DNA of 64,000 bases from Variovorax ginsengisoli. Its GTDB lineage: Bacteria > Pseudomonadota > Gammaproteobacteria > Burkholderiales > Burkholderiaceae_C. The stretch is from positions 1 to 64,000 of the forward strand of contig NZ_JAUJZH010000036.1 in the NCBI RefSeq assembly GCF_030486595.1. Reading direction: 5' to 3'. Below, in pieces: positions 1-64,000 of the stretch (within the stretch, counting starts at the first letter, position 1; each line of letters opens with the position of its first letter). The translations under genes and the position numbers were made by a program. The notes beneath the pieces are model-generated. The model made no database searches. It was not told the origin of the DNA and was given only the letters and a program-made list of their open reading frames with translations.

Positions 1-64
1 CACCGGGTGAGCGCATTGCACCTCGCCCCGTTAACTTTTGCATCCACCCCGCGGGTCGTCCCAT
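1..64 (-). CDS. IS30-like transposase, N-terminal fragment cut by the window edge
   Basis: The minus strand reads an ATG at 62-64 followed by MGRPAGWMQKLTGRGAM and stays open to base 1, so only 21 codons are visible. The opening MGRPAGWM(Q/K)xLTGR is one I associate from memory with IS30-family transposases of Burkholderiales. A GGAGGTG ribosome site precedes the ATG. The catalytic domain lies outside the window, so the family call rests on this short N-terminus and on the adjacent element end. The gene points away from the rest of the window. Confidence 0.5.
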   Translation of the reverse strand, partial: MGRPAGWMQKLTGRGAMRSPG

Positions 65-111
65 AAACACCTCCATGATTGAAAGTGTTGCGACGACCGG
101 TTGAATCCGCC
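1..111 (-). mobile_element. End of an IS30-like insertion element
   Basis: Sequence homologous to the IS3 orfB stops abruptly near 111-112, and from there to base 1 the DNA is a different element whose transposase starts at 64. The boundary segment (85-111, minus strand reading GGCGGATTCAACCGGTCG and on) would be its terminal inverted repeat. The other end lies outside the window, so neither the exact edge nor a target duplication can be fixed. Confidence 0.5.
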
Positions 112-744
112 TTGCGACCCGCGGTCCGAGTGGCAGACCAGGCTTCCATCGCGCTCCGGCTGCCGGGCATACAGGGCCTGCTCCAGCGCGTCGAGCACGA
201 AGTCGGTTCGCATTGAACTGCTCACCCGCCAGCCCACGATGCGCCTGGCAAACACGTCAACGACGAAGGCCACGTAGAGCCAGCCCTGCCAAGTCGAGAC
301 GTAGGTGAAGTCGCTGACCCACAGCTGGTTCGGCCGCTCGGCACGGAACTGCCGATTGACCAGGTCCAGAGCGCATGGCGCCCTGGCATCACCGACAGTG
401 GTGCGCACAACCTTGCCGCGCATCACGCCTCGCAGTCCCAGCCGCCGCATCAATCGCTCGACCGTGCAGCGGGCCACGGTCACGCCTTCACGAGTCAGTT
501 GCCGCCACACCTTGTCGGCGCCGTAGACCTGCATGTTGGCCTGCCAGAAACGCTGAATCTCCGGGGCCAGCACATCATCGCGCTGAGCCCGGGCGCAGCG
601 TTTGTGAGGCTCACGCAGCAGCGCAGCATGTCGTCGATACGCCGACGGGGCGACCTGCAAAACCTTGCAGACCGGCTCGACCCCGAAGGTATCGCGATGC
701 TTGTCGATGAAATCCTTCAGGACTTGAGCCGGCGGTCGAGCTCC
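112..744 (-). pseudogene. IS3-family transposase OrfB, truncated DDE integrase
   Basis: The reading frame in -1 relation to orfA encodes a DDE (rve) integrase: a HTH_21-like part (FIDKHRDTFGVEPVCKVL), then the core with the first catalytic Asp in LWVSDFTYVSTW and the second in VCHSDRGSQ. After DRGSQ the sequence changes to unrelated residues encoded by the IS30-like end, and the frame stops at 31. The third catalytic residue (Glu), normally some 35 residues beyond the second Asp, is therefore lost. There is no independent start codon, since the protein is normally made by frameshifting from orfA. The 5' limit given is approximate. Confidence 0.75.
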
Positions 745-1040
745 GCCTGGGCGAAAAACGCGCTGGCCAGCTTCAATATCTCGTTGGCCCGGCGCAGCTC
801 CTTGACCTCGCGCTCCAGCTCCTTCATCCGCTGGGCCTCGCTGGTCGTAACGCCTTCGCGCACGCCCGTGTCGACCTCGACGCGCTTGACCCATTCGTGC
901 AGCGTCTGCGGCACGCAGCCAATCTTCGGCGCGATGGACTCGATTGCCGCCCACAGCGACGGGTACTCCCCACGGTGCTCCTGCACCATCCTCATCGCCC
1001 GCTCACGGACCTCGGGTGAGAACTTGTTCGACTTCTTCAT
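717..1040 (-). CDS. IS3-family transposase OrfA (helix-turn-helix)
   Basis: This 107-residue protein has the standard OrfA layout. An N-terminal helix-turn-helix (residues about 8-55, [13 protein letters not shown] to TLHEWVKR) binds the terminal repeats. A leucine-zipper-like helix follows (about 68-95, [19 protein letters not shown]). The ending [10 protein letters not shown] is where IS3 elements normally slip -1 into orfB to make the OrfAB transposase. The start is fixed by the ATG at 1040 just inside the terminal repeat. It is intact, but its partner orfB is broken, so transposition from this copy is unlikely. Confidence 0.85.
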
Positions 1041-1112
1041 GGCTCAGTCCTCTCAGAGTGTTGAGCCTCCTCAAAATCCGGGGCGATTCACATGGGCCAC
1101 TCTCTGGCGTCG

Positions 1113-1529
1113 TCAGACCACGCAGAGCTCCAGTCGCTTGCCCAGCGCGCGGAGCGCCGCGGCCACAGTATCAATCTTGGTCGGATGATGCAGGTCCATC
1201 AGCCGCGTGACCTCTTGAGGGCGAGCGGCCATTCGCCGTGCAAGATCCGCAGGTCGCGTGCCCTGCGCGATCATCTCGTTCAGCAATAGAACCTTCGCCG
1301 AGACGCTGGCGGGAAGGTCAACTGCAACCTGTCCACGCTTCAATGGAGAGGGGTACGGCACAGGCCGCCTATCTTCAAAATAGAAGTCCATCGCGGTAGT
1401 CAATGCATCCGCTGCGAGATCAAGGGCTTTCGACCGGCTCTTCGCACCCGTCAAAGCCTCCGGGATGTCCGGAAAGGACACCACGTATCCGTCACCGTCC
1501 CGCGCAATTTTTGCGGGATAACTAAACAT
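1113..1529 (-). CDS. hicB: HicB-type antitoxin
   Basis: This 138-residue protein has the two-part HicB layout. Residues 1-65 are the partially degraded RNase H-like fold (FSYPAKIARDGDGYVVSFPD, with SFPDIPEALT and the DALTTAMDFYF helix). Residues about 85-138 are a helix-turn-helix (LLNEMIAQGTRPADLARRM and DLHHPTKIDTVAAAL) for operator binding. It directly follows hicA: the hicA TGA and the hicB ATG touch with no gap, so translation is coupled. It neutralises HicA and represses the pair. The stop is 22 bases from the IS3 element end, so insertion did not disturb the coding sequence. Confidence 0.9.
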   Translation of the reverse strand: MFSYPAKIARDGDGYVVSFPDIPEALTGAKSRSKALDLAADALTTAMDFYFEDRRPVPYPSPLKRGQVAVDLPASVSAKVLLLNEMIAQGTRPADLARRMAARPQEVTRLMDLHHPTKIDTVAAALRALGKRLELCVV

Positions 1530-1718
1530 TCATTTCCCCTTTTGCTTCACACCTAGCTGGCGGAGGATGAGCATGCGGAGCCCGAGGCCCAACTCTTCCG
1601 TCGCATGTCGTGGGAGCGTAGTTTGTTTGCCGTTCAAGTAGGCCTTTGTGTGCTTCTTGCCTTCAACGAAGGTTGCGCCCAGAGAGGCGAGAAACCGCCT
1701 GAATTCCGATGTCTTCAT
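1530..1718 (-). CDS. hicA: HicA-type mRNA interferase toxin
   Basis: The 62-residue protein matches the E. coli form of HicA (MKxSEFRRxL, TTLPRHATEEL, ILRQLGVK) and has the normal length of a HicA double-stranded-RNA-binding fold. The catalytic His of the family corresponds to H23 in GKKHTKAY. It would cleave mRNA when released from HicB. It is the first gene of the pair, with the toxin upstream of the antitoxin, as is usual for HicAB. Its promoter should lie in 1719-1858, where no other gene is visible. Confidence 0.88.
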   Translation of the reverse strand: MKTSEFRRFLASLGATFVEGKKHTKAYLNGKQTTLPRHATEELGLGLRMLILRQLGVKQKGK

Positions 1719-1858
1719 AGACCTTCCACTTCAAAAGAATTGCTTCAACCATGTACCCACCTCTCATAAAAACAGTGCGAAATTGCACTTGAGTCGCTTC
1801 AACCCTCGAAGCGGAACGTGTCCTGTTGGATGACCAAGCCACACACGTCCGAAACGGA

Positions 1859-3316
1859 TTATAAACAAAAATGGTTACGCGTGTCTTGGGCGGCGTGTTG
1901 CGCGCGCAACACGGAACGACTGGATCGCGTTGGCACGGGGCCGGACAACCGCTTCTCGGCTTGAACAAAGGCCGTCTGCAGCCCTTGGTGCGCGGTTGGC
2001 GCTGCGCCAGTGCGATGGCGCAGGCTCTTCATCTGCACGTCCAGGGCGGCGTGAACCAGGCCGCCGTGGAGCGGGCGCATGACCTCGGACAGTGCCAGCA
2101 CCGCCGCTAGCGCCCCGACGAACGGCGTGGCTACGGCGCGAGAGGCCAGCAGCGTCATCCCGCAGATGTCCTGGCGCTCGTCGGCCAACTTCTTGTAGGT
2201 GTCATTCAACTCAACGGAGGCTTGCGCGGCAGATTCCGCCGTCCAGATTTCCGACGGTCGACGCGGGCCCGGGAACGTGTGCAGCCGGATGCTCCGGAAA
2301 TCGCGATACCCGCTGCCAAGCCCGGTCTCGACGACCAGCGAGAACTCGGCGGTATCGAGGTCGCGGCGCGCGACCACGTTGTCGACGCCGAAGAGGGCCG
2401 TGGTCGGCTCTTCGACCATGACACGATGCCCGAGGCCAAAACGGCGCTCGACCAGCGCGGTGGTGAAGCCCGCGGCCTCGAGCCGGCTCGCCAACGCCCT
2501 GACCTTGGGCTTGAGCAGGTCCGCCGCCCACAGCAGCAAGCAGGTGCTGAGGTTGGACTTGGCGGCCTTGTCAAAATCTTGGAGTACCAGGTGCGGGCGA
2601 CCATTGGCCGGATAGGGCAGCAGTCCCAGCGTCCATGCGTAGGCCTGGCCCAGATGGCCCAGGCCGACGAGCCACAGGGACTTCGGCAAGTAGGCGAGCT
2701 CGGGGCCCTTGTGTGCATCGTTGCGCCAGTCGGCGAGCGCGAGCGGGTTCCAGAGCGACATGCCGACGCTTCGGTGGCCGGCCTCAGCCAGGTCGCCACG
2801 GACGTGCATGAACGCCTCGTTGACCCCCAGCGCCGCGGCGCCGATGCCCGCGAGAGGGTTGTCGTCCACGCATGCCAGTCCACCGCCCGCAACAGCGGGT
2901 GCAATCTCAAAGCGCCAGTGGTCCCAGCTGAGCTGAACACAGAACGCGGGGGGCGTGCCTTCGGGGGCGGCGCCAAGAACGAGGGTCGGCAAGCCCGAGG
3001 CCGCGCTGTTGGAAACTTCTGCGCCAAGCTCTTCAGCGACGACCTGGGCGCTGCGCCCTTGGTACAGCGGGACGTTGAGCTCATAGCTCAGGTCGCCGTA
3101 GACCTCGACGCCGCCCAGGAAGGCGCGTACGGCCGTGTTCAGCACGGTCAAGAAGCACGCCTGGCCGGCGAGCGTGGTGGCCCAGCCTTGACCGAGATGG
3201 ATGCGCAGCCGGTAGCGAGAGAAAAGCGCCACCGCCTCCTCGGGCGAGGTGGCCTCGCCGGAGTCCAGAGCCATCTTGGCCAGGCGGTGCATGGAGTCGG
3301 CGTTGAATTCGGTCAT
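1859..3316 (-). CDS. bilD: BilD, E1-like ubiquitin-activating enzyme
   Basis: This 485-residue ThiF/E1-superfamily protein is the last gene of a Bil operon. It should adenylate the C-terminus of the Ubl (BilA) and pass it through a thioester to BilB. A Rossmann glycine motif (GLGHLGQ, residues 218-224) and the following acidic pair in LQDFD (247-249) form the nucleotide site. A Cys (C385 in DICGMTLLASRAV) is in the position expected for the E1 active-site cysteine. Residues 1-210 are a family-specific N-terminal domain. The ATG at 3316 overlaps the bilC stop by 4 bases (ATGA), which decides the start against a longer upstream frame. Confidence 0.85.
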   Translation of the reverse strand: MTEFNADSMHRLAKMALDSGEATSPEEAVALFSRYRLRIHLGQGWATTLAGQACFLTVLNTAVRAFLGGVEVYGDLSYELNVPLYQGRSAQVVAEELGAEVSNSAASGLPTLVLGAAPEGTPPAFCVQLSWDHWRFEIAPAVAGGGLACVDDNPLAGIGAAALGVNEAFMHVRGDLAEAGHRSVGMSLWNPLALADWRNDAHKGPELAYLPKSLWLVGLGHLGQAYAWTLGLLPYPANGRPHLVLQDFDKAAKSNLSTCLLLWAADLLKPKVRALASRLEAAGFTTALVERRFGLGHRVMVEEPTTALFGVDNVVARRDLDTAEFSLVVETGLGSGYRDFRSIRLHTFPGPRRPSEIWTAESAAQASVELNDTYKKLADERQDICGMTLLASRAVATPFVGALAAVLALSEVMRPLHGGLVHAALDVQMKSLRHRTGAAPTAHQGLQTAFVQAEKRLSGPVPTRSSRSVLRAQHAAQDTRNHFCL

Positions 3317-3804
3317 TGATAAACTCCAGCATTGGTGAGTCGCAGGAGATGGTCGACATCGGAACCCGAGTACGACGCCCACTGGTGGTTGCCTTCGTAG
3401 ACGTACAACCCAAGGTCGCGGGGGCGCGGGTTGCCCTTGGCGAACCGGGGCACGATGAGCGCGATGTGCTCCTTCAAGGCGACCATTGGGTTCGCCCGGT
3501 CCGACCGGCTCTGGCCCGGGCCGAAGGGATGCGTATGCACGTCCGCTACGACGGTCATGCCTTCAGCGCGACAGACCTCCCACAGCTTCGCGAAACTCGC
3601 GGCCTTCAGGGAAACGTAGTCGTTGCGGAGCGCGTCGGGTTGCAGCTGCTCGTACGGCACGAACCGCAGCACCACACGGCCAGCGTCGGTTTTGTGCCCA
3701 AGGAGGAAGGCGCCGCTTTCGCGAACGCCACCGCCTTGCACACGCAGGTGCGCCATCAGCTCCGCCCAGAGCGCGGCAGGCACCTCAAGCAGGGGCGCAG
3801 ACAT
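3313..3804 (-). CDS. bilC: BilC, JAB/JAMM deubiquitinase-like protease
   Basis: This 163-residue protein carries a full JAMM zinc-protease signature: E29 (RESGAFLLG), H90 and H92 (DVHTHPFG), S99 and D102 (QSRSD). In Bil systems this enzyme processes or removes the ubiquitin-like tag. The ATG at 3804 (MSAPLLEVPAALW) overlaps the end of bilB by 20 bases. A further upstream ATG at 3828 would overlap more and is less likely. The stop overlaps bilD by 4 bases. All metal ligands are present, so it should be active. Confidence 0.85.
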   Translation of the reverse strand: MSAPLLEVPAALWAELMAHLRVQGGGVRESGAFLLGHKTDAGRVVLRFVPYEQLQPDALRNDYVSLKAASFAKLWEVCRAEGMTVVADVHTHPFGPGQSRSDRANPMVALKEHIALIVPRFAKGNPRPRDLGLYVYEGNHQWASYSGSDVDHLLRLTNAGVYQ

Positions 3805-4243
3805 AGTCGCGGCTTTGAAGAAGGTCATGGACCACCTCCAGGTAGTGGCTGATGCCCTTGGTGGGCTTCCAGATGAGCTGCGGGTACTGGGCGAACCAGC
3901 ACTCATGGCCGGCGATGCTTTCGCGGTCGCAGGGGATGTAAAGCGCGTCCCCTGCCTTCCAGCCGGGCTTGAAGGCCAGCTGCAGGCGCTCGCCGCCTTG
4001 GGGCCACTTGTCGAACGACAGCTTGCTGTTCGTCGACAGGTCCCAAAACGTGCCCGTGGGGGGGGACATCGGGAAGCCGCTGCAGTCCAGGCGCAGCGTG
4101 TACTCGCGACGATCGCGGGCGATGACGTTGACGTAGAGGTAGGGCCACTCCAGCTTCTTGAACTGCCAGCGGTTGCGGTCCTCGCCCGAGAGAAAGCGCG
4201 CCGACGCGAGGTCGGCACGCAGAGATTGCTCATCCGGTGCCAT
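3785..4243 (-). CDS. bilB: BilB, E2-like conjugating protein
   Basis: This 152-residue protein lies between the Ubl and JAMM genes, where Bil operons place the E2-like conjugating enzyme. Features recalling the E2/UBC fold are the beta-rich centre, the Pro-containing loop FPMSPPTGTFWDL, a Cys in LYIPCDRES (C105, the best candidate for the thioester cysteine) and the C-terminal helix SHYLEVVHDLLQS. C115 (GHECW) is the alternative catalytic residue. The start is 10 bases after the bilA stop. The role is assigned mainly by operon position and weak motif likeness, since these proteins are very divergent from eukaryotic E2s. Confidence 0.75.
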   Translation of the reverse strand: MAPDEQSLRADLASARFLSGEDRNRWQFKKLEWPYLYVNVIARDRREYTLRLDCSGFPMSPPTGTFWDLSTNSKLSFDKWPQGGERLQLAFKPGWKAGDALYIPCDRESIAGHECWFAQYPQLIWKPTKGISHYLEVVHDLLQSRDYVCAPA

Positions 4244-4253
4244 GCCTCGCCCC

Positions 4254-4757
4254 TTAGCCGTTGATGCGGTGCGCGGGCACCAGGTCGAAGGTCACCGAGC
4301 ACTGCGGGCACTTAGTCAGAGTGCCGATGTGGATGTCGACATCGGGCTGCTCGGTGGTGCCGGCGATCTGCAGCACGTGTTCGGCGATGTCGCCTGGCGC
4401 CATGCCGAGCTTCTTCCCGGCCCAGAGGCGCACGCGGCCCACGGTGGTCGCCGGGCGGAACTTGTGGTGCACGACCTCAGCGCCGAAGCGCACCTGCACT
4501 TCCACATGCTTGCAGCGGTGGAGGTGGACGCGCACGCCGTGCTCCTTCTTGAGGTGCTTGACGTGGGTCGCGTGGCCGTCGCCGTGGGCGTCGTCGTCAT
4601 CGTCCTCGACCGAGAGCTTCAGGTCGGACGCATCCGCGCCGGCCTGCAGCAACGCCAGGACGACGCGCTTCAGCTCTTCGACTGTGGCCTCGTCGTCGAC
4701 TTCGACGAACTTGGTGTCAGAGAAGAACTCCGACTGGATGTAGACGCGAGTTGGCAT
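4254..4757 (-). CDS. bilA: BilA, tandem ubiquitin-like (ISG15-like) protein
   Basis: The 167-residue first gene of the operon reads as two beta-grasp ubiquitin-like domains. Residues 1-80 (TRVYIQSEFF, ATVEELKRVVLALL) contain an unusual acidic/His insert at 51-69. Residues 84-162 (VEVQVRFGAEVVHHKF, TTVGRVRLWAGKKLGM, DIHIGTL) form the second, with CPQC at 150-153. The protein ends ...HRING, so its last residue is a single Gly ready for activation without trimming. In known Bil systems BilA is attached to phage structural protein and disrupts virion assembly. It is preceded by the shared promoter motif at 4811-4839. Confidence 0.85.
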   Translation of the reverse strand: MPTRVYIQSEFFSDTKFVEVDDEATVEELKRVVLALLQAGADASDLKLSVEDDDDDAHGDGHATHVKHLKKEHGVRVHLHRCKHVEVQVRFGAEVVHHKFRPATTVGRVRLWAGKKLGMAPGDIAEHVLQIAGTTEQPDVDIHIGTLTKCPQCSVTFDLVPAHRING

Positions 4758-4810
4758 TTCTGCTTTCTTTCAGCTTGGCGAGCCGCACGGGATGCGCTGC
4801 TCATGCTGGG

Positions 4811-4839
4811 TAAGTCGCAGATAGCCCGAGAAATCGGAA
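4811..4839 (-). promoter_or_regulatory. Putative alternative-sigma promoter of the bil operon
   Basis: On the minus strand TTCCGATTTC (4839-4830), 10 bases, then TGCGACTTA (4819-4811). The same two blocks with exactly the same 10-base gap occur at 9639-9611 before the sigma-like gene. If TTCCGA is the -35 and GACTTA the -10, the spacer is 17 bases. The downstream block lies 54 bases before the bilA ATG and 20 bases beyond the helicase stop, in a gap that otherwise has no reason to be conserved. Confidence 0.65.
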
Positions 4840-4858
4840 GTGCGTGCACCAGATCGAT

Positions 4859-7800
4859 CTAGGCTGGGCAATGCAGGAAGTGCCTGCACTTCGGGCACTC
4901 CCAAGGATTGGGCTTGGCCTCAAAGTTGCCGGCCATCAGAGCCTGCGCAATTGGGACGAGGAAGAAGTCGGCCGGCAGTCGGCCGTATGGGAAGACGGGC
5001 TCCTCGGTGCCTGTGCTTAGCACGAAGATGCTGCCCTGGAACGAGAACTTGGGCGAAGACTCGGCCAGGTACTTCAACACCCACCTAAGAGTCTTGTGTT
5101 GACGCGACAGCTTGCCAGATGGCTTGACGCGCACGAATTCAATCTTGATCACAGACCCGGACTTCGTGATGCGGTGGGGCGATACGTGAAGAGGGATGCC
5201 TGCGCATTCGATGTCAAACGGCTTGGCCCTTGCTGCGCGCTGCATGCCAAGCCATGCACGACCGGAAGCTAGGAGCTGGTCTGCGTAGTCCCTGAGATGT
5301 GGCACGGAATCGTTGAAGGCTGGCCCAAGCGAGGCCAGCACCTTTTCGACTTCTGCAGATGGCGGCCCCGGCTCTCCGCCGTAGGGGGCGAAAAGCTCGC
5401 GCATGACGGCCCCTTCAATCAAGGCCGCCGGATGCAGTCCTGCTGCAGGGCTCAGTTCCTTGATACAGTCGTAGAAATAGCGCCGTGGGCACACCCGATA
5501 CGACAAGAAGCCTGCTAGGTCGTATGTCGCAGGCACGGGCGCAGAGCTTCTGCCAGATGGCAGCGCCGGCAATTTGGAAACGGCGGCCTTTCCTTGAACT
5601 CGTTCGAGTAGATGTGCAGCGCCGGTGATAGCCGCAACGCACTCAGCGTTGTACATCGCGTTGGTCTCGTAGAGGACCAAATGTTCTCGTGCTCGGGATA
5701 GTGCCACGTACAGCTTGTTCGACGCTTCGCTCTGCCCCTCGAAGTCTTCGATGGGAGCGATGGACTGCAACAAGGCCTGCGGGACTAGGTCGGAGTCCGT
5801 GCCCATGCGGAAATGCCTGGCGTCGATGTCTACAAGATGGACCGCCTCAAACTCCAGCCCCTTGCTCCCATGAATTGTCATTACGGCTACCGCATCGAGA
5901 CTGTCCGCCTCCGGAGGCGGGATGCGGAGCTCACGGTCATCGCCGACGCGCAGCCGGCGGCGCAAGCGAGTGATGAAGCTGCCGACGGTCTGGTACGCCC
6001 GCCCACCGTCTGGCACCCGTAGGAAGTAAATGAACTGCCAGAGTGCGATGCGGCGGGCGATCTCGAGAATGCTGCTGCCGGCCAGGTGGGTACGAAGAAC
6101 GTCTGTCCGGTCCAGGAGAAGCTGACATGCTACTTCCCACGGGGAGTCTGCTGACTCGAGGCCATCGAAAGTGGCGGCCCAGCGCTGCAGTGCAGCCACG
6201 CCCTTGCTGGATAGACCAGGAGGCGGCGCGACAACCCAGGATAGCGGCATCGGTCGTTTCGCTTTACACCAGGCAAGCAGCTTCTCGACATCCGTGGGCG
6301 GCAACTGGAGGCCTGGGAGTTGTGAGACTCGAAGCATGCCGCTTCCTGACCGGTCGATGAACAGCTGCAGCAATGCCAACAGGTCTTTGACCTCGGGCCG
6401 CTGGAAGATGTCGCCGAGGTGCAGAGCAGGCACCCCTGCCGCGTTCAGTGAATCTGCCGCGGCGCTGCAGGTGTCGTGGGTGCTTGCAAGAATGACCTGG
6501 TCACGGTAAGCCACACCCAGCCCATAGATGCGACGAACATTGGCCGCGAGTTCTCCATGGACCACGTCGTCATTCGCGCACTGAACATGACGAGGCTTGA
6601 TGCCGCTGTGTCCGCGCGCTGACCCCACGTCATCGAGTGGGAGCACCATCTGTAGAGGATTGCCCTCGCGGCCCGTGTGCTCGAAGACGCGAATGACCTC
6701 TTCGAAACTGCGCCGGTTCTCGTTCAGCGGGAACGTCGCGTGGGTTGGAAAGTCGTCGCCGAAGCGGACGATGTTGCGCATGGACGCGCCGCGGAATCGG
6801 TAAATGGCTTGCCGTGCATCTCCCACGACCCAGAGGCTCCTGGCGTGAGCGGCCAATGCCTTCACAAGTTGGGCACTTGCCCGGTTCACATCTTGGTATT
6901 CGTCGACGAGGATGTGCTTGAAGCGGCCGACACTCGCGGCGTACTTGGCGAACTCTTTGGTCAGCGCAAGGGCCGGGAGCATGACGAGGTCGCCCATGTC
7001 GACGAGGCTGCCATTCGCATGCATCTTAGATTCATAGCACCTGTATAGCTTGACGACATCGTGCTGCTTGGCCAGCACCTCAGCGGGGGTGTCCGGTGCC
7101 GATTGCTCAACTGCGTCGGCAAACTCGTTGGCATCGGCGAGTTCGTCCTTTGCTCGCTGGATGGTCGAGACGACGTCCTTCAGCCAATCGAGGGGGTCGC
7201 CAAGCGGATTGAACGCCCTCAGGCCAAGGGCGTAGATGTGGGGCTCGAGAACCGCAATCTGCGCCATCTTGTCGGCGACACCGAAGCGCGGCCGCAGGCC
7301 GAACTGCTCGTGGTTCTTGCGAAGGAACTCCAGGCCGAAGGCGTGAAACGTGCCAACCCAGATGTCATGGGCGTTCGAGACACCAAGTTCTTGCAGCCTG
7401 TCAACCAGCTCTCGCGCTGCCCGATTTGAAAACGTCAGCAGCAGCAAACTCTCGGGCTTGGCCCCCTCGGCGAGTAGATGCTGAACCCTCATGAGGAGCG
7501 TGGCCGTCTTGCCGGTGCCAGGTCCGGCTACCACCAGGGAGGTCTTGGCAGACGACGTGGCTGCCGCCATCTGGTCCTGGGTTGGCGTGATGGGCTGGGG
7601 CGGCTCATCACTGTTCGCTGGCGGCTCGGGAAGAAGCAAACCATCGAGCAACTGTTGCCGAACCAACTCCAGGGGGACGTCTAGGTCTTGCGCGAGTTGT
7701 GTCGCAGTCTTTCCGGCGAGGAAGAGCCCACGGGCCACCGCGCGTGGAAGGAGAAGCTCTCTGGCGAAGATGTTTGCCTGGAGTTCGGATCGCTCGCGAG

Positions 7801-8182
7801 CGCCATAGGCTTCAATTTTCTGGGCGCCGAAAGTGTCACCGTCTTCAGGCTTCAAGGTCGAATCAACGACCTTGTGGCAACCCTCGTGGCCTTCGTGATG
7901 AAGCTTCCAGTGGCCGAACTCGTGTGCGATGAGGAACGCGCGTTCGCCGCTCGGCACGTCGTTGCGTACGACGATTTGTCGGAACTTGCGGAGCAGAACA
8001 GCATCAGCGCTCCCGAGGGCTTCGTCATCAGGTGCCGCGTCAGAGATGTCGAAGTCCTCGGCGTCTTCGGCCGCTACGGCGTCGATAACCTGGTTCGATG
8101 GAACGCCCGATGACGCCCCGTCGCCGAACAGCTGGCGCCTCAACTGCGTCGCAGCCTCCCGGGCTCTGTGAAACGGGGTCAC
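4859..8182 (-). CDS. ImmA/IrrE metalloprotease - UvrD-like helicase - Cys-rich C-terminal fusion
   Basis: One 1107-residue protein carries three parts. Residues 1-150 are an M78 (ImmA/IrrE) zinc peptidase with HEFGH at 87-91 and a probable third ligand in RSELQANIFARELLLP (E133). Residues about 195-870 are an SF1A UvrD/PcrA-type helicase: Walker A GPGTGKT 220-226, LVDEYQDVN near 425, late motifs AVMTIHGSKGLEFEAV and YVALSRAREHLVLYE. The C-terminus (about 890-1107) has SYRVCPRRYFYD and ends CPKCRHFLHCPA, four Cys placed as in Cas4/AddB-type Fe-S nucleases. A clear catalytic D...ExK is not visible, so the nuclease fold may be inactive. GTG start overlaps the upstream stop by 4 bases. Confidence 0.8.
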   Translation of the reverse strand: MTPFHRAREAATQLRRQLFGDGASSGVPSNQVIDAVAAEDAEDFDISDAAPDDEALGSADAVLLRKFRQIVVRNDVPSGERAFLIAHEFGHWKLHHEGHEGCHKVVDSTLKPEDGDTFGAQKIEAYGARERSELQANIFARELLLPRAVARGLFLAGKTATQLAQDLDVPLELVRQQLLDGLLLPEPPANSDEPPQPITPTQDQMAAATSSAKTSLVVAGPGTGKTATLLMRVQHLLAEGAKPESLLLLTFSNRAARELVDRLQELGVSNAHDIWVGTFHAFGLEFLRKNHEQFGLRPRFGVADKMAQIAVLEPHIYALGLRAFNPLGDPLDWLKDVVSTIQRAKDELADANEFADAVEQSAPDTPAEVLAKQHDVVKLYRCYESKMHANGSLVDMGDLVMLPALALTKEFAKYAASVGRFKHILVDEYQDVNRASAQLVKALAAHARSLWVVGDARQAIYRFRGASMRNIVRFGDDFPTHATFPLNENRRSFEEVIRVFEHTGREGNPLQMVLPLDDVGSARGHSGIKPRHVQCANDDVVHGELAANVRRIYGLGVAYRDQVILASTHDTCSAAADSLNAAGVPALHLGDIFQRPEVKDLLALLQLFIDRSGSGMLRVSQLPGLQLPPTDVEKLLAWCKAKRPMPLSWVVAPPPGLSSKGVAALQRWAATFDGLESADSPWEVACQLLLDRTDVLRTHLAGSSILEIARRIALWQFIYFLRVPDGGRAYQTVGSFITRLRRRLRVGDDRELRIPPPEADSLDAVAVMTIHGSKGLEFEAVHLVDIDARHFRMGTDSDLVPQALLQSIAPIEDFEGQSEASNKLYVALSRAREHLVLYETNAMYNAECVAAITGAAHLLERVQGKAAVSKLPALPSGRSSAPVPATYDLAGFLSYRVCPRRYFYDCIKELSPAAGLHPAALIEGAVMRELFAPYGGEPGPPSAEVEKVLASLGPAFNDSVPHLRDYADQLLASGRAWLGMQRAARAKPFDIECAGIPLHVSPHRITKSGSVIKIEFVRVKPSGKLSRQHKTLRWVLKYLAESSPKFSFQGSIFVLSTGTEEPVFPYGRLPADFFLVPIAQALMAGNFEAKPNPWECPKCRHFLHCPA

Positions 8183-8817
8183 GAGTCACCCTCTCTGGTC
8201 TGTAGAGCCAGCAGGCGCTGTTTCTCTTCGTCGCTGACCGACAATGAACGTACTGCAGCTTCCCAAGTTTCCTGAGTAGAGGCGTTTGGGATTCCTTTGG
8301 CTCTAAAGCTCTTGGCACCCGCCAAAGAAGGTCCCAGGCACTGTTGGAGTCCGGCAAGCGCAACATTGAGATGCGCTGCCAAGTCGCTAAGGACCTTGGT
8401 GGGAACGTTGACGACGCTCTTGGTAAGAACCTTCGTCAGAAGCAGTGCTGAAGCACCAAGACCAGCTGCTGCGGCAGCTTGCCTCAGACTTTTCCCTGCA
8501 AGCGATTCGACGGCCTTGCGTGCAGCTTCAACTTTCGAACTGGAGGCAGACCCCTGGTCCAGTTCGTGAAGCCGATTGAGCACGAAGCTCTGCAAGCGCG
8601 ATACGGACTCTTCAGAGACTTCCTGCACGTCGGCAGCTGCGACATCGGGTGAGGCCTCGTATGACGACCAGAGTGCTGCGAACTCGAGGAAGTCCTCGCG
8701 ATATTCCGGGTGGGCTTCACAGGCGCGAAGAACCATAGCGGGTGATGGCTTGTCAGCGGAGAAGAAGAACTCGTCCAGAACTTCTTCGAGTGACAGCTTA
8801 CGAGTGGGCGATGTCAT
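8179..8817 (-). CDS. Unknown 212-residue protein between sigma-like and protease genes
   Basis: I do not recognise a named family. The N-terminus is acidic and helical (LSLEEVLDEFFFS, MVLRACEAHPEYREDFLEF). A middle Ala-rich helix (SLRQAAAAAGLGASALLL, about 110-130) precedes a helical region (LSDLAAHLNVALAGLQQCL) and a charged tail. It overlaps both neighbours by 4 bases (ATGA upstream, GTGA downstream), so stoichiometric co-translation is likely. Its place between a sigma-like protein and an ImmA/IrrE peptidase suggests an anti-sigma or repressor that the peptidase cleaves, by analogy with ImmR/ImmA. That function is inference. The Ala-rich helix is short for a membrane anchor. Confidence 0.75.
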   Translation of the reverse strand: MTSPTRKLSLEEVLDEFFFSADKPSPAMVLRACEAHPEYREDFLEFAALWSSYEASPDVAAADVQEVSEESVSRLQSFVLNRLHELDQGSASSSKVEAARKAVESLAGKSLRQAAAAAGLGASALLLTKVLTKSVVNVPTKVLSDLAAHLNVALAGLQQCLGPSLAGAKSFRAKGIPNASTQETWEAAVRSLSVSDEEKQRLLALQTREGDS

Positions 8818-9545
8818 TGCTTGAACTCCTTCCGCATCTCTTCGACCTTGTCGAGGGCACTGTTCTTGTATGTGTTGACGGTTCGAGGCGTGACTCCGAG
8901 CGCGGTAGCGATGTCCTTGACCAGCATCTCTTCGACGTAGAGCATCGTGTATACAAAGAGTTCTTGCTTGGTCAGGAGGGCCTGCAGGCGGGCCACAACT
9001 TGCGCGTGCTCTTCTTTTGTAGCCAGGGCGTCGGCTGGCGTTGCGGGTTGCCGAAGCGCGGACACCTTGCGAATGGTCTTGTCGGGATCGTCATCCTCGT
9101 CGGAGCGGTCCATGGCATCCAGGCTGTCCTGGAGATTCCGCTTTTTGGCCAGCAAACGCCGCTGGAAGTCGAGTGCGCGACGCTTGAACAACTGCCCAAA
9201 AAGCTTTTCGGCATGAGCTGCGTCACCCGGCCGTGTGACCAGGCACTCCCAGACGTACTGGGACAACTCTTCCGCGGCTTGGTCCAGGTTGCCGATGCTT
9301 CCGGGGTAGATGCCGCTGCGCACTGCGAAGCCCTTAGCGAGGCTGAGTAAGCGCCGTGACAGCACCCTTGAAAGCACTCCTAGCCGGCTTTCGTTTCCAA
9401 CATCGCGGGCACGGCGGAACATGAGAAAGACCTGCTCATCGGGAATGAACCGCGGGTCGTGTTCCCAGTCCGTGCGCGCCAGCCTGGCCAGCAGAGAGCG
9501 ATCATCGAGGGCCTCTACGGCCGAGTCAGGTTCTCGTGTATACAT
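8814..9545 (-). CDS. Sigma-70-family-like regulator, first gene of the protease-helicase operon
   Basis: This 243-residue protein ends in a sigma region-4-type helix-turn-helix (VKDIATALGVTPRTVNTYKNSALDKVEEM, about 210-238), preceded by YTMLYVEEML. The N-terminal half is helical (LGVLSRVLSRRLLSLAK, AAEELSQYVWECLV, LFGQLFKRRALDFQRR) and resembles sigma region 2 in pattern, with an acidic linker (DRSDEDDDPDKT). ATG 9545 is chosen over a longer frame because GGAAAAG precedes it and because a conserved promoter element lies at 9611-9639, inside the longer frame. It may direct transcription of its own operon and of bil. A region-4-only DNA-binding regulator is the alternative. Confidence 0.75.
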   Translation of the reverse strand: MYTREPDSAVEALDDRSLLARLARTDWEHDPRFIPDEQVFLMFRRARDVGNESRLGVLSRVLSRRLLSLAKGFAVRSGIYPGSIGNLDQAAEELSQYVWECLVTRPGDAAHAEKLFGQLFKRRALDFQRRLLAKKRNLQDSLDAMDRSDEDDDPDKTIRKVSALRQPATPADALATKEEHAQVVARLQALLTKQELFVYTMLYVEEMLVKDIATALGVTPRTVNTYKNSALDKVEEMRKEFKQ

Positions 9546-9610
9546 CGTTCTTTTCCATTGGTCATGCGAACACCCCACATTTCTGTTTCGAGGGATGCCC
9601 CCCGCATGAC

Positions 9611-9639
9611 TAAGTCGCAAGAGAAGCCGGAAATCGGAA
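9611..9639 (-). promoter_or_regulatory. Putative promoter of the sigma-like operon, same motif as before bil
   Basis: Minus strand TTCCGATTTC (9639-9630), 10 bases, TGCGACTTA (9619-9611). It matches the element before bilA in both blocks and in spacing. The downstream block is 65 bases before the sigma-like ATG. The inter-block sequences are partly similar (both contain CGG and a CT-rich stretch), so a little common ancestry beyond the two blocks is possible. Confidence 0.65.
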
Positions 9640-9941
9640 ATCGTCTGGCTTCGTGCTGAGGATCTGCTGTTGAAGAGCCCATGACGGCCAGCGCGCTCTT
9701 CCGGTCGCTGCTGTATCGGATCGCCGTCTGTTGCAGGCACACAGGGTGTTGCCTTTCAATTCGCAGGTCCGCTGGAGTGACCACTTCCCCTTTGAATTGG
9801 TCACTTATTGTTGCAATCTGTCCCCCCGAAGGCCGCAGAGAGAGCCGAAAGGCTCATCGACCGTCTGCCCATGACCGACCGGAATAAGTCTGGAACGGTC
9901 GTTCGCCATATCTTGGTAACGCCCATATGAAAATGGATGAA
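9640..9941. other. Intergenic region with no gene seen
   Basis: Between the sigma operon promoter and the end of the subtilase gene both neighbouring operons run on the minus strand. No reading frame here has coding composition. The stretch is relatively poor in G/C in places (ATTGGTCACTTATTGTTGC). An inverted pair GTGACCA (9777-9783) / TGGTCAC (9799-9805) could be an operator or part of a terminator; it has no T-run. Confidence 0.4.
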
Positions 9942-12164
9942 TTACTTGACCCTAATGGGCAGCGAAACTTGCGGCTGGATCGGCACCAACGTCTTGGCAT
10001 AGGCTCGCAGGATGTCGTTGTAGAGATCGGCGTGCTTCGGCGCCTCGACCGAAAGGATCAGCGCGTAGCGGATCTTCTCGGCGCCGGTAGCCCGACCGCC
10101 ACCGTCACGGGCGTTGTAGTGGATGTCGAACACGGGGTTCTTGAGGCTGGAACCACGAAAGCTTTTAGCCCCGTGCAGCACGGTTTCCCACTTGCCCTGA
10201 TCCGAGCGGCGTTCCTGTTCGGTGGCGAATTTCTTCAAGTCAAAAAAGCCCTTGGTGTCCGCGTTGCTCTTGCCGTCCTTGATCTTCTCGTCGTTGGGAC
10301 GGAAGACAACTTCGAGGCCGGCCTTGGTGTAGGCTGCAGCATCCTGCGGATCGGTGGGTGATGCATAGCAGAACGTGGCCTTCAGGCGGACGTTGCCCGT
10401 CAACGCTTCCTTTGGCAGCGGCAGGCTGGCGCGCAGGTATTTGCTGGGTTTGAGCTCCCCTTGGTAGACCACCCGAGCCACGCCATCCGGGCACGTGATG
10501 ATGTCGAGGGTGTCCTCAGGGATCTTGCCCCAGCCCACTTCGATCGGGTCATGCTCGCCAGGATCTGCCGCATGGACCAGCAAGGCCTTGATGGCGAGAG
10601 GCGTTAGGTTGCCGCCCAGGATGGCACGGATGCCGACCGCGCTACGCAGCAGGTACGGCGCCGCGAAACTGGTGCCCAGTTGTGGCGTCAGCACCGGTTT
10701 CGCGTTCGGCGCCAGGACGTGAAAGTATTTGGCCGCCGGGTTACCGCCGAAGGCCATCAGGTCAGGCTTGACGACGCCGGGGCTGCGGCCCGGCCCGATC
10801 GCACTGTAGGGTGCGCGGGCCCAGCCCGCACCGGTATCGTCGGCCGCGCCGACAGAGAGTGCATTCACGCAGTCCGACGGAACTTGCACTCGGCTGTAGC
10901 CGAGTTCGCGGTCGCGTTCCCCGTTGTTGCCCACGGCCACGGTCATCAGCGTGTCGCCATCGCTGAGCAGTTCGTCGATGACGGATGTCCAGGCATGAAC
11001 TTCCTGATCCTCCACTTCAAGGTCCGGCCCCAGGCTCAGGTTGATGAACTCGTAGGAGCGGGACAGCAGAACCTGTTCGATGAGACCGAGCGTGCGATAC
11101 AACTCCAACGGTTCCTCACCGGCCGATTCCTGGTCAAGCACGCGCAAATGGTCCACCGGAGCAAAAGGCCTACCGGCCGTTCCGTTGGGCTGGATCGGGC
11201 CGAACAGCACGGCCGATGTCACGCCCAGACCGTGCTCCGGGCCATGCGGGTCATCCTCAGCATCTTCGTCAAGCTTGCGATACGAGCGCAGCCAGGGACC
11301 GATTGGGTGGTGCTTGGGCAGGCCACCGTCCAGGATGGCGACACGAGGCTCGGACGACAGGGCTTGCTCGGTAGGGAGGCTGCAGCCCACAGAGGGCCCA
11401 CCGCTGCGTTGTAACGGGCGGATGCCGCGCAGCTTGGGCACCGGCCGGATCACCCGGACGAAGGCGAAACTGGCCAGCTTCTCGACTTCGCGCGGCTTGC
11501 CCTCGACCGGCACGAACCACAGGTTGCCTGCGACGAAATCGACTTCACTGTGAACCTTCACGCCCTCTCGCTGGGCGAACTTCACGAAAGCCTTCTGGAT
11601 CAAGCCAGGATCTTCATCCGGCAACAGATGCAGGCCCACCTCGAAGAAGCGATCCTTCGGGCTGCCCAGGCTCACGATGCGGTCGGCCGGCGCGAAGGCA
11701 GCGAACTGTTCAATGTGGGCCAGGTCATCGCCCTCGTCGGATTCCGCATCAATGATTTCCGTCCATTGCGAAAGGCTGCGGAAAGCCTGGCGCTTGCCGG
11801 CTACGAATAACTCGGTCGTCGTGGTCTCCTGCGGCGGCCCTTTGCGAGTCCAGGCCTGCGGCCTGACCTTCACGGTCCGGCTGCCGATGGACTCCAGCCC
11901 CGTGCTGCGCAACAGGCCGGTCGGGAAGTAGGAGCGAGCAATGAAGCTGGGATTCATCATCAACCTGGCCACCGCGAAGTCGCCCGGACAGGCGTCAGTC
12001 GGCAGTTCGTCCAGCGCCTTCGCAGCACTGCGGAATTGGGGAGCCAATCGTTCCTGCGCCTGCGCGAAGGTGTAGACCTCAGCCTTGCCAGGTATGCGCC
12101 TCGGACCCACGATGTCGTGGGTCAGCAACTCGCCGCGACCGATCAGGAAATTGGTTTGGCTCAT
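9942..12164 (-). CDS. Subtilisin-like (S8) serine protease partnered with an AAA+ ATPase
   Basis: This 740-residue protein has an N-terminal extension of about 270 residues and then an S8 protease domain with the full triad: Asp near 279 (RVAILDGGLPKHHP), His near 311 (GPEHGLGVTSAVLFG) and Ser near 498 (LGTSFAAPYLLRS). FINLSLGPDLE and VAVGNNGERDREL are further subtilase hallmarks. There is no signal peptide, so it acts in the cytoplasm. The C-terminal third looks beta-rich. Its ATG overlaps the stop of the AAA gene by 4 bases. AAA/subtilase pairs are predicted conflict or phage-response systems from genome context; the substrate is unknown. Confidence 0.85.
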   Translation of the reverse strand: MSQTNFLIGRGELLTHDIVGPRRIPGKAEVYTFAQAQERLAPQFRSAAKALDELPTDACPGDFAVARLMMNPSFIARSYFPTGLLRSTGLESIGSRTVKVRPQAWTRKGPPQETTTTELFVAGKRQAFRSLSQWTEIIDAESDEGDDLAHIEQFAAFAPADRIVSLGSPKDRFFEVGLHLLPDEDPGLIQKAFVKFAQREGVKVHSEVDFVAGNLWFVPVEGKPREVEKLASFAFVRVIRPVPKLRGIRPLQRSGGPSVGCSLPTEQALSSEPRVAILDGGLPKHHPIGPWLRSYRKLDEDAEDDPHGPEHGLGVTSAVLFGPIQPNGTAGRPFAPVDHLRVLDQESAGEEPLELYRTLGLIEQVLLSRSYEFINLSLGPDLEVEDQEVHAWTSVIDELLSDGDTLMTVAVGNNGERDRELGYSRVQVPSDCVNALSVGAADDTGAGWARAPYSAIGPGRSPGVVKPDLMAFGGNPAAKYFHVLAPNAKPVLTPQLGTSFAAPYLLRSAVGIRAILGGNLTPLAIKALLVHAADPGEHDPIEVGWGKIPEDTLDIITCPDGVARVVYQGELKPSKYLRASLPLPKEALTGNVRLKATFCYASPTDPQDAAAYTKAGLEVVFRPNDEKIKDGKSNADTKGFFDLKKFATEQERRSDQGKWETVLHGAKSFRGSSLKNPVFDIHYNARDGGGRATGAEKIRYALILSVEAPKHADLYNDILRAYAKTLVPIQPQVSLPIRVK

Positions 12165-13369
12165 GCGTCAGCCTTTCTCCGGAGCGCGGTCTTTCGTGCC
12201 GCAGGCGTATCGTTGGTGTACTTGCGAATCGTGTCCCGGCTCACGCCTGTGATGTCGGAGACGGCGTGTTGGGACAGGCGGGTTTGCTTGGCCAGCATCA
12301 CTGCCAGGTCAATGCGGCCTTGCCTGTCGAGCGCCAGAGCGCGTGCCTTCATGAAGTCCTCGACCAGGTCGGCATCGGTGGTCGTGCCCAGGGCCACGGC
12401 GCGCCGGAAGCGCTGCACATCGCGCTCGATGTCGCTGAACGAGTGCCCGGCGAATGCAAACACCAGGATGTCGATCCAACGGGCAAAAAGGGCGTAGTCC
12501 GGCCCCAGGAAGCGCTTGATGGCTTCCTTGACGGCCTGCTCATCGGGCGTCTTGAATTGGACCTCCAAGTCGAAGCGGCGCCAAAGCGCCGGGTCGATCA
12601 GCTCCGGGTGATTGGTGGCCGCAAGCAATACGCTGCTAGTGGGCCATTCGTCGACTTCCTGCAAGATCACGGTGACCAAGCGCTTGAGTTCGCCCACGTC
12701 GCTGTCGTCGCTGCGCCGCTTGGCGATGGCGTCGATTTCGTCCAGCAGCAGCACGCAGGGATCGCGCTTGGCGAAGTCGATGGCCGCCCGTAGGTTGGCG
12801 CCGCTCTTGCCCAGCAGGCTGCTCATCACAGCGGTCAGATCTAGCACGTACAGCGGCACCTTCAATTGCGCGGCGAGCCAGCGGGCCGTGAGTGTCTTGC
12901 CAACCCCCGGCGGCCCCACAAAGATAGCCGAGCGGGTCGGCGTCAGCCCCAGCGCCCGCAGCCGATCACTCTGCCGGCGCTCGGCGATGAGTTGCCCCAA
13001 GACTGCCTCGATATCGCTGGACAGCAGCGGCGCGTCCTTCGTCGGCTCGTCTTTGAACACCTTCAGAAGCGAAAGGCGGGATTCGTCGTCGACCGGCAGG
13101 GCTTGGGTTGGCGACGGCGTAGGCGGCAGCTTGCGCATGGGAGAGACGCTGCGAGCCGGTTTCGACTTCAGGAACAACTCGAGCTGCTCGGCCAGGTCGG
13201 GCGCCTTGCCTCGGTACTTGCGGACCAGCCGCGCCGCGAACAGGCGCACGTCTTCAGTCTGCTCGGCCAGGGCCAAGCGAACCATCTGGGCTAAATCTGA
13301 TTGCTCTTCCTGCATTTCGCCCAACATTCCTGTAAGATATTGATTTGTATATATATTTCCAACAATCAT
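12161..13369 (-). CDS. AAA+ ATPase, first gene of the AAA-subtilase pair
   Basis: The 402-residue protein has a single AAA+ module resembling FtsH/proteasome-type ATPases: Walker A GPPGVGKT (152-159), Walker B VLLLDEIDAI (206-215), and an arginine-finger/sensor segment LLAATNHPELIDPALWRRFD. An N-terminal helical region (about 20-75) and a C-terminal helix-turn-helix-like segment (RLSQHAVSDITGVSRDTIRKY) flank it. The latter hints at DNA binding or autoregulation. The ATG at 13369 has no clear ribosome site. ATG 13327 or 13315 could be the true start. It probably controls the downstream protease by ATP-driven substrate delivery or activation. Confidence 0.82.
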   Translation of the reverse strand: MIVGNIYTNQYLTGMLGEMQEEQSDLAQMVRLALAEQTEDVRLFAARLVRKYRGKAPDLAEQLELFLKSKPARSVSPMRKLPPTPSPTQALPVDDESRLSLLKVFKDEPTKDAPLLSSDIEAVLGQLIAERRQSDRLRALGLTPTRSAIFVGPPGVGKTLTARWLAAQLKVPLYVLDLTAVMSSLLGKSGANLRAAIDFAKRDPCVLLLDEIDAIAKRRSDDSDVGELKRLVTVILQEVDEWPTSSVLLAATNHPELIDPALWRRFDLEVQFKTPDEQAVKEAIKRFLGPDYALFARWIDILVFAFAGHSFSDIERDVQRFRRAVALGTTTDADLVEDFMKARALALDRQGRIDLAVMLAKQTRLSQHAVSDITGVSRDTIRKYTNDTPAARKTALRRKADA

Positions 13370-13808
13370 GTTGGACTAATTGTATTGTCTCACAGTTCAA
13401 CAGGAAGTGGGAGCGCAAGCCGTCGGAGGACAGTCGTGGATTCCTGGGCATCGCCCGCCGAGGCGGGCCGCACTGTCGGGCTTCGCATCAAGCCGCCTAT
13501 GGCGTCTCGCCCATCCCGGCTTCCGGCGTTCCCTCGCTGCGCTCGGCTGACGCCTCCGGACTGGGCTGCGCCCGGTTTGCACGCTGCGCTTGCCGTGAAG
13601 GCAGGTCTGGTGTGGGGCTGACTTGCCGGTTCCCTTCATTCTTGCACTCGGTTCTCGCGGATCAAGGTCGGCACGTGCTACGCACGCTGGCGGCCTTGCG
13701 GTCGTCTTCGAACCCGGGACGGGATTCTGGCCGAATAGCGCACTGCAGCCGGCCAGAGCGCGGGCGGCGTCGCCTTCGGCAATCCGGTAATTACCCCCGC
13801 TGGCAGAT
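13370..13808. other. Non-coding region upstream of the AAA-subtilase operon
   Basis: No convincing gene. The first 60 bases next to the AAA gene are AT-rich for this genome and should hold its promoter (minus strand TTCCTG, 16 bases, TACAAT is possible). A perfect hairpin GCCCGCC-GA-GGCGGGC lies at 13453-13468. A minus-strand frame (13397-13915) is rich in Arg and Pro and looks like chance translation. The segment resembles spacer DNA I associate with integrative elements of this group, but that is from memory only. Confidence 0.4.
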
Positions 13809-14306
13809 ATGCTCGCGGCCATGCACGACTGGATCAGCTCGATAGACCCCAAACAGCTCGATTTCTGGCGAACCGTGGCGACGGTCGTCGCTTCGGCAAT
13901 GGCGGTCGTCGTCACCGGAGTGATTCAGTACCGACAGTGGCGCCTTGGCAAAGATAAGCTCGCTTTCGATCTGTTTGATCGCCGCATGGAAGCTTGGGAG
14001 GCGGTGCGTGCACTCTCCGATGCGGGTGATGAAGCGGATCTCATGATGCGAGGAGCTTGGCTGACCAAGCGGCGGCAAGACCTTCGCAAAGCAGCCGAAG
14101 CGCCCTATCTGTTCGGCAGCCGCATTGCGGGCCCGATCACGGAACTACTGAACGTCAACGAGGCGGCGATCGTATTGGCTCCGACCAACGCAGTCTCAGA
14201 CTATAAGGATTTTCATTCTGCGCTTCGTGACTTGGATGACTGGAGACATCAACACTTCAGGGCCCTAGAGGTCGAGGTGGCCCGGAGTCTCCAGTTGGTG
14301 CGCTAA
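13809..14306 (+). CDS. Small membrane-anchored hypothetical protein
   Basis: The 165-residue protein has one N-terminal membrane segment (FWRTVATVVASAMAVVVTGVI, about 19-39) followed by a basic stretch (QYRQWRLGKDKLAFDLFDRRM) and a helical cytoplasmic domain. This arrangement (short anchor, then KLAFDLFDRRMEAWEAV) is seen in a widespread family of unknown function. The ATG at 13809 or the one at 13821 (MHDWISS) may be used. It stands alone with its own upstream region. The stop overlaps by 4 bases the end of a convergent frame. Confidence 0.65.
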   Translation: MLAAMHDWISSIDPKQLDFWRTVATVVASAMAVVVTGVIQYRQWRLGKDKLAFDLFDRRMEAWEAVRALSDAGDEADLMMRGAWLTKRRQDLRKAAEAPYLFGSRIAGPITELLNVNEAAIVLAPTNAVSDYKDFHSALRDLDDWRHQHFRALEVEVARSLQLVR

Positions 14307-14611
14307 AGGGATATCTGCGCCGTCAGTAAGCGCCAGCCCGCGGGCTTGAGCAGCGCCCCGAAATATTCATCGCCGAGATCGTGCTTTCCTTTGCTGGGGA
14401 GCCGGAGCAACTTGACCAAGCCCAGCACCTCGGCGTTCTCAGCGAGGGTGACTTCGGGCGCCGGCACTTCGTAAAGCTTGCTGGACGAAGCCTGGACGCG
14501 ACGAAGAAGGCGGACGATGTCGACGAGGGGCCATGAGCAGCTTCTTTGAGTTGAGAAGCCTATCGTCTCGGGGCGAACCCGGCGCCGACGCGCGTCGGCC
14601 CAATTTCGCAA
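14303..14611 (-). CDS. Possible small hypothetical protein or gene remnant
   Basis: Residues about 35-102 (VRLLRRVQASSSKLYEVP, EVLGLVKLLRLPSKG, YFGALLKPAGWRLL) look like real protein, while the first 30 residues are Arg-rich and have only a TTG start. It may be a broken gene or begin downstream. It directly follows the 67-residue gene at 14619 and could be co-transcribed with it. No family recognised. Confidence 0.35.
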   Translation of the reverse strand: MRNWADARRRRVRPETIGFSTQRSCSWPLVDIVRLLRRVQASSSKLYEVPAPEVTLAENAEVLGLVKLLRLPSKGKHDLGDEYFGALLKPAGWRLLTAQISL

Positions 14612-14618
14612 ACTGCCA

Positions 14619-14822
14619 TCAGCGAATGGAGATCAGGCCGGTCAACTTCCAAAAGGCATGCACGCGTCTGAGCAGCGCAAACTTGCCTTGGTCCGACCTG
14701 GCCAGGACGACGGCCGCCTCGTCAAGCTGATGGGCCGTCGGCAGCTCGCCGGCCGCGATCCTTCGTTCGAGGTCTTCACACCACTCCCGGTCGTGTTCGA
14801 GCAACTCGTAGTTAGTGGGCAT
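14619..14822 (-). CDS. Small hypothetical protein of 67 residues
   Basis: The ATG at 14822 opens MPTNYELLEHDREWCEDLER, a charged helical protein with coding-like codon use (ARSDQGKFALLRRVHAFWKL). The open frame continues upstream to 15131, but that part overlaps poor sequence and has no good start. No family recognised. The region 14823-15085 upstream holds nothing else I can support. Confidence 0.5.
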   Translation of the reverse strand: MPTNYELLEHDREWCEDLERRIAAGELPTAHQLDEAAVVLARSDQGKFALLRRVHAFWKLTGLISIR

Positions 14823-15085
14823 TGGGGTGATCGCCTCAAAAAACCTAACCCTGACAACGACTTGGCAATCGCGGTTCTGCGCAAGGTTGGCCTTTTCATG
14901 CCGATTTGACGCGCTTTGGCTTTCCAGGGCGATCGGTTGCCAGCCTGGTTCGTGTGAAGCCGGTTTCAAACCTGGCGAGCATCTCGAAACTCTCAGTCGC
15001 AGCAGCGCCGAGGCGTACGCTTCGATTGCAGGGGGACGTTCAGGCCCATGCCCTTCACGAAGGTCCTCGGATGTGTTCTCCCGCG

Positions 15086-15409
15086 TCAGCCGCCGGTGCA
15101 CGCAACCGGCATGGCGCGCCCCACGGCCCACGACGTGCGGCCATGCTCGACGATCAGCGTTTGGCGTCCGTTGGAGAACGTGGTCCCCGACTGTCCGATC
15201 GCCGGAAGATCGACGGCAGCCGACCCGTCAACGGAGACCGAGGCGCTCTCTCCCATCAAGCGCACGGCCAAGCGTGTCCCGTCGCAGAGGTAGCTGCTGA
15301 CTGGATATGGATTGCCGACGCCGATCGAAGGACTTGGCGTCGGATGTTGGCATGCCGCCAGCACCCAGATGACAAACGCGCCGACGATTGAACAAAAAAA
15401 GGTTCGCAT
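15086..15409 (-). CDS. MliC-like lysozyme-inhibitor lipoprotein
   Basis: The 107-residue protein starts with a lipoprotein signal peptide (TFFCSIVGAFVIWVLAAC, lipobox LAAC with Cys near 20). The mature part has the small beta-barrel pattern of MliC/PliC proteins: SSYLCDGTRLAVRL at the start, GQTLIV-like strands (RQTLIVEHG) and a terminal Cys (PVACTGG) to pair with YLCDG. Such proteins block C-type lysozyme in the periplasm. Length and cysteine pattern fit. The short family gives few anchor motifs, so certainty is moderate. It stands alone, downstream of the integrase end. Confidence 0.6.
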   Translation of the reverse strand: MRTFFCSIVGAFVIWVLAACQHPTPSPSIGVGNPYPVSSYLCDGTRLAVRLMGESASVSVDGSAAVDLPAIGQSGTTFSNGRQTLIVEHGRTSWAVGRAMPVACTGG

Positions 15410-15568
15410 TCATCCCCACGAGCTGCTCGCAGGTCCACGAGCTTTTGCGATGTTCATGGTACGGCGTCGAGTAGGGCGTCGTCCAGCGAGCGTGCCCATG
15501 TCGAACTCGTCGAAGCCCGACAGCGACTTCCAATGTGAAAACAGGCAAGCGACAGGCGAACGGCCCCT

Positions 15569-16702
15569 TCAGGCCTTATTGGAACTCTGCTTCCCCAAGT
15601 CCATCATCCGAGCCACCTCACTGACCTGAGCGGCACCTGCGCGGAAGTATCCCGCAACAGTGTCCGTGCTGCGATGCCCGGTCATCGCCATCGTCTCCTG
15701 CAGCGGCATGTTTTGTCTGCCCGCCTCTGTGACGAACCCCGACCGCAGCGAATGCGCCGAGAAATCATCCCCCACGCCCGCGAGCGCACACCGCGCCTTC
15801 ACGATGTCGCGCACCGCTGTCCCCGAGAGCCCGTCGGTGCCCAATTTCCCGTTCTTGAGGATCCGTCGGAAGAGTGGCCCTGAGGCGATGCCGCTGGCTT
15901 TGAGCCAGGCCTCCAGGGCCACGGCGGCCGACCCGACCACCGGCTTCACATCCTCTGGGCGGATTTTCCCGTTGTGGTTCGTCTTCGAACTCGCCAGCGT
16001 GTACAGATAGGCGCCCTCATCACCGCGGTGCAGGTTCTCGAAGACCGCTTCTGACACCTCCGAGCGCCGGCGCCCGCCCGAGGCCCAGGCGAAGAGGAGG
16101 AGGGCGCGGTCGCGCTTTCCCTTCAGCGAGTCGTTGCAAGTCTCCAGCACCGCCTCCAGCGGCTCTTTCGTCAGCGCACGCTGTTTGTGGGGCAGGGCGT
16201 TGCGCTTCGCATAGGCTTTTCTGGTCTTGCTCAACAGCGCCTTCACGGCAGGATCCACACATGGATTGGCCTGCTTGGAAAGGTGGTGGGCCATCGAGAG
16301 CACGGAGATCCGATGCATCAGGGTGTTCAGCGCCGGCGCCCCGAGCTTGCCCTTGAAACCGGCCTCGACCAGGGCTTCGTCGATCGCGGGCGGCAGTTGG
16401 TGCTCAAGACCCGCCTTGGTCGAGCGCTCGGCGTGGTCGACGATGAACTGGACCACCACGGGCACGGGCACCGGAAGCGACATCTGCCGGCCGTAGCGCG
16501 CGCCGAACCAGGCGGCCCAGTAGCGCATGGCGGCCCGGTACGCCAGACGGGTGTTGTCCGACTCGCCTTCGGCCATCAGGTCGTGCGCGGCTTCCTCGGC
16601 CATGCCGGACAGCTGACTGGGATCGAGGAGCGCGTGGTCGCGTTTCAGAGGAATCAACGCCTTGGACGCCTTGGATGGCGACACTTTCTCAGCAGATTTC
16701 AT
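15569..16702 (-). CDS. Tyrosine recombinase / site-specific integrase (copy 1)
   Basis: This 377-residue protein has the SAM-like N-terminal core-binding domain (about 30-150, NTRLAYRAAMRYWAAWF) and the catalytic domain: Arg in SGGRRRSEVSE (about 212), HSLR (about 316-319), TGHRSTD (about 341) and the nucleophile Tyr in VAGYFRAGA. All catalytic positions are present, so it should be active. It is nearly the same protein as the one at 24043-25209 over its whole length, and a decayed third copy lies at 26047-26235. It lies in accessory DNA with TA systems and probably mobilised part of this region. Its attachment site is not identified. Confidence 0.9.
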   Translation of the reverse strand: MKSAEKVSPSKASKALIPLKRDHALLDPSQLSGMAEEAAHDLMAEGESDNTRLAYRAAMRYWAAWFGARYGRQMSLPVPVPVVVQFIVDHAERSTKAGLEHQLPPAIDEALVEAGFKGKLGAPALNTLMHRISVLSMAHHLSKQANPCVDPAVKALLSKTRKAYAKRNALPHKQRALTKEPLEAVLETCNDSLKGKRDRALLLFAWASGGRRRSEVSEAVFENLHRGDEGAYLYTLASSKTNHNGKIRPEDVKPVVGSAAVALEAWLKASGIASGPLFRRILKNGKLGTDGLSGTAVRDIVKARCALAGVGDDFSAHSLRSGFVTEAGRQNMPLQETMAMTGHRSTDTVAGYFRAGAAQVSEVARMMDLGKQSSNKA

Positions 16703-16730
16703 GGACGACCTCCAGCAGCATTGGATTCAC

Positions 16731-16763
16731 GGACGAACACGCCGTTAGCGTAAATATTCGTCC
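16731..16763. repeat. Inverted repeat upstream of integrase copy 1
   Basis: GGACGAA (16731-16737) and TTCGTCC (16757-16763) are perfect 7-base arms separated by 19 bases that include CGTTAGCG. It lies 28 bases before the integrase start and could be a recombinase core site or an operator. No copy was found upstream of the second integrase. Confidence 0.35.
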
Positions 16764-16851
16764 CGGCGAGGGCACTTCGCCACCTCTGCTAGCAGTCAGG
16801 AGAGGGGCCGAGGCAGCCTCCCTTGCAGGAAGGAAGGGGGAGGCGTAATAT

Positions 16852-16867
16852 GTCCAATATTTTGGAC
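16852..16867. promoter_or_regulatory. Palindromic operator before the HTH antitoxin gene
   Basis: GTCCAA-TATT-TTGGAC is a perfect 6-base inverted repeat with a 4-base AT spacer, ending 20 bases before the ATG of the Xre-type gene. Its size and position fit autorepression by that dimeric helix-turn-helix protein. Confidence 0.6.
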
Positions 16868-16887
16868 AATCCTTGGTCCGATCTGCC

Positions 16888-17379
16888 ATGAACCTTGTCG
16901 ACATTGGCCATGCGGTGCGAGCGCGGCGCGCTGAGCTGGGCCTGTCCCAGGCGCAGTTGGCGCACCTGACCGGCCTGTCTCGTCAGACCTTGGTTGGCCT
17001 GGAAAACGGCGCGCTGAGCGATCTGGGAGTCAACCGCGTGGGGCAGGTGATGGCGGTGCTGGGACTGGACAGCCCCAAACCGGATACGCAGGCGCGGAGC
17101 AAGAAGCGCGGCCTATGGATGGCGGCCAAGACGGCCAGCGTCAGCTATGCGCGCGAACTGGCCCCCGAGGCGCTGGAGCAGGCTCTGGCGAGCGGTGACG
17201 TGCCGCCCTCTTTTGCCCCGCACTTGACCCATTTGCTCGATGAAGCGCCCGTGCCCATCGTCGTGATGGCTGTGGAGGAGGCGGCTTCACGCGCACATCT
17301 GCCTCCCCGGCAGGTCTGGCGAAACGTGGCGAAACTGGCCGAATCCTTGTCCGTGCACCGGCGGGGGCTGTGGGCGTGA
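16888..17379 (+). CDS. Xre-family antitoxin/regulator of the AbiEii-like pair
   Basis: The 163-residue protein begins with an Xre helix-turn-helix (residues 4-60: VRARRAELGLSQAQLAHLTG, SRQTLVGLENG) and continues with a helical C-terminal part (residues 75-163) that would contact the toxin. ATG 16888 is preferred to a TTG five codons upstream because it places the palindrome at 16852-16867 in normal operator position. The stop overlaps the next gene by 4 bases (GTGA), a layout typical of type IV AbiE-like toxin-antitoxin pairs. Confidence 0.8.
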   Translation: MNLVDIGHAVRARRAELGLSQAQLAHLTGLSRQTLVGLENGALSDLGVNRVGQVMAVLGLDSPKPDTQARSKKRGLWMAAKTASVSYARELAPEALEQALASGDVPPSFAPHLTHLLDEAPVPIVVMAVEEAASRAHLPPRQVWRNVAKLAESLSVHRRGLWA

Positions 17380-18032
17380 AGTCCGGGTCGCTGCCCGGCG
17401 GCCCCTGGGAGAAACTGTTCCCGCGGGCGCTGGCGCTGATCGACGAGATCAGCCGGTACGGCGGCATCGCGGATCCGTTCTGGACCTTTGGCGGTGGGAC
17501 CGTACTGATGTTCCGTCACCGCCATCGGTCGAGCAAGGACATCGACATCTTCGTGCCTGATCCGCAATATCTCGGCTTCGTCACGCCTCGGTTGAGCGAC
17601 ACAGCGGCTGACCTGACACAGGACTACACCGAGCAGCCCGGCGCCTTCGTCAAGCTGCAGTTCGAGGAAGGCGAGGTCGACTTCGTGGCCGCTCCCAACT
17701 TGCTGGCCGATGCTTGGGAAACCTGGGACATCGGCGGCCGCTCCGTGAGAGTGGAGACGGCCGCTGAAATCATTGCCAAGAAGATGTACCACCGTGGCGA
17801 TCGGGTCACGGCGCGCGATCTGTTCGACTTGGCGCTCGTGATCGAGCGGGAGCCAGAGCCCCTTCTGGCTGCGACACCGTTCTTGCTGCGCCATCGGCCT
17901 GCATTTCTGGCCCAGATCCGGGAGCCGCATGCCGGCTTGCGCGCCGCGTTCGATGCCATCGCTACGCTGGACTACACGCCCGGCTTCGACCATTGCGTGG
18001 CCATCGTCCGAGAGTTCCTAGACAGCCTGTAG
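17376..18032 (+). CDS. AbiEii/AbiGii-like nucleotidyltransferase toxin
   Basis: This 218-residue protein has the DUF1814/AbiEii nucleotidyltransferase signature: the glycine motif WTFGGGTVLMFRH, then the metal-binding acidic pair in SSKDIDIFV, and the downstream VDFVAAPNL, AAEIIAKKMYHRG and TARDLFDLAL motifs. Such toxins transfer nucleotides, in some characterised members to tRNA acceptor stems, and can cause abortive infection. The GTG at 17376 overlaps the antitoxin stop (GTGA). A GTG two codons earlier is possible. Catalytic residues appear intact. Confidence 0.82.
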   Translation: MKSGSLPGGPWEKLFPRALALIDEISRYGGIADPFWTFGGGTVLMFRHRHRSSKDIDIFVPDPQYLGFVTPRLSDTAADLTQDYTEQPGAFVKLQFEEGEVDFVAAPNLLADAWETWDIGGRSVRVETAAEIIAKKMYHRGDRVTARDLFDLALVIEREPEPLLAATPFLLRHRPAFLAQIREPHAGLRAAFDAIATLDYTPGFDHCVAIVREFLDSL

Positions 18033-18411
18033 TTGTCTGGGCGGTTCGGTATCTGCGGCGGAAGAGCACAAGCAGTTCGCTGAACCGTCAGTCCAACCCT
18101 GCGAAAGCGACCATGGGAGCGTTTCAATGGTGTTCACACTTCATGCTCAGGGCGTGAATGGGCCGAGGCAGTGGTGGTGGCACTATGGCGAGACCCTGAC
18201 AGTCTCTGCGCACGACGGTTCTCGACGCCGGACCGAACTTCCGAGCAGGACTCGGCCAAGGACGGGACCCTCGCGGCTACGCCAGAATGCGGCCACCAGG
18301 CGTCGTACGCTAAAAACAGGCGAATGGCTGCTTCCCGGACCTTAGAGGCAACGCTCTAACAACGACGAAGCGGCATGGAACATGCGGCTCCCCAGGATGG
18401 GATCAAAACAC
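18033..18411. other. Intergenic region, nothing recognised
   Basis: Between the AbiEii-like toxin and the broken frame at 18412 only short, compositionally random frames occur (for example 18127-18345). I see no RNA gene, terminator with T-run, or repeat. Confidence 0.4.
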
Positions 18412-18714
18412 ATGTCGCCGGATTTGCGCACCCGGTTGGAAGACCTGACGGGCGAGATGGCCTAGGCTCGGAGGACTTCCGATCTCGGGAGGCTGGCGTT
18501 GCTGTGCTGCTGCGAAATCCGACACTGGGCGCACCGGGCGGGCGAAGAGCGACTTGCGCATCTGTCGTGCACGTTCGTCAACGAAGGACTCGCTCGCAAC
18601 CGTGAGGAGTTCATGGATCGAGTGGATGACGTCATCTCGGAACTCGAGGACGTCTGCGATCGGGCCGGGATCGATCAGGCCGCGAAGTCGCTGGAAGTGG
18701 CCAGACATCGATAG
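18412..18714 (+). pseudogene. Small hypothetical gene interrupted by an in-frame amber codon
   Basis: ATG 18412 opens MSPDLRTRLEDLTGEMA, hits TAG at 18463-18465, and the same frame continues with a charged helical sequence (EERLAHLSCTFVNEGLAR, EEFMDRVDDVISELEDVC) to 18714. The two halves read as one protein of about 100 residues, so the amber looks like a disabling mutation or a sequencing error. A shorter functional protein from an internal start cannot be excluded. No family recognised. Confidence 0.4.
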
Positions 18715-18760
18715 GGCGGACGGATCGCACGGCAGGGCCAGTCACCCGCCTCGAAGATCG

Positions 18761-18792
18761 CGCCCCAAGTTTGCAACTGCAAACTCGGGGCG
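18761..18792 (-). terminator. Strong hairpin just after the MCP gene
   Basis: CGCCCCAAGTTTGCA (18761-18775) pairs with TGCAAACTCGGGGCG (18778-18792) with one mismatch and a 2-base loop, beginning 3 bases beyond the MCP stop codon. It lacks a clear T-run on the minus strand, so it may be a terminator or an mRNA-stabilising stem. Confidence 0.6.
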
Positions 18793-18794
18793 TC

Positions 18795-20348
18795 TCAGGA
18801 TCGAGCTTGCATTTCTTGCGCCGTCGCCAGGGTGAAGATGCTCACGGCGCGCACCAGGCTGCCAGCTTGCATCTGAAGGGACTGCGCCGCCGCCGAAGCC
18901 TCTTCGACCAAGGCAGCGTTCTGCTGGGTCACTTCATCCATCTGGGTCACAGCCTGGTTGATCTGCTCGATGCCCGAGGTCTGCTCCTGGCTGGCCGCAC
19001 TGATCTCGCCCATGATGTCGGTCACGCGGCGCACGCTGGCCACGATCTTTTCCATGGTGCGGCCGGCTTCGTTCACCAGGGAACTGCCGGCATCGACCTT
19101 GTCGACGGAATCGCCGATCAGCGCCTTGATCTCCTTGGCGGCTGCCGCTGAGCGCTGTGCGAGGCCGCGCACTTCCGATGCCACGACGGCGAAGCCACGA
19201 CCCTGCTCGCCGGCGCGTGCCGCTTCCACCGCGGCGTTGAGCGCCAGGATATTGGTCTGAAACGCGATGCCATCGATCACGCCGATGATGTCGACGACCT
19301 TCTTTGACGAGGCGTTGATCGAGGCCATGGTATCGATCACCTGGCTGACGACGTCCCCTCCCATGACTGCCACCTCGGAGGCCTGCACCGCAAGCTGGTT
19401 GGCCTGTCGCGCGTTCTCGGCGTTCTGTTTGACCGTGGTGGTCAGTTCTTCCATCGACGCGGCGGTTTGCTCCAGTGAACTGGCCTGCTCTTCGGTGCGC
19501 GAGGACAAGTCCTGGTTGCCGACGGCGATCTGCGTCGATGCGCCTGCGATGGTGCTCGTGCTCCGCCGCACCTCGCCGACGACGGTGCCGAGACTGTCGT
19601 TCATGGCCTTGAGCGCCTGCATCAGTTGGCCCGTCTCGTCTCTGGACCTCACTTCGATCTGGCTCGTGAGGTCGCCGCCGGCGACCAACTGTGCAACCCT
19701 CACCGCCTCGCGGATGGGCCGAGTGATCGTGCGGCTGAAAAGGATGCTGGCCATGCCGCCGATCGCGCACACGCCGAGCATGAGCGACAGGCTGAACCAC
19801 GTGGCCCGCCTCGCGTCGTCTGCCGCTCGTGCGGCCACTGCCGCACTGTCGGCCTGGATGCGGTGCGCCACTTCGTCCAGCAGCTTGGTCGGTTCCCGAT
19901 CGACACCGGCGACGGCTGCATCGCCCGCGCCGGGCTCGAAGCCGCTGGCCTTGAACGCCTCGAGCCCCTTCCGATAGGCCGAACCCATGGCGACGTGGGC
20001 GACGGCGAATTTCTGCACCAACTCGAGGCTCTCACCCGACGGCAGTGCTGCCTGCAGGGCCTTGGCGGCGCTCGTCACCGCGCCTTCCTTCTCTTCGAAG
20101 GCCGCCCAGTGCGCTGCCAGCTTCGCCGGGTTCTTGCCGCGCAGCAGGGTGTTCTTCCATTCCTGCACCTGGACCTTGAAGGTCAGAAGCATCTGCATGA
20201 CCGCGCGTTCGTCCGCGGCCCTCGCTTGCACCGTCGTTTCGTACGTGTCGAGCGAACGGTGGAGGGAAAACATGCCGAAGAGCGCTGCTGTCAGAAGCAA
20301 CGCGACGCCGCATGCGAAGGCCAGGGGGAGTTTGGTGCTGAGTTTCAT
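18795..20348 (-). CDS. Methyl-accepting chemotaxis protein
   Basis: This 517-residue receptor has a first membrane helix ([20 protein letters not shown], about 7-27), a helical periplasmic ligand domain (about 30-185), a second membrane helix ([20 protein letters not shown]), a HAMP domain ([15 protein letters not shown] to about 260) and a long methylation/signalling coiled coil. The hairpin tip [20 protein letters not shown] is intact. The C-terminus ([12 protein letters not shown]) lacks the CheR-tethering pentapeptide. ATG 20348 is used because the longer frame would run into the sigma-28 promoter at 20445-20471. It would feed the host's main chemotaxis pathway. Confidence 0.92.
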
Positions 20349-20444
20349 CGAGGATTCTGTTCGGGAGGGTGATCGGCGGCCGGAAGCGGTCGCATCCTGC
20401 GGCCCTTCGCCGACGTCGCGCACTCAACTCCCTTCACCATGGGG

Positions 20445-20471
20445 TTATCGGCTCGACCGCGTGAAACTTAA
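20445..20471 (-). promoter_or_regulatory. Canonical sigma-28 (FliA) promoter of the MCP gene
   Basis: Minus strand TTAAGTTT (20471-20464), 11 bases, GCCGATAA (20452-20445). This differs from the consensus TAAAGTTT-N11-GCCGATAA only at one base. It lies 97 bases before the MCP start. It shows that the host has a normal FliA regulon, unlike the variant motif near 49800. Confidence 0.85.
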
Positions 20472-20613
20472 GCGACGTGCGGCCGAATGTGCGGCTCCTC
20501 GGGACTGCTTATTCAGGTCAGCGACGGCTTGCGGCTTGAGGCAACGATGTCTTTCCCTGGCGTGTCACACACCGGATGAATACTCCCTGCATGGCCCGCC
20601 CCTGGAGACTCCC

Positions 20614-20928
20614 ATGCCGATGAATCTTCTCGCCGTCATTGCTTCGTCTCGTATGCCCATGTCGTTCAGGCTGCCTGAAGAAATCGACAAGGTGCGGATC
20701 CTTCGAACCGCCGGACTGGTGATTGCCTGCGTTCGTGGTCCGGGAGACCCTTTCACCCTCGGCGGCCCGGAGAGAGCAGCGCAAGTCCTCGCCATCACCG
20801 AAAAGGGGCAGGAAGAACTGGCGCGAAGCCGATTGCCCGATGAACAGCACTTGATTGTTCCGGGCAGCCCCAGCGCCATGGGGTTCCTTCGAGCTGCGGC
20901 AGAGCGCGCGATGCAGGCGCTGCGGTAG
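20614..20928 (+). CDS. Small conserved-looking hypothetical protein
   Basis: The 104-residue protein starts MPMNLLAVIASSRMPMSFRL and contains EIDKVRILRTAGLVIACV and RAAQVLAITEKGQEELARSR, a pattern of a small winged-helix-like protein I recall as a widespread unnamed Burkholderiales hypothetical. The start could also be ATG 20620. It stands alone; the MCP gene is divergent. Coding composition is good. No function can be assigned. Confidence 0.6.
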   Translation: MPMNLLAVIASSRMPMSFRLPEEIDKVRILRTAGLVIACVRGPGDPFTLGGPERAAQVLAITEKGQEELARSRLPDEQHLIVPGSPSAMGFLRAAAERAMQALR

Positions 20929-20966
20929 CGCGCTTGCGCCGTGCCGCTGATGCCGGAAAGGGGCGT

Positions 20967-21218
20967 TCAGTCCAAGTGCGCGAGATCCCGCACCGCCGCC
21001 CTGTCGAGCCCGCGCCAGGGCAAATTGACCAGCAGTTCCAGGCGGCGTCGCAGCGAATACAGCGTTTGAATCGCGGCGTTGTCGTTGGCGGCCACATCCT
21101 GGTACGCGCCCATAGCGCTGCGTCCGGCTGGCCCGGCCAGCGCGGCTGCAAGCCAGGCGCGGGATTCCCACAGGTGGAGGGTTCGGAGTGACGCGCAAAT
21201 CGAGCGCCGGTAAGTCAA
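20967..21218 (-). CDS. Hypothetical protein, third gene of an overlapping cassette
   Basis: The 83-residue frame (TYRRSICASLRTLHLWESRAW, then AANDNAAIQTLYSLRRRLELL, then PWRGLDRAAVRDLAHLD) begins with a TTG that overlaps the stop of the previous gene by 4 bases. The composition is coding-like and helical. I recognise no family. Position makes it the third gene of a minus-strand unit running from 22082. Confidence 0.5.
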   Translation of the reverse strand: MTYRRSICASLRTLHLWESRAWLAAALAGPAGRSAMGAYQDVAANDNAAIQTLYSLRRRLELLVNLPWRGLDRAAVRDLAHLD

Positions 21219-21624
21219 CGAAAAGCGCAGGGGCGACGGAGATTGAACGACGGGATGACGGGTTCGACGTCATCGAAGCGAACGGCGTCGTGCACGGTGA
21301 AGGCGTGCGTTGTAGAGCCGAGAGCCGCACGGGCTTGACCCGGAAGCCTTCGAATTCGAACTGGTAGCGAATTCGGTCTTCGATTGCCGAGACGGTCTCC
21401 TCGTCCCACACTTTCCATTTTGAAGACATCGTCGAAAGTTCAAAGTACACGGTTCTGGTGACGGTTGGATAGCCCTCCAAGAAGGAATCGCTGATGTCGA
21501 ACTCCCGGTCCGAGACAACAAACTCCTCGGCGCCGCGGTTGAAGGAGAACCTCAGTGTGGAGCGAGCGGGCCAGAGGTACTGTTCACGCCCCCGCGACGG
21601 CGCGCTCAGAAGGGGCCGCATCAT
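21215..21624 (-). pseudogene. Hypothetical protein with a frameshift, second gene of the cassette
   Basis: ATG 21624 overlaps the previous gene by 4 bases (ATGA) and encodes MMRPLLSAPSRGREQYLWPA to about FRVKPVR near 21325. Beyond this the natural continuation (TTHAFTVHDAVRFDDVEPV, ending RRPCAFR at 21215, where the next gene begins) lies in another frame. The change sits in GTGCGGCTCTC near 21325 and equals loss of one base. In the unshifted frame the protein would run 368 residues through antisense of other genes, which is implausible. It may be a real mutation or a sequence error. Confidence 0.5.
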
Positions 21625-22082
21625 GCGCGCTCCTTGAGTAGAAGGTTGAACACCTCCTCAATCTCGTCAAGTTCAAGCTCCTTTTCGCATTGCCACAGCG
21701 CCTTGTTCAAGATGCTTCGAGCCTTATCGAGCGCCTTGGCCTTGCGGGCATCTTCACGAGACCTCAGATCCGAAAGCGAAGTGTTGTTCGAAACGGGCTC
21801 TCCGCGCAGGTCGTAGACCTTTGCCGTATAGGAGCGCGGGCCCTGGACCCACGCCTCCGTCTCCTGGGTCAGCTTATGAAATCTGGAGATGAGATCTCCA
21901 ACGGTCTTTGTGTTCGGGACTGGGCTGCCGGATTCGGGGATTTGCGCATCGATCACTGCAGAGCTTCGCTTGGCACGGCGTGACCGACCTTTTCGGGAGG
22001 GCTCAAAGACAAGGGTGAATCCGTCGAGCTTGTTGAAGGTCAGGAAGCGCGAGGTGAAGTCCCCGAGTTGCATTGAAGGCAT
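21621..22082 (-). CDS. Hypothetical protein, first gene of a three-gene cassette
   Basis: The protein of 153 residues starts MPSMQLGDFTSRFLTF and has a basic segment (PSRKGRSRRAKRSSAV), a central TVGDLISRFHKLTQETEAW and a C-terminal helix (EKELELDEIEEVFNLLLKER). ATG 22082 is chosen; the frame extends to 22133 through AT-rich promoter-like DNA. The upstream DNA (22100-22200) is AT-rich for this genome. I recognise no family; the SRKGRSRRAKRS stretch could bind nucleic acid. Confidence 0.6.
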   Translation of the reverse strand: MPSMQLGDFTSRFLTFNKLDGFTLVFEPSRKGRSRRAKRSSAVIDAQIPESGSPVPNTKTVGDLISRFHKLTQETEAWVQGPRSYTAKVYDLRGEPVSNNTSLSDLRSREDARKAKALDKARSILNKALWQCEKELELDEIEEVFNLLLKERA

Positions 22083-22398
22083 GTGCGTACTTTGGTCGAG
22101 TTCGGTAGATAGATAAGAGAATAGTACGTACAAAAATGATTATCGACAAGCGAAACACTATAGACAAAAGACGATGGTCGCTTGCGGGTAGAGACGTGAT
22201 CTGCCTGCAAAGCGGATAGCCGCCAATACGTGATAAAAGTCCAGCCGCAGACCTCGCCAAGCAGGCGACACTGAACGCACCTACGACTGGAGTGGGGAAG
22301 CTGACCTACAGCAGACGCTCTCGCCGCCGGAAAGCGGCCGCTAGTCTCTCGACTGACACGGCCGAAGGATCGAGCGCCGTGTCTACTCGCGACCGCTC

Positions 22399-22875
22399 CT
22401 ACCTCGACAACCGCCGGTACGCACTGTAGTGCCGGATCGCACCCTGGCTGTTCCCGAGCTCGTCGTGGAGCCTGCCCGCATTGAAGTGCGCATCAGCGAG
22501 GTTCGGGTCGAGCTGCACATCCGTCTCAGGCCGCCAGTCCAGAACGATCCGTCTGAGCCTGTTGATCTCGCTCTTCAGGCCCCGGAGGTCGCTCTCGATG
22601 TCCCAAACGTGAGCGTCGTAGGCGCGCTTCCACTCCGGCATATCGCGCGTGATCTTCTTGAGAGTCTCAACGCCGCGCTCGCGCACGAGAACGGAAAGCT
22701 CGGTCAGGTCCGGGCACTGAGCCAGCGCGGCCTCTGTACGCCGCCGCTGGTCGATCCGCATGGCGAGCATGTAGCGCGGTCCGTCGTCAGTGGTGTCCAG
22801 CGGCATGAACTTGGTGCCCGGGCAGCTGGCGGTCTGCCAGCCGTGGCCGGGGCGGGTGTATCCGTGGTGGGCCAT
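22399..22875 (-). CDS. Chimeric hypothetical protein with a terminal TPR fragment
   Basis: From ATG 22875 the frame reads MAHHGYTRPGHGWQTASCPG and a helical middle (RRRTEAALAQCPDLTELSVL, ESDLRGLKSEINRLRRIVL), a pattern I have seen in phage and plasmid hypotheticals. The last 37 residues (DPNLADAHFNAGRLHDELGN, QGAIRHYSAYRRLSR) look like the end of a TPR-containing MerR-type regulator. The join suggests a recombination product. The frame is open further upstream to 23232, but that part is low in coding character. Confidence 0.45.
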   Translation of the reverse strand: MAHHGYTRPGHGWQTASCPGTKFMPLDTTDDGPRYMLAMRIDQRRRTEAALAQCPDLTELSVLVRERGVETLKKITRDMPEWKRAYDAHVWDIESDLRGLKSEINRLRRIVLDWRPETDVQLDPNLADAHFNAGRLHDELGNSQGAIRHYSAYRRLSR

Positions 22876-23216
22876 CCGGGCAGTGGGCTCGCCGCCCACC
22901 ACCGCGATCGGACGAATTCGGGGGCGAGGTTCTGGTTCGGAGGCCGTAGTCAAGCTACGAGTATTGCCCCGGATCGGCAGGACCGTCGCGCCCTGGGGCT
23001 GCTTATCTGGTGGAGGATTCACTTCCGATCGGAGCTGCTCAAATAATCCGATCTTCAAGAACAAGAACGCCCTCGACGGGCGCACCACCTCGTCAACTAC
23101 AGCATCACTCTTCTCTTCGTCCTGGAAATCTCCCGGGGCGGCACCGGCGCCATCTTGGCCGCCACTTCCCCGGTGCTCGCTCTGGCACTGCTCTCGATGC
23201 TCACCCGATCCGGTCG

Positions 23217-23912
23217 CTAGGACCCTCGCCAAGCAGCAATCTGCGGCACCACGAGCTGCGCCAGATGCCGCGTGTCGGGTTCGCTACCTGAGCATCCAAA
23301 GGAAAGCGAGATGGTGACCAGGTTGGCCGATTCGATCAGCGGTCGCATTGCCAGCAAGAATTCGTTGATCTCGGCATCGGCCCAAAGGTCGCTGCCGTAT
23401 TCCATCTTCGACTCGCGGTTGAAGAGATCGAGGCAGAGATCGAAGATGAGAGGATGCTCGGGCGTGATTGCCGCGAGCGAGTCCGTGGAGGGGTGGAGTA
23501 CCTGCGTGGCGCCAGCGCTATCGAGCAGATCGTGACCAATGGCCACGTCGAAGTCATCATCCTGTTTGCAGAAGAAGTGCAGGCAATCGAACCTGCCTCT
23601 CAGCACGGCGGGAGCGATGAAGGAGTCATAGCGAATCCATTCCTCCTCGTCGATGATCGCTCGCAGCTGCTCCAGGTCGGCGGCCACGATCTCGCTCGAC
23701 TTCTCCTGATCGTAGTAGGCGTCGTAGCCGCCATCCCAGTGATGATCGGCATGCACGAGAGTGAATTTCGCAATGCCCGCAATTTGAACTTGTCGCTCCC
23801 AGACCCAGAGCGCCCATTTGTGGTTGTCCATGAGCCATACGTCGTGGCCCAAATCGATCAAGTACCCGTCGTCGCGCTGCAGGGTTTGGTAGTCGACGTT
23901 ATGAGAGGGCAT
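23217..23912 (-). CDS. UPF0489-family protein
   Basis: The 231-residue protein carries the hallmark of the UPF0489 family, an arginase/deacetylase-like fold of unknown role: LIDLGHDVWLMDNHKWALWVW, then the acidic-histidine core LVHADHHWDGGYDAYY, and EHPLIFDLCLDLFN with SLSFGCSG near the end. The clustered His and Asp could bind metal. ATG 23912 begins MPSHNVDYQTLQ. An upstream extension in the same frame is Cys/Pro-rich and unlikely. It stands alone in accessory DNA. Confidence 0.75.
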   Translation of the reverse strand: MPSHNVDYQTLQRDDGYLIDLGHDVWLMDNHKWALWVWERQVQIAGIAKFTLVHADHHWDGGYDAYYDQEKSSEIVAADLEQLRAIIDEEEWIRYDSFIAPAVLRGRFDCLHFFCKQDDDFDVAIGHDLLDSAGATQVLHPSTDSLAAITPEHPLIFDLCLDLFNRESKMEYGSDLWADAEINEFLLAMRPLIESANLVTISLSFGCSGSEPDTRHLAQLVVPQIAAWRGS

Positions 23913-24042
23913 TGGGCAAGTGTCCAGGGTTGCGGAAAAGGCAGGGCAGGTGGCGGGGGCTGCCCTTTCTGAGCAAAGAAACCTAGCTCCTGGTTTCATC
24001 AAAACCTAGCTGCCAGTTATCTGAAAGCCTCCCGGCTCTGGT

Positions 24043-25209
24043 CTATTCTTCCGGGGTCGGGCGGCTCCCCGAATCCATCATCCGCGCCACCGCGCTCACC
24101 TGCGCCGCGCCGGCGCGGAAGTAGCCCGTCACGACGTCCATGCTGCGGTGGCCGGTCATGGCCATGGTTTCCTGCAGTGGCATGTTCTGGCGACCCGCCT
24201 CGGTGACGAAGCCCGACCGCAGCGAGTGGGCCGAGAAGTCTTCGCCAACGCCGGCGAGCGAACATCGCGCCTTCACGATGTCCCGGATGGCCGTGCCAGT
24301 GAGCGCGCCTTCGCCCAGCCGCCCGGCCTTGTTGATCCGGCGGAAGAGGGGGCCTGTCGTGATCCCGCTGGCCTCCAGCCAGGCTTCCAGCGCCTGGGCC
24401 GCGGTGCCCACCACGGGCTTCACATCCTCGGGCTTCACCTTGCCGTTGTGGTTCGTCTTGGAGTTGGCCAGCGTGTAGTGGTAGCCGCCTTCATCGGCGC
24501 CGCGCAGGTTCTCGAACACCGCCTCCGAAACCTCAGATCGCCGACGGCCGCCAGACGACCAGGCGAAAAGGAGGAGGGCGCGGTCACGCTTCCCCTTGAG
24601 CGAGTCGTCGCAGGTCTCTAGCACCGCCTCGAACGGCTCTTCGGTCAGCGCCCGCTGCTTGTGGGGCGTGGCGTTGCGCTTGGCGTAGGCCTTGCGCGTC
24701 TTGCTCAGGAGGGCCTTCACCGCCGAATCGGTGCACGGGTTGGGCTGCTTGGCCAAGTGGTGGGCCATCGACAGGACCGAGATCCGGTGCATCAGCGTGT
24801 TCAGCGCCGGCGCGCCGGCCTTGCCCTTGAAGCCGGCCTCGACCAGGGCGGCATCGATCTCGGGCGGCAGCTGGTGCACCAGCCCGGCCTTTGTCGAGCG
24901 CTCGGCGTGGTCGACGATGAACTGGACGACCACCGGGACCGGCATGGGCAGATCCATCTGGCGGCCGTAGCGCGCGCCGAACCAGGCAGCCCAGTACCGC
25001 ATCGCCGTGCGGTACGACACCCGTGTGTTGCTGGACTCGCCCTCGGCCATCAGATCGTGGGCGGCTTCCTCAGCCATGTCGGACAGCTGCGCCGGATCGA
25101 GGAGCGCGTGGCTGCGCTTCAGCGGCGTCAGATTGAGTTGCGGTGAGCCGGGGTGGCCGGGTCGCACTGTTAGTTGGCCCATTTCGTTTCCTTCGTCGTG
25201 GGAACTCAT
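24043..25209 (-). CDS. Tyrosine recombinase / site-specific integrase (copy 2)
   Basis: This 388-residue enzyme is a close paralogue of the 15569-16702 integrase, identical at most aligned positions from KRxHALLDPxQL to the end. The catalytic set is present: Arg in SGGRRRSEVSE, HSLR, TGHRSMD and the Tyr in VTGYFRAGA. Its ATG overlaps the stop of a small upstream gene by 4 bases (ATGA), so it is co-transcribed with it. With copy 1 it brackets 8 kb of accessory genes in the same orientation, which could recombine or mark two successive insertions. Confidence 0.9.
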   Translation of the reverse strand: MSSHDEGNEMGQLTVRPGHPGSPQLNLTPLKRSHALLDPAQLSDMAEEAAHDLMAEGESSNTRVSYRTAMRYWAAWFGARYGRQMDLPMPVPVVVQFIVDHAERSTKAGLVHQLPPEIDAALVEAGFKGKAGAPALNTLMHRISVLSMAHHLAKQPNPCTDSAVKALLSKTRKAYAKRNATPHKQRALTEEPFEAVLETCDDSLKGKRDRALLLFAWSSGGRRRSEVSEAVFENLRGADEGGYHYTLANSKTNHNGKVKPEDVKPVVGTAAQALEAWLEASGITTGPLFRRINKAGRLGEGALTGTAIRDIVKARCSLAGVGEDFSAHSLRSGFVTEAGRQNMPLQETMAMTGHRSMDVVTGYFRAGAAQVSAVARMMDSGSRPTPEE

Positions 25210-25445
25210 TCGCCACCTCGCAGCGCACGTTCCAGCAATGAATCCTGCGCGGGCGTGCGTTCCGCGCTCACACGCGGCAGTGCCAAGTTGCGCTTGCCCA
25301 GTTCCACCAGGATCTCCCCAAAGGTGAGCCCTGTCGCGCTCGAGAGCTCCCGCGAGGTCATGGTCCCGCCAGCGTACCGCGCCACCAGCAGGTCGAGCGG
25401 CGATGGATTCTGCGAGGGATGCGGCTCTAGCAATTCATTTGCCAT
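25206..25445 (-). CDS. Small UPF0175-like / HTH-like protein upstream of integrase 2
   Basis: The 79-residue protein (MANELLEPHPSQNPSPLDLL, then RYAGGTMTSRELSSATGLTF, then GEILVELGKRNLALPRV) has the alternating pattern of UPF0175-type antitoxins, with a small helix-turn-helix. ATG 25445 leaves 10 bases after the toxin gene; ATG 25469 would overlap it. Its stop overlaps the integrase start (ATGA). It could be a regulator of the integrase or an extra antitoxin. Assignment is tentative. Confidence 0.55.
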   Translation of the reverse strand: MANELLEPHPSQNPSPLDLLVARYAGGTMTSRELSSATGLTFGEILVELGKRNLALPRVSAERTPAQDSLLERALRGGE

Positions 25446-25455
25446 GAGTGGGCTT

Positions 25456-25830
25456 TCAGTGGAGGCCATGTGCGACGTCGAATCGCTGCGCCAGTTCCAA
25501 CAGGCGCCGGTCAAGGGTCCATAGCCGTGCGCCTGGGGTGATGAGGGTCGACGCAAGCAGCACCATGTCGACCAAGCCGCACCCGAGTCCGTACAGCTTT
25601 TCGCGCTCGATCAATTCGAGCACTTCGTCCAACGTGGCCTGATTGCACGTCCTCAGCAGGCTCAGGCTGCCAAGTGTTTGCTCTCGCGGAGAGGGCGGGG
25701 TGCCACACGCCAGTTCAACGATCACCATTGGATGGGTCAAGGCGAGGTCCAAGCCGACCAGGTTTGCGAGGGCGGCGTTGCCGCTGCGGAAATGGTCGAT
25801 CCAAACGGAGGTGTCGACGAGCACGCTCAT
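25456..25830 (-). CDS. vapC: VapC-like PIN-domain toxin
   Basis: This 124-residue PIN domain has the conserved acidic residues of the RNase active site: D6 ([12 protein letters not shown]), E39 (VIVELACG), D88 (GLVDMVLLA) and D107 (LWTLDRRL). The length and the order of motifs are normal for VapC toxins that cut tRNA or rRNA. Its start overlaps the antitoxin stop by 4 bases. It should be active. Confidence 0.85.
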
Positions 25831-26033
25831 GGCGAGACCAACTCGCCTCGACGCCGCGGGACGTCCTTGATGTCGGGGGCCTTCCCTCCGAGCGCAATGA
25901 GGCGCTTGCCCGCCTGAACACGCACGAACGTGCGGATCGCTTCTCGAAAGATCTCCGCCTTGTCCATTTCGGGATCGGCCAATTCAAGGGCCTTTTCGAA
26001 AAGGGAGTCTTCGATGGTAACGGTGGTACGCAT
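25827..26033 (-). CDS. vapB: VapB-like ribbon-helix-helix antitoxin
   Basis: The 68-residue protein starts [20 protein letters not shown], a classic ribbon-helix-helix N-terminus, followed by [19 protein letters not shown] and a toxin-binding tail ([20 protein letters not shown]). ATG 26033 is decided by this N-terminus; an open frame continues upstream into the integrase remnant. It overlaps vapC by 4 bases and should repress the pair. Confidence 0.85.
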
Positions 26034-26046
26034 GGCTAGTCCTGAA

Positions 26047-26235
26047 TCACTTGTGATTCCATTTTGCATCAGATTGCGCATCTTCCGCGTCGAGCGGCGT
26101 CGCGTCAGCACGGGGTCTCGAGCACCGTCTCAGACCTCCGCGTTCGGGCGCCCCCGACGCCAGGGAAATGAGAAGCATGGCGCCATCTCGCCGTCCCTTG
26201 AGCGAGTCGTGGCAGGTTTCGCGCACGTCCCAGCC
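26047..26235 (-). pseudogene. Decayed remnant of a third integrase copy
   Basis: The minus strand encodes ETCHDSLKGRRDGAMLLISLASG, matching ETC(N/D)DSLKGKRDRALLLFAWxSG of the two complete integrases, followed by a frame disruption around the GRRRSEVSEAVFE motif and a faint SDAKWNHK (intact: SKTNHNGK). Only this short central segment survives. It borders the flagellar cluster, so integrase activity has probably shaped this junction. Confidence 0.65.
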
Positions 26236-26292
26236 CAAGCACATCTGAGCCGGGTTGTCAACGCCACTATTGAGGGCTAATCGCGCTTGCGG

Positions 26293-26320
26293 TTGACACC
26301 AATTGTTACGATACTTAAAT
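26293..26320 (+). promoter_or_regulatory. Sigma-70-like promoter before the flagellar operon
   Basis: TTGACA (26293-26298) and TTAAAT (26315-26320) with a 16-base spacer, in a short AT-rich patch about 105 bases before fliQ. It is the only promoter-like sequence I see upstream of the 22-kb cluster. No sigma-54 or sigma-28 element is visible here. Confidence 0.5.
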
Positions 26321-26424
26321 AAAGCTACGAGGGAGAGCATTTGAATCCGGAATCGAATCAGCGGGGCGCTGCCCGCCATGTCCATCGGCGTCTTCGCGAA
26401 TTTGCCTTTTGCTGCTGATCAGCC

Positions 26425-26691
26425 ATGCATGCTGACCTGGCGTTGAAGATGATGTCGGACCTGTTCTGGACCGGCCTGCTTCTGAGTCTCCCGTTGCTCG
26501 GCCTGACGATGCTGGTGGGCGTCGTGATCAGCGTGATCCAGGTGGTCACCCAGGTCCAGGAGATGTCGCTCACGTTCGTTCCCAAACTCGTCACTGCCGC
26601 CTTGGTGCTGATCCTCGCGGGCCCCTGGATGCTGCGCAAGTTGACTCAGTACACGGTGCAGCTCTGGACCGGCATCCCAGGCATGTTCTAG
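26425..26691 (+). CDS. fliQ: FliQ, flagellar export gate subunit
   Basis: The 88-residue protein has the two membrane helices of FliQ (FWTGLLLSLPLLGLTMLVGVV and LVTAALVLILAGPWML) and the conserved VISVIQVVTQVQEMSLTFVPK loop. Four FliQ copies join FliP and FliR in the export-gate channel. It opens the cluster, 12 bases before fliR; fliP is at the far end (45590), so the fliPQR genes are split, an unusual arrangement. ATG 26425 gives the normal length. Confidence 0.92.
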   Translation: MHADLALKMMSDLFWTGLLLSLPLLGLTMLVGVVISVIQVVTQVQEMSLTFVPKLVTAALVLILAGPWMLRKLTQYTVQLWTGIPGMF

Positions 26692-26703
26692 TTCGAGCTG
26701 TAC

Positions 26704-27522
26704 GTGGATGCTTTTCCGTTGGCGACGTTGTCGCCCGAGGTTCTCCTGCCCGGAGTGGTCGAATGGCTTGCGTTCGTCGGCCTTTTCGCGTTGCGCGTCG
26801 CCGCCGTCTTCATGATGACGCCAGTGCTGTATGGACTGCCCCTGCCGACATCGGTGCGCATGCTGCTGATCGTCAGCCTGTCGCTTGCACTGGCGTCGGG
26901 ACTCGCTCTGCCGGCCGATGTTTGGAACGGGTGGGGGCCTTTCTTCCTCGCCGCAACCCGTGAAGTCGCATTGGGGGCGACGCTGGGCCTCGGAATCCTG
27001 CTCGCATTCGGGGCGTTCTCCGTGGCCGGTCAGATTCTCGACGTCCAACTGGGCTTCGGAATGGCGCAGCTCATCGACCCCGTGACCCGAAGACCTGTTC
27101 CCATCCTGACCTCGGCCTTCGAGCACCTGGGCGTCTTGGTGTTCTTCCTCGTCAACGGGCATCACGCATTGCTTCGGGGGATCAGCTACAGCGTCGAGCG
27201 CTTCCCGGTTGGCGCACCTTGGTCGGTGGCCCACGCGGCCGCACCCTTGCTGAAGCAGGCAGCCGGCTTGTTCAGCCTTGGCTTTGCGCTGGCTGCGCCC
27301 GTGGTGTTCTGCATCCTGCTGGTCGAGTTCGCCCTGAGCGTCATCGGTCGAAATCTGCCCCAGATGAACATGTTCACCATGGGCATTCCGGTCAAGATCG
27401 TCGTCGGACTCATCGCGCTCTCGCTCTGGTTTGCGGGCATCGGCGGCGTGATGACAAGGGTTTACTCCAGCATATCCACCACATGGAGCGCGATCTTTGT
27501 CGCCGCGGAGCAGGGGCGCTGA
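26704..27522 (+). CDS. fliR: FliR, flagellar export gate subunit
   Basis: This 272-residue, strongly hydrophobic protein has FliR signatures (FALRVAAVFMMTPVLYG, REVALGATLGLGILLAFGAF, FSVAGQILDVQLGFGMAQL, NGHHALLRGISYSVERFP, FALSVIGRNLPQMNMF). It forms the export-gate channel with FliP and FliQ. A GTG at 26704 is the start; the nearby ATG is out of frame. The stop overlaps the flhB start (TGATG). Confidence 0.92.
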   Translation: MDAFPLATLSPEVLLPGVVEWLAFVGLFALRVAAVFMMTPVLYGLPLPTSVRMLLIVSLSLALASGLALPADVWNGWGPFFLAATREVALGATLGLGILLAFGAFSVAGQILDVQLGFGMAQLIDPVTRRPVPILTSAFEHLGVLVFFLVNGHHALLRGISYSVERFPVGAPWSVAHAAAPLLKQAAGLFSLGFALAAPVVFCILLVEFALSVIGRNLPQMNMFTMGIPVKIVVGLIALSLWFAGIGGVMTRVYSSISTTWSAIFVAAEQGR

Positions 27523-28622
27523 TGGCCGAGCAGGACCTTGATCGAAACCAGGCGGCCACGCCATACAAACTCCAGCGCGCCCGCGAGCGTGGCCAGACCG
27601 CCAAGAGCACCGACGTCGTAGGGGCGCTCGTGTTCGCCGTTGCAGTGATCTACCTTTCGTGGCAAGACATGGAGGCGGTCACGAAGCAATTTCGTTTCGA
27701 CTTGGCGCTGTTGATCCAGGCCGGGCGCATGGATGCCGAGGCTTCCTTGTGGCCTCTGATTGACAGAGCGTTGCGCATGACCCTCGGGCTCATAGCACCG
27801 TTCTTCGGCGCTGTTATGGTGGCCGCGGTCGTTGGCAACATGATGCAGACGGGTCCGATCCTCTCGTTCGATCCTGTCAAGGCCGACTTCAACCGGATCA
27901 ACCCGGTGAACGGGCTGAAGAAGCTGTTCTCCATGCGCGTCCTGTTTGACGCCGCCCGCGCGCTGGTCAAGCTCGGCTTGCTCGGCCTGGTCGCCTTCCT
28001 TGGGCTCAAGGCGATGACAGGCCAGTTCTATGCGCTTGCGTCGCTGTCTCCCATGGGTTCCCTACGTATGCTGCTGGACGACCTCGGCGGCCTCGGCCTC
28101 AAGATGGCACTGGTCCTCGGGCTGATCGCCTTGATCGACCTGATGTACACCCGGCGCGCATTCGCCAAGCAGATGCGCATGAGCCAGCGCGAGCTCAAGG
28201 ACGAGCACAAGCAGCGGGAGGGCGACCCGAGAATCCGAGCCCGCATGCGCGAGCTGCGCCGGGAGATGATGAAACGCAGCCAGGCGCTGCGCCAGACCCG
28301 CAACGCGGATGTGTTGATTACCAACCCGACCCATCTTGCGGTGGCGCTCAAGTACGAGCACGGCCGCATGGTGTCGCCCCAGTTGCTGGCCAAAGGCTCC
28401 GGAAAACTAGCGGCGGCCATGCGCGAGGTCGCAGCGCGCCACCGGATTCCCGTTGTGCAGAACCCGCCGTTGGCCCGAAGAATCTTCCGAGAGCTTCCGG
28501 TCGACCATCCAGTGCCGCCGGAGCTCTACGCGCAGGTGGCGCGCATCATCGTGTGGGTGTTCGCGATGCGCGAGCGGCAACAGTACGCCAGCGCAGCGCC
28601 GGCGGCAGTGGGGCGCCCATGA
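27522..28622 (+). CDS. flhB: FlhB, export substrate-specificity switch
   Basis: This 366-residue protein has four membrane segments in its first 210 residues and a cytoplasmic domain with the autocleavage motif NPTH (N268-H271 in VLITNPTHLAVAL). Cleavage there switches export from rod/hook to late substrates, so this machine keeps a functional switch. GLKKLFSMRVLFD and DPRIRARMRELRREMM are typical. ATG 27522 is chosen because it overlaps the fliR stop; the frame is open upstream. Confidence 0.92.
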   Translation: MAEQDLDRNQAATPYKLQRARERGQTAKSTDVVGALVFAVAVIYLSWQDMEAVTKQFRFDLALLIQAGRMDAEASLWPLIDRALRMTLGLIAPFFGAVMVAAVVGNMMQTGPILSFDPVKADFNRINPVNGLKKLFSMRVLFDAARALVKLGLLGLVAFLGLKAMTGQFYALASLSPMGSLRMLLDDLGGLGLKMALVLGLIALIDLMYTRRAFAKQMRMSQRELKDEHKQREGDPRIRARMRELRREMMKRSQALRQTRNADVLITNPTHLAVALKYEHGRMVSPQLLAKGSGKLAAAMREVAARHRIPVVQNPPLARRIFRELPVDHPVPPELYAQVARIIVWVFAMRERQQYASAAPAAVGRP

Positions 28623-30724
28623 ACGCCTTGACCCGCACCCTGGGAAAGCACATGGATGTCGCGCTGGTCCTGTTTGTTCTTGGCGTACTGGTCGTCCTCT
28701 TCGCGCCCATCCCCAGCGGCCTGCTCGATTTCCTGATCCTGAGCAACTTCAGCTTCGCCTTCCTGGTGTTGCTGCTGACCTTCTATATGGCGCGGCCGGT
28801 GGAGTTCTCCACGTTCCCATCGCTGCTGCTGATCGCGACGCTTTTTCGCCTGTCGCTGAACGTGGCCGCCACGCGTCTGATCTTGTCGGATGGGGACGCG
28901 GGCCGTGTGATCGGCGCAATCGGCGCCTTCGTCGTGGGAGGCAACTACGTCATCGGGTTGATCGTCTTCCTGATTCTGATCGTGGTGCAGTACGTCGTGG
29001 TGACCAGCGGTGCTCAACGGGTTTCGGAGGTGGCGGCACGCTTCACGCTCGACAGCATGCCGGGCCAGCAGATGAGCATCGACGCCGACCTCAACATGGG
29101 CTTCATCGACCAGGCCGAAGCGCAGCGCCGGCGCAAGAACCTCGAGAAGGAGGCTGGCTTCTACGGTGCAATGGACGGCGCAAGCAAGTTCGTCAAGGGT
29201 GATGCGATCGCGGGCATCATCATCCTGCTCATCAACATCGTCGGCGGCCTCATCATCGGCGTGATGCAGCACGGCATGCCGTGGGCGCAGGCGCTGCAGA
29301 CCTACACACTCCTGACTATCGGCGACGGCATCGTGACGCAGGTGCCCGCGCTCGTCATCGCGGTGGGCACCGGCATCATCGTGACCCGCTCGTCGTCCGA
29401 TACCAACCTGAGCCGGGAAGCGCTGAGGCAGATCGGCTCCTTTCCGAAGACGCTGCTGCTGGTCGCCGTCGCGCTCGGCGGCTTGCTGCTGCTGCCCGGA
29501 ATCCCTGCGGTGCCGACACTCGCGCTGACGGCCTTCCTGCTGATGGCTGCAACCTTGCTCTATCGGGCCTCGAAAGGCAAGGCCGCAGGCGGCACGGCAT
29601 CCGATCCCGCGGCGACCCTGATGGGCGATACCACGGCTGCCGGCGCCGACGGCCAGCCTGCGCCGGCAGCTGATGATCCCTATGCGCTGCTTCAGGTCGA
29701 GCCCATCGAGGTCCATCTCGGCAGCCGGTGGTTGCCATTGGTGAACCAGCCGGGGAGCGCCTTCATGGAACGGATCTCGGCCTTCAGGACGAAGCATGCC
29801 CAGGAACTCGGTCTGGTGCTGCCACGCGTGCGATTCAAGGACGCGACGCGGCTGTCCGCGGATCGCTACGAGATCCATATCGACGGCGTGATGGTTGGCA
29901 AGGGAGAGGCGCGCGCAGACAAGGTGCTGGCCATCCATCCGGGGGGAGACATCCGCTCGATCCCTGGCGACCCGACACGCGACCCGACCTATGGCTTGCC
30001 AGCGCTATGGATCGAGGAAAGCCAGCGCGAAGCGGCCGGGCAGGCGGGTTTCACGCTGGTCGATGCGCCCACGGTCTTCATGACGCACCTGACTGAAATG
30101 CTACGGCGTGAGTCCGCGACCCTGCTCACACGCGCCGAAGTCGATCGACTGCTGGCCCGCGTGAGGCAGTCGCAGCCGGGCCTGGTCGAAGAGTTGATCC
30201 CGACGGTGCTCGCCTCGAGCGACGTCCAGAAGGTGCTGCAGAACCTCCTGCGCGAAAAGGTGTCGATCCGCCACATCGAGGCAATCCTCGAGAGCCTGGC
30301 GGACGCCGGCCGAGCGACCCGCGACGCGAGCCAACTCACGGAGTTCGTTCGCCAGCGACTGGGCCATGCGATTTGCCAGGGCCTGTTGGGCGACACGTCC
30401 TCGCTGCAGGTGCTGACCCTCGATCCGGCGGTGGAAAGCGAGTTCTTGCAAAGCGTCAAGACTGCCATGGGCGCGACCGAGGCAGGCGGCGCACAAGGGT
30501 TCGTGCTCGATCCCCAGCTGTCCGAGCAACTGATGAAACGGCTCGTGCAGCAGGCCGAACGCATGATGAAGAGCAACCTGCTGCCGGTGTTGCTGTGCGC
30601 GCCCGAACTGCGTCGCCACGTGCGCGCTTTGTCTGAACGCGTGATGCCGCACCTGCGCGTGCTGTCCATGACCGAAGTGCCGCACACCGTCGAGCTGAAG
30701 TCCTTCGGCGTGGTCCAACTTTGA
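28619..30724 (+). CDS. flhA: FlhA, main component of the flagellar export gate
   Basis: The 701-residue protein has about eight membrane helices in residues 1-310 (VALVLFVLGVLVVLFAPIP, NFSFAFLVLLLTFYM) with the conserved cytoplasmic loop (FTLDSMPGQQMSIDADLNMG, GAMDGASKFVKGDAIAG). The large C-terminal domain (about 355-701) docks chaperone-substrate complexes. All family motifs are present. ATG 28619 overlaps the flhB stop (ATGA). Length is normal, so the export apparatus should be complete. Confidence 0.93.
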   Translation: MNALTRTLGKHMDVALVLFVLGVLVVLFAPIPSGLLDFLILSNFSFAFLVLLLTFYMARPVEFSTFPSLLLIATLFRLSLNVAATRLILSDGDAGRVIGAIGAFVVGGNYVIGLIVFLILIVVQYVVVTSGAQRVSEVAARFTLDSMPGQQMSIDADLNMGFIDQAEAQRRRKNLEKEAGFYGAMDGASKFVKGDAIAGIIILLINIVGGLIIGVMQHGMPWAQALQTYTLLTIGDGIVTQVPALVIAVGTGIIVTRSSSDTNLSREALRQIGSFPKTLLLVAVALGGLLLLPGIPAVPTLALTAFLLMAATLLYRASKGKAAGGTASDPAATLMGDTTAAGADGQPAPAADDPYALLQVEPIEVHLGSRWLPLVNQPGSAFMERISAFRTKHAQELGLVLPRVRFKDATRLSADRYEIHIDGVMVGKGEARADKVLAIHPGGDIRSIPGDPTRDPTYGLPALWIEESQREAAGQAGFTLVDAPTVFMTHLTEMLRRESATLLTRAEVDRLLARVRQSQPGLVEELIPTVLASSDVQKVLQNLLREKVSIRHIEAILESLADAGRATRDASQLTEFVRQRLGHAICQGLLGDTSSLQVLTLDPAVESEFLQSVKTAMGATEAGGAQGFVLDPQLSEQLMKRLVQQAERMMKSNLLPVLLCAPELRRHVRALSERVMPHLRVLSMTEVPHTVELKSFGVVQL

Positions 30725-30743
30725 AACCAGAGAGAACCTATCC

Positions 30744-31541
30744 ATGACGGACGTCCTCGCCATCGGCCTGCGCAGCATGCAGCAAGACATGGCACGCCTC
30801 GAGCGCATCAGCATGAACATGGCCAACGCCGTGACGCCGGGCTACAAGCGCGAGGTCGCGACAGCACTGCCTTCGGCCGTCGGCGGTTTCGCGGCGGCAA
30901 TGAGCTCGATCGAGGGTGCACAGATGGGCCTTCAGGCCGGGCCTGCCAGCGCTTCGGACGCGTCCAATGCTGCGGGCCTGCTCATGATCCAGACCGATGC
31001 GCGCCCGGGGACCCTCAAGTCCACGGGCCAGAGCCTGGACATCGCGTTGTCCGGCACCGGGTTCTTCGAAGTCAGCACAGAGGCCGGGCTGGCTTATACG
31101 CGCCAGGGCAACTTCCAGTTGGACGCGCGGGGCCGCCTGGTCACGGCGCAGGGGCAGCCGGTGATGGGGCAGGGCGGAGAGATCGTCTTGACCCATCCGA
31201 ATCCGCGCATCGACGCCACGGGCCAGGTGTTCGAGCCGACGGTCGATGGACGGCCCGATCCGGTGCCCGTCGCTCAGCTCAAGGTTGTGGCCTTCGACGA
31301 CACGAAGGATCTGCAGCGCCTGGGTGACGGCCTGCTGCGAACGTCGCTGCCGCCGGCCCAGGTGCCGGACGGTGAAGCCGAGGTGCGTCAGGGCTTTCTC
31401 GAGAACTCCAACGTGAACTCGATGCAGGAGATGGCGCAGCTCATTGTGGCGATGCGGCATTTCGAGTCGATGCAGAAGGTGACCCTCGGCTACGACGAAA
31501 TGATCGGCTCCGCCGTGCGCAAGCTCGGGGAGCAAACGTAG
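30744..31541 (+). CDS. flgF: FlgF-like proximal rod protein
   Basis: The 265-residue protein has the flagellar rod/hook layout: N-terminal helix (MQQDMARLERISMNMANAVT, variant of the LxxxxxNNxANxxT motif), beta core with GFFEVSTEAGLAYTRQGNFQ, and C-terminal helix (ENSNVNSMQEMAQLIVAMRH, FESMQKV). Its place directly before flgG identifies it as FlgF. The N-terminal NxANxxT consensus is slightly degenerate (MANAVTPGYKRE). It is 20 bases after flhA. Confidence 0.85.
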   Translation: MTDVLAIGLRSMQQDMARLERISMNMANAVTPGYKREVATALPSAVGGFAAAMSSIEGAQMGLQAGPASASDASNAAGLLMIQTDARPGTLKSTGQSLDIALSGTGFFEVSTEAGLAYTRQGNFQLDARGRLVTAQGQPVMGQGGEIVLTHPNPRIDATGQVFEPTVDGRPDPVPVAQLKVVAFDDTKDLQRLGDGLLRTSLPPAQVPDGEAEVRQGFLENSNVNSMQEMAQLIVAMRHFESMQKVTLGYDEMIGSAVRKLGEQT

Positions 31542-31614
31542 ATGACCTTGCTCGCAAGCGTAGCGCCCGCAGCACCCACAGCCACAGCACACCACCCCTC
31601 AAGGACGACGACCC

Positions 31615-32403
31615 ATGTTTGATGCCCTCTATATCAGTGCCACAGGCATGCAGGCCCAGCAGCTCAACGTGGACACGATTGCCAACAACCTGGCCAACGT
31701 CAACACGTCCGGGTTCAAGAAGAGCAAAGTCGGCTTCAGCGACCTGATGGTGCGTGAAGCTGCACGCCAGCTGCCGACCCAGGAGAGCGCGGGCGTTCTC
31801 GGTGCCGAGAAGCGACTGGGCGCCGGCGTCGGCGTCTCCGGCGTGTCGAAGCTGTTCGACATGGGTGAACTCAAGAAGACCGAGTCGGCCTATGACATCG
31901 CGATCCAGGGCCAGGGCTTCCTCGAGGTGACGATGCCTGACGGGTCGAGCGCCTTCACGCGCGGGGGAACCTTCAAGATCAACCGCGACGGCTTGTTGGC
32001 GACCGCCAGCGGCTATCCGCTCAAGCCCAATCTCGCGATCCCTGACAACGCCCAAAGCCTGGTGATCGATGCCGACGGGCAGGTGTCCGTCCAGGTCGCG
32101 GGGGAGGCCAAGGCGGTCGAGCTCGGACAGTTCGATTTGGTGCGCTTCACCAACCCCTCCGGCCTGCTGGCGCAGGGCAACGGACTCTACCGGTCGAGCT
32201 CGGAATCCGGTGAAGCCATCTCTGCGAAACCCGCGGCGGACGGCATGGGAAGCCTCGCGCAGGGATTTCTCGAAGGATCGAACGTCAAGCTGAACGAAGA
32301 GATGATCGGTTTGATGGTGGCTCAGCGCGTGTATGAAGCCAACGTCAAGGTCATGCAAGCCTCGGACGAGATGTTGGGAATGGTCAATGGCCTGCGCAGG
32401 TAG
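31615..32403 (+). CDS. flgG: FlgG, distal rod protein
   Basis: The 262-residue protein is a standard FlgG: MFDALYISATGMQAQQLNVD, TIANNLANVNTSGFKKSKVG, DIAIQGQGFLEVTMPDGS, FTRGGTFKINRDGLL, and the C-terminal EGSNVKLNEEMIGLMVAQRV, YEANVKVMQASDEML. It forms the distal rod through the P and L rings. A GGACGACGACCC stretch serves as ribosome site. Of the rod genes here it is the best conserved. Confidence 0.92.
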   Translation: MFDALYISATGMQAQQLNVDTIANNLANVNTSGFKKSKVGFSDLMVREAARQLPTQESAGVLGAEKRLGAGVGVSGVSKLFDMGELKKTESAYDIAIQGQGFLEVTMPDGSSAFTRGGTFKINRDGLLATASGYPLKPNLAIPDNAQSLVIDADGQVSVQVAGEAKAVELGQFDLVRFTNPSGLLAQGNGLYRSSSESGEAISAKPAADGMGSLAQGFLEGSNVKLNEEMIGLMVAQRVYEANVKVMQASDEMLGMVNGLRR

Positions 32404-33433
32404 GAAACCGTCCACACCGGGTCTGCGCGCCGCCGTCTTCACGCTTTGCGCGGGCGCAACGGCCGGTAGTGCCTTGGCCTCGGCTGCGCTCGCGCCCGAT
32501 GTGGCGGCCTCGATCGAGCTGCGTCCCAAGGTCAGCGTCGGCGCCGGCCAGGTTCGCCTGGGCGACATCGCCTACCTCACCACCCGGGACCTGCCCCTGC
32601 TTCGGCAGCTGATGGCGATGCCCATCGGGGCGGCACCGCGGGTCGGCTCGCCGGTCCTGGTCGATCGTGACACGATCAAGCGCTGGGTGTCGGCTCGCAG
32701 CGGTGGGCTCGACATTCAATGGGCGGGGGCGAGCGAGGCCGAGGTTGCCAGTGCCGCGCAGCAGGTGACTGGCGACGTCGTCGAGCAGGCTGCACGATCG
32801 GCACTGGAACGCTGGCTGTCGGAACGCAGCGTCCGCGCCGAGGTTCATCCCGTCTCGACGGCCCGGGACCTCGTGCTCCCCGTAGGGACGACGACGCTGC
32901 GTGTGCGACCGCTTGCCAGCGAGGGGATGCCCTCGCGGCGCATGCTGGTCTGGGTCGATGCCTGGGTCGACGATCGCTTCGTGCGCTCCGCGGCAGTCAG
33001 CTTCGAGGTCGAGGCATGGGGCCCCTTGGCGGTCGCCGCAACCCAAGTGGATCGAGGCACGCCGGTTGCCGCCGTCGTGTCGAACGGTTCGGTGCAGCAG
33101 CGCGAAGTTGATCTCACAACGGTTCGCCACGGCCGACCGATCAGCGCCGAAGTCCAGGACCCGGCCAAGGAGGCGACTGCCCCTCAGCGCCTGCGCCGGA
33201 CCCTGCGGGCCGGGGAGGTGCTCACTCAGGAACATTTGGAGACGGCGCCGGCGGTCGCGCGCGGCCACTGGGCGGCTCTGCTGGCGCGCAGCGGCGATGT
33301 GTCCATCGAGAGTCGCGTAGAGGTGCTCCAAGATGGCCGGCCCGGCGACGTGGTTCGTGTCAAGGTGCCCGGCTCGAGCGGCGAAGTGCTCGCGCGGGTG
33401 ACTGGCCGCGGGCAGGTCGAGGTCCAGCCGTGA
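32387..33433 (+). CDS. flgA: FlgA, P-ring assembly chaperone
   Basis: The 348-residue protein has a cleavable signal peptide (PGLRAAVFTLCAGATAGSAL ASA) and a C-terminal SAF-type domain (RAGEVLTQEHLETAP, GDVVRVKVPGSSGEVLARV, ending GRGQVEVQP) that is the FlgA hallmark. It helps FlgI assemble in the periplasm. ATG 32387 lies 17 bases inside flgG. At 348 residues it is longer than many FlgA proteins (about 220-250), with an extended N-terminal half. Confidence 0.88.
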   Translation: MACAGRKPSTPGLRAAVFTLCAGATAGSALASAALAPDVAASIELRPKVSVGAGQVRLGDIAYLTTRDLPLLRQLMAMPIGAAPRVGSPVLVDRDTIKRWVSARSGGLDIQWAGASEAEVASAAQQVTGDVVEQAARSALERWLSERSVRAEVHPVSTARDLVLPVGTTTLRVRPLASEGMPSRRMLVWVDAWVDDRFVRSAAVSFEVEAWGPLAVAATQVDRGTPVAAVVSNGSVQQREVDLTTVRHGRPISAEVQDPAKEATAPQRLRRTLRAGEVLTQEHLETAPAVARGHWAALLARSGDVSIESRVEVLQDGRPGDVVRVKVPGSSGEVLARVTGRGQVEVQP

Positions 33434-34059
33434 CGCGCCAGACTCCATTTCCTGGCCTGAACGCTTGGCGGCGGCGCGTGCGGGTTTCGCTGACGTCCAT
33501 GGCGATGTTTGCGATGTTGTTCGTGGCACTGCCTGCCGCAGCCGAAAGCCTCTACCTGGAGGGCAGTTTCCAGCCGTTGACCGCCGACACCAAGGCCTTC
33601 CGTGTCGGCGATTCGCTCACCGTCCAGGTGTTCGAGAATTCGTCGGCCACCAGCAGCGCCGACACCGGGACCCGTCGCTCCAACGACTTGTCCGGCTCTG
33701 TCACCCACAACGGAGGGAAGCTGGTCGGGCAGTACGGCATCGGCATCACCGGTGAGTTCGACGGAGGGGGGCGAACGCAGCGCACCAACAAGCTGCTGGC
33801 CACGCTCACCGTGACCGTGATGGAAGTGCTACCCAATCGCGAACTGCGTGTGGCCGGCGAACAATACCTGACGGTCAACGAGGAACTGCAGAAGGTCAAT
33901 CTGGAAGGGCGGGTGCGTCCCCAGGACATTTCGAGCGGCAACGTGGTGCTGTCGACCCGCCTGGCGGACGCGCGCATCACCTACCTCGGCGAAGGGGATG
34001 TCTCCGATCGGGCTCGGCGCGGCGCCTGGCGTCGGATCCTCGATTGGCTCGGACTGTGA
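33430..34059 (+). CDS. flgH: FlgH, L-ring protein without a lipobox
   Basis: The 209-residue protein carries FlgH motifs (RVGDSLTVQVFENSSATSSA, GTRRSNDLSGSVTHNGG, LLATLTVTVMEVLPNRELRV, QYLTVNEELQKVNLEGRVRP, DISSGNVVLSTRLADARITY). It forms the outer-membrane ring. The signal peptide ends LFVALPAAAES and contains no Cys, so it would be cut by signal peptidase I. Typical FlgH is a lipoprotein with an LAGC lipobox, so this one is unusual. GTG start overlaps flgA (GTGA). Confidence 0.9.
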   Translation: MTRQTPFPGLNAWRRRVRVSLTSMAMFAMLFVALPAAAESLYLEGSFQPLTADTKAFRVGDSLTVQVFENSSATSSADTGTRRSNDLSGSVTHNGGKLVGQYGIGITGEFDGGGRTQRTNKLLATLTVTVMEVLPNRELRVAGEQYLTVNEELQKVNLEGRVRPQDISSGNVVLSTRLADARITYLGEGDVSDRARRGAWRRILDWLGL

Positions 34060-35219
34060 GCGGCGCGATGATCCTCAAACTCTCTCGTGCAGCGCGGGCG
34101 CCGCGCCTGGCGACCCATGCACTCATAGTCGCCCTCTTGCTGTGCATCGCGCTGCCGGTTTCATCGGCCGACGCCATGCGCGTCAAGGACCTCGGCAAGG
34201 TGAAGGGATGGCGTGAGAACGCCTTGTACGGCACCGGGATCGTCACCGGCCTGGCCGGTACCGGCGACTCGCCGGTCAATCGGACCACGCGCCAGTCGCT
34301 GGCCAACGTGCTGTCGCAGTTCAACCTGACGGTTGCACCTGAGCAGGTCCAGAGCCGGAACGTGGCCGTCGTGATGGTGAGCGCATCCCTTCCCACTTTC
34401 GCGCGTGAAGGCGATACGCTGGACTTGACCGTGAGTTCGGCCGGCGACGCACGCAGCCTGGTCGGCGGCACCCTGTTGCTGACGTCGTTGAAGGCCGCCA
34501 ACGGCCGCGTCTACGCGTTGGCGCAGGGGCCTCTGTCGGTGGGCGGCTATCGCTACGACGCCAACGGCAACGTGGTCCAAAAGAATCATCCAACGACGGG
34601 GTCGATTCCGAACGGCGCGACGGTGGAAGTCGGCGTGAGCGCACAGATGGTCGATGCTCAGGAGAGCGTGACCTTCGTCCTCGCCGAGCCAGACTACACG
34701 ACGGCCAATCGCGTCGCGGCGGCGATCAACCGACAGCTCGGGGCGCCGCTGGCGAAGGCCAAGGATGCGTCCGGCATCCAGATCGCCGTTCCACCGGCGC
34801 AGCGCGACGACTTGGTGGGGCTTCTCACCCGAATCGAGAATGTAATGGTCGAGCCCGATCGCCGGGCGCGGGTGGTCATCAACGAGCGCACCGGCACGGT
34901 GGTCTCGGGCGGCGACGTCCGGATCTCCAATGTCGCAATCTCGCACGGGGGCATCAAGATCGCCATCTCCACCGAGAACACCGCCTCCCAGCCCTACGGG
35001 GTCTGGGGCGGAGGGCCCGGCATCCGCACGGAGATCGTGACCAACACCCGTATCGACGTGGAAGAACAGGCCGGCACCGGTTTTGTCACAGGCTCTCGCA
35101 CGGTGTCCGACCTTGTGCAGTCGCTCTCACGCCTGAAGACCAGCACCCGAGACGTCATCTCGATCCTGCGCGCCGTCAAGGCCGCAGGGGCGTTGCACGG
35201 CGAGCTCGTCGTGCAGTGA
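34056..35219 (+). CDS. flgI: FlgI, P-ring protein
   Basis: The protein (about 387 residues) has a signal peptide (LATHALIVALLLCIALPVSS ADA) and FlgI motifs: RVKDLGKVKGWRENALYGTG, IVTGLAGTGDSP, QSRNVAVVMVSASLPTFARE, LVGGTLLLTSLKAANGRVYA, and the C-terminal LVQSLSRLKTSTRDVISILR. It builds the periplasmic P ring. GTG 34056 overlaps the flgH stop (GTGA); ATG 34068 is an equally possible start. Confidence 0.9.
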   Translation: MSGAMILKLSRAARAPRLATHALIVALLLCIALPVSSADAMRVKDLGKVKGWRENALYGTGIVTGLAGTGDSPVNRTTRQSLANVLSQFNLTVAPEQVQSRNVAVVMVSASLPTFAREGDTLDLTVSSAGDARSLVGGTLLLTSLKAANGRVYALAQGPLSVGGYRYDANGNVVQKNHPTTGSIPNGATVEVGVSAQMVDAQESVTFVLAEPDYTTANRVAAAINRQLGAPLAKAKDASGIQIAVPPAQRDDLVGLLTRIENVMVEPDRRARVVINERTGTVVSGGDVRISNVAISHGGIKIAISTENTASQPYGVWGGGPGIRTEIVTNTRIDVEEQAGTGFVTGSRTVSDLVQSLSRLKTSTRDVISILRAVKAAGALHGELVVQ

Positions 35220-35275
35220 GCCAGTCAATCCCCATCCGTAGCCACCTCTCACCACTCCACTGAAGACCGACACAC

Positions 35276-35659
35276 ATGACAGATGGAATTGAAGCCGTTA
35301 CCCGGTCGGCGCTTGCCCTCGCGCTCGACGCTGCCAGCCTGCGGCAGCAGGCGATTGCGACCAACATCGCAAATGTCAACACCATCGGCTATGCGCCCGT
35401 GCAGGTGAGCTTCGAGTCCCAGCTCGCCGATGCGCGCCGCAGCCTCGGGACGACGGGATTCGTGGATCCCTTCGCGCTCAGCCAGGTGAGCCCCCGGGTC
35501 GAAACGGTCGCCGGTGGTGCTGGTTCGGGCAGTCCCGTCCAGTTGGACGTGGAAGCCGCCGAGATGGCGCGCAACGCCGTGCAGTACCAGGCGCTCCTCA
35601 AGGGGCTGTCGCGCCACTTCTCGATTCTCTCAATGGCTGCCAGCGACGGCAGGAAATAG
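35276..35659 (+). CDS. flgB: FlgB, proximal rod protein
   Basis: The 127-residue protein shows the FlgB pattern: N-terminal helix with RQQAIATNIANVNTIGYAPV, a short loop, then the C-terminal ARNAVQYQALLKGLSRHFSI LSMA helix. Length is normal for FlgB (about 130). A 56-base gap before it is the longest between flhA and fliM after that preceding flgG, but I see no promoter there. It is the inner rod segment attached to FliE. Confidence 0.9.
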   Translation: MTDGIEAVTRSALALALDAASLRQQAIATNIANVNTIGYAPVQVSFESQLADARRSLGTTGFVDPFALSQVSPRVETVAGGAGSGSPVQLDVEAAEMARNAVQYQALLKGLSRHFSILSMAASDGRK

Positions 35660-35661
35660 AC

Positions 35662-36129
35662 ATGGACTACGCCCAATCCTTCGCGATCAGCGCCCTCGGA
35701 ATGAACATCGAGCGGGCGCGCGTGGAAGTTGCATCGCTCAACCTGGCCAACGCCAATACCGTGCAAGGGGTGGGCGGCGCGACCTATCAGCCGCTGCGCG
35801 TAGTGGTGGACGCACGCGCCGTGACCGCCCGACTCGCGGCAGGAACGTCGGGGACCTTCGCCGCCATGATGCGTGAGGGCTCTGACGTTGCCGCGTCGAC
35901 TCGACAAGTGGTCCAGATTGTCCCCACGGGCGCGGCGCCTCGTCTCGTGTACGAGCCGGGGCATCCCTCGGCCGACGAGCGCGGCTACGTCAGCTACGCC
36001 GCGGTCGACGCGGCGACCGAAATGGTCAGTCTGATGAGTGCGACCCGTGCCTACGAGGCGAACGTCGCAGCCATGAACACCTCGCGGACGCTCGCCCTGC
36101 GGGCGCTGGACATCGGGGGCACCGCGTGA
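35662..36129 (+). CDS. flgC: FlgC, proximal rod protein
   Basis: The 155-residue protein has the FlgC arrangement: FAISALGMNIERARVEVASL, NLANANTVQGVGGATYQPLR, a GYVSYAAVDAATEMVSLMSA segment and the C-terminal TRAYEANVAAMNTSRTLALR helix. The N-terminal helix uses NLANANT for the more usual NIANANT. It starts 2 bases after flgB. Slightly longer than usual (about 135-150). Confidence 0.9.
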   Translation: MDYAQSFAISALGMNIERARVEVASLNLANANTVQGVGGATYQPLRVVVDARAVTARLAAGTSGTFAAMMREGSDVAASTRQVVQIVPTGAAPRLVYEPGHPSADERGYVSYAAVDAATEMVSLMSATRAYEANVAAMNTSRTLALRALDIGGTA

Positions 36130-36476
36130 CCGGGTTCCTTCCTGTGGAGGCCTTGTCCTCGATGTCCGCAATCCTGCCCCAGATGGATGACCTTGTAGGC
36201 CCGACCGCCACAAGCCCGAGCCTGCCCGCGCCGGCGATGGGCAGCGACGCGGTCCCGGGTTCATTCGGCCAGCTCGTGACCGATGGCGTGGCCCGGGTGA
36301 ACAGCCAGCTGATCGGCGGCCAGGGCGACCTGCAGAAACTGGCGGTGGGTGATGCGCAGAACCTGCATCAGATCATGATCAATCTGGAGGAAAGCCGCCT
36401 GTCGTTTCAGCTGATGATGCAAGTCCGAAGCCGCCTGCTGGAGGCCTACCAGGACATCATGAAGATGCCGATATGA
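36126..36476 (+). CDS. fliE: FliE, MS-ring/rod junction protein
   Basis: The 116-residue protein has the FliE C-terminal signature (AQNLHQIMINLEESRLSFQL, MMQVRSRLLEAYQDIMKMPI), where the end in MPI is typical. FliE links the MS ring to the rod and is the first exported protein. A GTG start overlaps flgC by 4 bases. The Pro-rich N-terminal stretch (ATSPSLPAPAMGSD) is normal for FliE. Confidence 0.9.
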   Translation: MTGFLPVEALSSMSAILPQMDDLVGPTATSPSLPAPAMGSDAVPGSFGQLVTDGVARVNSQLIGGQGDLQKLAVGDAQNLHQIMINLEESRLSFQLMMQVRSRLLEAYQDIMKMPI

Positions 36477-37978
36477 GTTTCTGGCAAGGAATGACGCAGC
36501 GTGGCCGGATCGGGCTGGTCGGTGGCGCAATTGCGATCGTGCTGGCGACAGCCGTGTCGGGCTGGTGGCTGTTGCACACCGAGTACCAGGCGCTTTTCAC
36601 CGAACTGAAGCCGCAGGACGCACAGGCGATGACCACCGAGCTGGAGCGCCTCAAGATCCCGTACCACCTCGGTGACAGCGGGACGTCCATCCTGGTTGAC
36701 AAGGCCACGGTGCACGCGACGCGCATCAAGCTGATGGGCAAGGACTTGCCGCTACACGGCGCCGTGGGCCTGGAACTCTTCAACAACACGGACTTCGGAA
36801 TGACCGAGTTCGCGCAGAAGATCAACTACCAGCGTGCCCTTCAGGGGGAACTGACTCGCACGATCCAATCGCTTACCGAAGTGAAGGAGGTGCGCGTGCT
36901 CCTCGCCTTGCCGGAGCAGGGCCTCTTCAAGCAGGCGACATCCAAGGCCAAGGCCTCGATCACCGTGACGCTGCGGCAGGGGCAGGCGCTGCGGGGGGAG
37001 CAGGTCACGGGCATCCAGCGCCTTGTGGCCGCGGCCGTGCCCGGCATGACCATTCAGGGCGTGACCATCGTCGACAGCCACGGCGTGGCGCTGACACGTT
37101 CTGACGCTGACGACGGTGAGGCCGGTCTCCAATCTGCGCGTCTTGATCTCAAGCGCGACACCGAAGGCTATCTCGCGCGCAAGGCGGCGACAGTCCTCGA
37201 CCGAACCTTCGGGGCAGGGCAGGCGCTGGCCAGCGTCGACGTGACGCTCAACATGGATCAGATCCGTACGACCACCGAGGACGTCCTGCCCGCCCCCTCC
37301 CGCGCGGGTCTGCAGGCGGCCGGCGTCGTGGTGCGCGAGCGTGAGACGCTGCGCGATCCGGGGGCCTCGGCGGACCGCAGAGCGACCGACGCGAGCGGGA
37401 GTTCGCAACGGGACCTGGAGTACGCGGTTGGTCGTCGGATCGAACAAGTGGTGAGCCAGCCCGGGTCGATCCGTCGAATCCAGGTGGTCGCCGTGGTGCG
37501 CCAGGCACTCGATGCCGCGCAGGAAGAGCGGCTGCGCAAGGTCATCGCCGCGGCGGTCGGTGCTTCGCCCGAGCGCGGCGACACCGTGGTGATTCAATCC
37601 CTGGCAGGAGCGGCGGTGCCTGGGTTTGATGCTTCGACCGCTGGTGACGTGGGCCCAGCCCAGGCGGATGCAAGTTCCACGGGTGGTGCGGAACGGCCAA
37701 GTGCGTTGCGACGCAGCGGTGACTTATCGCTGACCCAGTGGGTGATCGGGTGTGTCATGGCGATGCTGCTACTGGCACTTGTCGCCCGCGCCGCCCTCCG
37801 AAGGTCCCCGATGCGAGCGTCGCGATACACAGCGACCAGCCTGTCCGAGGCCGAGCGCGCCGTGGCGCTGCGTCGAGTGCAGGACTGGATGGGGGCTGAC
37901 GACGTGTCTCGACGTCGTGTACCCCCACGGGCCGGGGCAGCGCTGGGCACCATGACGGATGCCAGGAGGCCCGTGTGA
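36473..37978 (+). CDS. fliF: FliF, MS-ring protein
   Basis: The 501-residue protein has two membrane helices (about 12-34, IGLVGGAIAIVLATAVSGWW; and about 420-442, WVIGCVMAMLLLALVARAAL) around a large periplasmic domain with FliF motifs (YQALFTELKPQDAQAMTTEL, INYQRALQGELTRTIQSLTE, VKEVRVLLALPEQGLF, ITVTLRQGQALRGEQVTGIQ). It is shorter than the usual 530-570 residues. The C-terminal tail after the second helix, which binds FliG, is only about 55 residues with a poorly conserved end, in line with the odd FliG-like protein next to it. Confidence 0.9.
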   Translation: MSFWQGMTQRGRIGLVGGAIAIVLATAVSGWWLLHTEYQALFTELKPQDAQAMTTELERLKIPYHLGDSGTSILVDKATVHATRIKLMGKDLPLHGAVGLELFNNTDFGMTEFAQKINYQRALQGELTRTIQSLTEVKEVRVLLALPEQGLFKQATSKAKASITVTLRQGQALRGEQVTGIQRLVAAAVPGMTIQGVTIVDSHGVALTRSDADDGEAGLQSARLDLKRDTEGYLARKAATVLDRTFGAGQALASVDVTLNMDQIRTTTEDVLPAPSRAGLQAAGVVVRERETLRDPGASADRRATDASGSSQRDLEYAVGRRIEQVVSQPGSIRRIQVVAVVRQALDAAQEERLRKVIAAAVGASPERGDTVVIQSLAGAAVPGFDASTAGDVGPAQADASSTGGAERPSALRRSGDLSLTQWVIGCVMAMLLLALVARAALRRSPMRASRYTATSLSEAERAVALRRVQDWMGADDVSRRRVPPRAGAALGTMTDARRPV

Positions 37979-38595
37979 CGGGGGCTGGGACCGAAGAGTC
38001 CGGCGGCGCGCGCCGTGCGGCACTCCTGTTGCACGCGATGTCGCCGGCTGACCGCGCGTGGACGCTCGAAGAGCTGCCAACGGTGCAGCGGGACGCGTTG
38101 CGCAAGCTCCTAGATGAACTCGAATCGCTCGGCATCGTGAGCGATCCGACGATGATCGCGGAGGCGATCGCCCCAGAGGGCCGTCACGAGCCGTCGCTGA
38201 GCAGGGACGATCCGGTATTGGCGCACGCACCCCAGTCCGCCGAGGACATGCTGCACGCACTGGACGAACCGGGCAGGCGGGTGATTGTTCGCTTGATGCA
38301 AGCCGAGTCCGCTGACCTGGTCGCAGCATGGCTGCGAGTCGACGACTGGCCCTGGCGCGACGATATCCTTCAGGCGCTTGACGCAGCGCAGCGCCGGCAA
38401 GTGGAGGCCGCGCTCGTCGCAGCACCCTCAGGTCCGGTGCCGCCTGCACAGCGCGCGGCGCTGATCGATGTCGTCGTCGCCCAGCTCAGGAAGCATGCAC
38501 CGGTCGCGACATCGGCGCACCGCCGGCCGTTGCTGCGTTCAGCGTTGAACCGGATCTGGCCTCCGGCCGGGAAGCTGCGAGGTGCTACGTCTTGA
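37975..38595 (+). CDS. Short divergent protein in the fliG position
   Basis: This 206-residue protein overlaps fliF and fliH by 4 bases each, where fliG belongs. Typical FliG is about 330 residues with three armadillo-like domains and a charged torque helix. Here only helical sequence such as AALLLHAMSPADRAWTLEEL, SAEDMLHALDEPGRRVIVRL and WPWRDDILQALDAAQRRQVE is found, recalling parts of the FliG N-terminal/middle repeats. I do not see the C-terminal torque domain with its conserved charged residues. It may act only as an adaptor between FliF and FliM. Confidence 0.6.
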   Translation: MTGAGTEESGGARRAALLLHAMSPADRAWTLEELPTVQRDALRKLLDELESLGIVSDPTMIAEAIAPEGRHEPSLSRDDPVLAHAPQSAEDMLHALDEPGRRVIVRLMQAESADLVAAWLRVDDWPWRDDILQALDAAQRRQVEAALVAAPSGPVPPAQRAALIDVVVAQLRKHAPVATSAHRRPLLRSALNRIWPPAGKLRGATS

Positions 38596-39425
38596 CTGAG
38601 CGGGGATCGTCGCAGGTGCTGAGACAAGTGGTCCTGAAAGGACGGCACACGCTCGCCCGGCCGGCTCAGCGCGAGACCTTGGCGCCCAATGGCGAGCTGC
38701 GGGCGGAGCCAGGCCTGATGAATCCGGTCGCGGGCGCCGGCTTGACGGGACTCCCAACGCCGGCCGGATCCCCCGCCGCACAGATCGCCGAAGAGGCACG
38801 CCAACGAGGCTACGAGGAGGGCTATGCCGAAGGCCGCGCCCGTGGCGCCGAGGAGGCGCAGCGCATCGCAAGCCTGGCCGCGGAGCAAGCGGACCGAGAC
38901 CTGAGAGCCACGGCGGAGCGCCTGACCCGGGAACTGAACGAGCAGGCGCAGGCCGCCTATCAGGCCAGAGTCCGATCGCTGGAAGCCCTGATCGCGGCGC
39001 TGCCGCCTCAGATCGAGGCGCGGCTCGCCGAAGCCGAGGACGACACGCTGGGACTGGCGTTCGAAGTTGTGTGCCGCGTGCTGGGCGAGGAAGCCGTCCG
39101 GCCCGACCGCCTGCGATCCCAATTCGCGCGTGCCATCGAAGGCCTGCGCAATCGCCAGTTGGTGGCCGTGCATCTGCATCCGGAGGACCTGGCCGCGTTG
39201 GAACGGAACGGCGGACTGTCGGACCTGTGCGCAGGCGCTCCGGGCATCCGCTGGGTCGCCAGCAGCGCGGTCGTTCTCGGCGGCTGCATCCTGGAGTCGC
39301 CGGAAGGGGGGCTCGATGCCCGGTTCGAGACGCAGCTTCAGGCATTGCGGGATCTGCTGCAAGACAGCCGTGCCCGCCTGCGCGCCGGGCAAGGCGAATC
39401 GCCTGCCATGGAGCCTCGCGGATGA
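38592..39425 (+). CDS. fliH: FliH, ATPase regulator of flagellar export
   Basis: The 277-residue protein has the FliH layout: a helix with GxxxG-like spacing (EEARQRGYEEGYAEGRARGA), a long coiled coil (EQADRDLRATAERLTRELNE) and a C-terminal domain (LGLAFEVVCRVLGEEAVRPD, HLHPEDLAAL, WVASSAVVLGGCILESPEGG LDAR). It binds FliI and links it to FliN. A TTG start overlaps the previous stop (TTGA). Normal length. Confidence 0.88.
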   Translation: MTERGSSQVLRQVVLKGRHTLARPAQRETLAPNGELRAEPGLMNPVAGAGLTGLPTPAGSPAAQIAEEARQRGYEEGYAEGRARGAEEAQRIASLAAEQADRDLRATAERLTRELNEQAQAAYQARVRSLEALIAALPPQIEARLAEAEDDTLGLAFEVVCRVLGEEAVRPDRLRSQFARAIEGLRNRQLVAVHLHPEDLAALERNGGLSDLCAGAPGIRWVASSAVVLGGCILESPEGGLDARFETQLQALRDLLQDSRARLRAGQGESPAMEPRG

Positions 39426-40780
39426 ACAGCCTGAAGGCCGCCCGTGAAGCCCTGCGCGACGCCGAGCTGCATCGCCGCATTGGCTGGGTGCGGGAGATGC
39501 AGGGTCATGCGATCGACGCGCTCGGCCCGGATGCGGCTGTGGGGGAGCTGTGCCGCATCATGGTTCGCACGAAATCGGAGACCGGTGAAGCTGGCAGCGT
39601 GCTCGCCGAGGTCGTGGGCCTGAAGACCGGCCGCGTCACGTTGATGCCCTACGGCTCGCTCGAAGGCATAGCGTCCGGCTGCGAGGTCCGGGCGCTCGGT
39701 GCGCAATCGCAGATCGGGGTCGGGGCGGCGTTGCTCGGCCGCGTCGTCGACGGCTTCGGCGACCCACTAGACGGCAGGCCGCGGCCGGTAACGCATCTGC
39801 GCCGCCCCCTCAAGGCACCGCCGATCAACCCGATGCAGCGTCCTCCGATCGATCGGATCCTCGAGACCGGCATCCGATGCATCGACGGCCTTCTCACACT
39901 GGGGGAAGGGCAGCGCATCGGTATCTTCGCCGGCAGCGGTGTCGGCAAGAGCACGTTGTTGGGAATGCTCGCGCGTCACTTGAAGGCACGTGCGGATGGC
40001 GATGACCGCCGCCGTGTCAACGTGATCGCGCTCATTGGCGAACGAGGGCGGGAGGTGCGCGAGTTCATCGAGAAGCAGCTTGGCCCAGAAGGCCTCGCCC
40101 GATCGGTCGTGGTGGTAGCCACCGCCGACCAGCCGGCGCTTGCGCGGCTGCGTGCGGCCTATGCGGCGCTTGCGATCGCCGAGCATTTCCGTGACGGAGG
40201 GCAGAACGTCCTGCTCACCATGGACTCGATCACACGCTTCGCGATGGCGCGGCGCGAGGTAGGCCTGTCGGCGGGCGAGCCGCCAACGGCGCGCGGGTAC
40301 ACGCCCTCGGTCTTTGCGGAGTTACCCGAGCTTTGCGAACGTTGCGGCACGGCGCCCGGCGGAGGCTCCATCACCGCGCTGCTCACCGTGCTGGTGGAAG
40401 GCGACGACCTCAACGAACCGGTGTCCGATGCGCTGCGTGCCATCCTTGACGGCCACATCGTGCTGTCGCGGCACCTTGCGCACCGCGGCCACTACCCGGC
40501 CATCGATGTGCTCAAGAGCGTGAGTCGGCTGATGCCCGAACTGGCCACCGCGGATGAGCGTGCGCTCGCCGTTTCCGCCGTCGAGCGGCTGGCGGTGCTG
40601 GAGCGCAACCGCCAGATGATCGACATTGGCGCCTACGAGAAAGGCTCGAACGCCGATCTGGATCGGGCTCTCGCGATCGAGCCCGAGCTCCAGGCCTGGC
40701 TCCGGCAAAGCGTGGGTGGGGCACCGCGCGCCGAAGCGGTCCAGAGCCTTGGGAACATCCTCGGAGGGGTTGCCACATGA
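39422..40780 (+). CDS. fliI: FliI, flagellum-specific ATPase
   Basis: The 452-residue protein is a typical F1-beta-like export ATPase: Walker A in IGIFAGSGVGKSTLLGML (about 168-176), CLIGERGREV-type loop (IALIGERGREVREFIEKQLG), Walker B region NVLLTMDSITRFAMARREVG and PTARGYTPSVFAELPELCER. It unloads chaperoned substrates at the gate. ATG 39422 overlaps the fliH stop. Length and all active-site motifs are normal. Confidence 0.93.
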   Translation: MNSLKAAREALRDAELHRRIGWVREMQGHAIDALGPDAAVGELCRIMVRTKSETGEAGSVLAEVVGLKTGRVTLMPYGSLEGIASGCEVRALGAQSQIGVGAALLGRVVDGFGDPLDGRPRPVTHLRRPLKAPPINPMQRPPIDRILETGIRCIDGLLTLGEGQRIGIFAGSGVGKSTLLGMLARHLKARADGDDRRRVNVIALIGERGREVREFIEKQLGPEGLARSVVVVATADQPALARLRAAYAALAIAEHFRDGGQNVLLTMDSITRFAMARREVGLSAGEPPTARGYTPSVFAELPELCERCGTAPGGGSITALLTVLVEGDDLNEPVSDALRAILDGHIVLSRHLAHRGHYPAIDVLKSVSRLMPELATADERALAVSAVERLAVLERNRQMIDIGAYEKGSNADLDRALAIEPELQAWLRQSVGGAPRAEAVQSLGNILGGVAT

Positions 40781-41286
40781 GCGCGACCCATGCCGCTTCC
40801 CCGGCGGGCTCGGATGTCGACGTGCGTGGTTTCGTCTACGCGCTCGAACCCGTGCGCCAGAAGCTGCAGTGGCGCCTCGACAAGCTGATGGCCGATCTTG
40901 CGCGGACCCAGCAGTTGGTGACCAAGCTCGAAGGCCAGATGGCCGAGATTTCGCAGCGCCATGATCGCGAGGCCCATGCGGCCGGACAGGCCCTGGTCAG
41001 CCGCATGAACCCTGACGCCCATCGGCGTGCATTGGACTATCTCACCCAGTTACGCAACCAATCCCGGCTGTTGGCCGAGGAACATCGCGCAAAAAGCCTG
41101 GAGCGTGACCGCCTGAGAGCCGCGTGCGTGGCGCAACAGCTGCGGATCGAAGGGCTGACCCAGCACAAGGAGGAAGCCTTGATCGAGTATGCGGACGAGG
41201 TGCGCAAGCGCATCAGCACCGAGCAGGACCGCGATTGGCTCGCGCGTGCCGTCGCGAGTCGGGGCGTTCGGAAGGATTCAAGATGA
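40777..41286 (+). CDS. fliJ: FliJ-like export chaperone stalk
   Basis: The 169-residue protein is almost wholly a charged coiled coil (LEPVRQKLQWRLDKLMADLA, RTQQLVTKLEGQMAEISQRH, LAEEHRAKSLERDRLRAACV, HKEEALIEYADEVRKR), as FliJ is. It directly follows fliI with a 4-base overlap, the normal place. FliJ sequence is poorly conserved, so the call depends on structure and position. The protein is about 20 residues longer than common FliJ. Confidence 0.8.
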   Translation: MSATHAASPAGSDVDVRGFVYALEPVRQKLQWRLDKLMADLARTQQLVTKLEGQMAEISQRHDREAHAAGQALVSRMNPDAHRRALDYLTQLRNQSRLLAEEHRAKSLERDRLRAACVAQQLRIEGLTQHKEEALIEYADEVRKRISTEQDRDWLARAVASRGVRKDSR

Positions 41287-42089
41287 CTAAGTCTTCGTCC
41301 GTCACAGTGGCTGGTACGGTGCCGCCAGATCGGCGCACGCCGGTCGGAACCGCCGTCGATCCGATGCGTCAGCAGCAGGCGTGGCAGCACGAAATGGAAC
41401 GGGCTCAGCTGGCGGGATGGTTCAAGGTGAGCACCTCGACCGTCAAGGGTGGCGCGGTGCCAGCGTCCCCCCCTCAGCTCCGGACCGTGCCAGGAAGCGC
41501 TCCAGGGGAAACCCAGCGTGTCGGAGCCATGCATCGAGTGGCAAGAGGTGCCGAGGCGGGTGTCGCGCCGCAGGCAGCAGCACAGGAGGCCCCCGAGGCA
41601 TTCTCCGGCCGTACGGCGGCGGCGGTTGCCGTTGCCGTCGCGAGATCGAGCGGCGTTGCCGAGGCAGACGCGGGATTGCAGGATTTGCCAACGAGCCAGA
41701 GCACTCCCTTGGCGCGGCCGGTGACTCCGGGCGCATCCCTGGCGAAGATGGGCATTGAGCCAACGCTTGAAGCGCCAGCCTGTGCGCGCCCATCGATGGC
41801 GCAGACCGCTGAGCCAGCCCCCCTGCGCCTGCATGCGGAGCCGCACCCTCGGGGCCAGGCCGTGTGGATTGCGATGCGCGCCGATGATGAGGCGATGCGC
41901 GCCATGCTGCCCGGGATCGTGGCTGATCTTCAGCGTGACATGCGTGGCCGCGGCGAACGCCTCTACCAGGTCGTCTGCAACGGCGAGTTGGTCTGGCAAG
42001 ACGGCGCCGCGATAGGGGCGTACGAGACCGGATCGAGCGGAAAGCCCCGCGTTTCTTACTTCAACCCAGATTCTCCAAAGGAGCCGTGA
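41283..42089 (+). CDS. FliK-like (hook-length control) candidate
   Basis: The 268-residue protein is low in complexity for residues 40-180 (many Ala, Pro, Gln and Ser) and has a compact C-terminal part (LHAEPHPRGQAVWIAMRADD, LPGIVADLQRDMRGRGERLY, QVVCNGELVWQD). A disordered ruler followed by a folded C-terminal domain, between fliJ and flgD, is where FliK is usually found. Sequence likeness to FliK is weak: the LxLxPxxLG-type motif is not clear. It is also shorter than typical FliK (about 400). ATG 41283 overlaps fliJ. Confidence 0.5.
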   Translation: MTKSSSVTVAGTVPPDRRTPVGTAVDPMRQQQAWQHEMERAQLAGWFKVSTSTVKGGAVPASPPQLRTVPGSAPGETQRVGAMHRVARGAEAGVAPQAAAQEAPEAFSGRTAAAVAVAVARSSGVAEADAGLQDLPTSQSTPLARPVTPGASLAKMGIEPTLEAPACARPSMAQTAEPAPLRLHAEPHPRGQAVWIAMRADDEAMRAMLPGIVADLQRDMRGRGERLYQVVCNGELVWQDGAAIGAYETGSSGKPRVSYFNPDSPKEP

Positions 42090-42493
42090 TGGCCATCGAT
42101 TCAATAGGCGCCTCGGCGGCCGCGAACCTGCAGTCCAGCAGCCTGGGCATGGAGGACTTTCTTAAGATCCTCCTGACCCAGATGACCTACCAGGATCCAT
42201 TGAAGCCGATGGACAACCAGCAGTTCATGGCCCAGATGGCGCAGTTCACGAGCCTCGAGCAGACTCAGCAGCTCAACAACAAGATCGAAACGCTGATCAC
42301 CAACCAGGCGGCGCTGCAGTCGGTGGGTCTGATCGGCCGCACGGTAGACGTCACGACCAGCAGCGGCGGCACCGAAACCGGCAAGGTGAGCGCGCTCTCG
42401 CTCACAGGCGCTGCGCCCTTGCTGACGGTGACGACCACCGCAGGCGCCACCTTGAGCGACATCTCGCTGAGCCAGATCAGCGCGGTGCGATGA
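42086..42493 (+). CDS. flgD: FlgD, hook capping protein, short form
   Basis: The 135-residue protein carries the FlgD N-terminal signature (MEDFLKILLTQMTYQDPLKP, MDNQQFMAQMAQFTSLEQTQ, QLNNKIETL), which is the export/capping region. A short beta part follows (SVGLIGRTVDVTTSSGGTET). Usual FlgD has 200-230 residues, with an extra FlgD Ig-like/Tudor domain. This copy is the short type, lacking that domain. GTG 42086 overlaps the previous stop; ATG 42089 is possible. Confidence 0.88.
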   Translation: MMAIDSIGASAAANLQSSSLGMEDFLKILLTQMTYQDPLKPMDNQQFMAQMAQFTSLEQTQQLNNKIETLITNQAALQSVGLIGRTVDVTTSSGGTETGKVSALSLTGAAPLLTVTTTAGATLSDISLSQISAVR

Positions 42494-42529
42494 GCCGCCG
42501 ACCCACCTGACCATCTGAAGGGACCTATC

Positions 42530-43720
42530 GTGCTCGAATCCATCTATGTCGGAATGACGGGACTCCTGGGCTATTCGCGCGGGCTGCGCGTGATCGCCAA
42601 CAACACGGCCAACATGAACACGCCGGGCTTCAAGAGCTCGAGCCTGCAGTTTGCCGACATGTTCTACACCGGCGGAAATCTGGGCGGTGGCATCGCCAGC
42701 CAGAACTACCAACAGTTGGGACACGGCCTCAACACCACCGGGACGACCCTGTCGTTCAAGCAGGGAGAACTGCGGCAGACCGGGAATGACCTGGATATGG
42801 CGCTCGACGGCCAGGGCCTCTTCGTGCTCAAGGACGCGGATGGGCAGCTCACCTACACCCGCGCCGGCCAATTCAAGTTCGATCCGAATGGCGTGCTGGT
42901 GAGTCGAAGCAATGGCTCGACCGTCATGGCGCTCGACGGCGAGGGAAGTTTTGTCGAGATCAGCCTCGACGGGCAGATGACACATCCGGGTTCGCCGACC
43001 GCGCGGATTCGATTCGGGGGCAACCTGTCGAGCACGGCGGCGGAACAGACCGTGAGCAACGTTCAGGTGATCGACGCGTCGGGTGAGGCCCATACACTCA
43101 GTCTCAAACTGAAAAACGCCGGCAGCAGTGCGCCAGGTTCCTGGACCGTCAGCTTGATGGACGGCACGACAGTTGTCGGAACCGGGGAAGTGAAGTTCAC
43201 CGACGGCAAGCCCACGCCCGACGCGACTGTCGTAAACGTTTCGTACACGCCGCCCGGGAAAGCGGCCCAGGCGCTGACTTTGGACTTCGGTACCAACGTC
43301 ACCTCGTTTGCGTCGGGGAACCTGTCGACGCTCGCGATGTCCTCGCAGGACGGCGTGGGCCCCGGTGCCCTGAGTGGCGCGGCCTTCGATGCCAAGGGCG
43401 TGCTCACCATGACCTATGCGAATGGCCAGACGGTCAAGGGCGCACGCCTGGCGCTGGCGCGCTTCGATACGCCCGACGCGGTCGGCTCCACTGGAGACAA
43501 CCAGTTCCAGATGCTCGACGAGAAGGCATGGCACGTCGGAACGGCAGGCGAGGGCGCATTCGGCAAGGTGAAATCTGGTTCGATTGAGATCTCCAACGTC
43601 GACCTGTCACAGGAGTTCAGCGACCTGGTGGTGATGCAACGCGGGTACCAGGCGAGTTCGCAGGTCATCTCGACCGCCAACGACATGCTGCAGGAACTGT
43701 TCTCGATGAAGAGCAAATGA
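42530..43720 (+). CDS. flgE: FlgE, flagellar hook protein
   Basis: The 396-residue protein has the hook layout: MLESIYVGMTGLLGYSRGLR, VIANNTANMNTPGFKSSSLQ, GTTLSFKQGELRQTGNDLDM, ALDGQGLFVLKD, a large variable middle, and C-terminal EISNVDLSQEFSDLVVMQRG, YQASSQVISTANDMLQELFS. A GTG start has a strong AAGGGA ribosome site. An export switch and a hook gene are both present, so a hook should be built, whether or not a filament follows. Confidence 0.92.
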   Translation: MLESIYVGMTGLLGYSRGLRVIANNTANMNTPGFKSSSLQFADMFYTGGNLGGGIASQNYQQLGHGLNTTGTTLSFKQGELRQTGNDLDMALDGQGLFVLKDADGQLTYTRAGQFKFDPNGVLVSRSNGSTVMALDGEGSFVEISLDGQMTHPGSPTARIRFGGNLSSTAAEQTVSNVQVIDASGEAHTLSLKLKNAGSSAPGSWTVSLMDGTTVVGTGEVKFTDGKPTPDATVVNVSYTPPGKAAQALTLDFGTNVTSFASGNLSTLAMSSQDGVGPGALSGAAFDAKGVLTMTYANGQTVKGARLALARFDTPDAVGSTGDNQFQMLDEKAWHVGTAGEGAFGKVKSGSIEISNVDLSQEFSDLVVMQRGYQASSQVISTANDMLQELFSMKSK

Positions 43721-44637
43721 CCACGGTGATCCGGAACGCCGAGCCCGTGCCAGCGGGGCCCTCTCCTTTGCTCAGTCCCGAGGAATCGATCCACAAGGTG
43801 CGCGCCCTGCGCCGCTGGTCGGCTGCTCAGCGGGAAGCCGTGCGGGCTCGCTTCGCGTCGATGTCCCGTACATGGTGCGAGGCGTGGCTCTCGCAGCGTG
43901 ATGGCGCGGCCTTGGAAGGGACGGTCGAAGTCGGCGAACCCGACATGGCCATGACACCGCTCTCGGAGGATCAAGCCTGCTGGACCTTCGCCCCAACCAC
44001 ATCGGCCGCGGCCCGTCCGCCGACTGGCGCGGCCTCCGCTGCAATGCTGGCCCTGGCCCGCGAGATGTTCGGGCCCGACCGCACCGAGGCGCCCCTGGCC
44101 AGGCACGTTGTGCGCGTGGCGTGGGACGACTGGATGCAGCGCATCGCGGCGCTGCCTGTCGACCTGGCGACGGAGCCGCAGTCTTTCACCAAGGCCCCCT
44201 CCCGAAGACCGGATCCATGGTCCGGTGCGCTGTGCGTGAGTTGGTCCTGGTGCGGCGGCACCTGGCAGATCGGATTGCCGTACCGCGCCGTCGCGGCCTT
44301 GCTCGGCCCGCACGAGGCGATGTCGCCCGCATCGCCCTCCCGAAATGGAGCCCCACCCAAGGTGGCGTTGGATCGGGCGCTCGAACGGCAGGCGGTGGGT
44401 CTGCGCGTCACCCTGACCGGGACCCAACTGGATCTGGGCCAGCTGCAATCATTGAAGGTAGGCGACGTCATCCCGTTGGCGCATCGCCTCGACGCGCCAG
44501 CGCGCATCACGGTGGGCGACGGCGCCCGCTTGTGCGATGGCTGGCTGGGACAGGTCGATGGTCGCATCGCTGTCGAGTTCGCGTCATCGCCGTCCATTCC
44601 ACCGAACAACCCCCTTGCAAAGAAAGAAGACCGATGA
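43717..44637 (+). CDS. fliM: Divergent FliM-like protein with a C-terminal SPOA domain
   Basis: This 306-residue protein sits before fliN (4-base overlaps at both ends), the position of fliM. A C-terminal SPOA-type domain is visible (VGLRVTLTGTQLDLGQLQSL, KVGDVIPLAHRLDAPARITV, GDGARLCDGWLGQVDGRIAV). Residues 1-40 (TTVIRNAEPVPAGPSPLLSP) do not show the LSQxEIDALL motif by which FliM binds CheY-P, and the GGxG-type central motif is not evident. The middle is more like T3SS SctQ proteins in looseness. It may not respond to chemotaxis. Confidence 0.75.
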   Translation: MTTVIRNAEPVPAGPSPLLSPEESIHKVRALRRWSAAQREAVRARFASMSRTWCEAWLSQRDGAALEGTVEVGEPDMAMTPLSEDQACWTFAPTTSAAARPPTGAASAAMLALAREMFGPDRTEAPLARHVVRVAWDDWMQRIAALPVDLATEPQSFTKAPSRRPDPWSGALCVSWSWCGGTWQIGLPYRAVAALLGPHEAMSPASPSRNGAPPKVALDRALERQAVGLRVTLTGTQLDLGQLQSLKVGDVIPLAHRLDAPARITVGDGARLCDGWLGQVDGRIAVEFASSPSIPPNNPLAKKEDR

Positions 44638-45068
44638 CGAACGCCATCGAAGGAATCGTCGCGGACAACCGTGTCCGCGCCTCTCACGGACCGGCGGAAC
44701 GACGCGGCGAGATGCGACTGAACGCGCACACCGGCCATGCGCCCGTTGCCCAACTGGTCGCGCTGCCGGACCTCCAAGACCAGGCCGATGACCCTGGGGA
44801 CGCGCCCATTCTGCCGAACTGGAGCCCGCTGCATCAGATCAAGGCCACCCTCCAGGTATGCGTGGGCGAAGCCACGATTTCGGTCGGCGAGCTGCTGGCC
44901 GCCAAGGAGCACCAGGTGCTGCGGCTCGACCGATTGATCGACCAGCCGGTGGATCTGACGATCGAAGGCAAGGTCGTCGCCCGCGGTCAGTTGGTGGCGG
45001 TGGACGATCACTTCGCCGTTCGCATCACCGAACTGCCGGTGGCGTTGAGCTTGACGGGCGGCGCCTGA
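44634..45068 (+). CDS. fliN: FliN, C-ring protein
   Basis: The 144-residue protein has a FliN SPOA domain (IKATLQVCVGEATISVGELL, VLRLDRLIDQPVDLTIEGKV, VARGQLVAVDDHFAVRITEL). The N-terminal 65 residues are extra and not conserved. It forms the lower C ring and docks the FliH/FliI complex. It overlaps fliM by 4 bases. FliO follows 3 bases later. Confidence 0.85.
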   Translation: MTNAIEGIVADNRVRASHGPAERRGEMRLNAHTGHAPVAQLVALPDLQDQADDPGDAPILPNWSPLHQIKATLQVCVGEATISVGELLAAKEHQVLRLDRLIDQPVDLTIEGKVVARGQLVAVDDHFAVRITELPVALSLTGGA

Positions 45069-45071
45069 ACG

Positions 45072-45593
45072 ATGGGGATGGTTGTCAATTCGGCGCGTGT
45101 CGGCATGCAGGTGGCCTGTCTTGCGACCGCCTTGTTCCTCGGGGGCATCGCGCCACACCCGGCAATGGCCGAGCTGCAGACAGACGCTCAAACAGCCCAG
45201 GCGCGCCCGCGCGTGAGCGGCTTGCCCGCCAGCATTCCTGTTCAGCGCGAGGCGACCGATCCCGATTCGATGTCCGCGGGCAGCGCGGCGTGGATCACCC
45301 TGGGAGTCGTCGCGGCATTCCTCACCGTCGCGTTGAGCTTGGCGCGTGCGCGCATGCGCACGCCGAACCAGCGCGGCACGCAGGGGCTGCAGCACGGCAG
45401 GTTCCGGCGATTGCTGGGAGGAAAGCCCTCGGCGGGTATCGACCACATGGCGACCACGCGCCTGTCGCCAAGCCACAGCTTGCACGTCGTCGAATGGGAA
45501 GGCCGCCGGATCCTGCTGGGGTGCAGTACCCAATCGATCCAACTGCTGGCCGAGGTACCCGCCCGCGATGCCGACAGCAAGGTGGCGCCATGA
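45072..45593 (+). CDS. fliO: FliO-like export apparatus assembly protein
   Basis: The 173-residue protein has an N-terminal signal-like segment (ACLATALFLGGIAPHPAMA), a membrane helix (GSAAWITLGVVAAFLTVALS LARA) and a C-terminal part with STTR-like ATTRLSPSHSLHVVEWEGRR ILLGCSTQSIQLLAEV, the recognised FliO pattern. FliO helps assemble FliP. It lies between fliN and fliP as in other systems. Confidence 0.82.
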   Translation: MGMVVNSARVGMQVACLATALFLGGIAPHPAMAELQTDAQTAQARPRVSGLPASIPVQREATDPDSMSAGSAAWITLGVVAAFLTVALSLARARMRTPNQRGTQGLQHGRFRRLLGGKPSAGIDHMATTRLSPSHSLHVVEWEGRRILLGCSTQSIQLLAEVPARDADSKVAP

Positions 45594-46405
45594 TCACCTT
45601 GCCTGAATTCGTCGCGAGTGCGCAGCGACGGCGCCTTGCCGCGTTCTTCCTGTTGCTGACGGCCATCCTGTTCACATGGCCGCCCGTGCAGGCGCAAACA
45701 AGGGACCCTTCGCGCGCGCCCGGTTCGGCCAGCGCGCAATCGGCGCCTCGCCTGCCGTCTGCGAAAGCGTCGAGCGAACCCACGGCGCAGGCGATCCGCG
45801 TGGTGCTGGGCCTGACGGTGCTCGCCATTCTGCCGGCCTTGCTGGTTTGCCTCACGAGCTTCTTGCGAATCATCGTGGTGCTGTCGATGCTCCGCCATGC
45901 CATCGGCATGAACGAGACGCCGCCCAACACCGTGCTGATAGGGCTCGCGCTGTTCCTCACGCTGTTCACCATGTCGCCGGTGTTGCAGAAGCTCAACACC
46001 GACGCGTTCGAGCCCTTCATGGCTGGCAAGCTGTCGGTGGAGGAGGGGTACGGCAAGGGCATCTCGCCGCTTCGCGAATTCATGGTCCGACAGACCCGCG
46101 AGGCGGACCTGGCCCTGATGGTGGAGTTGTCCAAGGCGCCGGTTCCGGCGTCGATGGACGACATCGGGAACCTCCAGCTCATTCCTGCCTTCATGCTGTC
46201 GGAACTGCGCGCGGCGTTCCAGATCGGCTTCGTCATCTTCCTGCCGTTCCTGCTGATCGATCTGATCGTCTCGAGCATCCTGATGGCGTTGGGCATGATG
46301 ATGATGCCGCCGACGACCATCGCGTTGCCACTGAAGATCCTGATGTTCATCCTCGTGGACGGCTGGAGCCTGGTGCTCAAGTCCCTCGTCGGTAGTTTTC
46401 ATTGA
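45590..46405 (+). CDS. fliP: FliP, flagellar export gate subunit
   Basis: The 271-residue protein has an N-terminal signal peptide (LAAFFLLLTAILFTWPPVQA) and FliP motifs: LTSFLRIIVVLSMLRHAIGM, NETPPNTVLIGLALFLTLFT MSPVL, SMDDIGNLQLIPAFMLSELR, AAFQIGFVIFLPFLLIDLIV SSIL, GMMMMPPTTIALPLKILMFI LVDGW. ATG 45590 overlaps fliO (ATGA). It is separated from fliQ and fliR by the whole cluster. Confidence 0.92.
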   Translation: MITLPEFVASAQRRRLAAFFLLLTAILFTWPPVQAQTRDPSRAPGSASAQSAPRLPSAKASSEPTAQAIRVVLGLTVLAILPALLVCLTSFLRIIVVLSMLRHAIGMNETPPNTVLIGLALFLTLFTMSPVLQKLNTDAFEPFMAGKLSVEEGYGKGISPLREFMVRQTREADLALMVELSKAPVPASMDDIGNLQLIPAFMLSELRAAFQIGFVIFLPFLLIDLIVSSILMALGMMMMPPTTIALPLKILMFILVDGWSLVLKSLVGSFH

Positions 46406-46418
46406 GGCCAGCTCTGCG

Positions 46419-47309
46419 GTGTCTCGCGATCCGGCCACCTCCCCGACCTGGTCACAGCCTGTGGCCGATGCGCCCAAGACTGGGGTGGATCGTGGTCCCG
46501 CGCCGCAGGAGCTTGGCAAAGGCGCGGCGGCCGTCGAAACCGGCGCGCTGTGGATGCGATGGCGACAGGAGCACGATGCGGGGGCCCGCGAAGCACTCAT
46601 CGGCCACTACCTCACCCACGCCCGCATCGTGGCGGCGGACCTCTATGCCCGACGGACCCACAACGACGTCGAGTTCGACGACTACCTTCAATTGGCGCGT
46701 GTCGGCCTGATCGAGGCGGTCGATCGTTTCGACCCAGCGTACGGCGCGCAGTTCAAGACCTTCGCGTCGAAACGCCTCGAGGGCGCGATCCTCAATGGGC
46801 TGATCCGGCTGACAGAGAAAAACCAGCAGATCAACGCGCTGAGAAGCCTGCGGAAGGAGCGGCTGGCGGTCGTGATGGAGGCCGCCGAGGACGCCGCGGC
46901 GGCCGGGGGCGATGCCAGGGGCGGTGTGCCACCGCAACGCACGGATAGACTGTTCCGGTACCTGGCAGAAGTCGGCATCGGGATCGCCCTCGGTGTCCTG
47001 TTGGAAGACACGGGCATGGTCGACGCAGAGGCGTTCGGAAGCAGTGGCCAAGCCGTCACGCCGGAAGTCAGCTATTTCCGGAAGACCGAGATCCGCCGGT
47101 TGCGTGCGGTCATGAATGACCTCGTGCTTCGGTTGAGCGACCAACAGCGCCTGGTGATCCGGTATCACTACCTGCAGGAGATCTCCTTTGAAGAGATTGC
47201 GGGCATCATGGGCGTCAGCCGCGGGCGCATTTCACAGCTCCATCGGCAAGGATTGCTTCAACTGCGTGAGTTCATGGCCGGGCGCGAACGCTTCGACGTT
47301 TCCTGGTGA
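46419..47309 (+). CDS. fliA: FliA-like sigma-28-family factor, divergent
   Basis: This 296-residue protein has sigma region 2 (IVAADLYARRTHNDVEFDDY, LQLARVGLIEAVDRFDPAYG, AQFKTFASKRLEGAILNGL) and region 4 (QRLVIRYHYLQEISFEEIAG, IMGVSRGRISQLHRQGLLQL). It is longer than most FliA proteins (about 240) and its middle (LRSLRKERLAVVMEAAEDAA, YLAEVGIGIALGVLLEDT) is poorly conserved. The GTG start is 13 bases after fliP. No flgM anti-sigma gene is nearby. Its likely targets are the variant promoters at 49765-49857. Confidence 0.85.
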   Translation: MSRDPATSPTWSQPVADAPKTGVDRGPAPQELGKGAAAVETGALWMRWRQEHDAGAREALIGHYLTHARIVAADLYARRTHNDVEFDDYLQLARVGLIEAVDRFDPAYGAQFKTFASKRLEGAILNGLIRLTEKNQQINALRSLRKERLAVVMEAAEDAAAAGGDARGGVPPQRTDRLFRYLAEVGIGIALGVLLEDTGMVDAEAFGSSGQAVTPEVSYFRKTEIRRLRAVMNDLVLRLSDQQRLVIRYHYLQEISFEEIAGIMGVSRGRISQLHRQGLLQLREFMAGRERFDVSW

Positions 47310-47345
47310 TTTTTCAACAACCATTACCCCTGATCCATTCTTCCG

Positions 47346-48569
47346 ATGACCGAACTCAACGCTCCCAACTCTGCTGTCGTCCAGCGCCTCGAGAGACTTG
47401 ATGGCTATCTGCGCGCCGATCCGGGAAACAATGCGCTGCTGATCGACGCGTTCGAGACTGCGCTGGCCTGCGGCGATTGGGGACGTGCGGGCATCTATCT
47501 GGCCCAAGGCCAGGCGCTTGAGGCGGAAAGACTTGCGTGGAACCTGCGCGAAGCGGATCTGTGGCTCGCGCAGCAGCGCTACGACGAGGCGGTGGCCGTG
47601 CTCGAGGCCTTGGGTCAGACCCCCCATCCGCCAGCGGGCCTTCGCGAGGTTCTGCTTCACAACTTGGCCTTTGTCGATTTGAGGCGCGGCCGTTTCCGGG
47701 AATGCATCGCAAGGCTGGCCGGCTCGATGGAACTCTCTTCGCCTCCAGCTCCGGGGGGAGACGAACCGCCACTGACAACGACCGGGGCGCTCCAGCAGCT
47801 GTGGTTGCGTGCCCTGCATCAGGAAGGGGAGCTCACCCGTGCGATCCGCTGGGCCCAGGGCGCCGAGCGGGAGGGCCGATTGGACTGGCGCGCCGCCGGT
47901 GTCGCAAGCCTGATCGCCATCGACGCCTCCGAGTTCGGTGCGGCGCAGAGATGGTGCGCGGTGAGCTTGGAGGGGCGCGCCCCGCGCGAGATCCCCGTCG
48001 AATCCTTCGTGACGCAAGCGTCGTTGGCGCTCGCCGGCCAGGATGCAGCGCGGGCGACCCAGTTCACCGAAGCAGCGCTCGCTTTGAGCCCCGGCGACGG
48101 CAGGGCCTGGTCGACACGCGGATTCGCGGCACTCCTGGCGGGTGAACTCGGGCCAGCGCGGGCGGCGTTCTTGCGCGCGGTGTCTGCGATGCCGAAGCAC
48201 ATCGGGACCTGGCATGGCCTCGGCTGGGCGCAGATCCTGGGCGGCGAGCTTCCCGGCGCACGTCAAAGCTTCGAGACGGCACTGGCGTTGGACCGCAACT
48301 TCGCGGAAAGTCACGGCGGGCTCGCGGTGGTCCTTGCGATGCAGGAGCAGCGAACGGACGCAGAGGCGCACATTGCCTTGGCACTCAAGCTGGATCCGCA
48401 AAATGTGTCGGGCCGCTACGCGAGTGCCTTGTTGGAAGGGGGCGCGCGCAGCGCCGACGATCTCCAGCGCCTGGCCCGGCGACTGCTTCGGGGCCGGGCC
48501 GCACCATTGGGTGGGGACATGGGCGACATCGCCTCGCTGGGGGTCGGCAACGAGACGCCGAGGGAGTAG
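47346..48569 (+). CDS. TPR-repeat protein following the sigma gene
   Basis: The 407-residue protein has repeated TPR-like helix pairs, for example ALACGDWGRAGIYLAQGQAL, LARQQRYDEAVAVLEALGQ-type segments, RATQFTEAALALSPGDGRAW STRGFAALLAGELGPARAAFL and LGWAQILGGELPGARQSFET ALALDRNFAESHGGLAVVL. No signal peptide, so it is cytoplasmic. Position after the flagellar genes suggests a chaperone or assembly factor, perhaps for an unusual substrate. This function is inference. Confidence 0.7.
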   Translation: MTELNAPNSAVVQRLERLDGYLRADPGNNALLIDAFETALACGDWGRAGIYLAQGQALEAERLAWNLREADLWLAQQRYDEAVAVLEALGQTPHPPAGLREVLLHNLAFVDLRRGRFRECIARLAGSMELSSPPAPGGDEPPLTTTGALQQLWLRALHQEGELTRAIRWAQGAEREGRLDWRAAGVASLIAIDASEFGAAQRWCAVSLEGRAPREIPVESFVTQASLALAGQDAARATQFTEAALALSPGDGRAWSTRGFAALLAGELGPARAAFLRAVSAMPKHIGTWHGLGWAQILGGELPGARQSFETALALDRNFAESHGGLAVVLAMQEQRTDAEAHIALALKLDPQNVSGRYASALLEGGARSADDLQRLARRLLRGRAAPLGGDMGDIASLGVGNETPRE

Positions 48570-48594
48570 GCCGGCAGCCCCGCGTGGGCCGAGT

Positions 48595-48611
48595 CCCCGG
48601 CTACTTCGGGG
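48595..48611. terminator. Possible bidirectional hairpin between convergent genes
   Basis: CCCCG (48595-48599) and CGGGG (48607-48611) form a short stem in the 31-base gap between the TPR gene and the convergent unknown gene; neighbouring AGTC and GACT add partial pairing. No T-run is present. Confidence 0.3.
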
Positions 48612-49014
48612 CTGACTCCGCCAGCAGATGGTCGGCGGCTTCGCGCATGGCTCCCTGGAGGCTTGGCTCCCCCTCCATGCGCTGCATCACGGTGTCGACC
48701 AATTGGTTGAAACCGAGCGCATCGATCCTCTCGGGTCCAAACGTCTGCATCAGTACCGATTCGAGAAAGATCCGGAAGGCCTTGCGGTGGCGCTGCGGAT
48801 CGTCGGCAGAGAGCGCACCCACGCGCAAGGCCACCAACTGCTGGACATCGACAGCGCCCCCTTCGACGGGGCTTGAGCTCTCCAGGGGGGCGGATCCGAA
48901 CTGCTCGCGCGGGCCTGGCTTGCCCACGTTCGGGCGACGTTTCGCTTGAGCTCGAAACTGAGCGCCGAACTGCGCGCGGATCATCGCGGCAAGCTGGGCG
49001 GTGGGGTCAATCAT
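48601..49014 (-). CDS. Unknown 137-residue protein between two TPR genes
   Basis: I do not recognise a family with certainty. The protein opens IDPTAQLAAMIRAQFGAQFR, has a Pro/Gly-rich middle, and a helical C-terminal half (VQQLVALRVGALSADDPQRH, RKAFRIFLESVLMQTFGPER, FNQLVDTVMQRMEGEPSLQG). The look (short amphipathic N-terminus, disordered middle, compact helical end) is like small accessory proteins of type III systems. It would be transcribed with the TPR gene at 49054-49626 from the leftward promoter. Confidence 0.6.
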   Translation of the reverse strand: MIDPTAQLAAMIRAQFGAQFRAQAKRRPNVGKPGPREQFGSAPLESSSPVEGGAVDVQQLVALRVGALSADDPQRHRKAFRIFLESVLMQTFGPERIDALGFNQLVDTVMQRMEGEPSLQGAMREAADHLLAESAPK

Positions 49015-49053
49015 GGCAGTCTTTGAAGGCGGGACACCGCATTCGCGATTCGA

Positions 49054-49626
49054 TCAATGCGGGCGTCCCTGCTGTTGGTAGTTTGCAAGCAATACATGCG
49101 CTTCGGGGCGCCCCTCATCGGCATCGGCGCCCGCGGCAGGCGCCAGGGCTCGGATGCCGGCGATCACCTTCTCGATGTCGCCCGAAAGGGCGTCATTGCC
49201 ATGGTTGAGTGCAAGGCCGCGCTGAAAATGGCGCAGCGCCTCGTCGAACTGATCGATGGCGAGCACCTCGAACCCGGCCACGAAATGGGGCAATGGATCC
49301 GTCTCGGGCAGAGCGCGCAGAGGCTGCCAGGTGAGCAGCGCGAGTTCCGCTCGGCCGGAACTGAACTGCAGCAGGCCGAGCTGAAAGCGTGCCATCGCGA
49401 ACTCCGGAGCCAGCCGCACGGCACTGGCAAACGCGGACTCGGCCTTGTCCATGTCCCCAAGGGCTGCGAATTCGGCCGCAAGCAGATAGCGAGGAAGCCC
49501 CGCACTCGGCGCCACCGCGATCGCACGCTCAAAGCACTCGACCGCGCGGGGGCTGTTGTCGGCCTGGCTGGCTGCCAACCCTTCGGAAATCAGGCTGTCG
49601 AACATGGTCGTTTCGGAAATTGTCAC
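49054..49626 (-). CDS. TPR-repeat protein, divergent from the giant YD gene
   Basis: The 190-residue protein consists mainly of TPR units (LISEGLAASQADNSPRAVEC FERAI, RYLLAAEFAALGDMDKAESA FASAVRLAPEFAMARFQLGL, PHFVAGFEVLAIDQFDEALR HFQRGLALNHGND). GTG 49626 has GAGGA 5 bases upstream and is preferred to ATG 49605 (MFDSL). No signal peptide. It is divergent from the giant YD gene and controlled by the mirror copy of the same promoter motif. TPR chaperones of type III systems hold large secreted subunits, so it is a candidate chaperone for the giant protein. Confidence 0.72.
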   Translation of the reverse strand: MTISETTMFDSLISEGLAASQADNSPRAVECFERAIAVAPSAGLPRYLLAAEFAALGDMDKAESAFASAVRLAPEFAMARFQLGLLQFSSGRAELALLTWQPLRALPETDPLPHFVAGFEVLAIDQFDEALRHFQRGLALNHGNDALSGDIEKVIAGIRALAPAAGADADEGRPEAHVLLANYQQQGRPH

Positions 49627-49764
49627 ATTGTCCTCGCGATGAAGGGTAACGCAGAAGGTGCCGGCCTCGATGGGCGCTGAAGCCCCAGGAGGCGGACAAC
49701 GCGAGGCCCGAGCGGCGGGGCCGTTGTCCCAGCGTCGCGCGAACGCATTGCCTCGAAGGCAGAC

Positions 49765-49797
49765 CAACATATCCGCTCTGGGAGGGAATTGTTTAGC
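49765..49797 (-). promoter_or_regulatory. Leftward variant sigma-28-like promoter
   Basis: Minus strand GCTAAACA (49797-49790) and GGATATGTTG (49774-49765). TAAA to GATA is 18 bases, exactly as in the sigma-28 consensus. It lies about 140 bases before the TPR gene start at 49626 and mirrors the rightward copy. Confidence 0.6.
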
Positions 49798-49824
49798 AAA
49801 TACCCACATGAGTCGAAGGGATTG

Positions 49825-49857
49825 GCTAAACACTTTCGGAGATCGCTGGATATGTTG
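49825..49857 (+). promoter_or_regulatory. Rightward variant sigma-28-like promoter of the giant YD gene
   Basis: GCTAAACA (49825-49832) and GGATATGTTG (49848-49857), again with 18 bases between TAAA and GATA. About 145 bases before the giant-protein ATG. The two copies form a nested inverted repeat (outer arms CAACATATCC/GGATATGTTG, inner arms TGTTTAGC/GCTAAACA) from 49765 to 49857. Confidence 0.6.
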
Positions 49858-50002
49858 ACCAGAACCGTGCGCCGGTACCCGATTGAAGTCGGATCGGCGA
49901 ACTCCAGGGACGTCCCTGGGTCCTGAACGTCCCCTGAGAGCGGGGGGATACCGGGCAAAGCCAACGTTGGCGGTTCGCACCAACCGAAGAGGCGGACACG
50001 AA
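49858..50002 (+). promoter_or_regulatory. Leader region of the giant YD gene
   Basis: A 145-base leader with a perfect palindrome CCAACGTTGG at 49961-49970 and a GAGGCGG ribosome site before the ATG. The palindrome could be an operator. No small gene is visible. Confidence 0.4.
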
Positions 50003-53000
50003 ATGGTAGCAATCGTCAGCGGCAACAGCCTGGGTCTGAGCTTGACCTCCCTGACCACCCTGGGTCAACGCGGCGTCATCGGAACGGCCGGCCAGGGGCG
50101 CAGCGGCGAGCAGTCCTTCGTCAACATCGCGACCGGCAATCTCGTGCTGCAGGACTTTGACGACAGCCTCCAGGGTCGGGGCCCGGACATCGCGAACGTG
50201 CGGACGTACAACAGCCAAGGGCTGATGACGGACGACAACGGAGACAACTGGGCCGTCGGCGCCTTCGGCCAGCGCCTGCAGCTGAGTGGCACGGCTGCCA
50301 CCCCTGGCAGCACGCTGACGCGTACCGATCGCGATGGTGCCCAGGCCGTGTACATCTGGGACACGGCCACCAGTCGCTATACCAGCCTGGCAGGCGCCGG
50401 TGCCATGGACACCATCGCCTACGACGAAGGCGCTTCTCAGTTCGTCTGGACCGACGGCGACACGGGACTGGTCGAGCGCTATCAGGCCACCGGGCAAGGT
50501 CGACTGCTGAACGTGAGCGACCCCAACGGCAACACGGTCACCTACGCGTACAACGCGAATGGCACTGTCCAGAGCGCAACCAGCGCCAACGGCGAAGTCA
50601 CGTGGTATGACTACACCGGCACCAACCTTGCGAAGATCCGTACGGTCGATGCGGGCGGCAACACGCTCACGGCCGTGCACTATACCTACGACGGGAGCAA
50701 CAGACTCTCCAGCGTGGTGGTCGACCTGACACCGGCCGACAACAGCGTTGCTGACGGCAAGACCTATGTCACAACCTACACCTATGACGGCGCAAGCAAG
50801 CGCGTCGCCAGTGTGACGCAGACCGACGGCACGAACCTGAGTTTTGAGTATGTCCAGGTCAACGGTGTCTACAAGGTGCAAAGCGTCACGGACGCGCTCG
50901 GAGCCGTCACGAGGTTCGGCTACACCAAGTCTAGAAATGGGAACCCGATCACGACGGTGACGGACGCGCTGGGTGCGAAATCAGTCTACTACTCCGACGC
51001 AGAAGGCCGATTGGGGCAGATGCGCGTCGGCGTGACCGACACGAACGCGCTGGGCGTTTCCCTGGTCAACTACACCTATGACAGCGATGGCAATGTTGTT
51101 CAAATAGTCGACGGCGAGGACAACAAGGTCCGGTTCGAATACGACGCTTCGGGCAACCTCTTGACGGAAGTCGATGCTTTCGGGAACACCCGTGTCCGGA
51201 CATACGGCTTCCAGAATCAGTTGCTGACGGACACTATCTATGCCAACGCCGCCGTCAGCGCGGGCATTTTCAGCAAGGACGCGGCACTTCCCGAGACCGC
51301 AAGATACGTCTATTCGGCCTCCAACCCACGACAACTGCGCTTCGCCGTCGGTGCGCAAGGCAACGTAACGGAGTATCGCTACGACAGCTACGGGCTGCGC
51401 ACGAGCGCGATCGAGTACCAAGGCTCCCTGTTCGATACAACGGCGCTCGCCCAGTCGGCCGTTCCGACGGTCTCGGACATGCTGACGTGGAGCGCGGCGC
51501 AGGACCTCAAGCTCACCCAGCGCATCGACTACACCTACGATGGGCGCGGCGAACTGGCCACGAGCACCTCCTATGCATCCGTTGCCAGCAATGGCATTGG
51601 CAACACTGCGGGCGCGGCAGTCACGCAGTACGTTTACGATTCCCATGGTCGCTTGGTCCAGAGAATCGAAGCCGGCGTGGACGGCGGAACGACCCAGTAT
51701 GTCTACGATGGTTTGGGTCGCCTCACATCGACCAGCGGGCCATCACTGGACGGCACCACGGCCAGTGTCACGATCACCGCCTACGACGATGTCAATGGTC
51801 GCACCACGGTCACCCTGGCGAACGGACTGAGCACAGTCTCTGCGTTCGATCATGCGGGGCGGCTGGTCAGCGTCACTCAGACCAGTGTCGGTACCGGCGT
51901 CCTCGGGACGACGTCGTACTTCTACGACGCCGACGGCAACCTGCTGATGACCCAGGATCCCACAGGAGCACGCGCCTGGCAGTTGTACGACGAAGCCGGC
52001 CGTAAAGTGGCCGACATCGATGCCACCGGCGCATTGACCGAGTACGTCTACAACGCCAATGACCAGTTGCGTCAGACGGTGGCCTATACCGCTCGAATCG
52101 ACACGAGCCTTCTGATCGATGGCTCGGGCCAGCCGACGACCGCCTGGAAGGCTTCCGGGCAGGGAGTCGGGCTTGAGTTGCTTCGCCCCGAGTCCGGCCC
52201 GGACGATCAGAAAGTCTGGCGCTTCTATGACACCGCCAACCGGCTTACCTGGCAGGTGGACGGCGCGGGCTACGTCACAAAGACCACGTATGACGGCGCC
52301 TCGCGCATCCTCTCGATCAAGCAGCAGGCCCGGCCCGTGGACGTCGAGGCCCTGGGCAATGGCGCGAACATCGAACTGCTGATCGACCCCGAGTCGGTCG
52401 GGGGCATCACGATGCTGCCGAGCCAGGACGGTTCCGACACGCTGATCGCCGAGCTCGCCGATGGCGAAGGGGCCAGTGGTGTGGTCACTTTCTTCGAGGG
52501 CGACGTCCCGATTGGAAGCGCTGTCGTGGTGAATGGCAGGGCCGAACTCGTCGCGCCCGCCATGCCCTTGGGAACGCACCAGGTGCGAGCGGCGTACTCA
52601 GGTGATGGAGTGCGACCCGCCAGTATCTCCTCGTCGGTGCAGATCGTGCACAAGGTCCAGCCCGAAGTCACGGTCACTGAGGGTAACGGATACAAGGAAC
52701 TTTGGGAGGAAGGAATTGTCGGGGTCCGGTTCGAAGGACGCGACGGCTATCCGAGGCCCACCGGACAGGTCAAGTTTTACAACGGAGACACCTTCCTGGG
52801 CGAGGCAACGCTTGTCGATGGCGCCGCGGTGTTGAGGGGGATCGACTTCCCTCTCGGCTTCAACATGGTCTTCGTGGACTACGTGGGCGATGAGCTGTAC
52901 AGCCCGGTGTTGGGCGCCTGGGGCTCGATCCAGGTCACCCCCAATGGGACCGACACCACCGCGAAAGTTAGCTACTCAGGTTCGGACGTTGTCATTTCCG

Positions 53001-56000
53001 CCAACGTACGCACCCGGATGGGAACCACCTCGACGCCGCCGAATGGGACCGTGGAGTTCTACAGTGGGGATACGCTCATCGGAAGCGTCCAGCTGAGTGG
53101 CGGCAATGCGGTCCTTCAAGTTCCGTTCGGAAGCTTGGATGGGCTGCTGAGTGTTCAGTATTTGGGCGAGACTGACAACCGCGCAAGCGACACGGGTTAC
53201 ATCTGGATGAGGCCGCGGTGGACGAGCGCGACTTCTTTGAGTGTCTCCCCGGCGTCCGGAACCCAAGACGACACCTTCGTGCTGGTGGCCCAGGTGGCCG
53301 GTAGCATGCCGGACGGCGTCGTGACATTCCTGAACGGCACGACCGTTCTGGGCACGGCCACCGTGGTCGATGGCTACGCAACCCTTGCCGTCAACAACCT
53401 TCCGCAGGGGCTTACTGCCCTGCAGGCGAGCTACGCGGGAGATGACGAGAATCTCAGCAGCGCGACGCCGCAGACGATTGGCGTCTCAGTCGCGGCCGGA
53501 TCGGGGACCGCAGCGCCCCTTCATACGACCGGTACGGGGACATCCAACGTCTGGATCTCCCGCCAGGTCGCCACGGCCGGAGAGCCATTCGACCCTCGAA
53601 TCGGGTGGGACGCCGATCTGACAGGCACCTTCAGCTATTTTGTGGACGGTGTGCTGATTGGCAGCAAGCCGGTTGAATGGTGGTCGGATTCCTATGGGTA
53701 CGTGCCCGGTCTTGCGCCGGGGCAGCACACCATCCAGGTTGTCTACTCGGGCGACGCCAATTTCCAGAGCGTTGAAAGTCCGATCGTCGACCTCGAGGTC
53801 GCGCCGGCGCGCACGTCGCTGGAGCTCCGGGTCGATCAAGCCTACCCCTACGTCGCGTACGCGCCCCCGTACAAGCTGACCGCGTTCGTCAACCCTTCCG
53901 CGAGCTTCGATCCTGGCTACGGATGGCCCGACCGTCCCCTTCCTACCGGCGTTGTCACGTTCTACCTGGGCGACACCATTGTCGGAACCTCGCAAGTGAT
54001 CGACGGCGTCGCGACGCTGTCGATCGACGAGATGCCGAACGGGGCAGAGATGATCACGGCGGTCTACTCTGGAGATGCATACGCCCAGTCGAGCGAAGCA
54101 AGGGCGTTCGCGCTCGTGCGCGAACACTCACAGGACATCACCACCTTCCTGAGCGTGAGCAAGTCGTCGGCCACGTTCTCGAACTATGGCGTGCCGATAC
54201 GGCTGACCGCCACGATCGCAGAAGGCGTCACAGGCGGGACCGTCAAGTTCTATTCCTACAACACCGGAGCGCTGCTTGGCGCTGCGGATATGGTCGACGG
54301 TACCGCGACCATCGAGGTCTCCGATCTCCCGCCAGGCGATACGACCGTGAGCGCTGTGTACAGCGGGGCAGGTCGTTTCACGCCGATGCAGGAAGTGCTT
54401 GCCGAGCCACTGTTCGTTGCAAAGAGCGAATCGACCACCGTGCTCACGGCGTCGGCATCCACCGCCAGCACCTCTGACACAGTGACGCTCACCGCCGCGG
54501 TCAGTGGAGCGGACGTGGATGCCAATGGCATGGTCACGTTCGCCAGCGGCAAGACGGTGCTTGGGATGGCGCCCGTGATCAACGGCGTAGCGACGTTGGA
54601 TGTCAACAACCTGCAAGTCGGGGTCCATTCCATCCAGGCGACCTATTCCGGAAACGCCACCAATGCCACCAGCGCCACAACGCTGGCCGCGACCATCACC
54701 GTCACACCCGGCGCGGCGGTGGCGCCTCTCTACAGCACGGGAAGCCAGAATCCGGCGCTGTCATGGGGGTGGAGCTATTTCGCCACGGTCGGAACACAAA
54801 CCTACTACGGGCTCAGTTCCGCCGGCAATGCTTCCAGCCTGACGGGATCATTCTTGTTTTTTGACGGCGACCGGCTCATTGGAAGCTACTGGAAGACAGA
54901 TCTCGACGCCGAGATCTGGTTGAGCATGCGATTCGACTCGCTGGGATCGAGACATTTGACGGTCGTCTATTCGGGGGACGCCAACTTCGCGGGGCAAGTT
55001 CTTGAGCGGTCGGACGTCAACGTGGGCGCCGCCACGACCAAGGTGGTCCTCGAGTCGTCGGGACGCAGCTACGAGGGCGGTTCCCCTACGACTTTGACGG
55101 CGAACGTCCTGAGAAGCCCGCCTCACGACGACTCGAACGTGGCGGCACTGACACCTGCGCCAACCGGCCTGGTCACCTTCTACAGCGATGACCTGGTGAT
55201 CGGAACGGCGCCGATCGTGGATGGGAAGGCCGTGCTTTCCATATCGCTGCCAGCCGGCTCTTCCAGAATCTACGCCGTCTACGATGGCGACGATTTCAAC
55301 AGTGCCTCATTCTCCTACGAGGTGCAGCAGGATGTCGATTCCGAGCCCTTCTACACCACCACGCAAGTAAGCTCCTCCGGCGACGCCGCTTTCGGGGAGA
55401 ACTTGGAGTTGCTCGCAAGCGTCGCTACGTGGGGACCTGTCAGCGGAAGCGTCCAGTTCTACGACGATCAGGTCTTTCTTGCAGAGGCACCGATCATCAA
55501 TGGGAAGGCGCGGCTTAGTCTAACGGGCCTGACACCGGGCATGCACTGGAACATCCGAGCGGTGTACCCAGGCGATTCCGACAATGCGCCCTCTGAGGGC
55601 GTTCTATACCTTTATGTTGACAGGAAGGGCTCCGTCATCCTAAACAGGACGCCGGGACTCATCACTCGAGATGACAGTCTCACAGTCCAAGTGATGGGCG
55701 GCGAGGGTATGGTCACCTTCTACGATGGCACTCGAATCCTCGGTACTGTCGCCGTCGTCGATGGCATGGCGACGCTATCGGGTATTCGATTGCCGGCAGG
55801 CCACAGAACGATTTCTGTGGCCTACACGGGTGACGAGAACAATGGGAGCTCGACTCTCGAGTTCGAACTTGAGGTCGCAGGCGCACCAAAGACGACCGTG
55901 CTCGCTTCGCTAGATGCTGAACATGACAGGGAAGCGACCACGCTCTATGACCGAAATGGGAACGTGCAAGGCATCTTGGATGCCGAGGGCTATCTGACGG

Positions 56001-59000
56001 AGATTGTTCGCAATGCTGCAGGGGAAGTGGTCGAAACGATCCAGTACTCGGACCGAGTGAACTTCGATAGTGAGGTCCTGCGCACAGTTGCTATCAACGC
56101 TGCACGATCCAACTACGACTTGGCCAGCATCCGGCCTCTCCGGTGGGGCGAGGACGTTCACACATTCAACATCTATGACGCGCGAGGACGACTCGTCGGT
56201 CAGGTCGATGGGGAAGGCTACCTTACCGAGACCGTCTATGACCTTCGTGGAAACGTCACCCAGACTACGCGGTACGCCAAGCCGGTCAACGCCGATCCCC
56301 GGAATGCGACTGTGGAGAGCCTGCGACCGTTGAATTCTGAGTCGCAGGTGGTCTCTCAGGTCTGGAGTGCGGCCAATCTGCTCGTGAGCCGCACCAACGT
56401 CGAGGGCACGGTCACGGAGTTCCGCTATGACAGCGTCGGTCGACTCATCCAGACGACGGTCGCCGTCGGCACGACGGATGAGCAGACGCACAAGTACCGT
56501 TATGACCTTCAGGGCCGCCTGCAGGGCGAACTCGATGGACGCGGCAGCGAGGCGGCCGGCGCAGCGGACCCCCTGAGCCTCTGGGCTGAGAACGGCTTCA
56601 CCCATACCTACGACGCTGCGGGCCGCCGCACGAGCACCACGGACGCGAATGGTCATCGGACCCTGTTCTTTTACGACGCCATAGGTCGCCTGCGCTATAC
56701 CGTCAATGCCCTGGGTGAGGTGACGGAGAGCCGCTACAGCGCTCAGGGGCAGCTTTTGGAGCAGATCACTTACGGTTCGACCGTCGACGTTTCGATCCTT
56801 GGCGGTACGCAGCCCGGCGGACTGGATACCACCGCATTGGAGTCGGCACTGGATGCCGTGGCCGATGACACACTGGATTCGGTCGTCTCCAACGCGTACA
56901 ACGCAACAGGCACGCTCGCAAGCACGGTCAATCCGCTGGGCTCCACCACGACCTATTCGTACAACGCCTTCAGAGAGGCCATCGCCAGCAGTTACACGCG
57001 CACCGACGGGTACGTCGTCACCGATACGGCAACCTACGATCGACGCGGCCTGAAGACAGAAAGCGTTAGGGATACCGCGACGCTCGCGATCAGGGAACGG
57101 CAAGACTACGATGCCTTTCGGCGCGTCTACCGGACCTTTGATGGCAACGGCAATCGCAGTCAGATACTGCATGATCGGCTGGGACGAGTCGTCTGGACCG
57201 AGGACCCGTCCTTCTACGCCAACTACACGACCTACGACGCGTTTGGTCGCATCTACACCCACCGCGATTCGAATACTTTCGCGGACACGTTCTATCTCTA
57301 CGACACCGCCAATCGCAGCGTCACTGTATTCGCGCCGGGGGGAGCGAGCACGACCGTGCACAACCGACACGGGCAGACGTCGAGTGTGACCGACGGGCGC
57401 GACAACACGACAAGCTATAGCTACGACAAGAGCGGAAATCTGCTGCAGACTTCGACGGCGCTGACATCCACAACCAACGTCTACGATGATGCCGGCCTGC
57501 TGCTCCAGAGCACCGATGCCAACGGCGTCACGACCGACTACACCTACGACGCGGCCAACCGATTGCTGACGCAAACGGTCGATGCGACGGGCCTCAACCT
57601 CATCACCTCCTACGACTACGACGCCAAGGGTCAGGCGGTAAGCACGACCGACGCGCGCGACATTGTCACGACGATTGAGTTCGACCTTGGCGGGCAGGTG
57701 CTGCGCCGGACGGTCGATCCAACGGGCCTGAACCTCGTGACCACCTACGTCCACGATGTCACGGGCCAAGTCCTTCGCGTGACCGATGCCAACCACGAGG
57801 TCACTCAGTACACCTATGACGGAGCAGGCCGTCGCATCCTGGAACAGGTCGATCCGGACGGACTCAACCTGACGCGCGCATACGAGTACGACGCTGCCGA
57901 CAACGTCACGCGTTCCATCGATGGCAATGGCAACGCCACGCGCTATGCCTACGACGAAGTCAACAGGCTCGTCTACACCTTGGATCCGTTGGGCAATGTA
58001 GTCCAGCAGTTCTACGACCGCGGGGGGCGCATGATCGGGCGCACCGCCTACTCGGTGCCCATCGACACCACTGGTCTCCCAGACGCCGTGGCACGCGCAG
58101 ACATCGAGGCACTCGTGGTTGCGACCCCAGGGGCCGACGTCAAGGAGATTCGCCGCTACGACGACGCTGACCGCCTGCGCTTCCTGATCGACGGTACCGG
58201 CGCCGTCGTCGAGTACGAATACGATGCGGCCAGCAACCTCGTCGAGCAGCGCGCGTACGCCAACCGCATCGACCTTGCCAGTTGGAACCCGGCCGACGCC
58301 CCCCCGATCACGGCCGACGCGACGCGCGATGAGCGCGTTCGGCGCGTCTATGACGAGCTCAACCGGCTCACTTGGCAGGTCGACGGTGCCGGCGCCGTCA
58401 CCAACTACACCTACGACGCGAACGGGAATCTGGTTGAAACCAAGGCTTTCGCGAACGCATTGACGAGCGCCGCGCTCAGCAGTTGGGACGGTGCGAATGC
58501 ACCGACGGTGACTGTCGACGCCTCACGAGACATGCGGGTGCGCACCGTCTACGACAACGCCAACCGGGCAGTATGGACAGTCGATGCTTTGGGGAGCGTC
58601 TCCCAAATGGTCCGCGACGCCAACGGCAACGTGGTCGAAACGCGCGCCTACGCCAATGGCCTGGATGCTGTGACGCTGGCGGCGTGGGATGGCCGTAGCG
58701 AGCCGGTCGTCCTGGCCGACGACGCGCGTGACATCAGCGTTCGCCAAAAGTACGACGCGGCCGGCCGCGCCATCTGGCGCGTTGACGGCACCGGTGCGGT
58801 CACCCTCACGACATATGACGCCAACGGCAATGTCACGCAACTGCGTCAGTTTGCCGGAGCCATCGCATACGGTGCTGAGCCGGAAACTGCGTGGATGAGT
58901 CCGCAGGACCGCGTCACGTCCTACTTATACGACGCTGCCGGTCGCCTTCGCTACCAACTCAGCGAGACAGACATACTGAACGTTGGGCACGAAGGCCCTG

Positions 59001-62000
59001 GACCGCAGTTGGTCACGTCCTACGACTACGACGGCGCTGGAAACCTGGTGCGAAAGGTGATCCATTCCTGGGAGCTGGGCAACTTGGACAGGATCGACAT
59101 CGATGAGGTCTTCGCTTATCTTGTCTATCGGCCCGAAGTCGACCAGGTCCAGTCCATGGTGTACGACGCCGCGGGGCGCCTGAGTTGGAGCGTGGATGGA
59201 ACGGGGGCCGTCGCCCGTACCGACTATGACGGCACGGGGCGTGCCGTACGGGCGGTGCAGTACGCCAATATGCTGGACGTGTATAGCTTTGCCCAACAGG
59301 AGAACGGCTACTTTCCGCCGCTGAGCGAGGCAGACGTGCTTTCCCGGCTGCAACCCGACGCGGCCACCGATCGCATCACGGTCTTCGCGCACGACAGCGC
59401 AGGCAGGCGTACCTTCACCGTCGACGCCTTGGGAGGAGTGAGCCGCAGCGTCTTCGATGCCTTCGGCAACGAGACCCAGAAGATTGCCTATTCCAATCCG
59501 CTGACACCTCCCGATGAGGCTACGTCGTACCAGGACGGGCAGTTGCGCAATCTCGTTGTCGCGAGCGCGGCGAACGATCGTATCGAGCATTTCGGCTTCG
59601 ACCAGGCCCAACGGCTCGTGCTAACTATCGACGCCCTGGGCGCCGCGACCGAGAGACTCTACGACGGCCTGGGGCTGGTGACTGAAACTCGTGAGTACGC
59701 CCGTACCGCAGGCACTTTCGGCCTGAGCAGCACGGCCAGCGCCAACGAACTGCGCGCACGCCTGGTCCAGGACCCAAGCAACGACCGCGTGACGCGACAG
59801 GCCTTTGATGCCGCAGGTCAGTCGGTGTACACAATTGATCCCCTGGGCTACGCAAGCCGCAACGACTACGACACGTTCGGACGCATCGTTGGAACGCACC
59901 GGTTCGCACTCGCGATACCGGCGTCCACGCCCAACACGCTGGCCGACATCGAAGACGCCGTGAGCCCCGACCCCGCAGACCGGACCGAGGCCTTCACCTT
60001 CGATCTTGCCGGTCGCGTGCTGTCGCACACGGATGCCATGAATGGCACCGAGGCGTGGACCTTCGATGCGCTGGGCAACAAGCTCAGCTTCACGAACGTC
60101 GCCGGCGCGGTCTGGACCTATGCCCACGATCGTCAGGGGAGGATGATCCAGGAGACCTCGCCCCAGGTCGAACTCACGACCGTTGATGTCGGCGGAGATG
60201 GCCGACTGCAGGTCGACGCCGGCAGCAGCGGCCTCGGCAACGTCGTCACCCGCATGGCCTACGACGCTTTCGGCAACCTCACCAGCCGGACGGAAGCTGC
60301 TGGAAGGCCGGAGCAGCGCGTCACGAAGTACGCCTATGACCAGCTCGGGAGACAGGTCCGGGTTCAGTACCCGACGGCTGGCGTTTACGACCCCGCTGCG
60401 GACAGTCTGACGACAAATGGAGTGGACGGCCCTGCCGTGCGCGTCGAGCAGCTACGGGCGCTCACGACCGAGACCCGCTACGATGCCTTTGGAAACGCCA
60501 TCGCCAATATGGACGTCGGCGACAACATCAGCTACAAGACCTATGACCGCGTCGGCCGGGTGGCGTATGAGGTCGACGCGCTGGGCTATGTCACGGGATA
60601 CGATCGAGATGCCTTCGGCAACGCGACGACGCTGACGCGATACGGGCAGCTCAGTGGCCTGGCTGCTCCGTGGCCCAATCCGCTTGACATCACACAGGTG
60701 GCCGCGGTCGTCAACGCGCTCGACCATTCGAACGACCGCACCATCTCGAGCCGCTTCGATCGACTCGGCCGCGCGATCGAAGTCACTGAGGCGAGCGTCT
60801 TCACTTTCGATCCCGATCTCGCCGGTGGTGGCGGGATGCGTGCCAAGGCGACGCGCAATACATATGACGTGTTCGGGAACTTGGTCCAGGTCGCGCAGTT
60901 CAAGAGCACCGACAGCTGGATCGTGACGCGCAACGTCTACGACAAGCGAAACCAGCAGATCGCAACGATCGATGCGAAGGGCTACGTGACCACCCAGGCG
61001 TTCGACGCCGCGGGCAATCTGACGGATCGCATCGAATATGCAAAGCCGGCGAGCGGGGAGGGTGTCACCCGCAACCTGATGGGCTGGACCGGCCTGGCCA
61101 ACGGGGATGGCAGCGTGCCGTTGCCCTCTCAAGACGCGGACAACGACCGACACACCGCCAGCAAGTACGACGCGGGCGGCCGAAAGCTGAGCGACAAGCG
61201 CTTCAACGTCGAGGTCGGGACGGCTTCGGGCGCCCCGGCGACTCGAACTGATCTGACGACCACATACGAGTATGACGCGCTGGGCAATCTCACGCTCACA
61301 ACGGACGCGCTGGACGGAACGACGTACAGCTACTACGACGCGCTGGGCCGAGTGAGGGCCGTTGTCGAGCCGACTCGCGCCAGTACAGAAAGCGGTGCTT
61401 TTCTTGCCCCGTTGACCGTGTTCTACCGCGATGCCTATGGCAACGTGGTGATGCAGACCGAATACGTGAACGGTGCGTCATTTGAGGCAGGGCGGGAAGG
61501 CATGCCGCTGAATCCCGTGGCGGTGCCGCCCGCGCAACAGCCTGTGACCGTGACCAACCCCGAGATCGCGGCGCTGCCCAGTGGCTGGAGTCTGGACGGC
61601 ACGACTCCGCTCTTGGGGTATGTGTCCGATACGGCTTTCGAGGGGGGGAAGCCGTTGTATCGCATGGTGAAGGGTGCCCAGCATCTCTTCACGTCGTCAG
61701 AAGCGGACCGCCTCGCCCGTCAGACCGAAGGATGGCTCGATGATGGCATCGCCGGGTATCTGGGGGCAACACAGGCGGCCGGGACCCGCAGTGTCGTGCG
61801 CTTGTACAACGCGTTCGGAGACACCACACTCGTCTCGGACCCAGGGGAGTTGATCCGCCTGGGCTTCTTGAACTGGCAGATTGACACCCGTCATGGTGGT
61901 GACGGAGTGGTCGGGTGGATCTCGGAAAGCGCGAATGGATCTTTCGACACGTCACTGCTGCACTTTGCCAATCTCGATTTCAGCGCTAGAGACAACCTGT

Positions 62001-64000
62001 TCCTGGCTGGTACCGTCACGTACACCCCGCAGGTCGACCCCGCCAGCGTGATGCGTTCGGACCGCACGAGCTACGCGCAGTTTGACGCGCTTGGTCACGT
62101 CGTGCAAAGCACCGATGCGATGGGCGTCAACCACTACAGCTCGTACAACGCCCAAGGGCTGCTGGCGAAGGAGTGGCAGACCGATCAGGTGTTGAACATC
62201 GAAGGCGCGCCGCAACCCCAGGTCCCGGTCGCGGCCCAGGGAACGCCGCACATCATGGGCGTTGGAGCCGGCATCCTTGACATCCCGCATGCGACCGGCG
62301 CCAGCCCGGGCGAAGTGGAGATGATCCCGACCCCCGCCCTGTGGTGGACCCTGCCTGCGCCGGGCACCACAGCCGAGGTCACGCTGTCGGTGCAAGGCCA
62401 GCCGAACGGCTGGGCGCCGGGCGTGGAAGTCACGAGCACGCTGGGCTATGCCGACCTCACGGGGGTCCAAGGCGTCTATGACTACCGGATCGTCTTCAAG
62501 GACGCATCGGGGAACGTGGTGGCGCATGCCGTCGGCACACTGACCATCCCCAGCACCGGCACGGACCTCAGCGTCGAGGACAGCACGCCACCCTACATCC
62601 CGGCTCATACGGAGGCCGAGCAGAGCAGCGTGCGCACCACCTACCGCGCCTACGGCTACGATGCGCTGGGCCACCAGACCCACGTTGTTGATCCTGGCGA
62701 CGGCAGCGTCGGCTCGTTGGTCGATTCCGAGATGAGCTACAACGGCTTCGGCGAACTGATCGGAAAGCGCGTCAACGGCCAGGAGGGCGAGTACTTCGAC
62801 TACGACGTCGCCGGACGCATGTGGCGTACCAACGCCGGCGGTGGCGTGGACAAAGTGGCCCTGTATGACGCATTGGGTCGCCAGACCGCCGAAATCACCA
62901 GCGCAGGAGCGGGCCGCGAGGATCTGAACCTGGATAGGGACCACATCCAGGCAGCTGAACAGGTAGCCGGGCTCGCCAATGTCCGCCGCACCGATACAAG
63001 CTACGACTTGCTGGGTCGCGTCGTCAGCCAAGCGCTGCCCGAACGACGCGAGGTGCAAGGAGGCGTCGATGTGAGCAACGACGTTCTCAGTGGCGGCCTT
63101 GTATCCAGCGCGACCCCTGGCTCGGCGGGCTGGGTCGGAACCAACTCCGTGCACGTTGGCTGGAACTCGCTATCAGGACTGGGTAGCGGGGAAGTGCGCG
63201 TGACCATCAGCTATGTATCCCGGGATGCGGCTGGGAACGATGGGCCAGTGAGGCAACGCAGCCAGATCTTTGATGCCACCGCCAGCGACATGAACGTGAG
63301 TTGGACGGATAGCGCCTCCGACCCCCATGGCGGCGTGAAGCGCGTCATGAGCGTAAGCATCGAAAAGAAGGATATTCACGGGGCTTGGGCGTCCGTGGTG
63401 GATCAGAAGTCTTTTGGCGAAGTGGGCCGCAGCGCCTTCGTCGCCTTGCCCGACGCATCCCAATACGTCACCTCGACCGGAGGCGTGCTGCCGTCATCGC
63501 GGCTGGAGTACCGCTTGGCGGGCAGCAGTGGGGCGTGGACCGTCTTGCCGTCGATCGACTTCGGCTCGGGGCTACGGGTCGACCTGACGAATCTGGCGAC
63601 GAACAACTACGACTACCGAGTCCTAACCACCGCTCCGAACGAGGAGGCCGGGTCTCCGTTGCAGGAGACCGTCACTGCAAGCGGCGTATGGACGGTTGCG
63701 CCCCAGTCGTTGCTCAACATCGGCGTGGCAGGCGTGAATTCCAGCAGCCAAACCTTGGAGTGGCAGGGCCCGGCTGGCGGCGATATTCAGGTCATCCGCA
63801 CGCGGGTGGCCGGTTCGGCGGGGCCTTGGACCGATCAAGCCATCGGCCATCCGGCGGGCAACGCCTGGAGCACCATGAGTCTGGCGGGGTTGGCCGGCGG
63901 CACGTACGAGTACGAGTTGCTGTGGACCCATCCGGGAGATCCTGGCCCCTATGCCCACGCGAACGGTGTCGTTCAAAAGGTGCCCGGCACCCCCGACCAA
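50003..64000 (+). CDS. Giant YD/RHS-repeat protein with Ig-like repeats, incomplete at the window edge
   Basis: One frame stays open from ATG 50003 to the last base, 4666 codons, with no stop. The N-terminus (MVAIVSGNSLGLSLTSLTTL) lacks a Sec signal and leads to SFVNIATGNLVLQDFDDSLQ, typical of YD proteins in Burkholderiales. First YD block: residues to about 800 (VTYAYNANGTV, YTYDSDGNVV and many more). Then 12 bacterial Ig-like repeats (about 812-1962), a second long YD block (to about 4390) containing a DUF5648-like insert (PLYRMVKGAQHLFTSSEADR, near 3890), and a fibronectin-like end region. No RHS core end or toxin is in the window. It is likely a surface or secreted filamentous protein. 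Confidence 0.88.
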   Translation, partial: MVAIVSGNSLGLSLTSLTTLGQRGVIGTAGQGRSGEQSFVNIATGNLVLQDFDDSLQGRGPDIANVRTYNSQGLMTDDNGDNWAVGAFGQRLQLSGTAATPGSTLTRTDRDGAQAVYIWDTATSRYTSLAGAGAMDTIAYDEGASQFVWTDGDTGLVERYQATGQGRLLNVSDPNGNTVTYAYNANGTVQSATSANGEVTWYDYTGTNLAKIRTVDAGGNTLTAVHYTYDGSNRLSSVVVDLTPADNSVADGKTYVTTYTYDGASKRVASVTQTDGTNLSFEYVQVNGVYKVQSVTDALGAVTRFGYTKSRNGNPITTVTDALGAKSVYYSDAEGRLGQMRVGVTDTNALGVSLVNYTYDSDGNVVQIVDGEDNKVRFEYDASGNLLTEVDAFGNTRVRTYGFQNQLLTDTIYANAAVSAGIFSKDAALPETARYVYSASNPRQLRFAVGAQGNVTEYRYDSYGLRTSAIEYQGSLFDTTALAQSAVPTVSDMLTWSAAQDLKLTQRIDYTYDGRGELATSTSYASVASNGIGNTAGAAVTQYVYDSHGRLVQRIEAGVDGGTTQYVYDGLGRLTSTSGPSLDGTTASVTITAYDDVNGRTTVTLANGLSTVSAFDHAGRLVSVTQTSVGTGVLGTTSYFYDADGNLLMTQDPTGARAWQLYDEAGRKVADIDATGALTEYVYNANDQLRQTVAYTARIDTSLLIDGSGQPTTAWKASGQGVGLELLRPESGPDDQKVWRFYDTANRLTWQVDGAGYVTKTTYDGASRILSIKQQARPVDVEALGNGANIELLIDPESVGGITMLPSQDGSDTLIAELADGEGASGVVTFFEGDVPIGSAVVVNGRAELVAPAMPLGTHQVRAAYSGDGVRPASISSSVQIVHKVQPEVTVTEGNGYKELWEEGIVGVRFEGRDGYPRPTGQVKFYNGDTFLGEATLVDGAAVLRGIDFPLGFNMVFVDYVGDELYSPVLGAWGSIQVTPNGTDTTAKVSYSGSDVVISANVRTRMGTTSTPPNGTVEFYSGDTLIGSVQLSGGNAVLQVPFGSLDGLLSVQYLGETDNRASDTGYIWMRPRWTSATSLSVSPASGTQDDTFVLVAQVAGSMPDGVVTFLNGTTVLGTATVVDGYATLAVNNLPQGLTALQASYAGDDENLSSATPQTIGVSVAAGSGTAAPLHTTGTGTSNVWISRQVATAGEPFDPRIGWDADLTGTFSYFVDGVLIGSKPVEWWSDSYGYVPGLAPGQHTIQVVYSGDANFQSVESPIVDLEVAPARTSLELRVDQAYPYVAYAPPYKLTAFVNPSASFDPGYGWPDRPLPTGVVTFYLGDTIVGTSQVIDGVATLSIDEMPNGAEMITAVYSGDAYAQSSEARAFALVREHSQDITTFLSVSKSSATFSNYGVPIRLTATIAEGVTGGTVKFYSYNTGALLGAADMVDGTATIEVSDLPPGDTTVSAVYSGAGRFTPMQEVLAEPLFVAKSESTTVLTASASTASTSDTVTLTAAVSGADVDANGMVTFASGKTVLGMAPVINGVATLDVNNLQVGVHSIQATYSGNATNATSATTLAATITVTPGAAVAPLYSTGSQNPALSWGWSYFATVGTQTYYGLSSAGNASSLTGSFLFFDGDRLIGSYWKTDLDAEIWLSMRFDSLGSRHLTVVYSGDANFAGQVLERSDVNVGAATTKVVLESSGRSYEGGSPTTLTANVLRSPPHDDSNVAALTPAPTGLVTFYSDDLVIGTAPIVDGKAVLSISLPAGSSRIYAVYDGDDFNSASFSYEVQQDVDSEPFYTTTQVSSSGDAAFGENLELLASVATWGPVSGSVQFYDDQVFLAEAPIINGKARLSLTGLTPGMHWNIRAVYPGDSDNAPSEGVLYLYVDRKGSVILNRTPGLITRDDSLTVQVMGGEGMVTFYDGTRILGTVAVVDGMATLSGIRLPAGHRTISVAYTGDENNGSSTLEFELEVAGAPKTTVLASLDAEHDREATTLYDRNGNVQGILDAEGYLTEIVRNAAGEVVETIQYSDRVNFDSEVLRTVAINAARSNYDLASIRPLRWGEDVHTFNIYDARGRLVGQVDGEGYLTETVYDLRGNVTQTTRYAKPVNADPRNATVESLRPLNSESQVVSQVWSAANLLVSRTNVEGTVTEFRYDSVGRLIQTTVAVGTTDEQTHKYRYDLQGRLQGELDGRGSEAAGAADPLSLWAENGFTHTYDAAGRRTSTTDANGHRTLFFYDAIGRLRYTVNALGEVTESRYSAQGQLLEQITYGSTVDVSILGGTQPGGLDTTALESALDAVADDTLDSVVSNAYNATGTLASTVNPLGSTTTYSYNAFREAIASSYTRTDGYVVTDTATYDRRGLKTESVRDTATLAIRERQDYDAFRRVYRTFDGNGNRSQILHDRLGRVVWTEDPSFYANYTTYDAFGRIYTHRDSNTFADTFYLYDTANRSVTVFAPGGASTTVHNRHGQTSSVTDGRDNTTSYSYDKSGNLLQTSTALTSTTNVYDDAGLLLQSTDANGVTTDYTYDAANRLLTQTVDATGLNLITSYDYDAKGQAVSTTDARDIVTTIEFDLGGQVLRRTVDPTGLNLVTTYVHDVTGQVLRVTDANHEVTQYTYDGAGRRILEQVDPDGLNLTRAYEYDAADNVTRSIDGNGNATRYAYDEVNRLVYTLDPLGNVVQQFYDRGGRMIGRTAYSVPIDTTGLPDAVARADIEALVVATPGADVKEIRRYDDADRLRFLIDGTGAVVEYEYDAASNLVEQRAYANRIDLASWNPADAPPITADATRDERVRRVYDELNRLTWQVDGAGAVTNYTYDANGNLVETKAFANALTSAALSSWDGANAPTVTVDASRDMRVRTVYDNANRAVWTVDALGSVSQMVRDANGNVVETRAYANGLDAVTLAAWDGRSEPVVLADDARDISVRQKYDAAGRAIWRVDGTGAVTLTTYDANGNVTQLRQFAGAIAYGAEPETAWMSPQDRVTSYLYDAAGRLRYQLSETDILNVGHEGPGPQLVTSYDYDGAGNLVRKVIHSWELGNLDRIDIDEVFAYLVYRPEVDQVQSMVYDAAGRLSWSVDGTGAVARTDYDGTGRAVRAVQYANMLDVYSFAQQENGYFPPLSEADVLSRLQPDAATDRITVFAHDSAGRRTFTVDALGGVSRSVFDAFGNETQKIAYSNPLTPPDEATSYQDGQLRNLVVASAANDRIEHFGFDQAQRLVLTIDALGAATERLYDGLGLVTETREYARTAGTFGLSSTASANELRARLVQDPSNDRVTRQAFDAAGQSVYTIDPLGYASRNDYDTFGRIVGTHRFALAIPASTPNTLADIEDAVSPDPADRTEAFTFDLAGRVLSHTDAMNGTEAWTFDALGNKLSFTNVAGAVWTYAHDRQGRMIQETSPQVELTTVDVGGDGRLQVDAGSSGLGNVVTRMAYDAFGNLTSRTEAAGRPEQRVTKYAYDQLGRQVRVQYPTAGVYDPAADSLTTNGVDGPAVRVEQLRALTTETRYDAFGNAIANMDVGDNISYKTYDRVGRVAYEVDALGYVTGYDRDAFGNATTLTRYGQLSGLAAPWPNPLDITQVAAVVNALDHSNDRTISSRFDRLGRAIEVTEASVFTFDPDLAGGGGMRAKATRNTYDVFGNLVQVAQFKSTDSWIVTRNVYDKRNQQIATIDAKGYVTTQAFDAAGNLTDRIEYAKPASGEGVTRNLMGWTGLANGDGSVPLPSQDADNDRHTASKYDAGGRKLSDKRFNVEVGTASGAPATRTDLTTTYEYDALGNLTLTTDALDGTTYSYYDALGRVRAVVEPTRASTESGAFLAPLTVFYRDAYGNVVMQTEYVNGASFEAGREGMPLNPVAVPPAQQPVTVTNPEIAALPSGWSLDGTTPLLGYVSDTAFEGGKPLYRMVKGAQHLFTSSEADRLARQTEGWLDDGIAGYLGATQAAGTRSVVRLYNAFGDTTLVSDPGELIRLGFLNWQIDTRHGGDGVVGWISESANGSFDTSLLHFANLDFSARDNLFLAGTVTYTPQVDPASVMRSDRTSYAQFDALGHVVQSTDAMGVNHYSSYNAQGLLAKEWQTDQVLNIEGAPQPQVPVAAQGTPHIMGVGAGILDIPHATGASPGEVEMIPTPALWWTLPAPGTTAEVTLSVQGQPNGWAPGVEVTSTLGYADLTGVQGVYDYRIVFKDASGNVVAHAVGTLTIPSTGTDLSVEDSTPPYIPAHTEAEQSSVRTTYRAYGYDALGHQTHVVDPGDGSVGSLVDSEMSYNGFGELIGKRVNGQEGEYFDYDVAGRMWRTNAGGGVDKVALYDALGRQTAEITSAGAGREDLNLDRDHIQAAEQVAGLANVRRTDTSYDLLGRVVSQALPERREVQGGVDVSNDVLSGGLVSSATPGSAGWVGTNSVHVGWNSLSGLGSGEVRVTISYVSRDAAGNDGPVRQRSQIFDATASDMNVSWTDSASDPHGGVKRVMSVSIEKKDIHGAWASVVDQKSFGEVGRSAFVALPDASQYVTSTGGVLPSSRLEYRLAGSSGAWTVLPSIDFGSGLRVDLTNLATNNYDYRVLTTAPNEEAGSPLQETVTASGVWTVAPQSLLNIGVAGVNSSSQTLEWQGPAGGDIQVIRTRVAGSAGPWTDQAIGHPAGNAWSTMSLAGLAGGTYEYELLWTHPGDPGPYAHANGVVQKVPGTPDQ
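52440..55890 (+). repeat. Twelve tandem Ig-like domain repeats inside the giant protein
   Basis: Units recur about every 290 bases, each with G-x-V-x-F-(Y/F)-x-G-D-x-x-I/L-G and then V-x-G-x-A-x-L, e.g. GVVTFFEGDVPIGSAVVVNG, GQVKFYNGDTFLGEATLVDG, GTVEFYSGDTLIGSVQLSGG, GVVTFYLGDTIVGTSQVIDG, GMVTFYDGTRILGTVAVVDG. The fifth and ninth are divergent. Repeats are similar in protein but not identical in DNA, so they are old. Confidence 0.8.

Follow-up and report, generated by a model that had tools for sequence, protein, structure and literature searches.

The two-block element that precedes both the Bil operon and the adjacent sigma-factor operon of Variovorax ginsengisoli is very probably the promoter read by a dedicated ECF-like sigma factor, encoded in a control module (sigma, orf2 and an ImmA-UvrD fusion) that appears to travel with bilABCD. 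This assignment is drawn from comparative sequence analysis of a 64,000-nucleotide window (assembly GCF_030486595.1, contig NZ_JAUJZH010000036.1, positions 1-64,000, forward strand) and of related loci in other genomes and plasmids.

Within the window, the element lies on the minus strand at 9611..9639, before the sigma gene, and at 4811..4839, before bilA, and combines a -35-like block (TTCCGAT) with a -10-like block (TGCGACTTA). The sigma site (9639-9611) reads TTCCGATTTC-cggcttctct-TGCGACTTA and the bilA site (4839-4811) reads TTCCGATTTC-tcgggctatc-TGCGACTTA. The original prediction had placed two such elements here, on the minus strand and with 10 bases between the blocks, and all of this proved correct; its distance to the first codon held for the sigma gene (65 bases, ATG from 9545), but for bilA it is 53 bases (ATG from 4757) and not 54. 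Its argument that a chance origin is unlikely was borne out: the window has three matches at ≤3 mismatches, whereas 100 dinucleotide-preserving shuffles give an expectation of 0.02. A search of the whole genome (7,796,281 bases, ≤3 mismatches) returned the same three matches, and the backwards pattern used as a control gave none.

The sigma gene (8814..9545, minus strand) encodes an ECF-like protein of 243 aa that matches Sigma70_r4_2 at 26.0 bits, just over the Pfam cut-off of 25.7, as expected for region 4 of an ECF (group 4) sigma factor. It aligns with TIGR02937 over residues 83-236 at 38.4 bits, below the cut-off of 42.9, and its AF2 model (pLDDT 78.8) resembles sigma factors over residues 29-243, with a large rmsd. 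The PDB entries among the matches listed for this model are sigma factors or sigma-like domains, and the best Foldseek E value is 5.5e-3, with none reaching E 0.001. Region 2 is weakly suggested by the model and a weak profile match. At distant loci, 6 of 11 proteins in the sigma position match Sigma70_r4_2 at E ≤0.1. The region 4 match and the modelled fold agree with the earlier claim that one of the two operons encodes a sigma-like protein.

Downstream, orf2 (8179..8817, minus strand) encodes a helical protein of 212 aa that is co-conserved with the module and carries a weak XRE-like HTH signal; across its family, HTH_31 is weakly matched in 12 of 37 members (best E 7e-4). A fold assignment for orf2 was rejected, since the model is too poor (pLDDT 64.9) and all fold matches to HTH proteins have E 2 or worse. 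Pfam and profile searches found no known anti-sigma domain in orf2, which is a candidate anti-sigma factor or protease substrate. The third gene (4859..8182, minus strand) encodes a protein of 1107 aa in which Pfam places an ImmA/IrrE domain (Peptidase_M78; PF06114, E 1.2e-12), a UvrD-type helicase and a C-terminal cysteine cluster; its HExxH, Walker A, DEYQD and four Cys are kept in 21/21 aligned proteins. The PADLOC matches listed for this fusion (25 of 53) are helicase models, and sigma and orf2 gave no match to PADLOC models. The three genes are joined by 4-base overlaps at 8814-8817 (sigma/orf2) and 8179-8182 (orf2/fusion).

The Bil operon follows on the same strand, with all four genes recognized by PADLOC and in order: bilA, ubiquitin-like (4254..4757, E 1.4e-54); bilB, E2-like with a DUF7665 domain in Pfam (3785..4243, E 3.6e-62); bilC, a JAB peptidase of the Prok-JAB type (3316..3810, E 1.3e-64); and bilD, E1-like (1859..3319, E 7.8e-171). 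Upstream of the sigma operon lies an IetAS-like operon (9942-13369, PADLOC), which we left out of the regulon because it has no element at ≤3 mismatches.

Scanning GTDB species genomes with a sigma-family alignment yielded 18 loci, including 12 true relatives with 47-96% sigma identity; locus counts here and below do not equal independent events, because the loci are related by descent. Loci L046-L051 from the same scan (29-37% sigma identity) were dropped, having no other module or bil genes. The seven-gene order (sigma, orf2, ImmA-UvrD, bilABCD) is kept in 11 of the 12 relatives, the twelfth (L037) being truncated by a contig end and having a gap within its ImmA-UvrD gene. The element stands upstream of sigma in 12/12 relatives (11 at ≤3 mismatches, L041 at 4) and upstream of bilA in all 11 that reach that position. 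Variovorax RA8 and WDL1 carry three tandem copies before sigma, with identical spacing.

Across 14 genomes searched at ≤2 mismatches, a set that does not include the L035 genome, 38/38 near-matches fall inside the cluster, on one strand per genome (34 when a duplicate genome is removed), and the backwards control pattern gave 3 matches. The search that the original prediction had proposed, through the genome and before homologous operons, was positive, with matches in relatives as low as 47% in sigma identity. The outcome held to speak against a shared promoter, namely other genomes that have these operons but lack the motif, was not encountered in close or moderate relatives. Across seven divergent loci, identity is 0.90-0.95 in the blocks, 0.31-0.38 in the upstream flanks and spacers and 0.35-0.58 downstream, and conservation is as strong at the bilA element as at the sigma element. 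In more distant relatives the letters of the motif differ, yet they are common to both sites of a locus.

Permuting partners among 12 representatives gave p=5e-5 for the blocks, the minimum of the test, and p=0.55 for the spacer, and the same permutation over all 19 loci gave p=5e-5 and p=0.17, respectively. L042 has TTCGACTTA at its sigma and bilA sites alike, L041 has xACGACTTA at all three sites, and AAACGATTA occupies both sites of the alphaproteobacterial L069 and L075; L061 carries a very different pair, GCGCTTCAT ... TTGGGGATT, identical at sigma and bilA. A motif-free search for two-block pairs reached a score of at least 16 in 15/18 cognate comparisons versus 7/250 non-cognate ones, where the non-cognate set excludes comparisons among eight loci of the beta-type group and some of the seven high scorers are near relatives. 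A candidate promoter pair for L089 (score 15) was rejected, as it sits within the sigma coding sequence. Such concerted change within loci fits a sigma factor co-evolving with its promoters, and not a neutral repeat.

A generalized promoter pattern was found in 18/24 module targets, 42/9600 shuffled regions and 6/744 other windows, counts that are descriptive because the pattern was generalized after data inspection. Six targets lack it: five have a private pair, three of which score at least 16, with L072 at 15 and L077 at 14, and the sixth (L073) has an IS256 element beside a shortened sigma gene. Among Bil loci that have no sigma module (L062, L064, L065, L066 and L076), the general pattern precedes bilA in 0/5; for L066 the bilA position was guessed from its bilB, tblastn having given no bilA there. 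Taken with the shared, co-varying element, these controls support the core of the original proposal, a dedicated sigma factor that serves Bil and may also serve its own operon.

Three other readings of the element were weighed. It might be a repressor operator, bound for instance by orf2 and relieved by ImmA cleavage, with a housekeeping sigma factor transcribing the operons and the sigma-like protein acting as a DNA-binding activator or repressor. We regard this as unlikely, although orf2 shows weak XRE-like HTH signals, an ImmA-family protease with an HTH repressor is a known pairing for which L076 has such genes, and plasmid records annotate some sigma relatives as LuxR-type regulators. What tells against it is the element itself, which spans 29 bases, is directional with the geometry of -35 and -10 boxes and is no dyad, its self-complementarity being at shuffle level; moreover, no housekeeping-type promoter match was found before sigma or bilA, and the PDB matches listed for the model are of the sigma kind.

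Slightly less probable still is that bilABCD is expressed mainly by read-through from the sigma promoter, leaving the bilA element as a boost or a vestige. In its favour, the seven genes lie collinearly, bilA is preceded by a gap of ~100 bp and no terminator was detected, terminator-like sites occurring at shuffle level with none within 4758-4858. The equal conservation of the bilA element argues against this account, as do the multiubiquitin operons described below, whose targets keep the element though the sigma side mostly shows none. Finally, the suggestion that the pair arose by recent duplication or is a functionless repeat is contradicted and carries almost no weight: the sites share one island at a distance of 4.8 kb and are identical in both blocks, but their spacers differ, both copies are kept in place in distant relatives even though identity in the upstream flanks is at background there, and the two sites change in step. 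A promoter read by the dedicated sigma factor accounts best for these observations.

A third, weaker copy, the least certain of the three, lies at 3336..3364 on the minus strand, with 2 mismatches, within the 3' end of bilC and just before bilD; it had been overlooked in the original prediction. A copy at the same place (≤3 mismatches) is present in 9 of the 11 relatives that reach that far. The Arg codon at this site is CGA in 9/10 cases (nine relatives and the window) versus a share of 11.5% among the Arg codons of the genes counted, a comparison that is partly circular because the motif picked these loci; at that codon L042 has CGG, L043 has CGC and L059 has AAG.

The 5' leader of bilA contains a conserved hairpin or DNA dyad (4780..4802, minus strand) of 8 pairs, with 95.8% of cells paired over 14 loci. 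Three of the eight pairs are changed on both sides, and the covariation score was reached by 0/500 shuffles; Rfam at gathering thresholds gave no match over 1000-17000. This structure could act as RNA or as a DNA dyad. It could also be the operator dyad of a CapH-like scheme, the shared element itself being non-dyad.

To gauge how widely the module accompanies Bil, we turned to plasmids and to evenly drawn genomes. A BilD match was found in 37 plasmid records, 11 of which were examined through the BilD search, with 2 more through sigma matches. Nine of the 11 plasmid Bil loci have an intact gene in the sigma position together with orf2, and eight of these also have ImmA-UvrD (L070 being the exception); the other two are L073, with its shortened sigma gene, and L076, with an HTH gene and an ImmA/IrrE peptidase in place of the sigma module. 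Besides the window, BilD occurred in two of 399 genomes of the order, G182 (sigma and orf2, without the fusion) and G355 (no module), and in three of 398 genomes of the phylum (G623, G755 and G770), in which no module was found. These counts indicate that many, not all, Bil operons have the module. L063 (G141), with only a weak BilD-like match, was not counted as Bil. No relative, and so no phage-borne copy, turned up when viral contigs were scanned with the sigma alignment.

The module is not confined to Bil. An orf2 alignment run against evenly drawn genomes, 398 of the phylum and 369 of the class, identified, besides the window, five further sigma-orf2-ImmA-UvrD loci (L086-L089 and L093); orf2 matches in G752 and G881 were dropped for want of ImmA-UvrD. 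The stretches read at these five loci contain no bil genes. A Multi_ubiq gene lies downstream of the module in 5/5, and an E1-like ThiF gene also follows, exceeding the Pfam cut-off at two loci (L086 and L087) and falling short of it at the other three (L088, L089 and L093); a multiubiquitin protein together with an E1-like ThiF protein is the combination expected of a Bub-type operon. The targets carry TTCCGG or TACCGG plus CGAT at similar spacing. On the sigma side the pair search recovered an element in 0/5, and in L087 one is visible by eye, its -10 part shifted by one base; the missing partners suggest that autoregulation may be a trait of the Bil branch. As it also precedes multiubiquitin operons, the module is best regarded as controlling ubiquitin-like immune systems of bacteria.

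We propose that orf2 would keep the sigma factor inactive until the helicase part of the fusion senses abnormal DNA, be it phage DNA, ends or single-stranded DNA. The ImmA part would then cut orf2 and free the sigma factor, by analogy with CapP, which according to the accessible part of PMC13373217 is activated by binding single-stranded DNA and then cleaves the repressor CapH. The freed sigma factor would recruit RNA polymerase for transcription of its own operon and of bilA, and perhaps, more weakly, of bilD; by acting on both its own operon and bilA, it would induce defence with positive feedback. The presence of the element before the module's own operon in all 12 relatives from the sigma-family scan hints at positive autoregulation.

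The original prediction had also cast the ImmA/IrrE protease as the trigger. The domain with its HExxH is indeed universal among the aligned fusions, but its triggering role is one that we infer, and L061 and L070, in which sigma, orf2 and Bil have no adjacent ImmA-UvrD, argue against a strict need for it. An ImmA domain elsewhere in G182 or in the Cupriavidus plasmid was sought in a search that came back empty and was run without a positive control. Overall, we think it likely, if with less assurance than the promoter assignment itself, that the module represents a sigma class of immune controllers for Bil and Bub, combining lineage-private, co-evolving promoter codes, a protease-helicase DNA-sensor switch and activation with positive feedback.

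Immune operons that may harm their own cell must stay off until needed. If our reading is correct, a private sigma factor would provide a switch that is insulated and amplifies itself, with a promoter code perhaps unreadable to other sigma factors. It would account for the induction of Bil, offer a direct route to switching Bil on without phage and link two ubiquitin-like defence families through one control module. The varying promoter codes are natural candidates for orthogonal sigma-promoter pairs.

Compared with known systems, the Bil (bacterial ISG15-like) operon is itself typical, its genes matching the PADLOC models for BilABCD; the system as modelled there comprises four genes, with sigma and orf2 outside the model. 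No sigma-controlled Bil or Bub system was found in the literature searched, and the novelty of this controller is provisional because the main Bil and Bub papers lay outside that coverage. The known controllers of immune operons are, in the portion of PMC13373217 available to us, repressors released by DNA damage. Of 544 Bub operons surveyed there, 219 have one of two known controller types and 59 have another, and CapK+CapS stands upstream of CBASS and Bub operons and of five Bil operons (PMC13373217, accessible text). Like CapK+CapS and CapW, the module would be a damage-responsive controller of a neighbouring immune operon; those systems are repressor-based, however, and the same text describes no sigma controller. 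The module also differs from ECF/anti-sigma pairs such as CnrH-CnrY, in that the partner here lacks any recognized anti-sigma domain, the next gene encodes a cytosolic protease-helicase and the regulon defined by the motif comprises a single defence system. With CapH+CapP it shares an ImmA-family protease beside a small HTH-like protein, immediately upstream of an immune operon; the HTH and ImmA/IrrE pair before the L076 Bil operon is a candidate counterpart. The HExxH-bearing protease of such pairs is present here, yet it does not stand alone: it forms one protein with a UvrD-type helicase, and the repressor-operator logic would give way to a sigma factor that has a promoter of its own.

The bilA 5′ leader carries a conserved hairpin (window 4780-4802, minus strand) marked by compensatory changes, which is also kept in L034-L036, L038-L045, L059 and L060, loci of the related genomes and plasmids compared here. 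This hairpin may act either as a leader structure in the RNA or as an operator in the form of a DNA dyad. The sigma 5′ leader (window about 9561-9610, minus strand) contains an inverted repeat, GTCATGCG...CGCATGAC, and several near relatives have similar arms. In Variovorax RA8 and WDL1, the promoter element is present in three tandem copies 5′ of sigma (L005 1279-1429 and L044 9785-9935).

Immediately 5′ of the sigma operon lies an IetAS-like defence operon (window 9942-13369); no match to the shared promoter element was found for this copy. An IetAS-like operon is also found upstream of the sigma operon in L034 and L037 and, as a divergent operon, in L059. The island is flanked by IS3-like transposase reading frames, a HicAB-like pair and a phage-type integrase (window 31-1040, 1113-1718 and 15569-16702), the transposase frames and the HicAB-like pair having been identified by eye.

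On an Aquincola plasmid (L060 13779-14188), Bil is reduced to a remnant comprising part of bilA and an end of bilD, but the two promoter elements are still there, as is the sigma module. In L073 (2007-3579), a shortened sigma gene (100 aa) adjoined by an IS256 element lies 5′ of a Bil cluster.

Multiubiquitin (Bub-type) operons in five loci (L086, L087, L088, L089 and L093) are preceded by the same module of sigma, orf2 and ImmA/UvrD genes.
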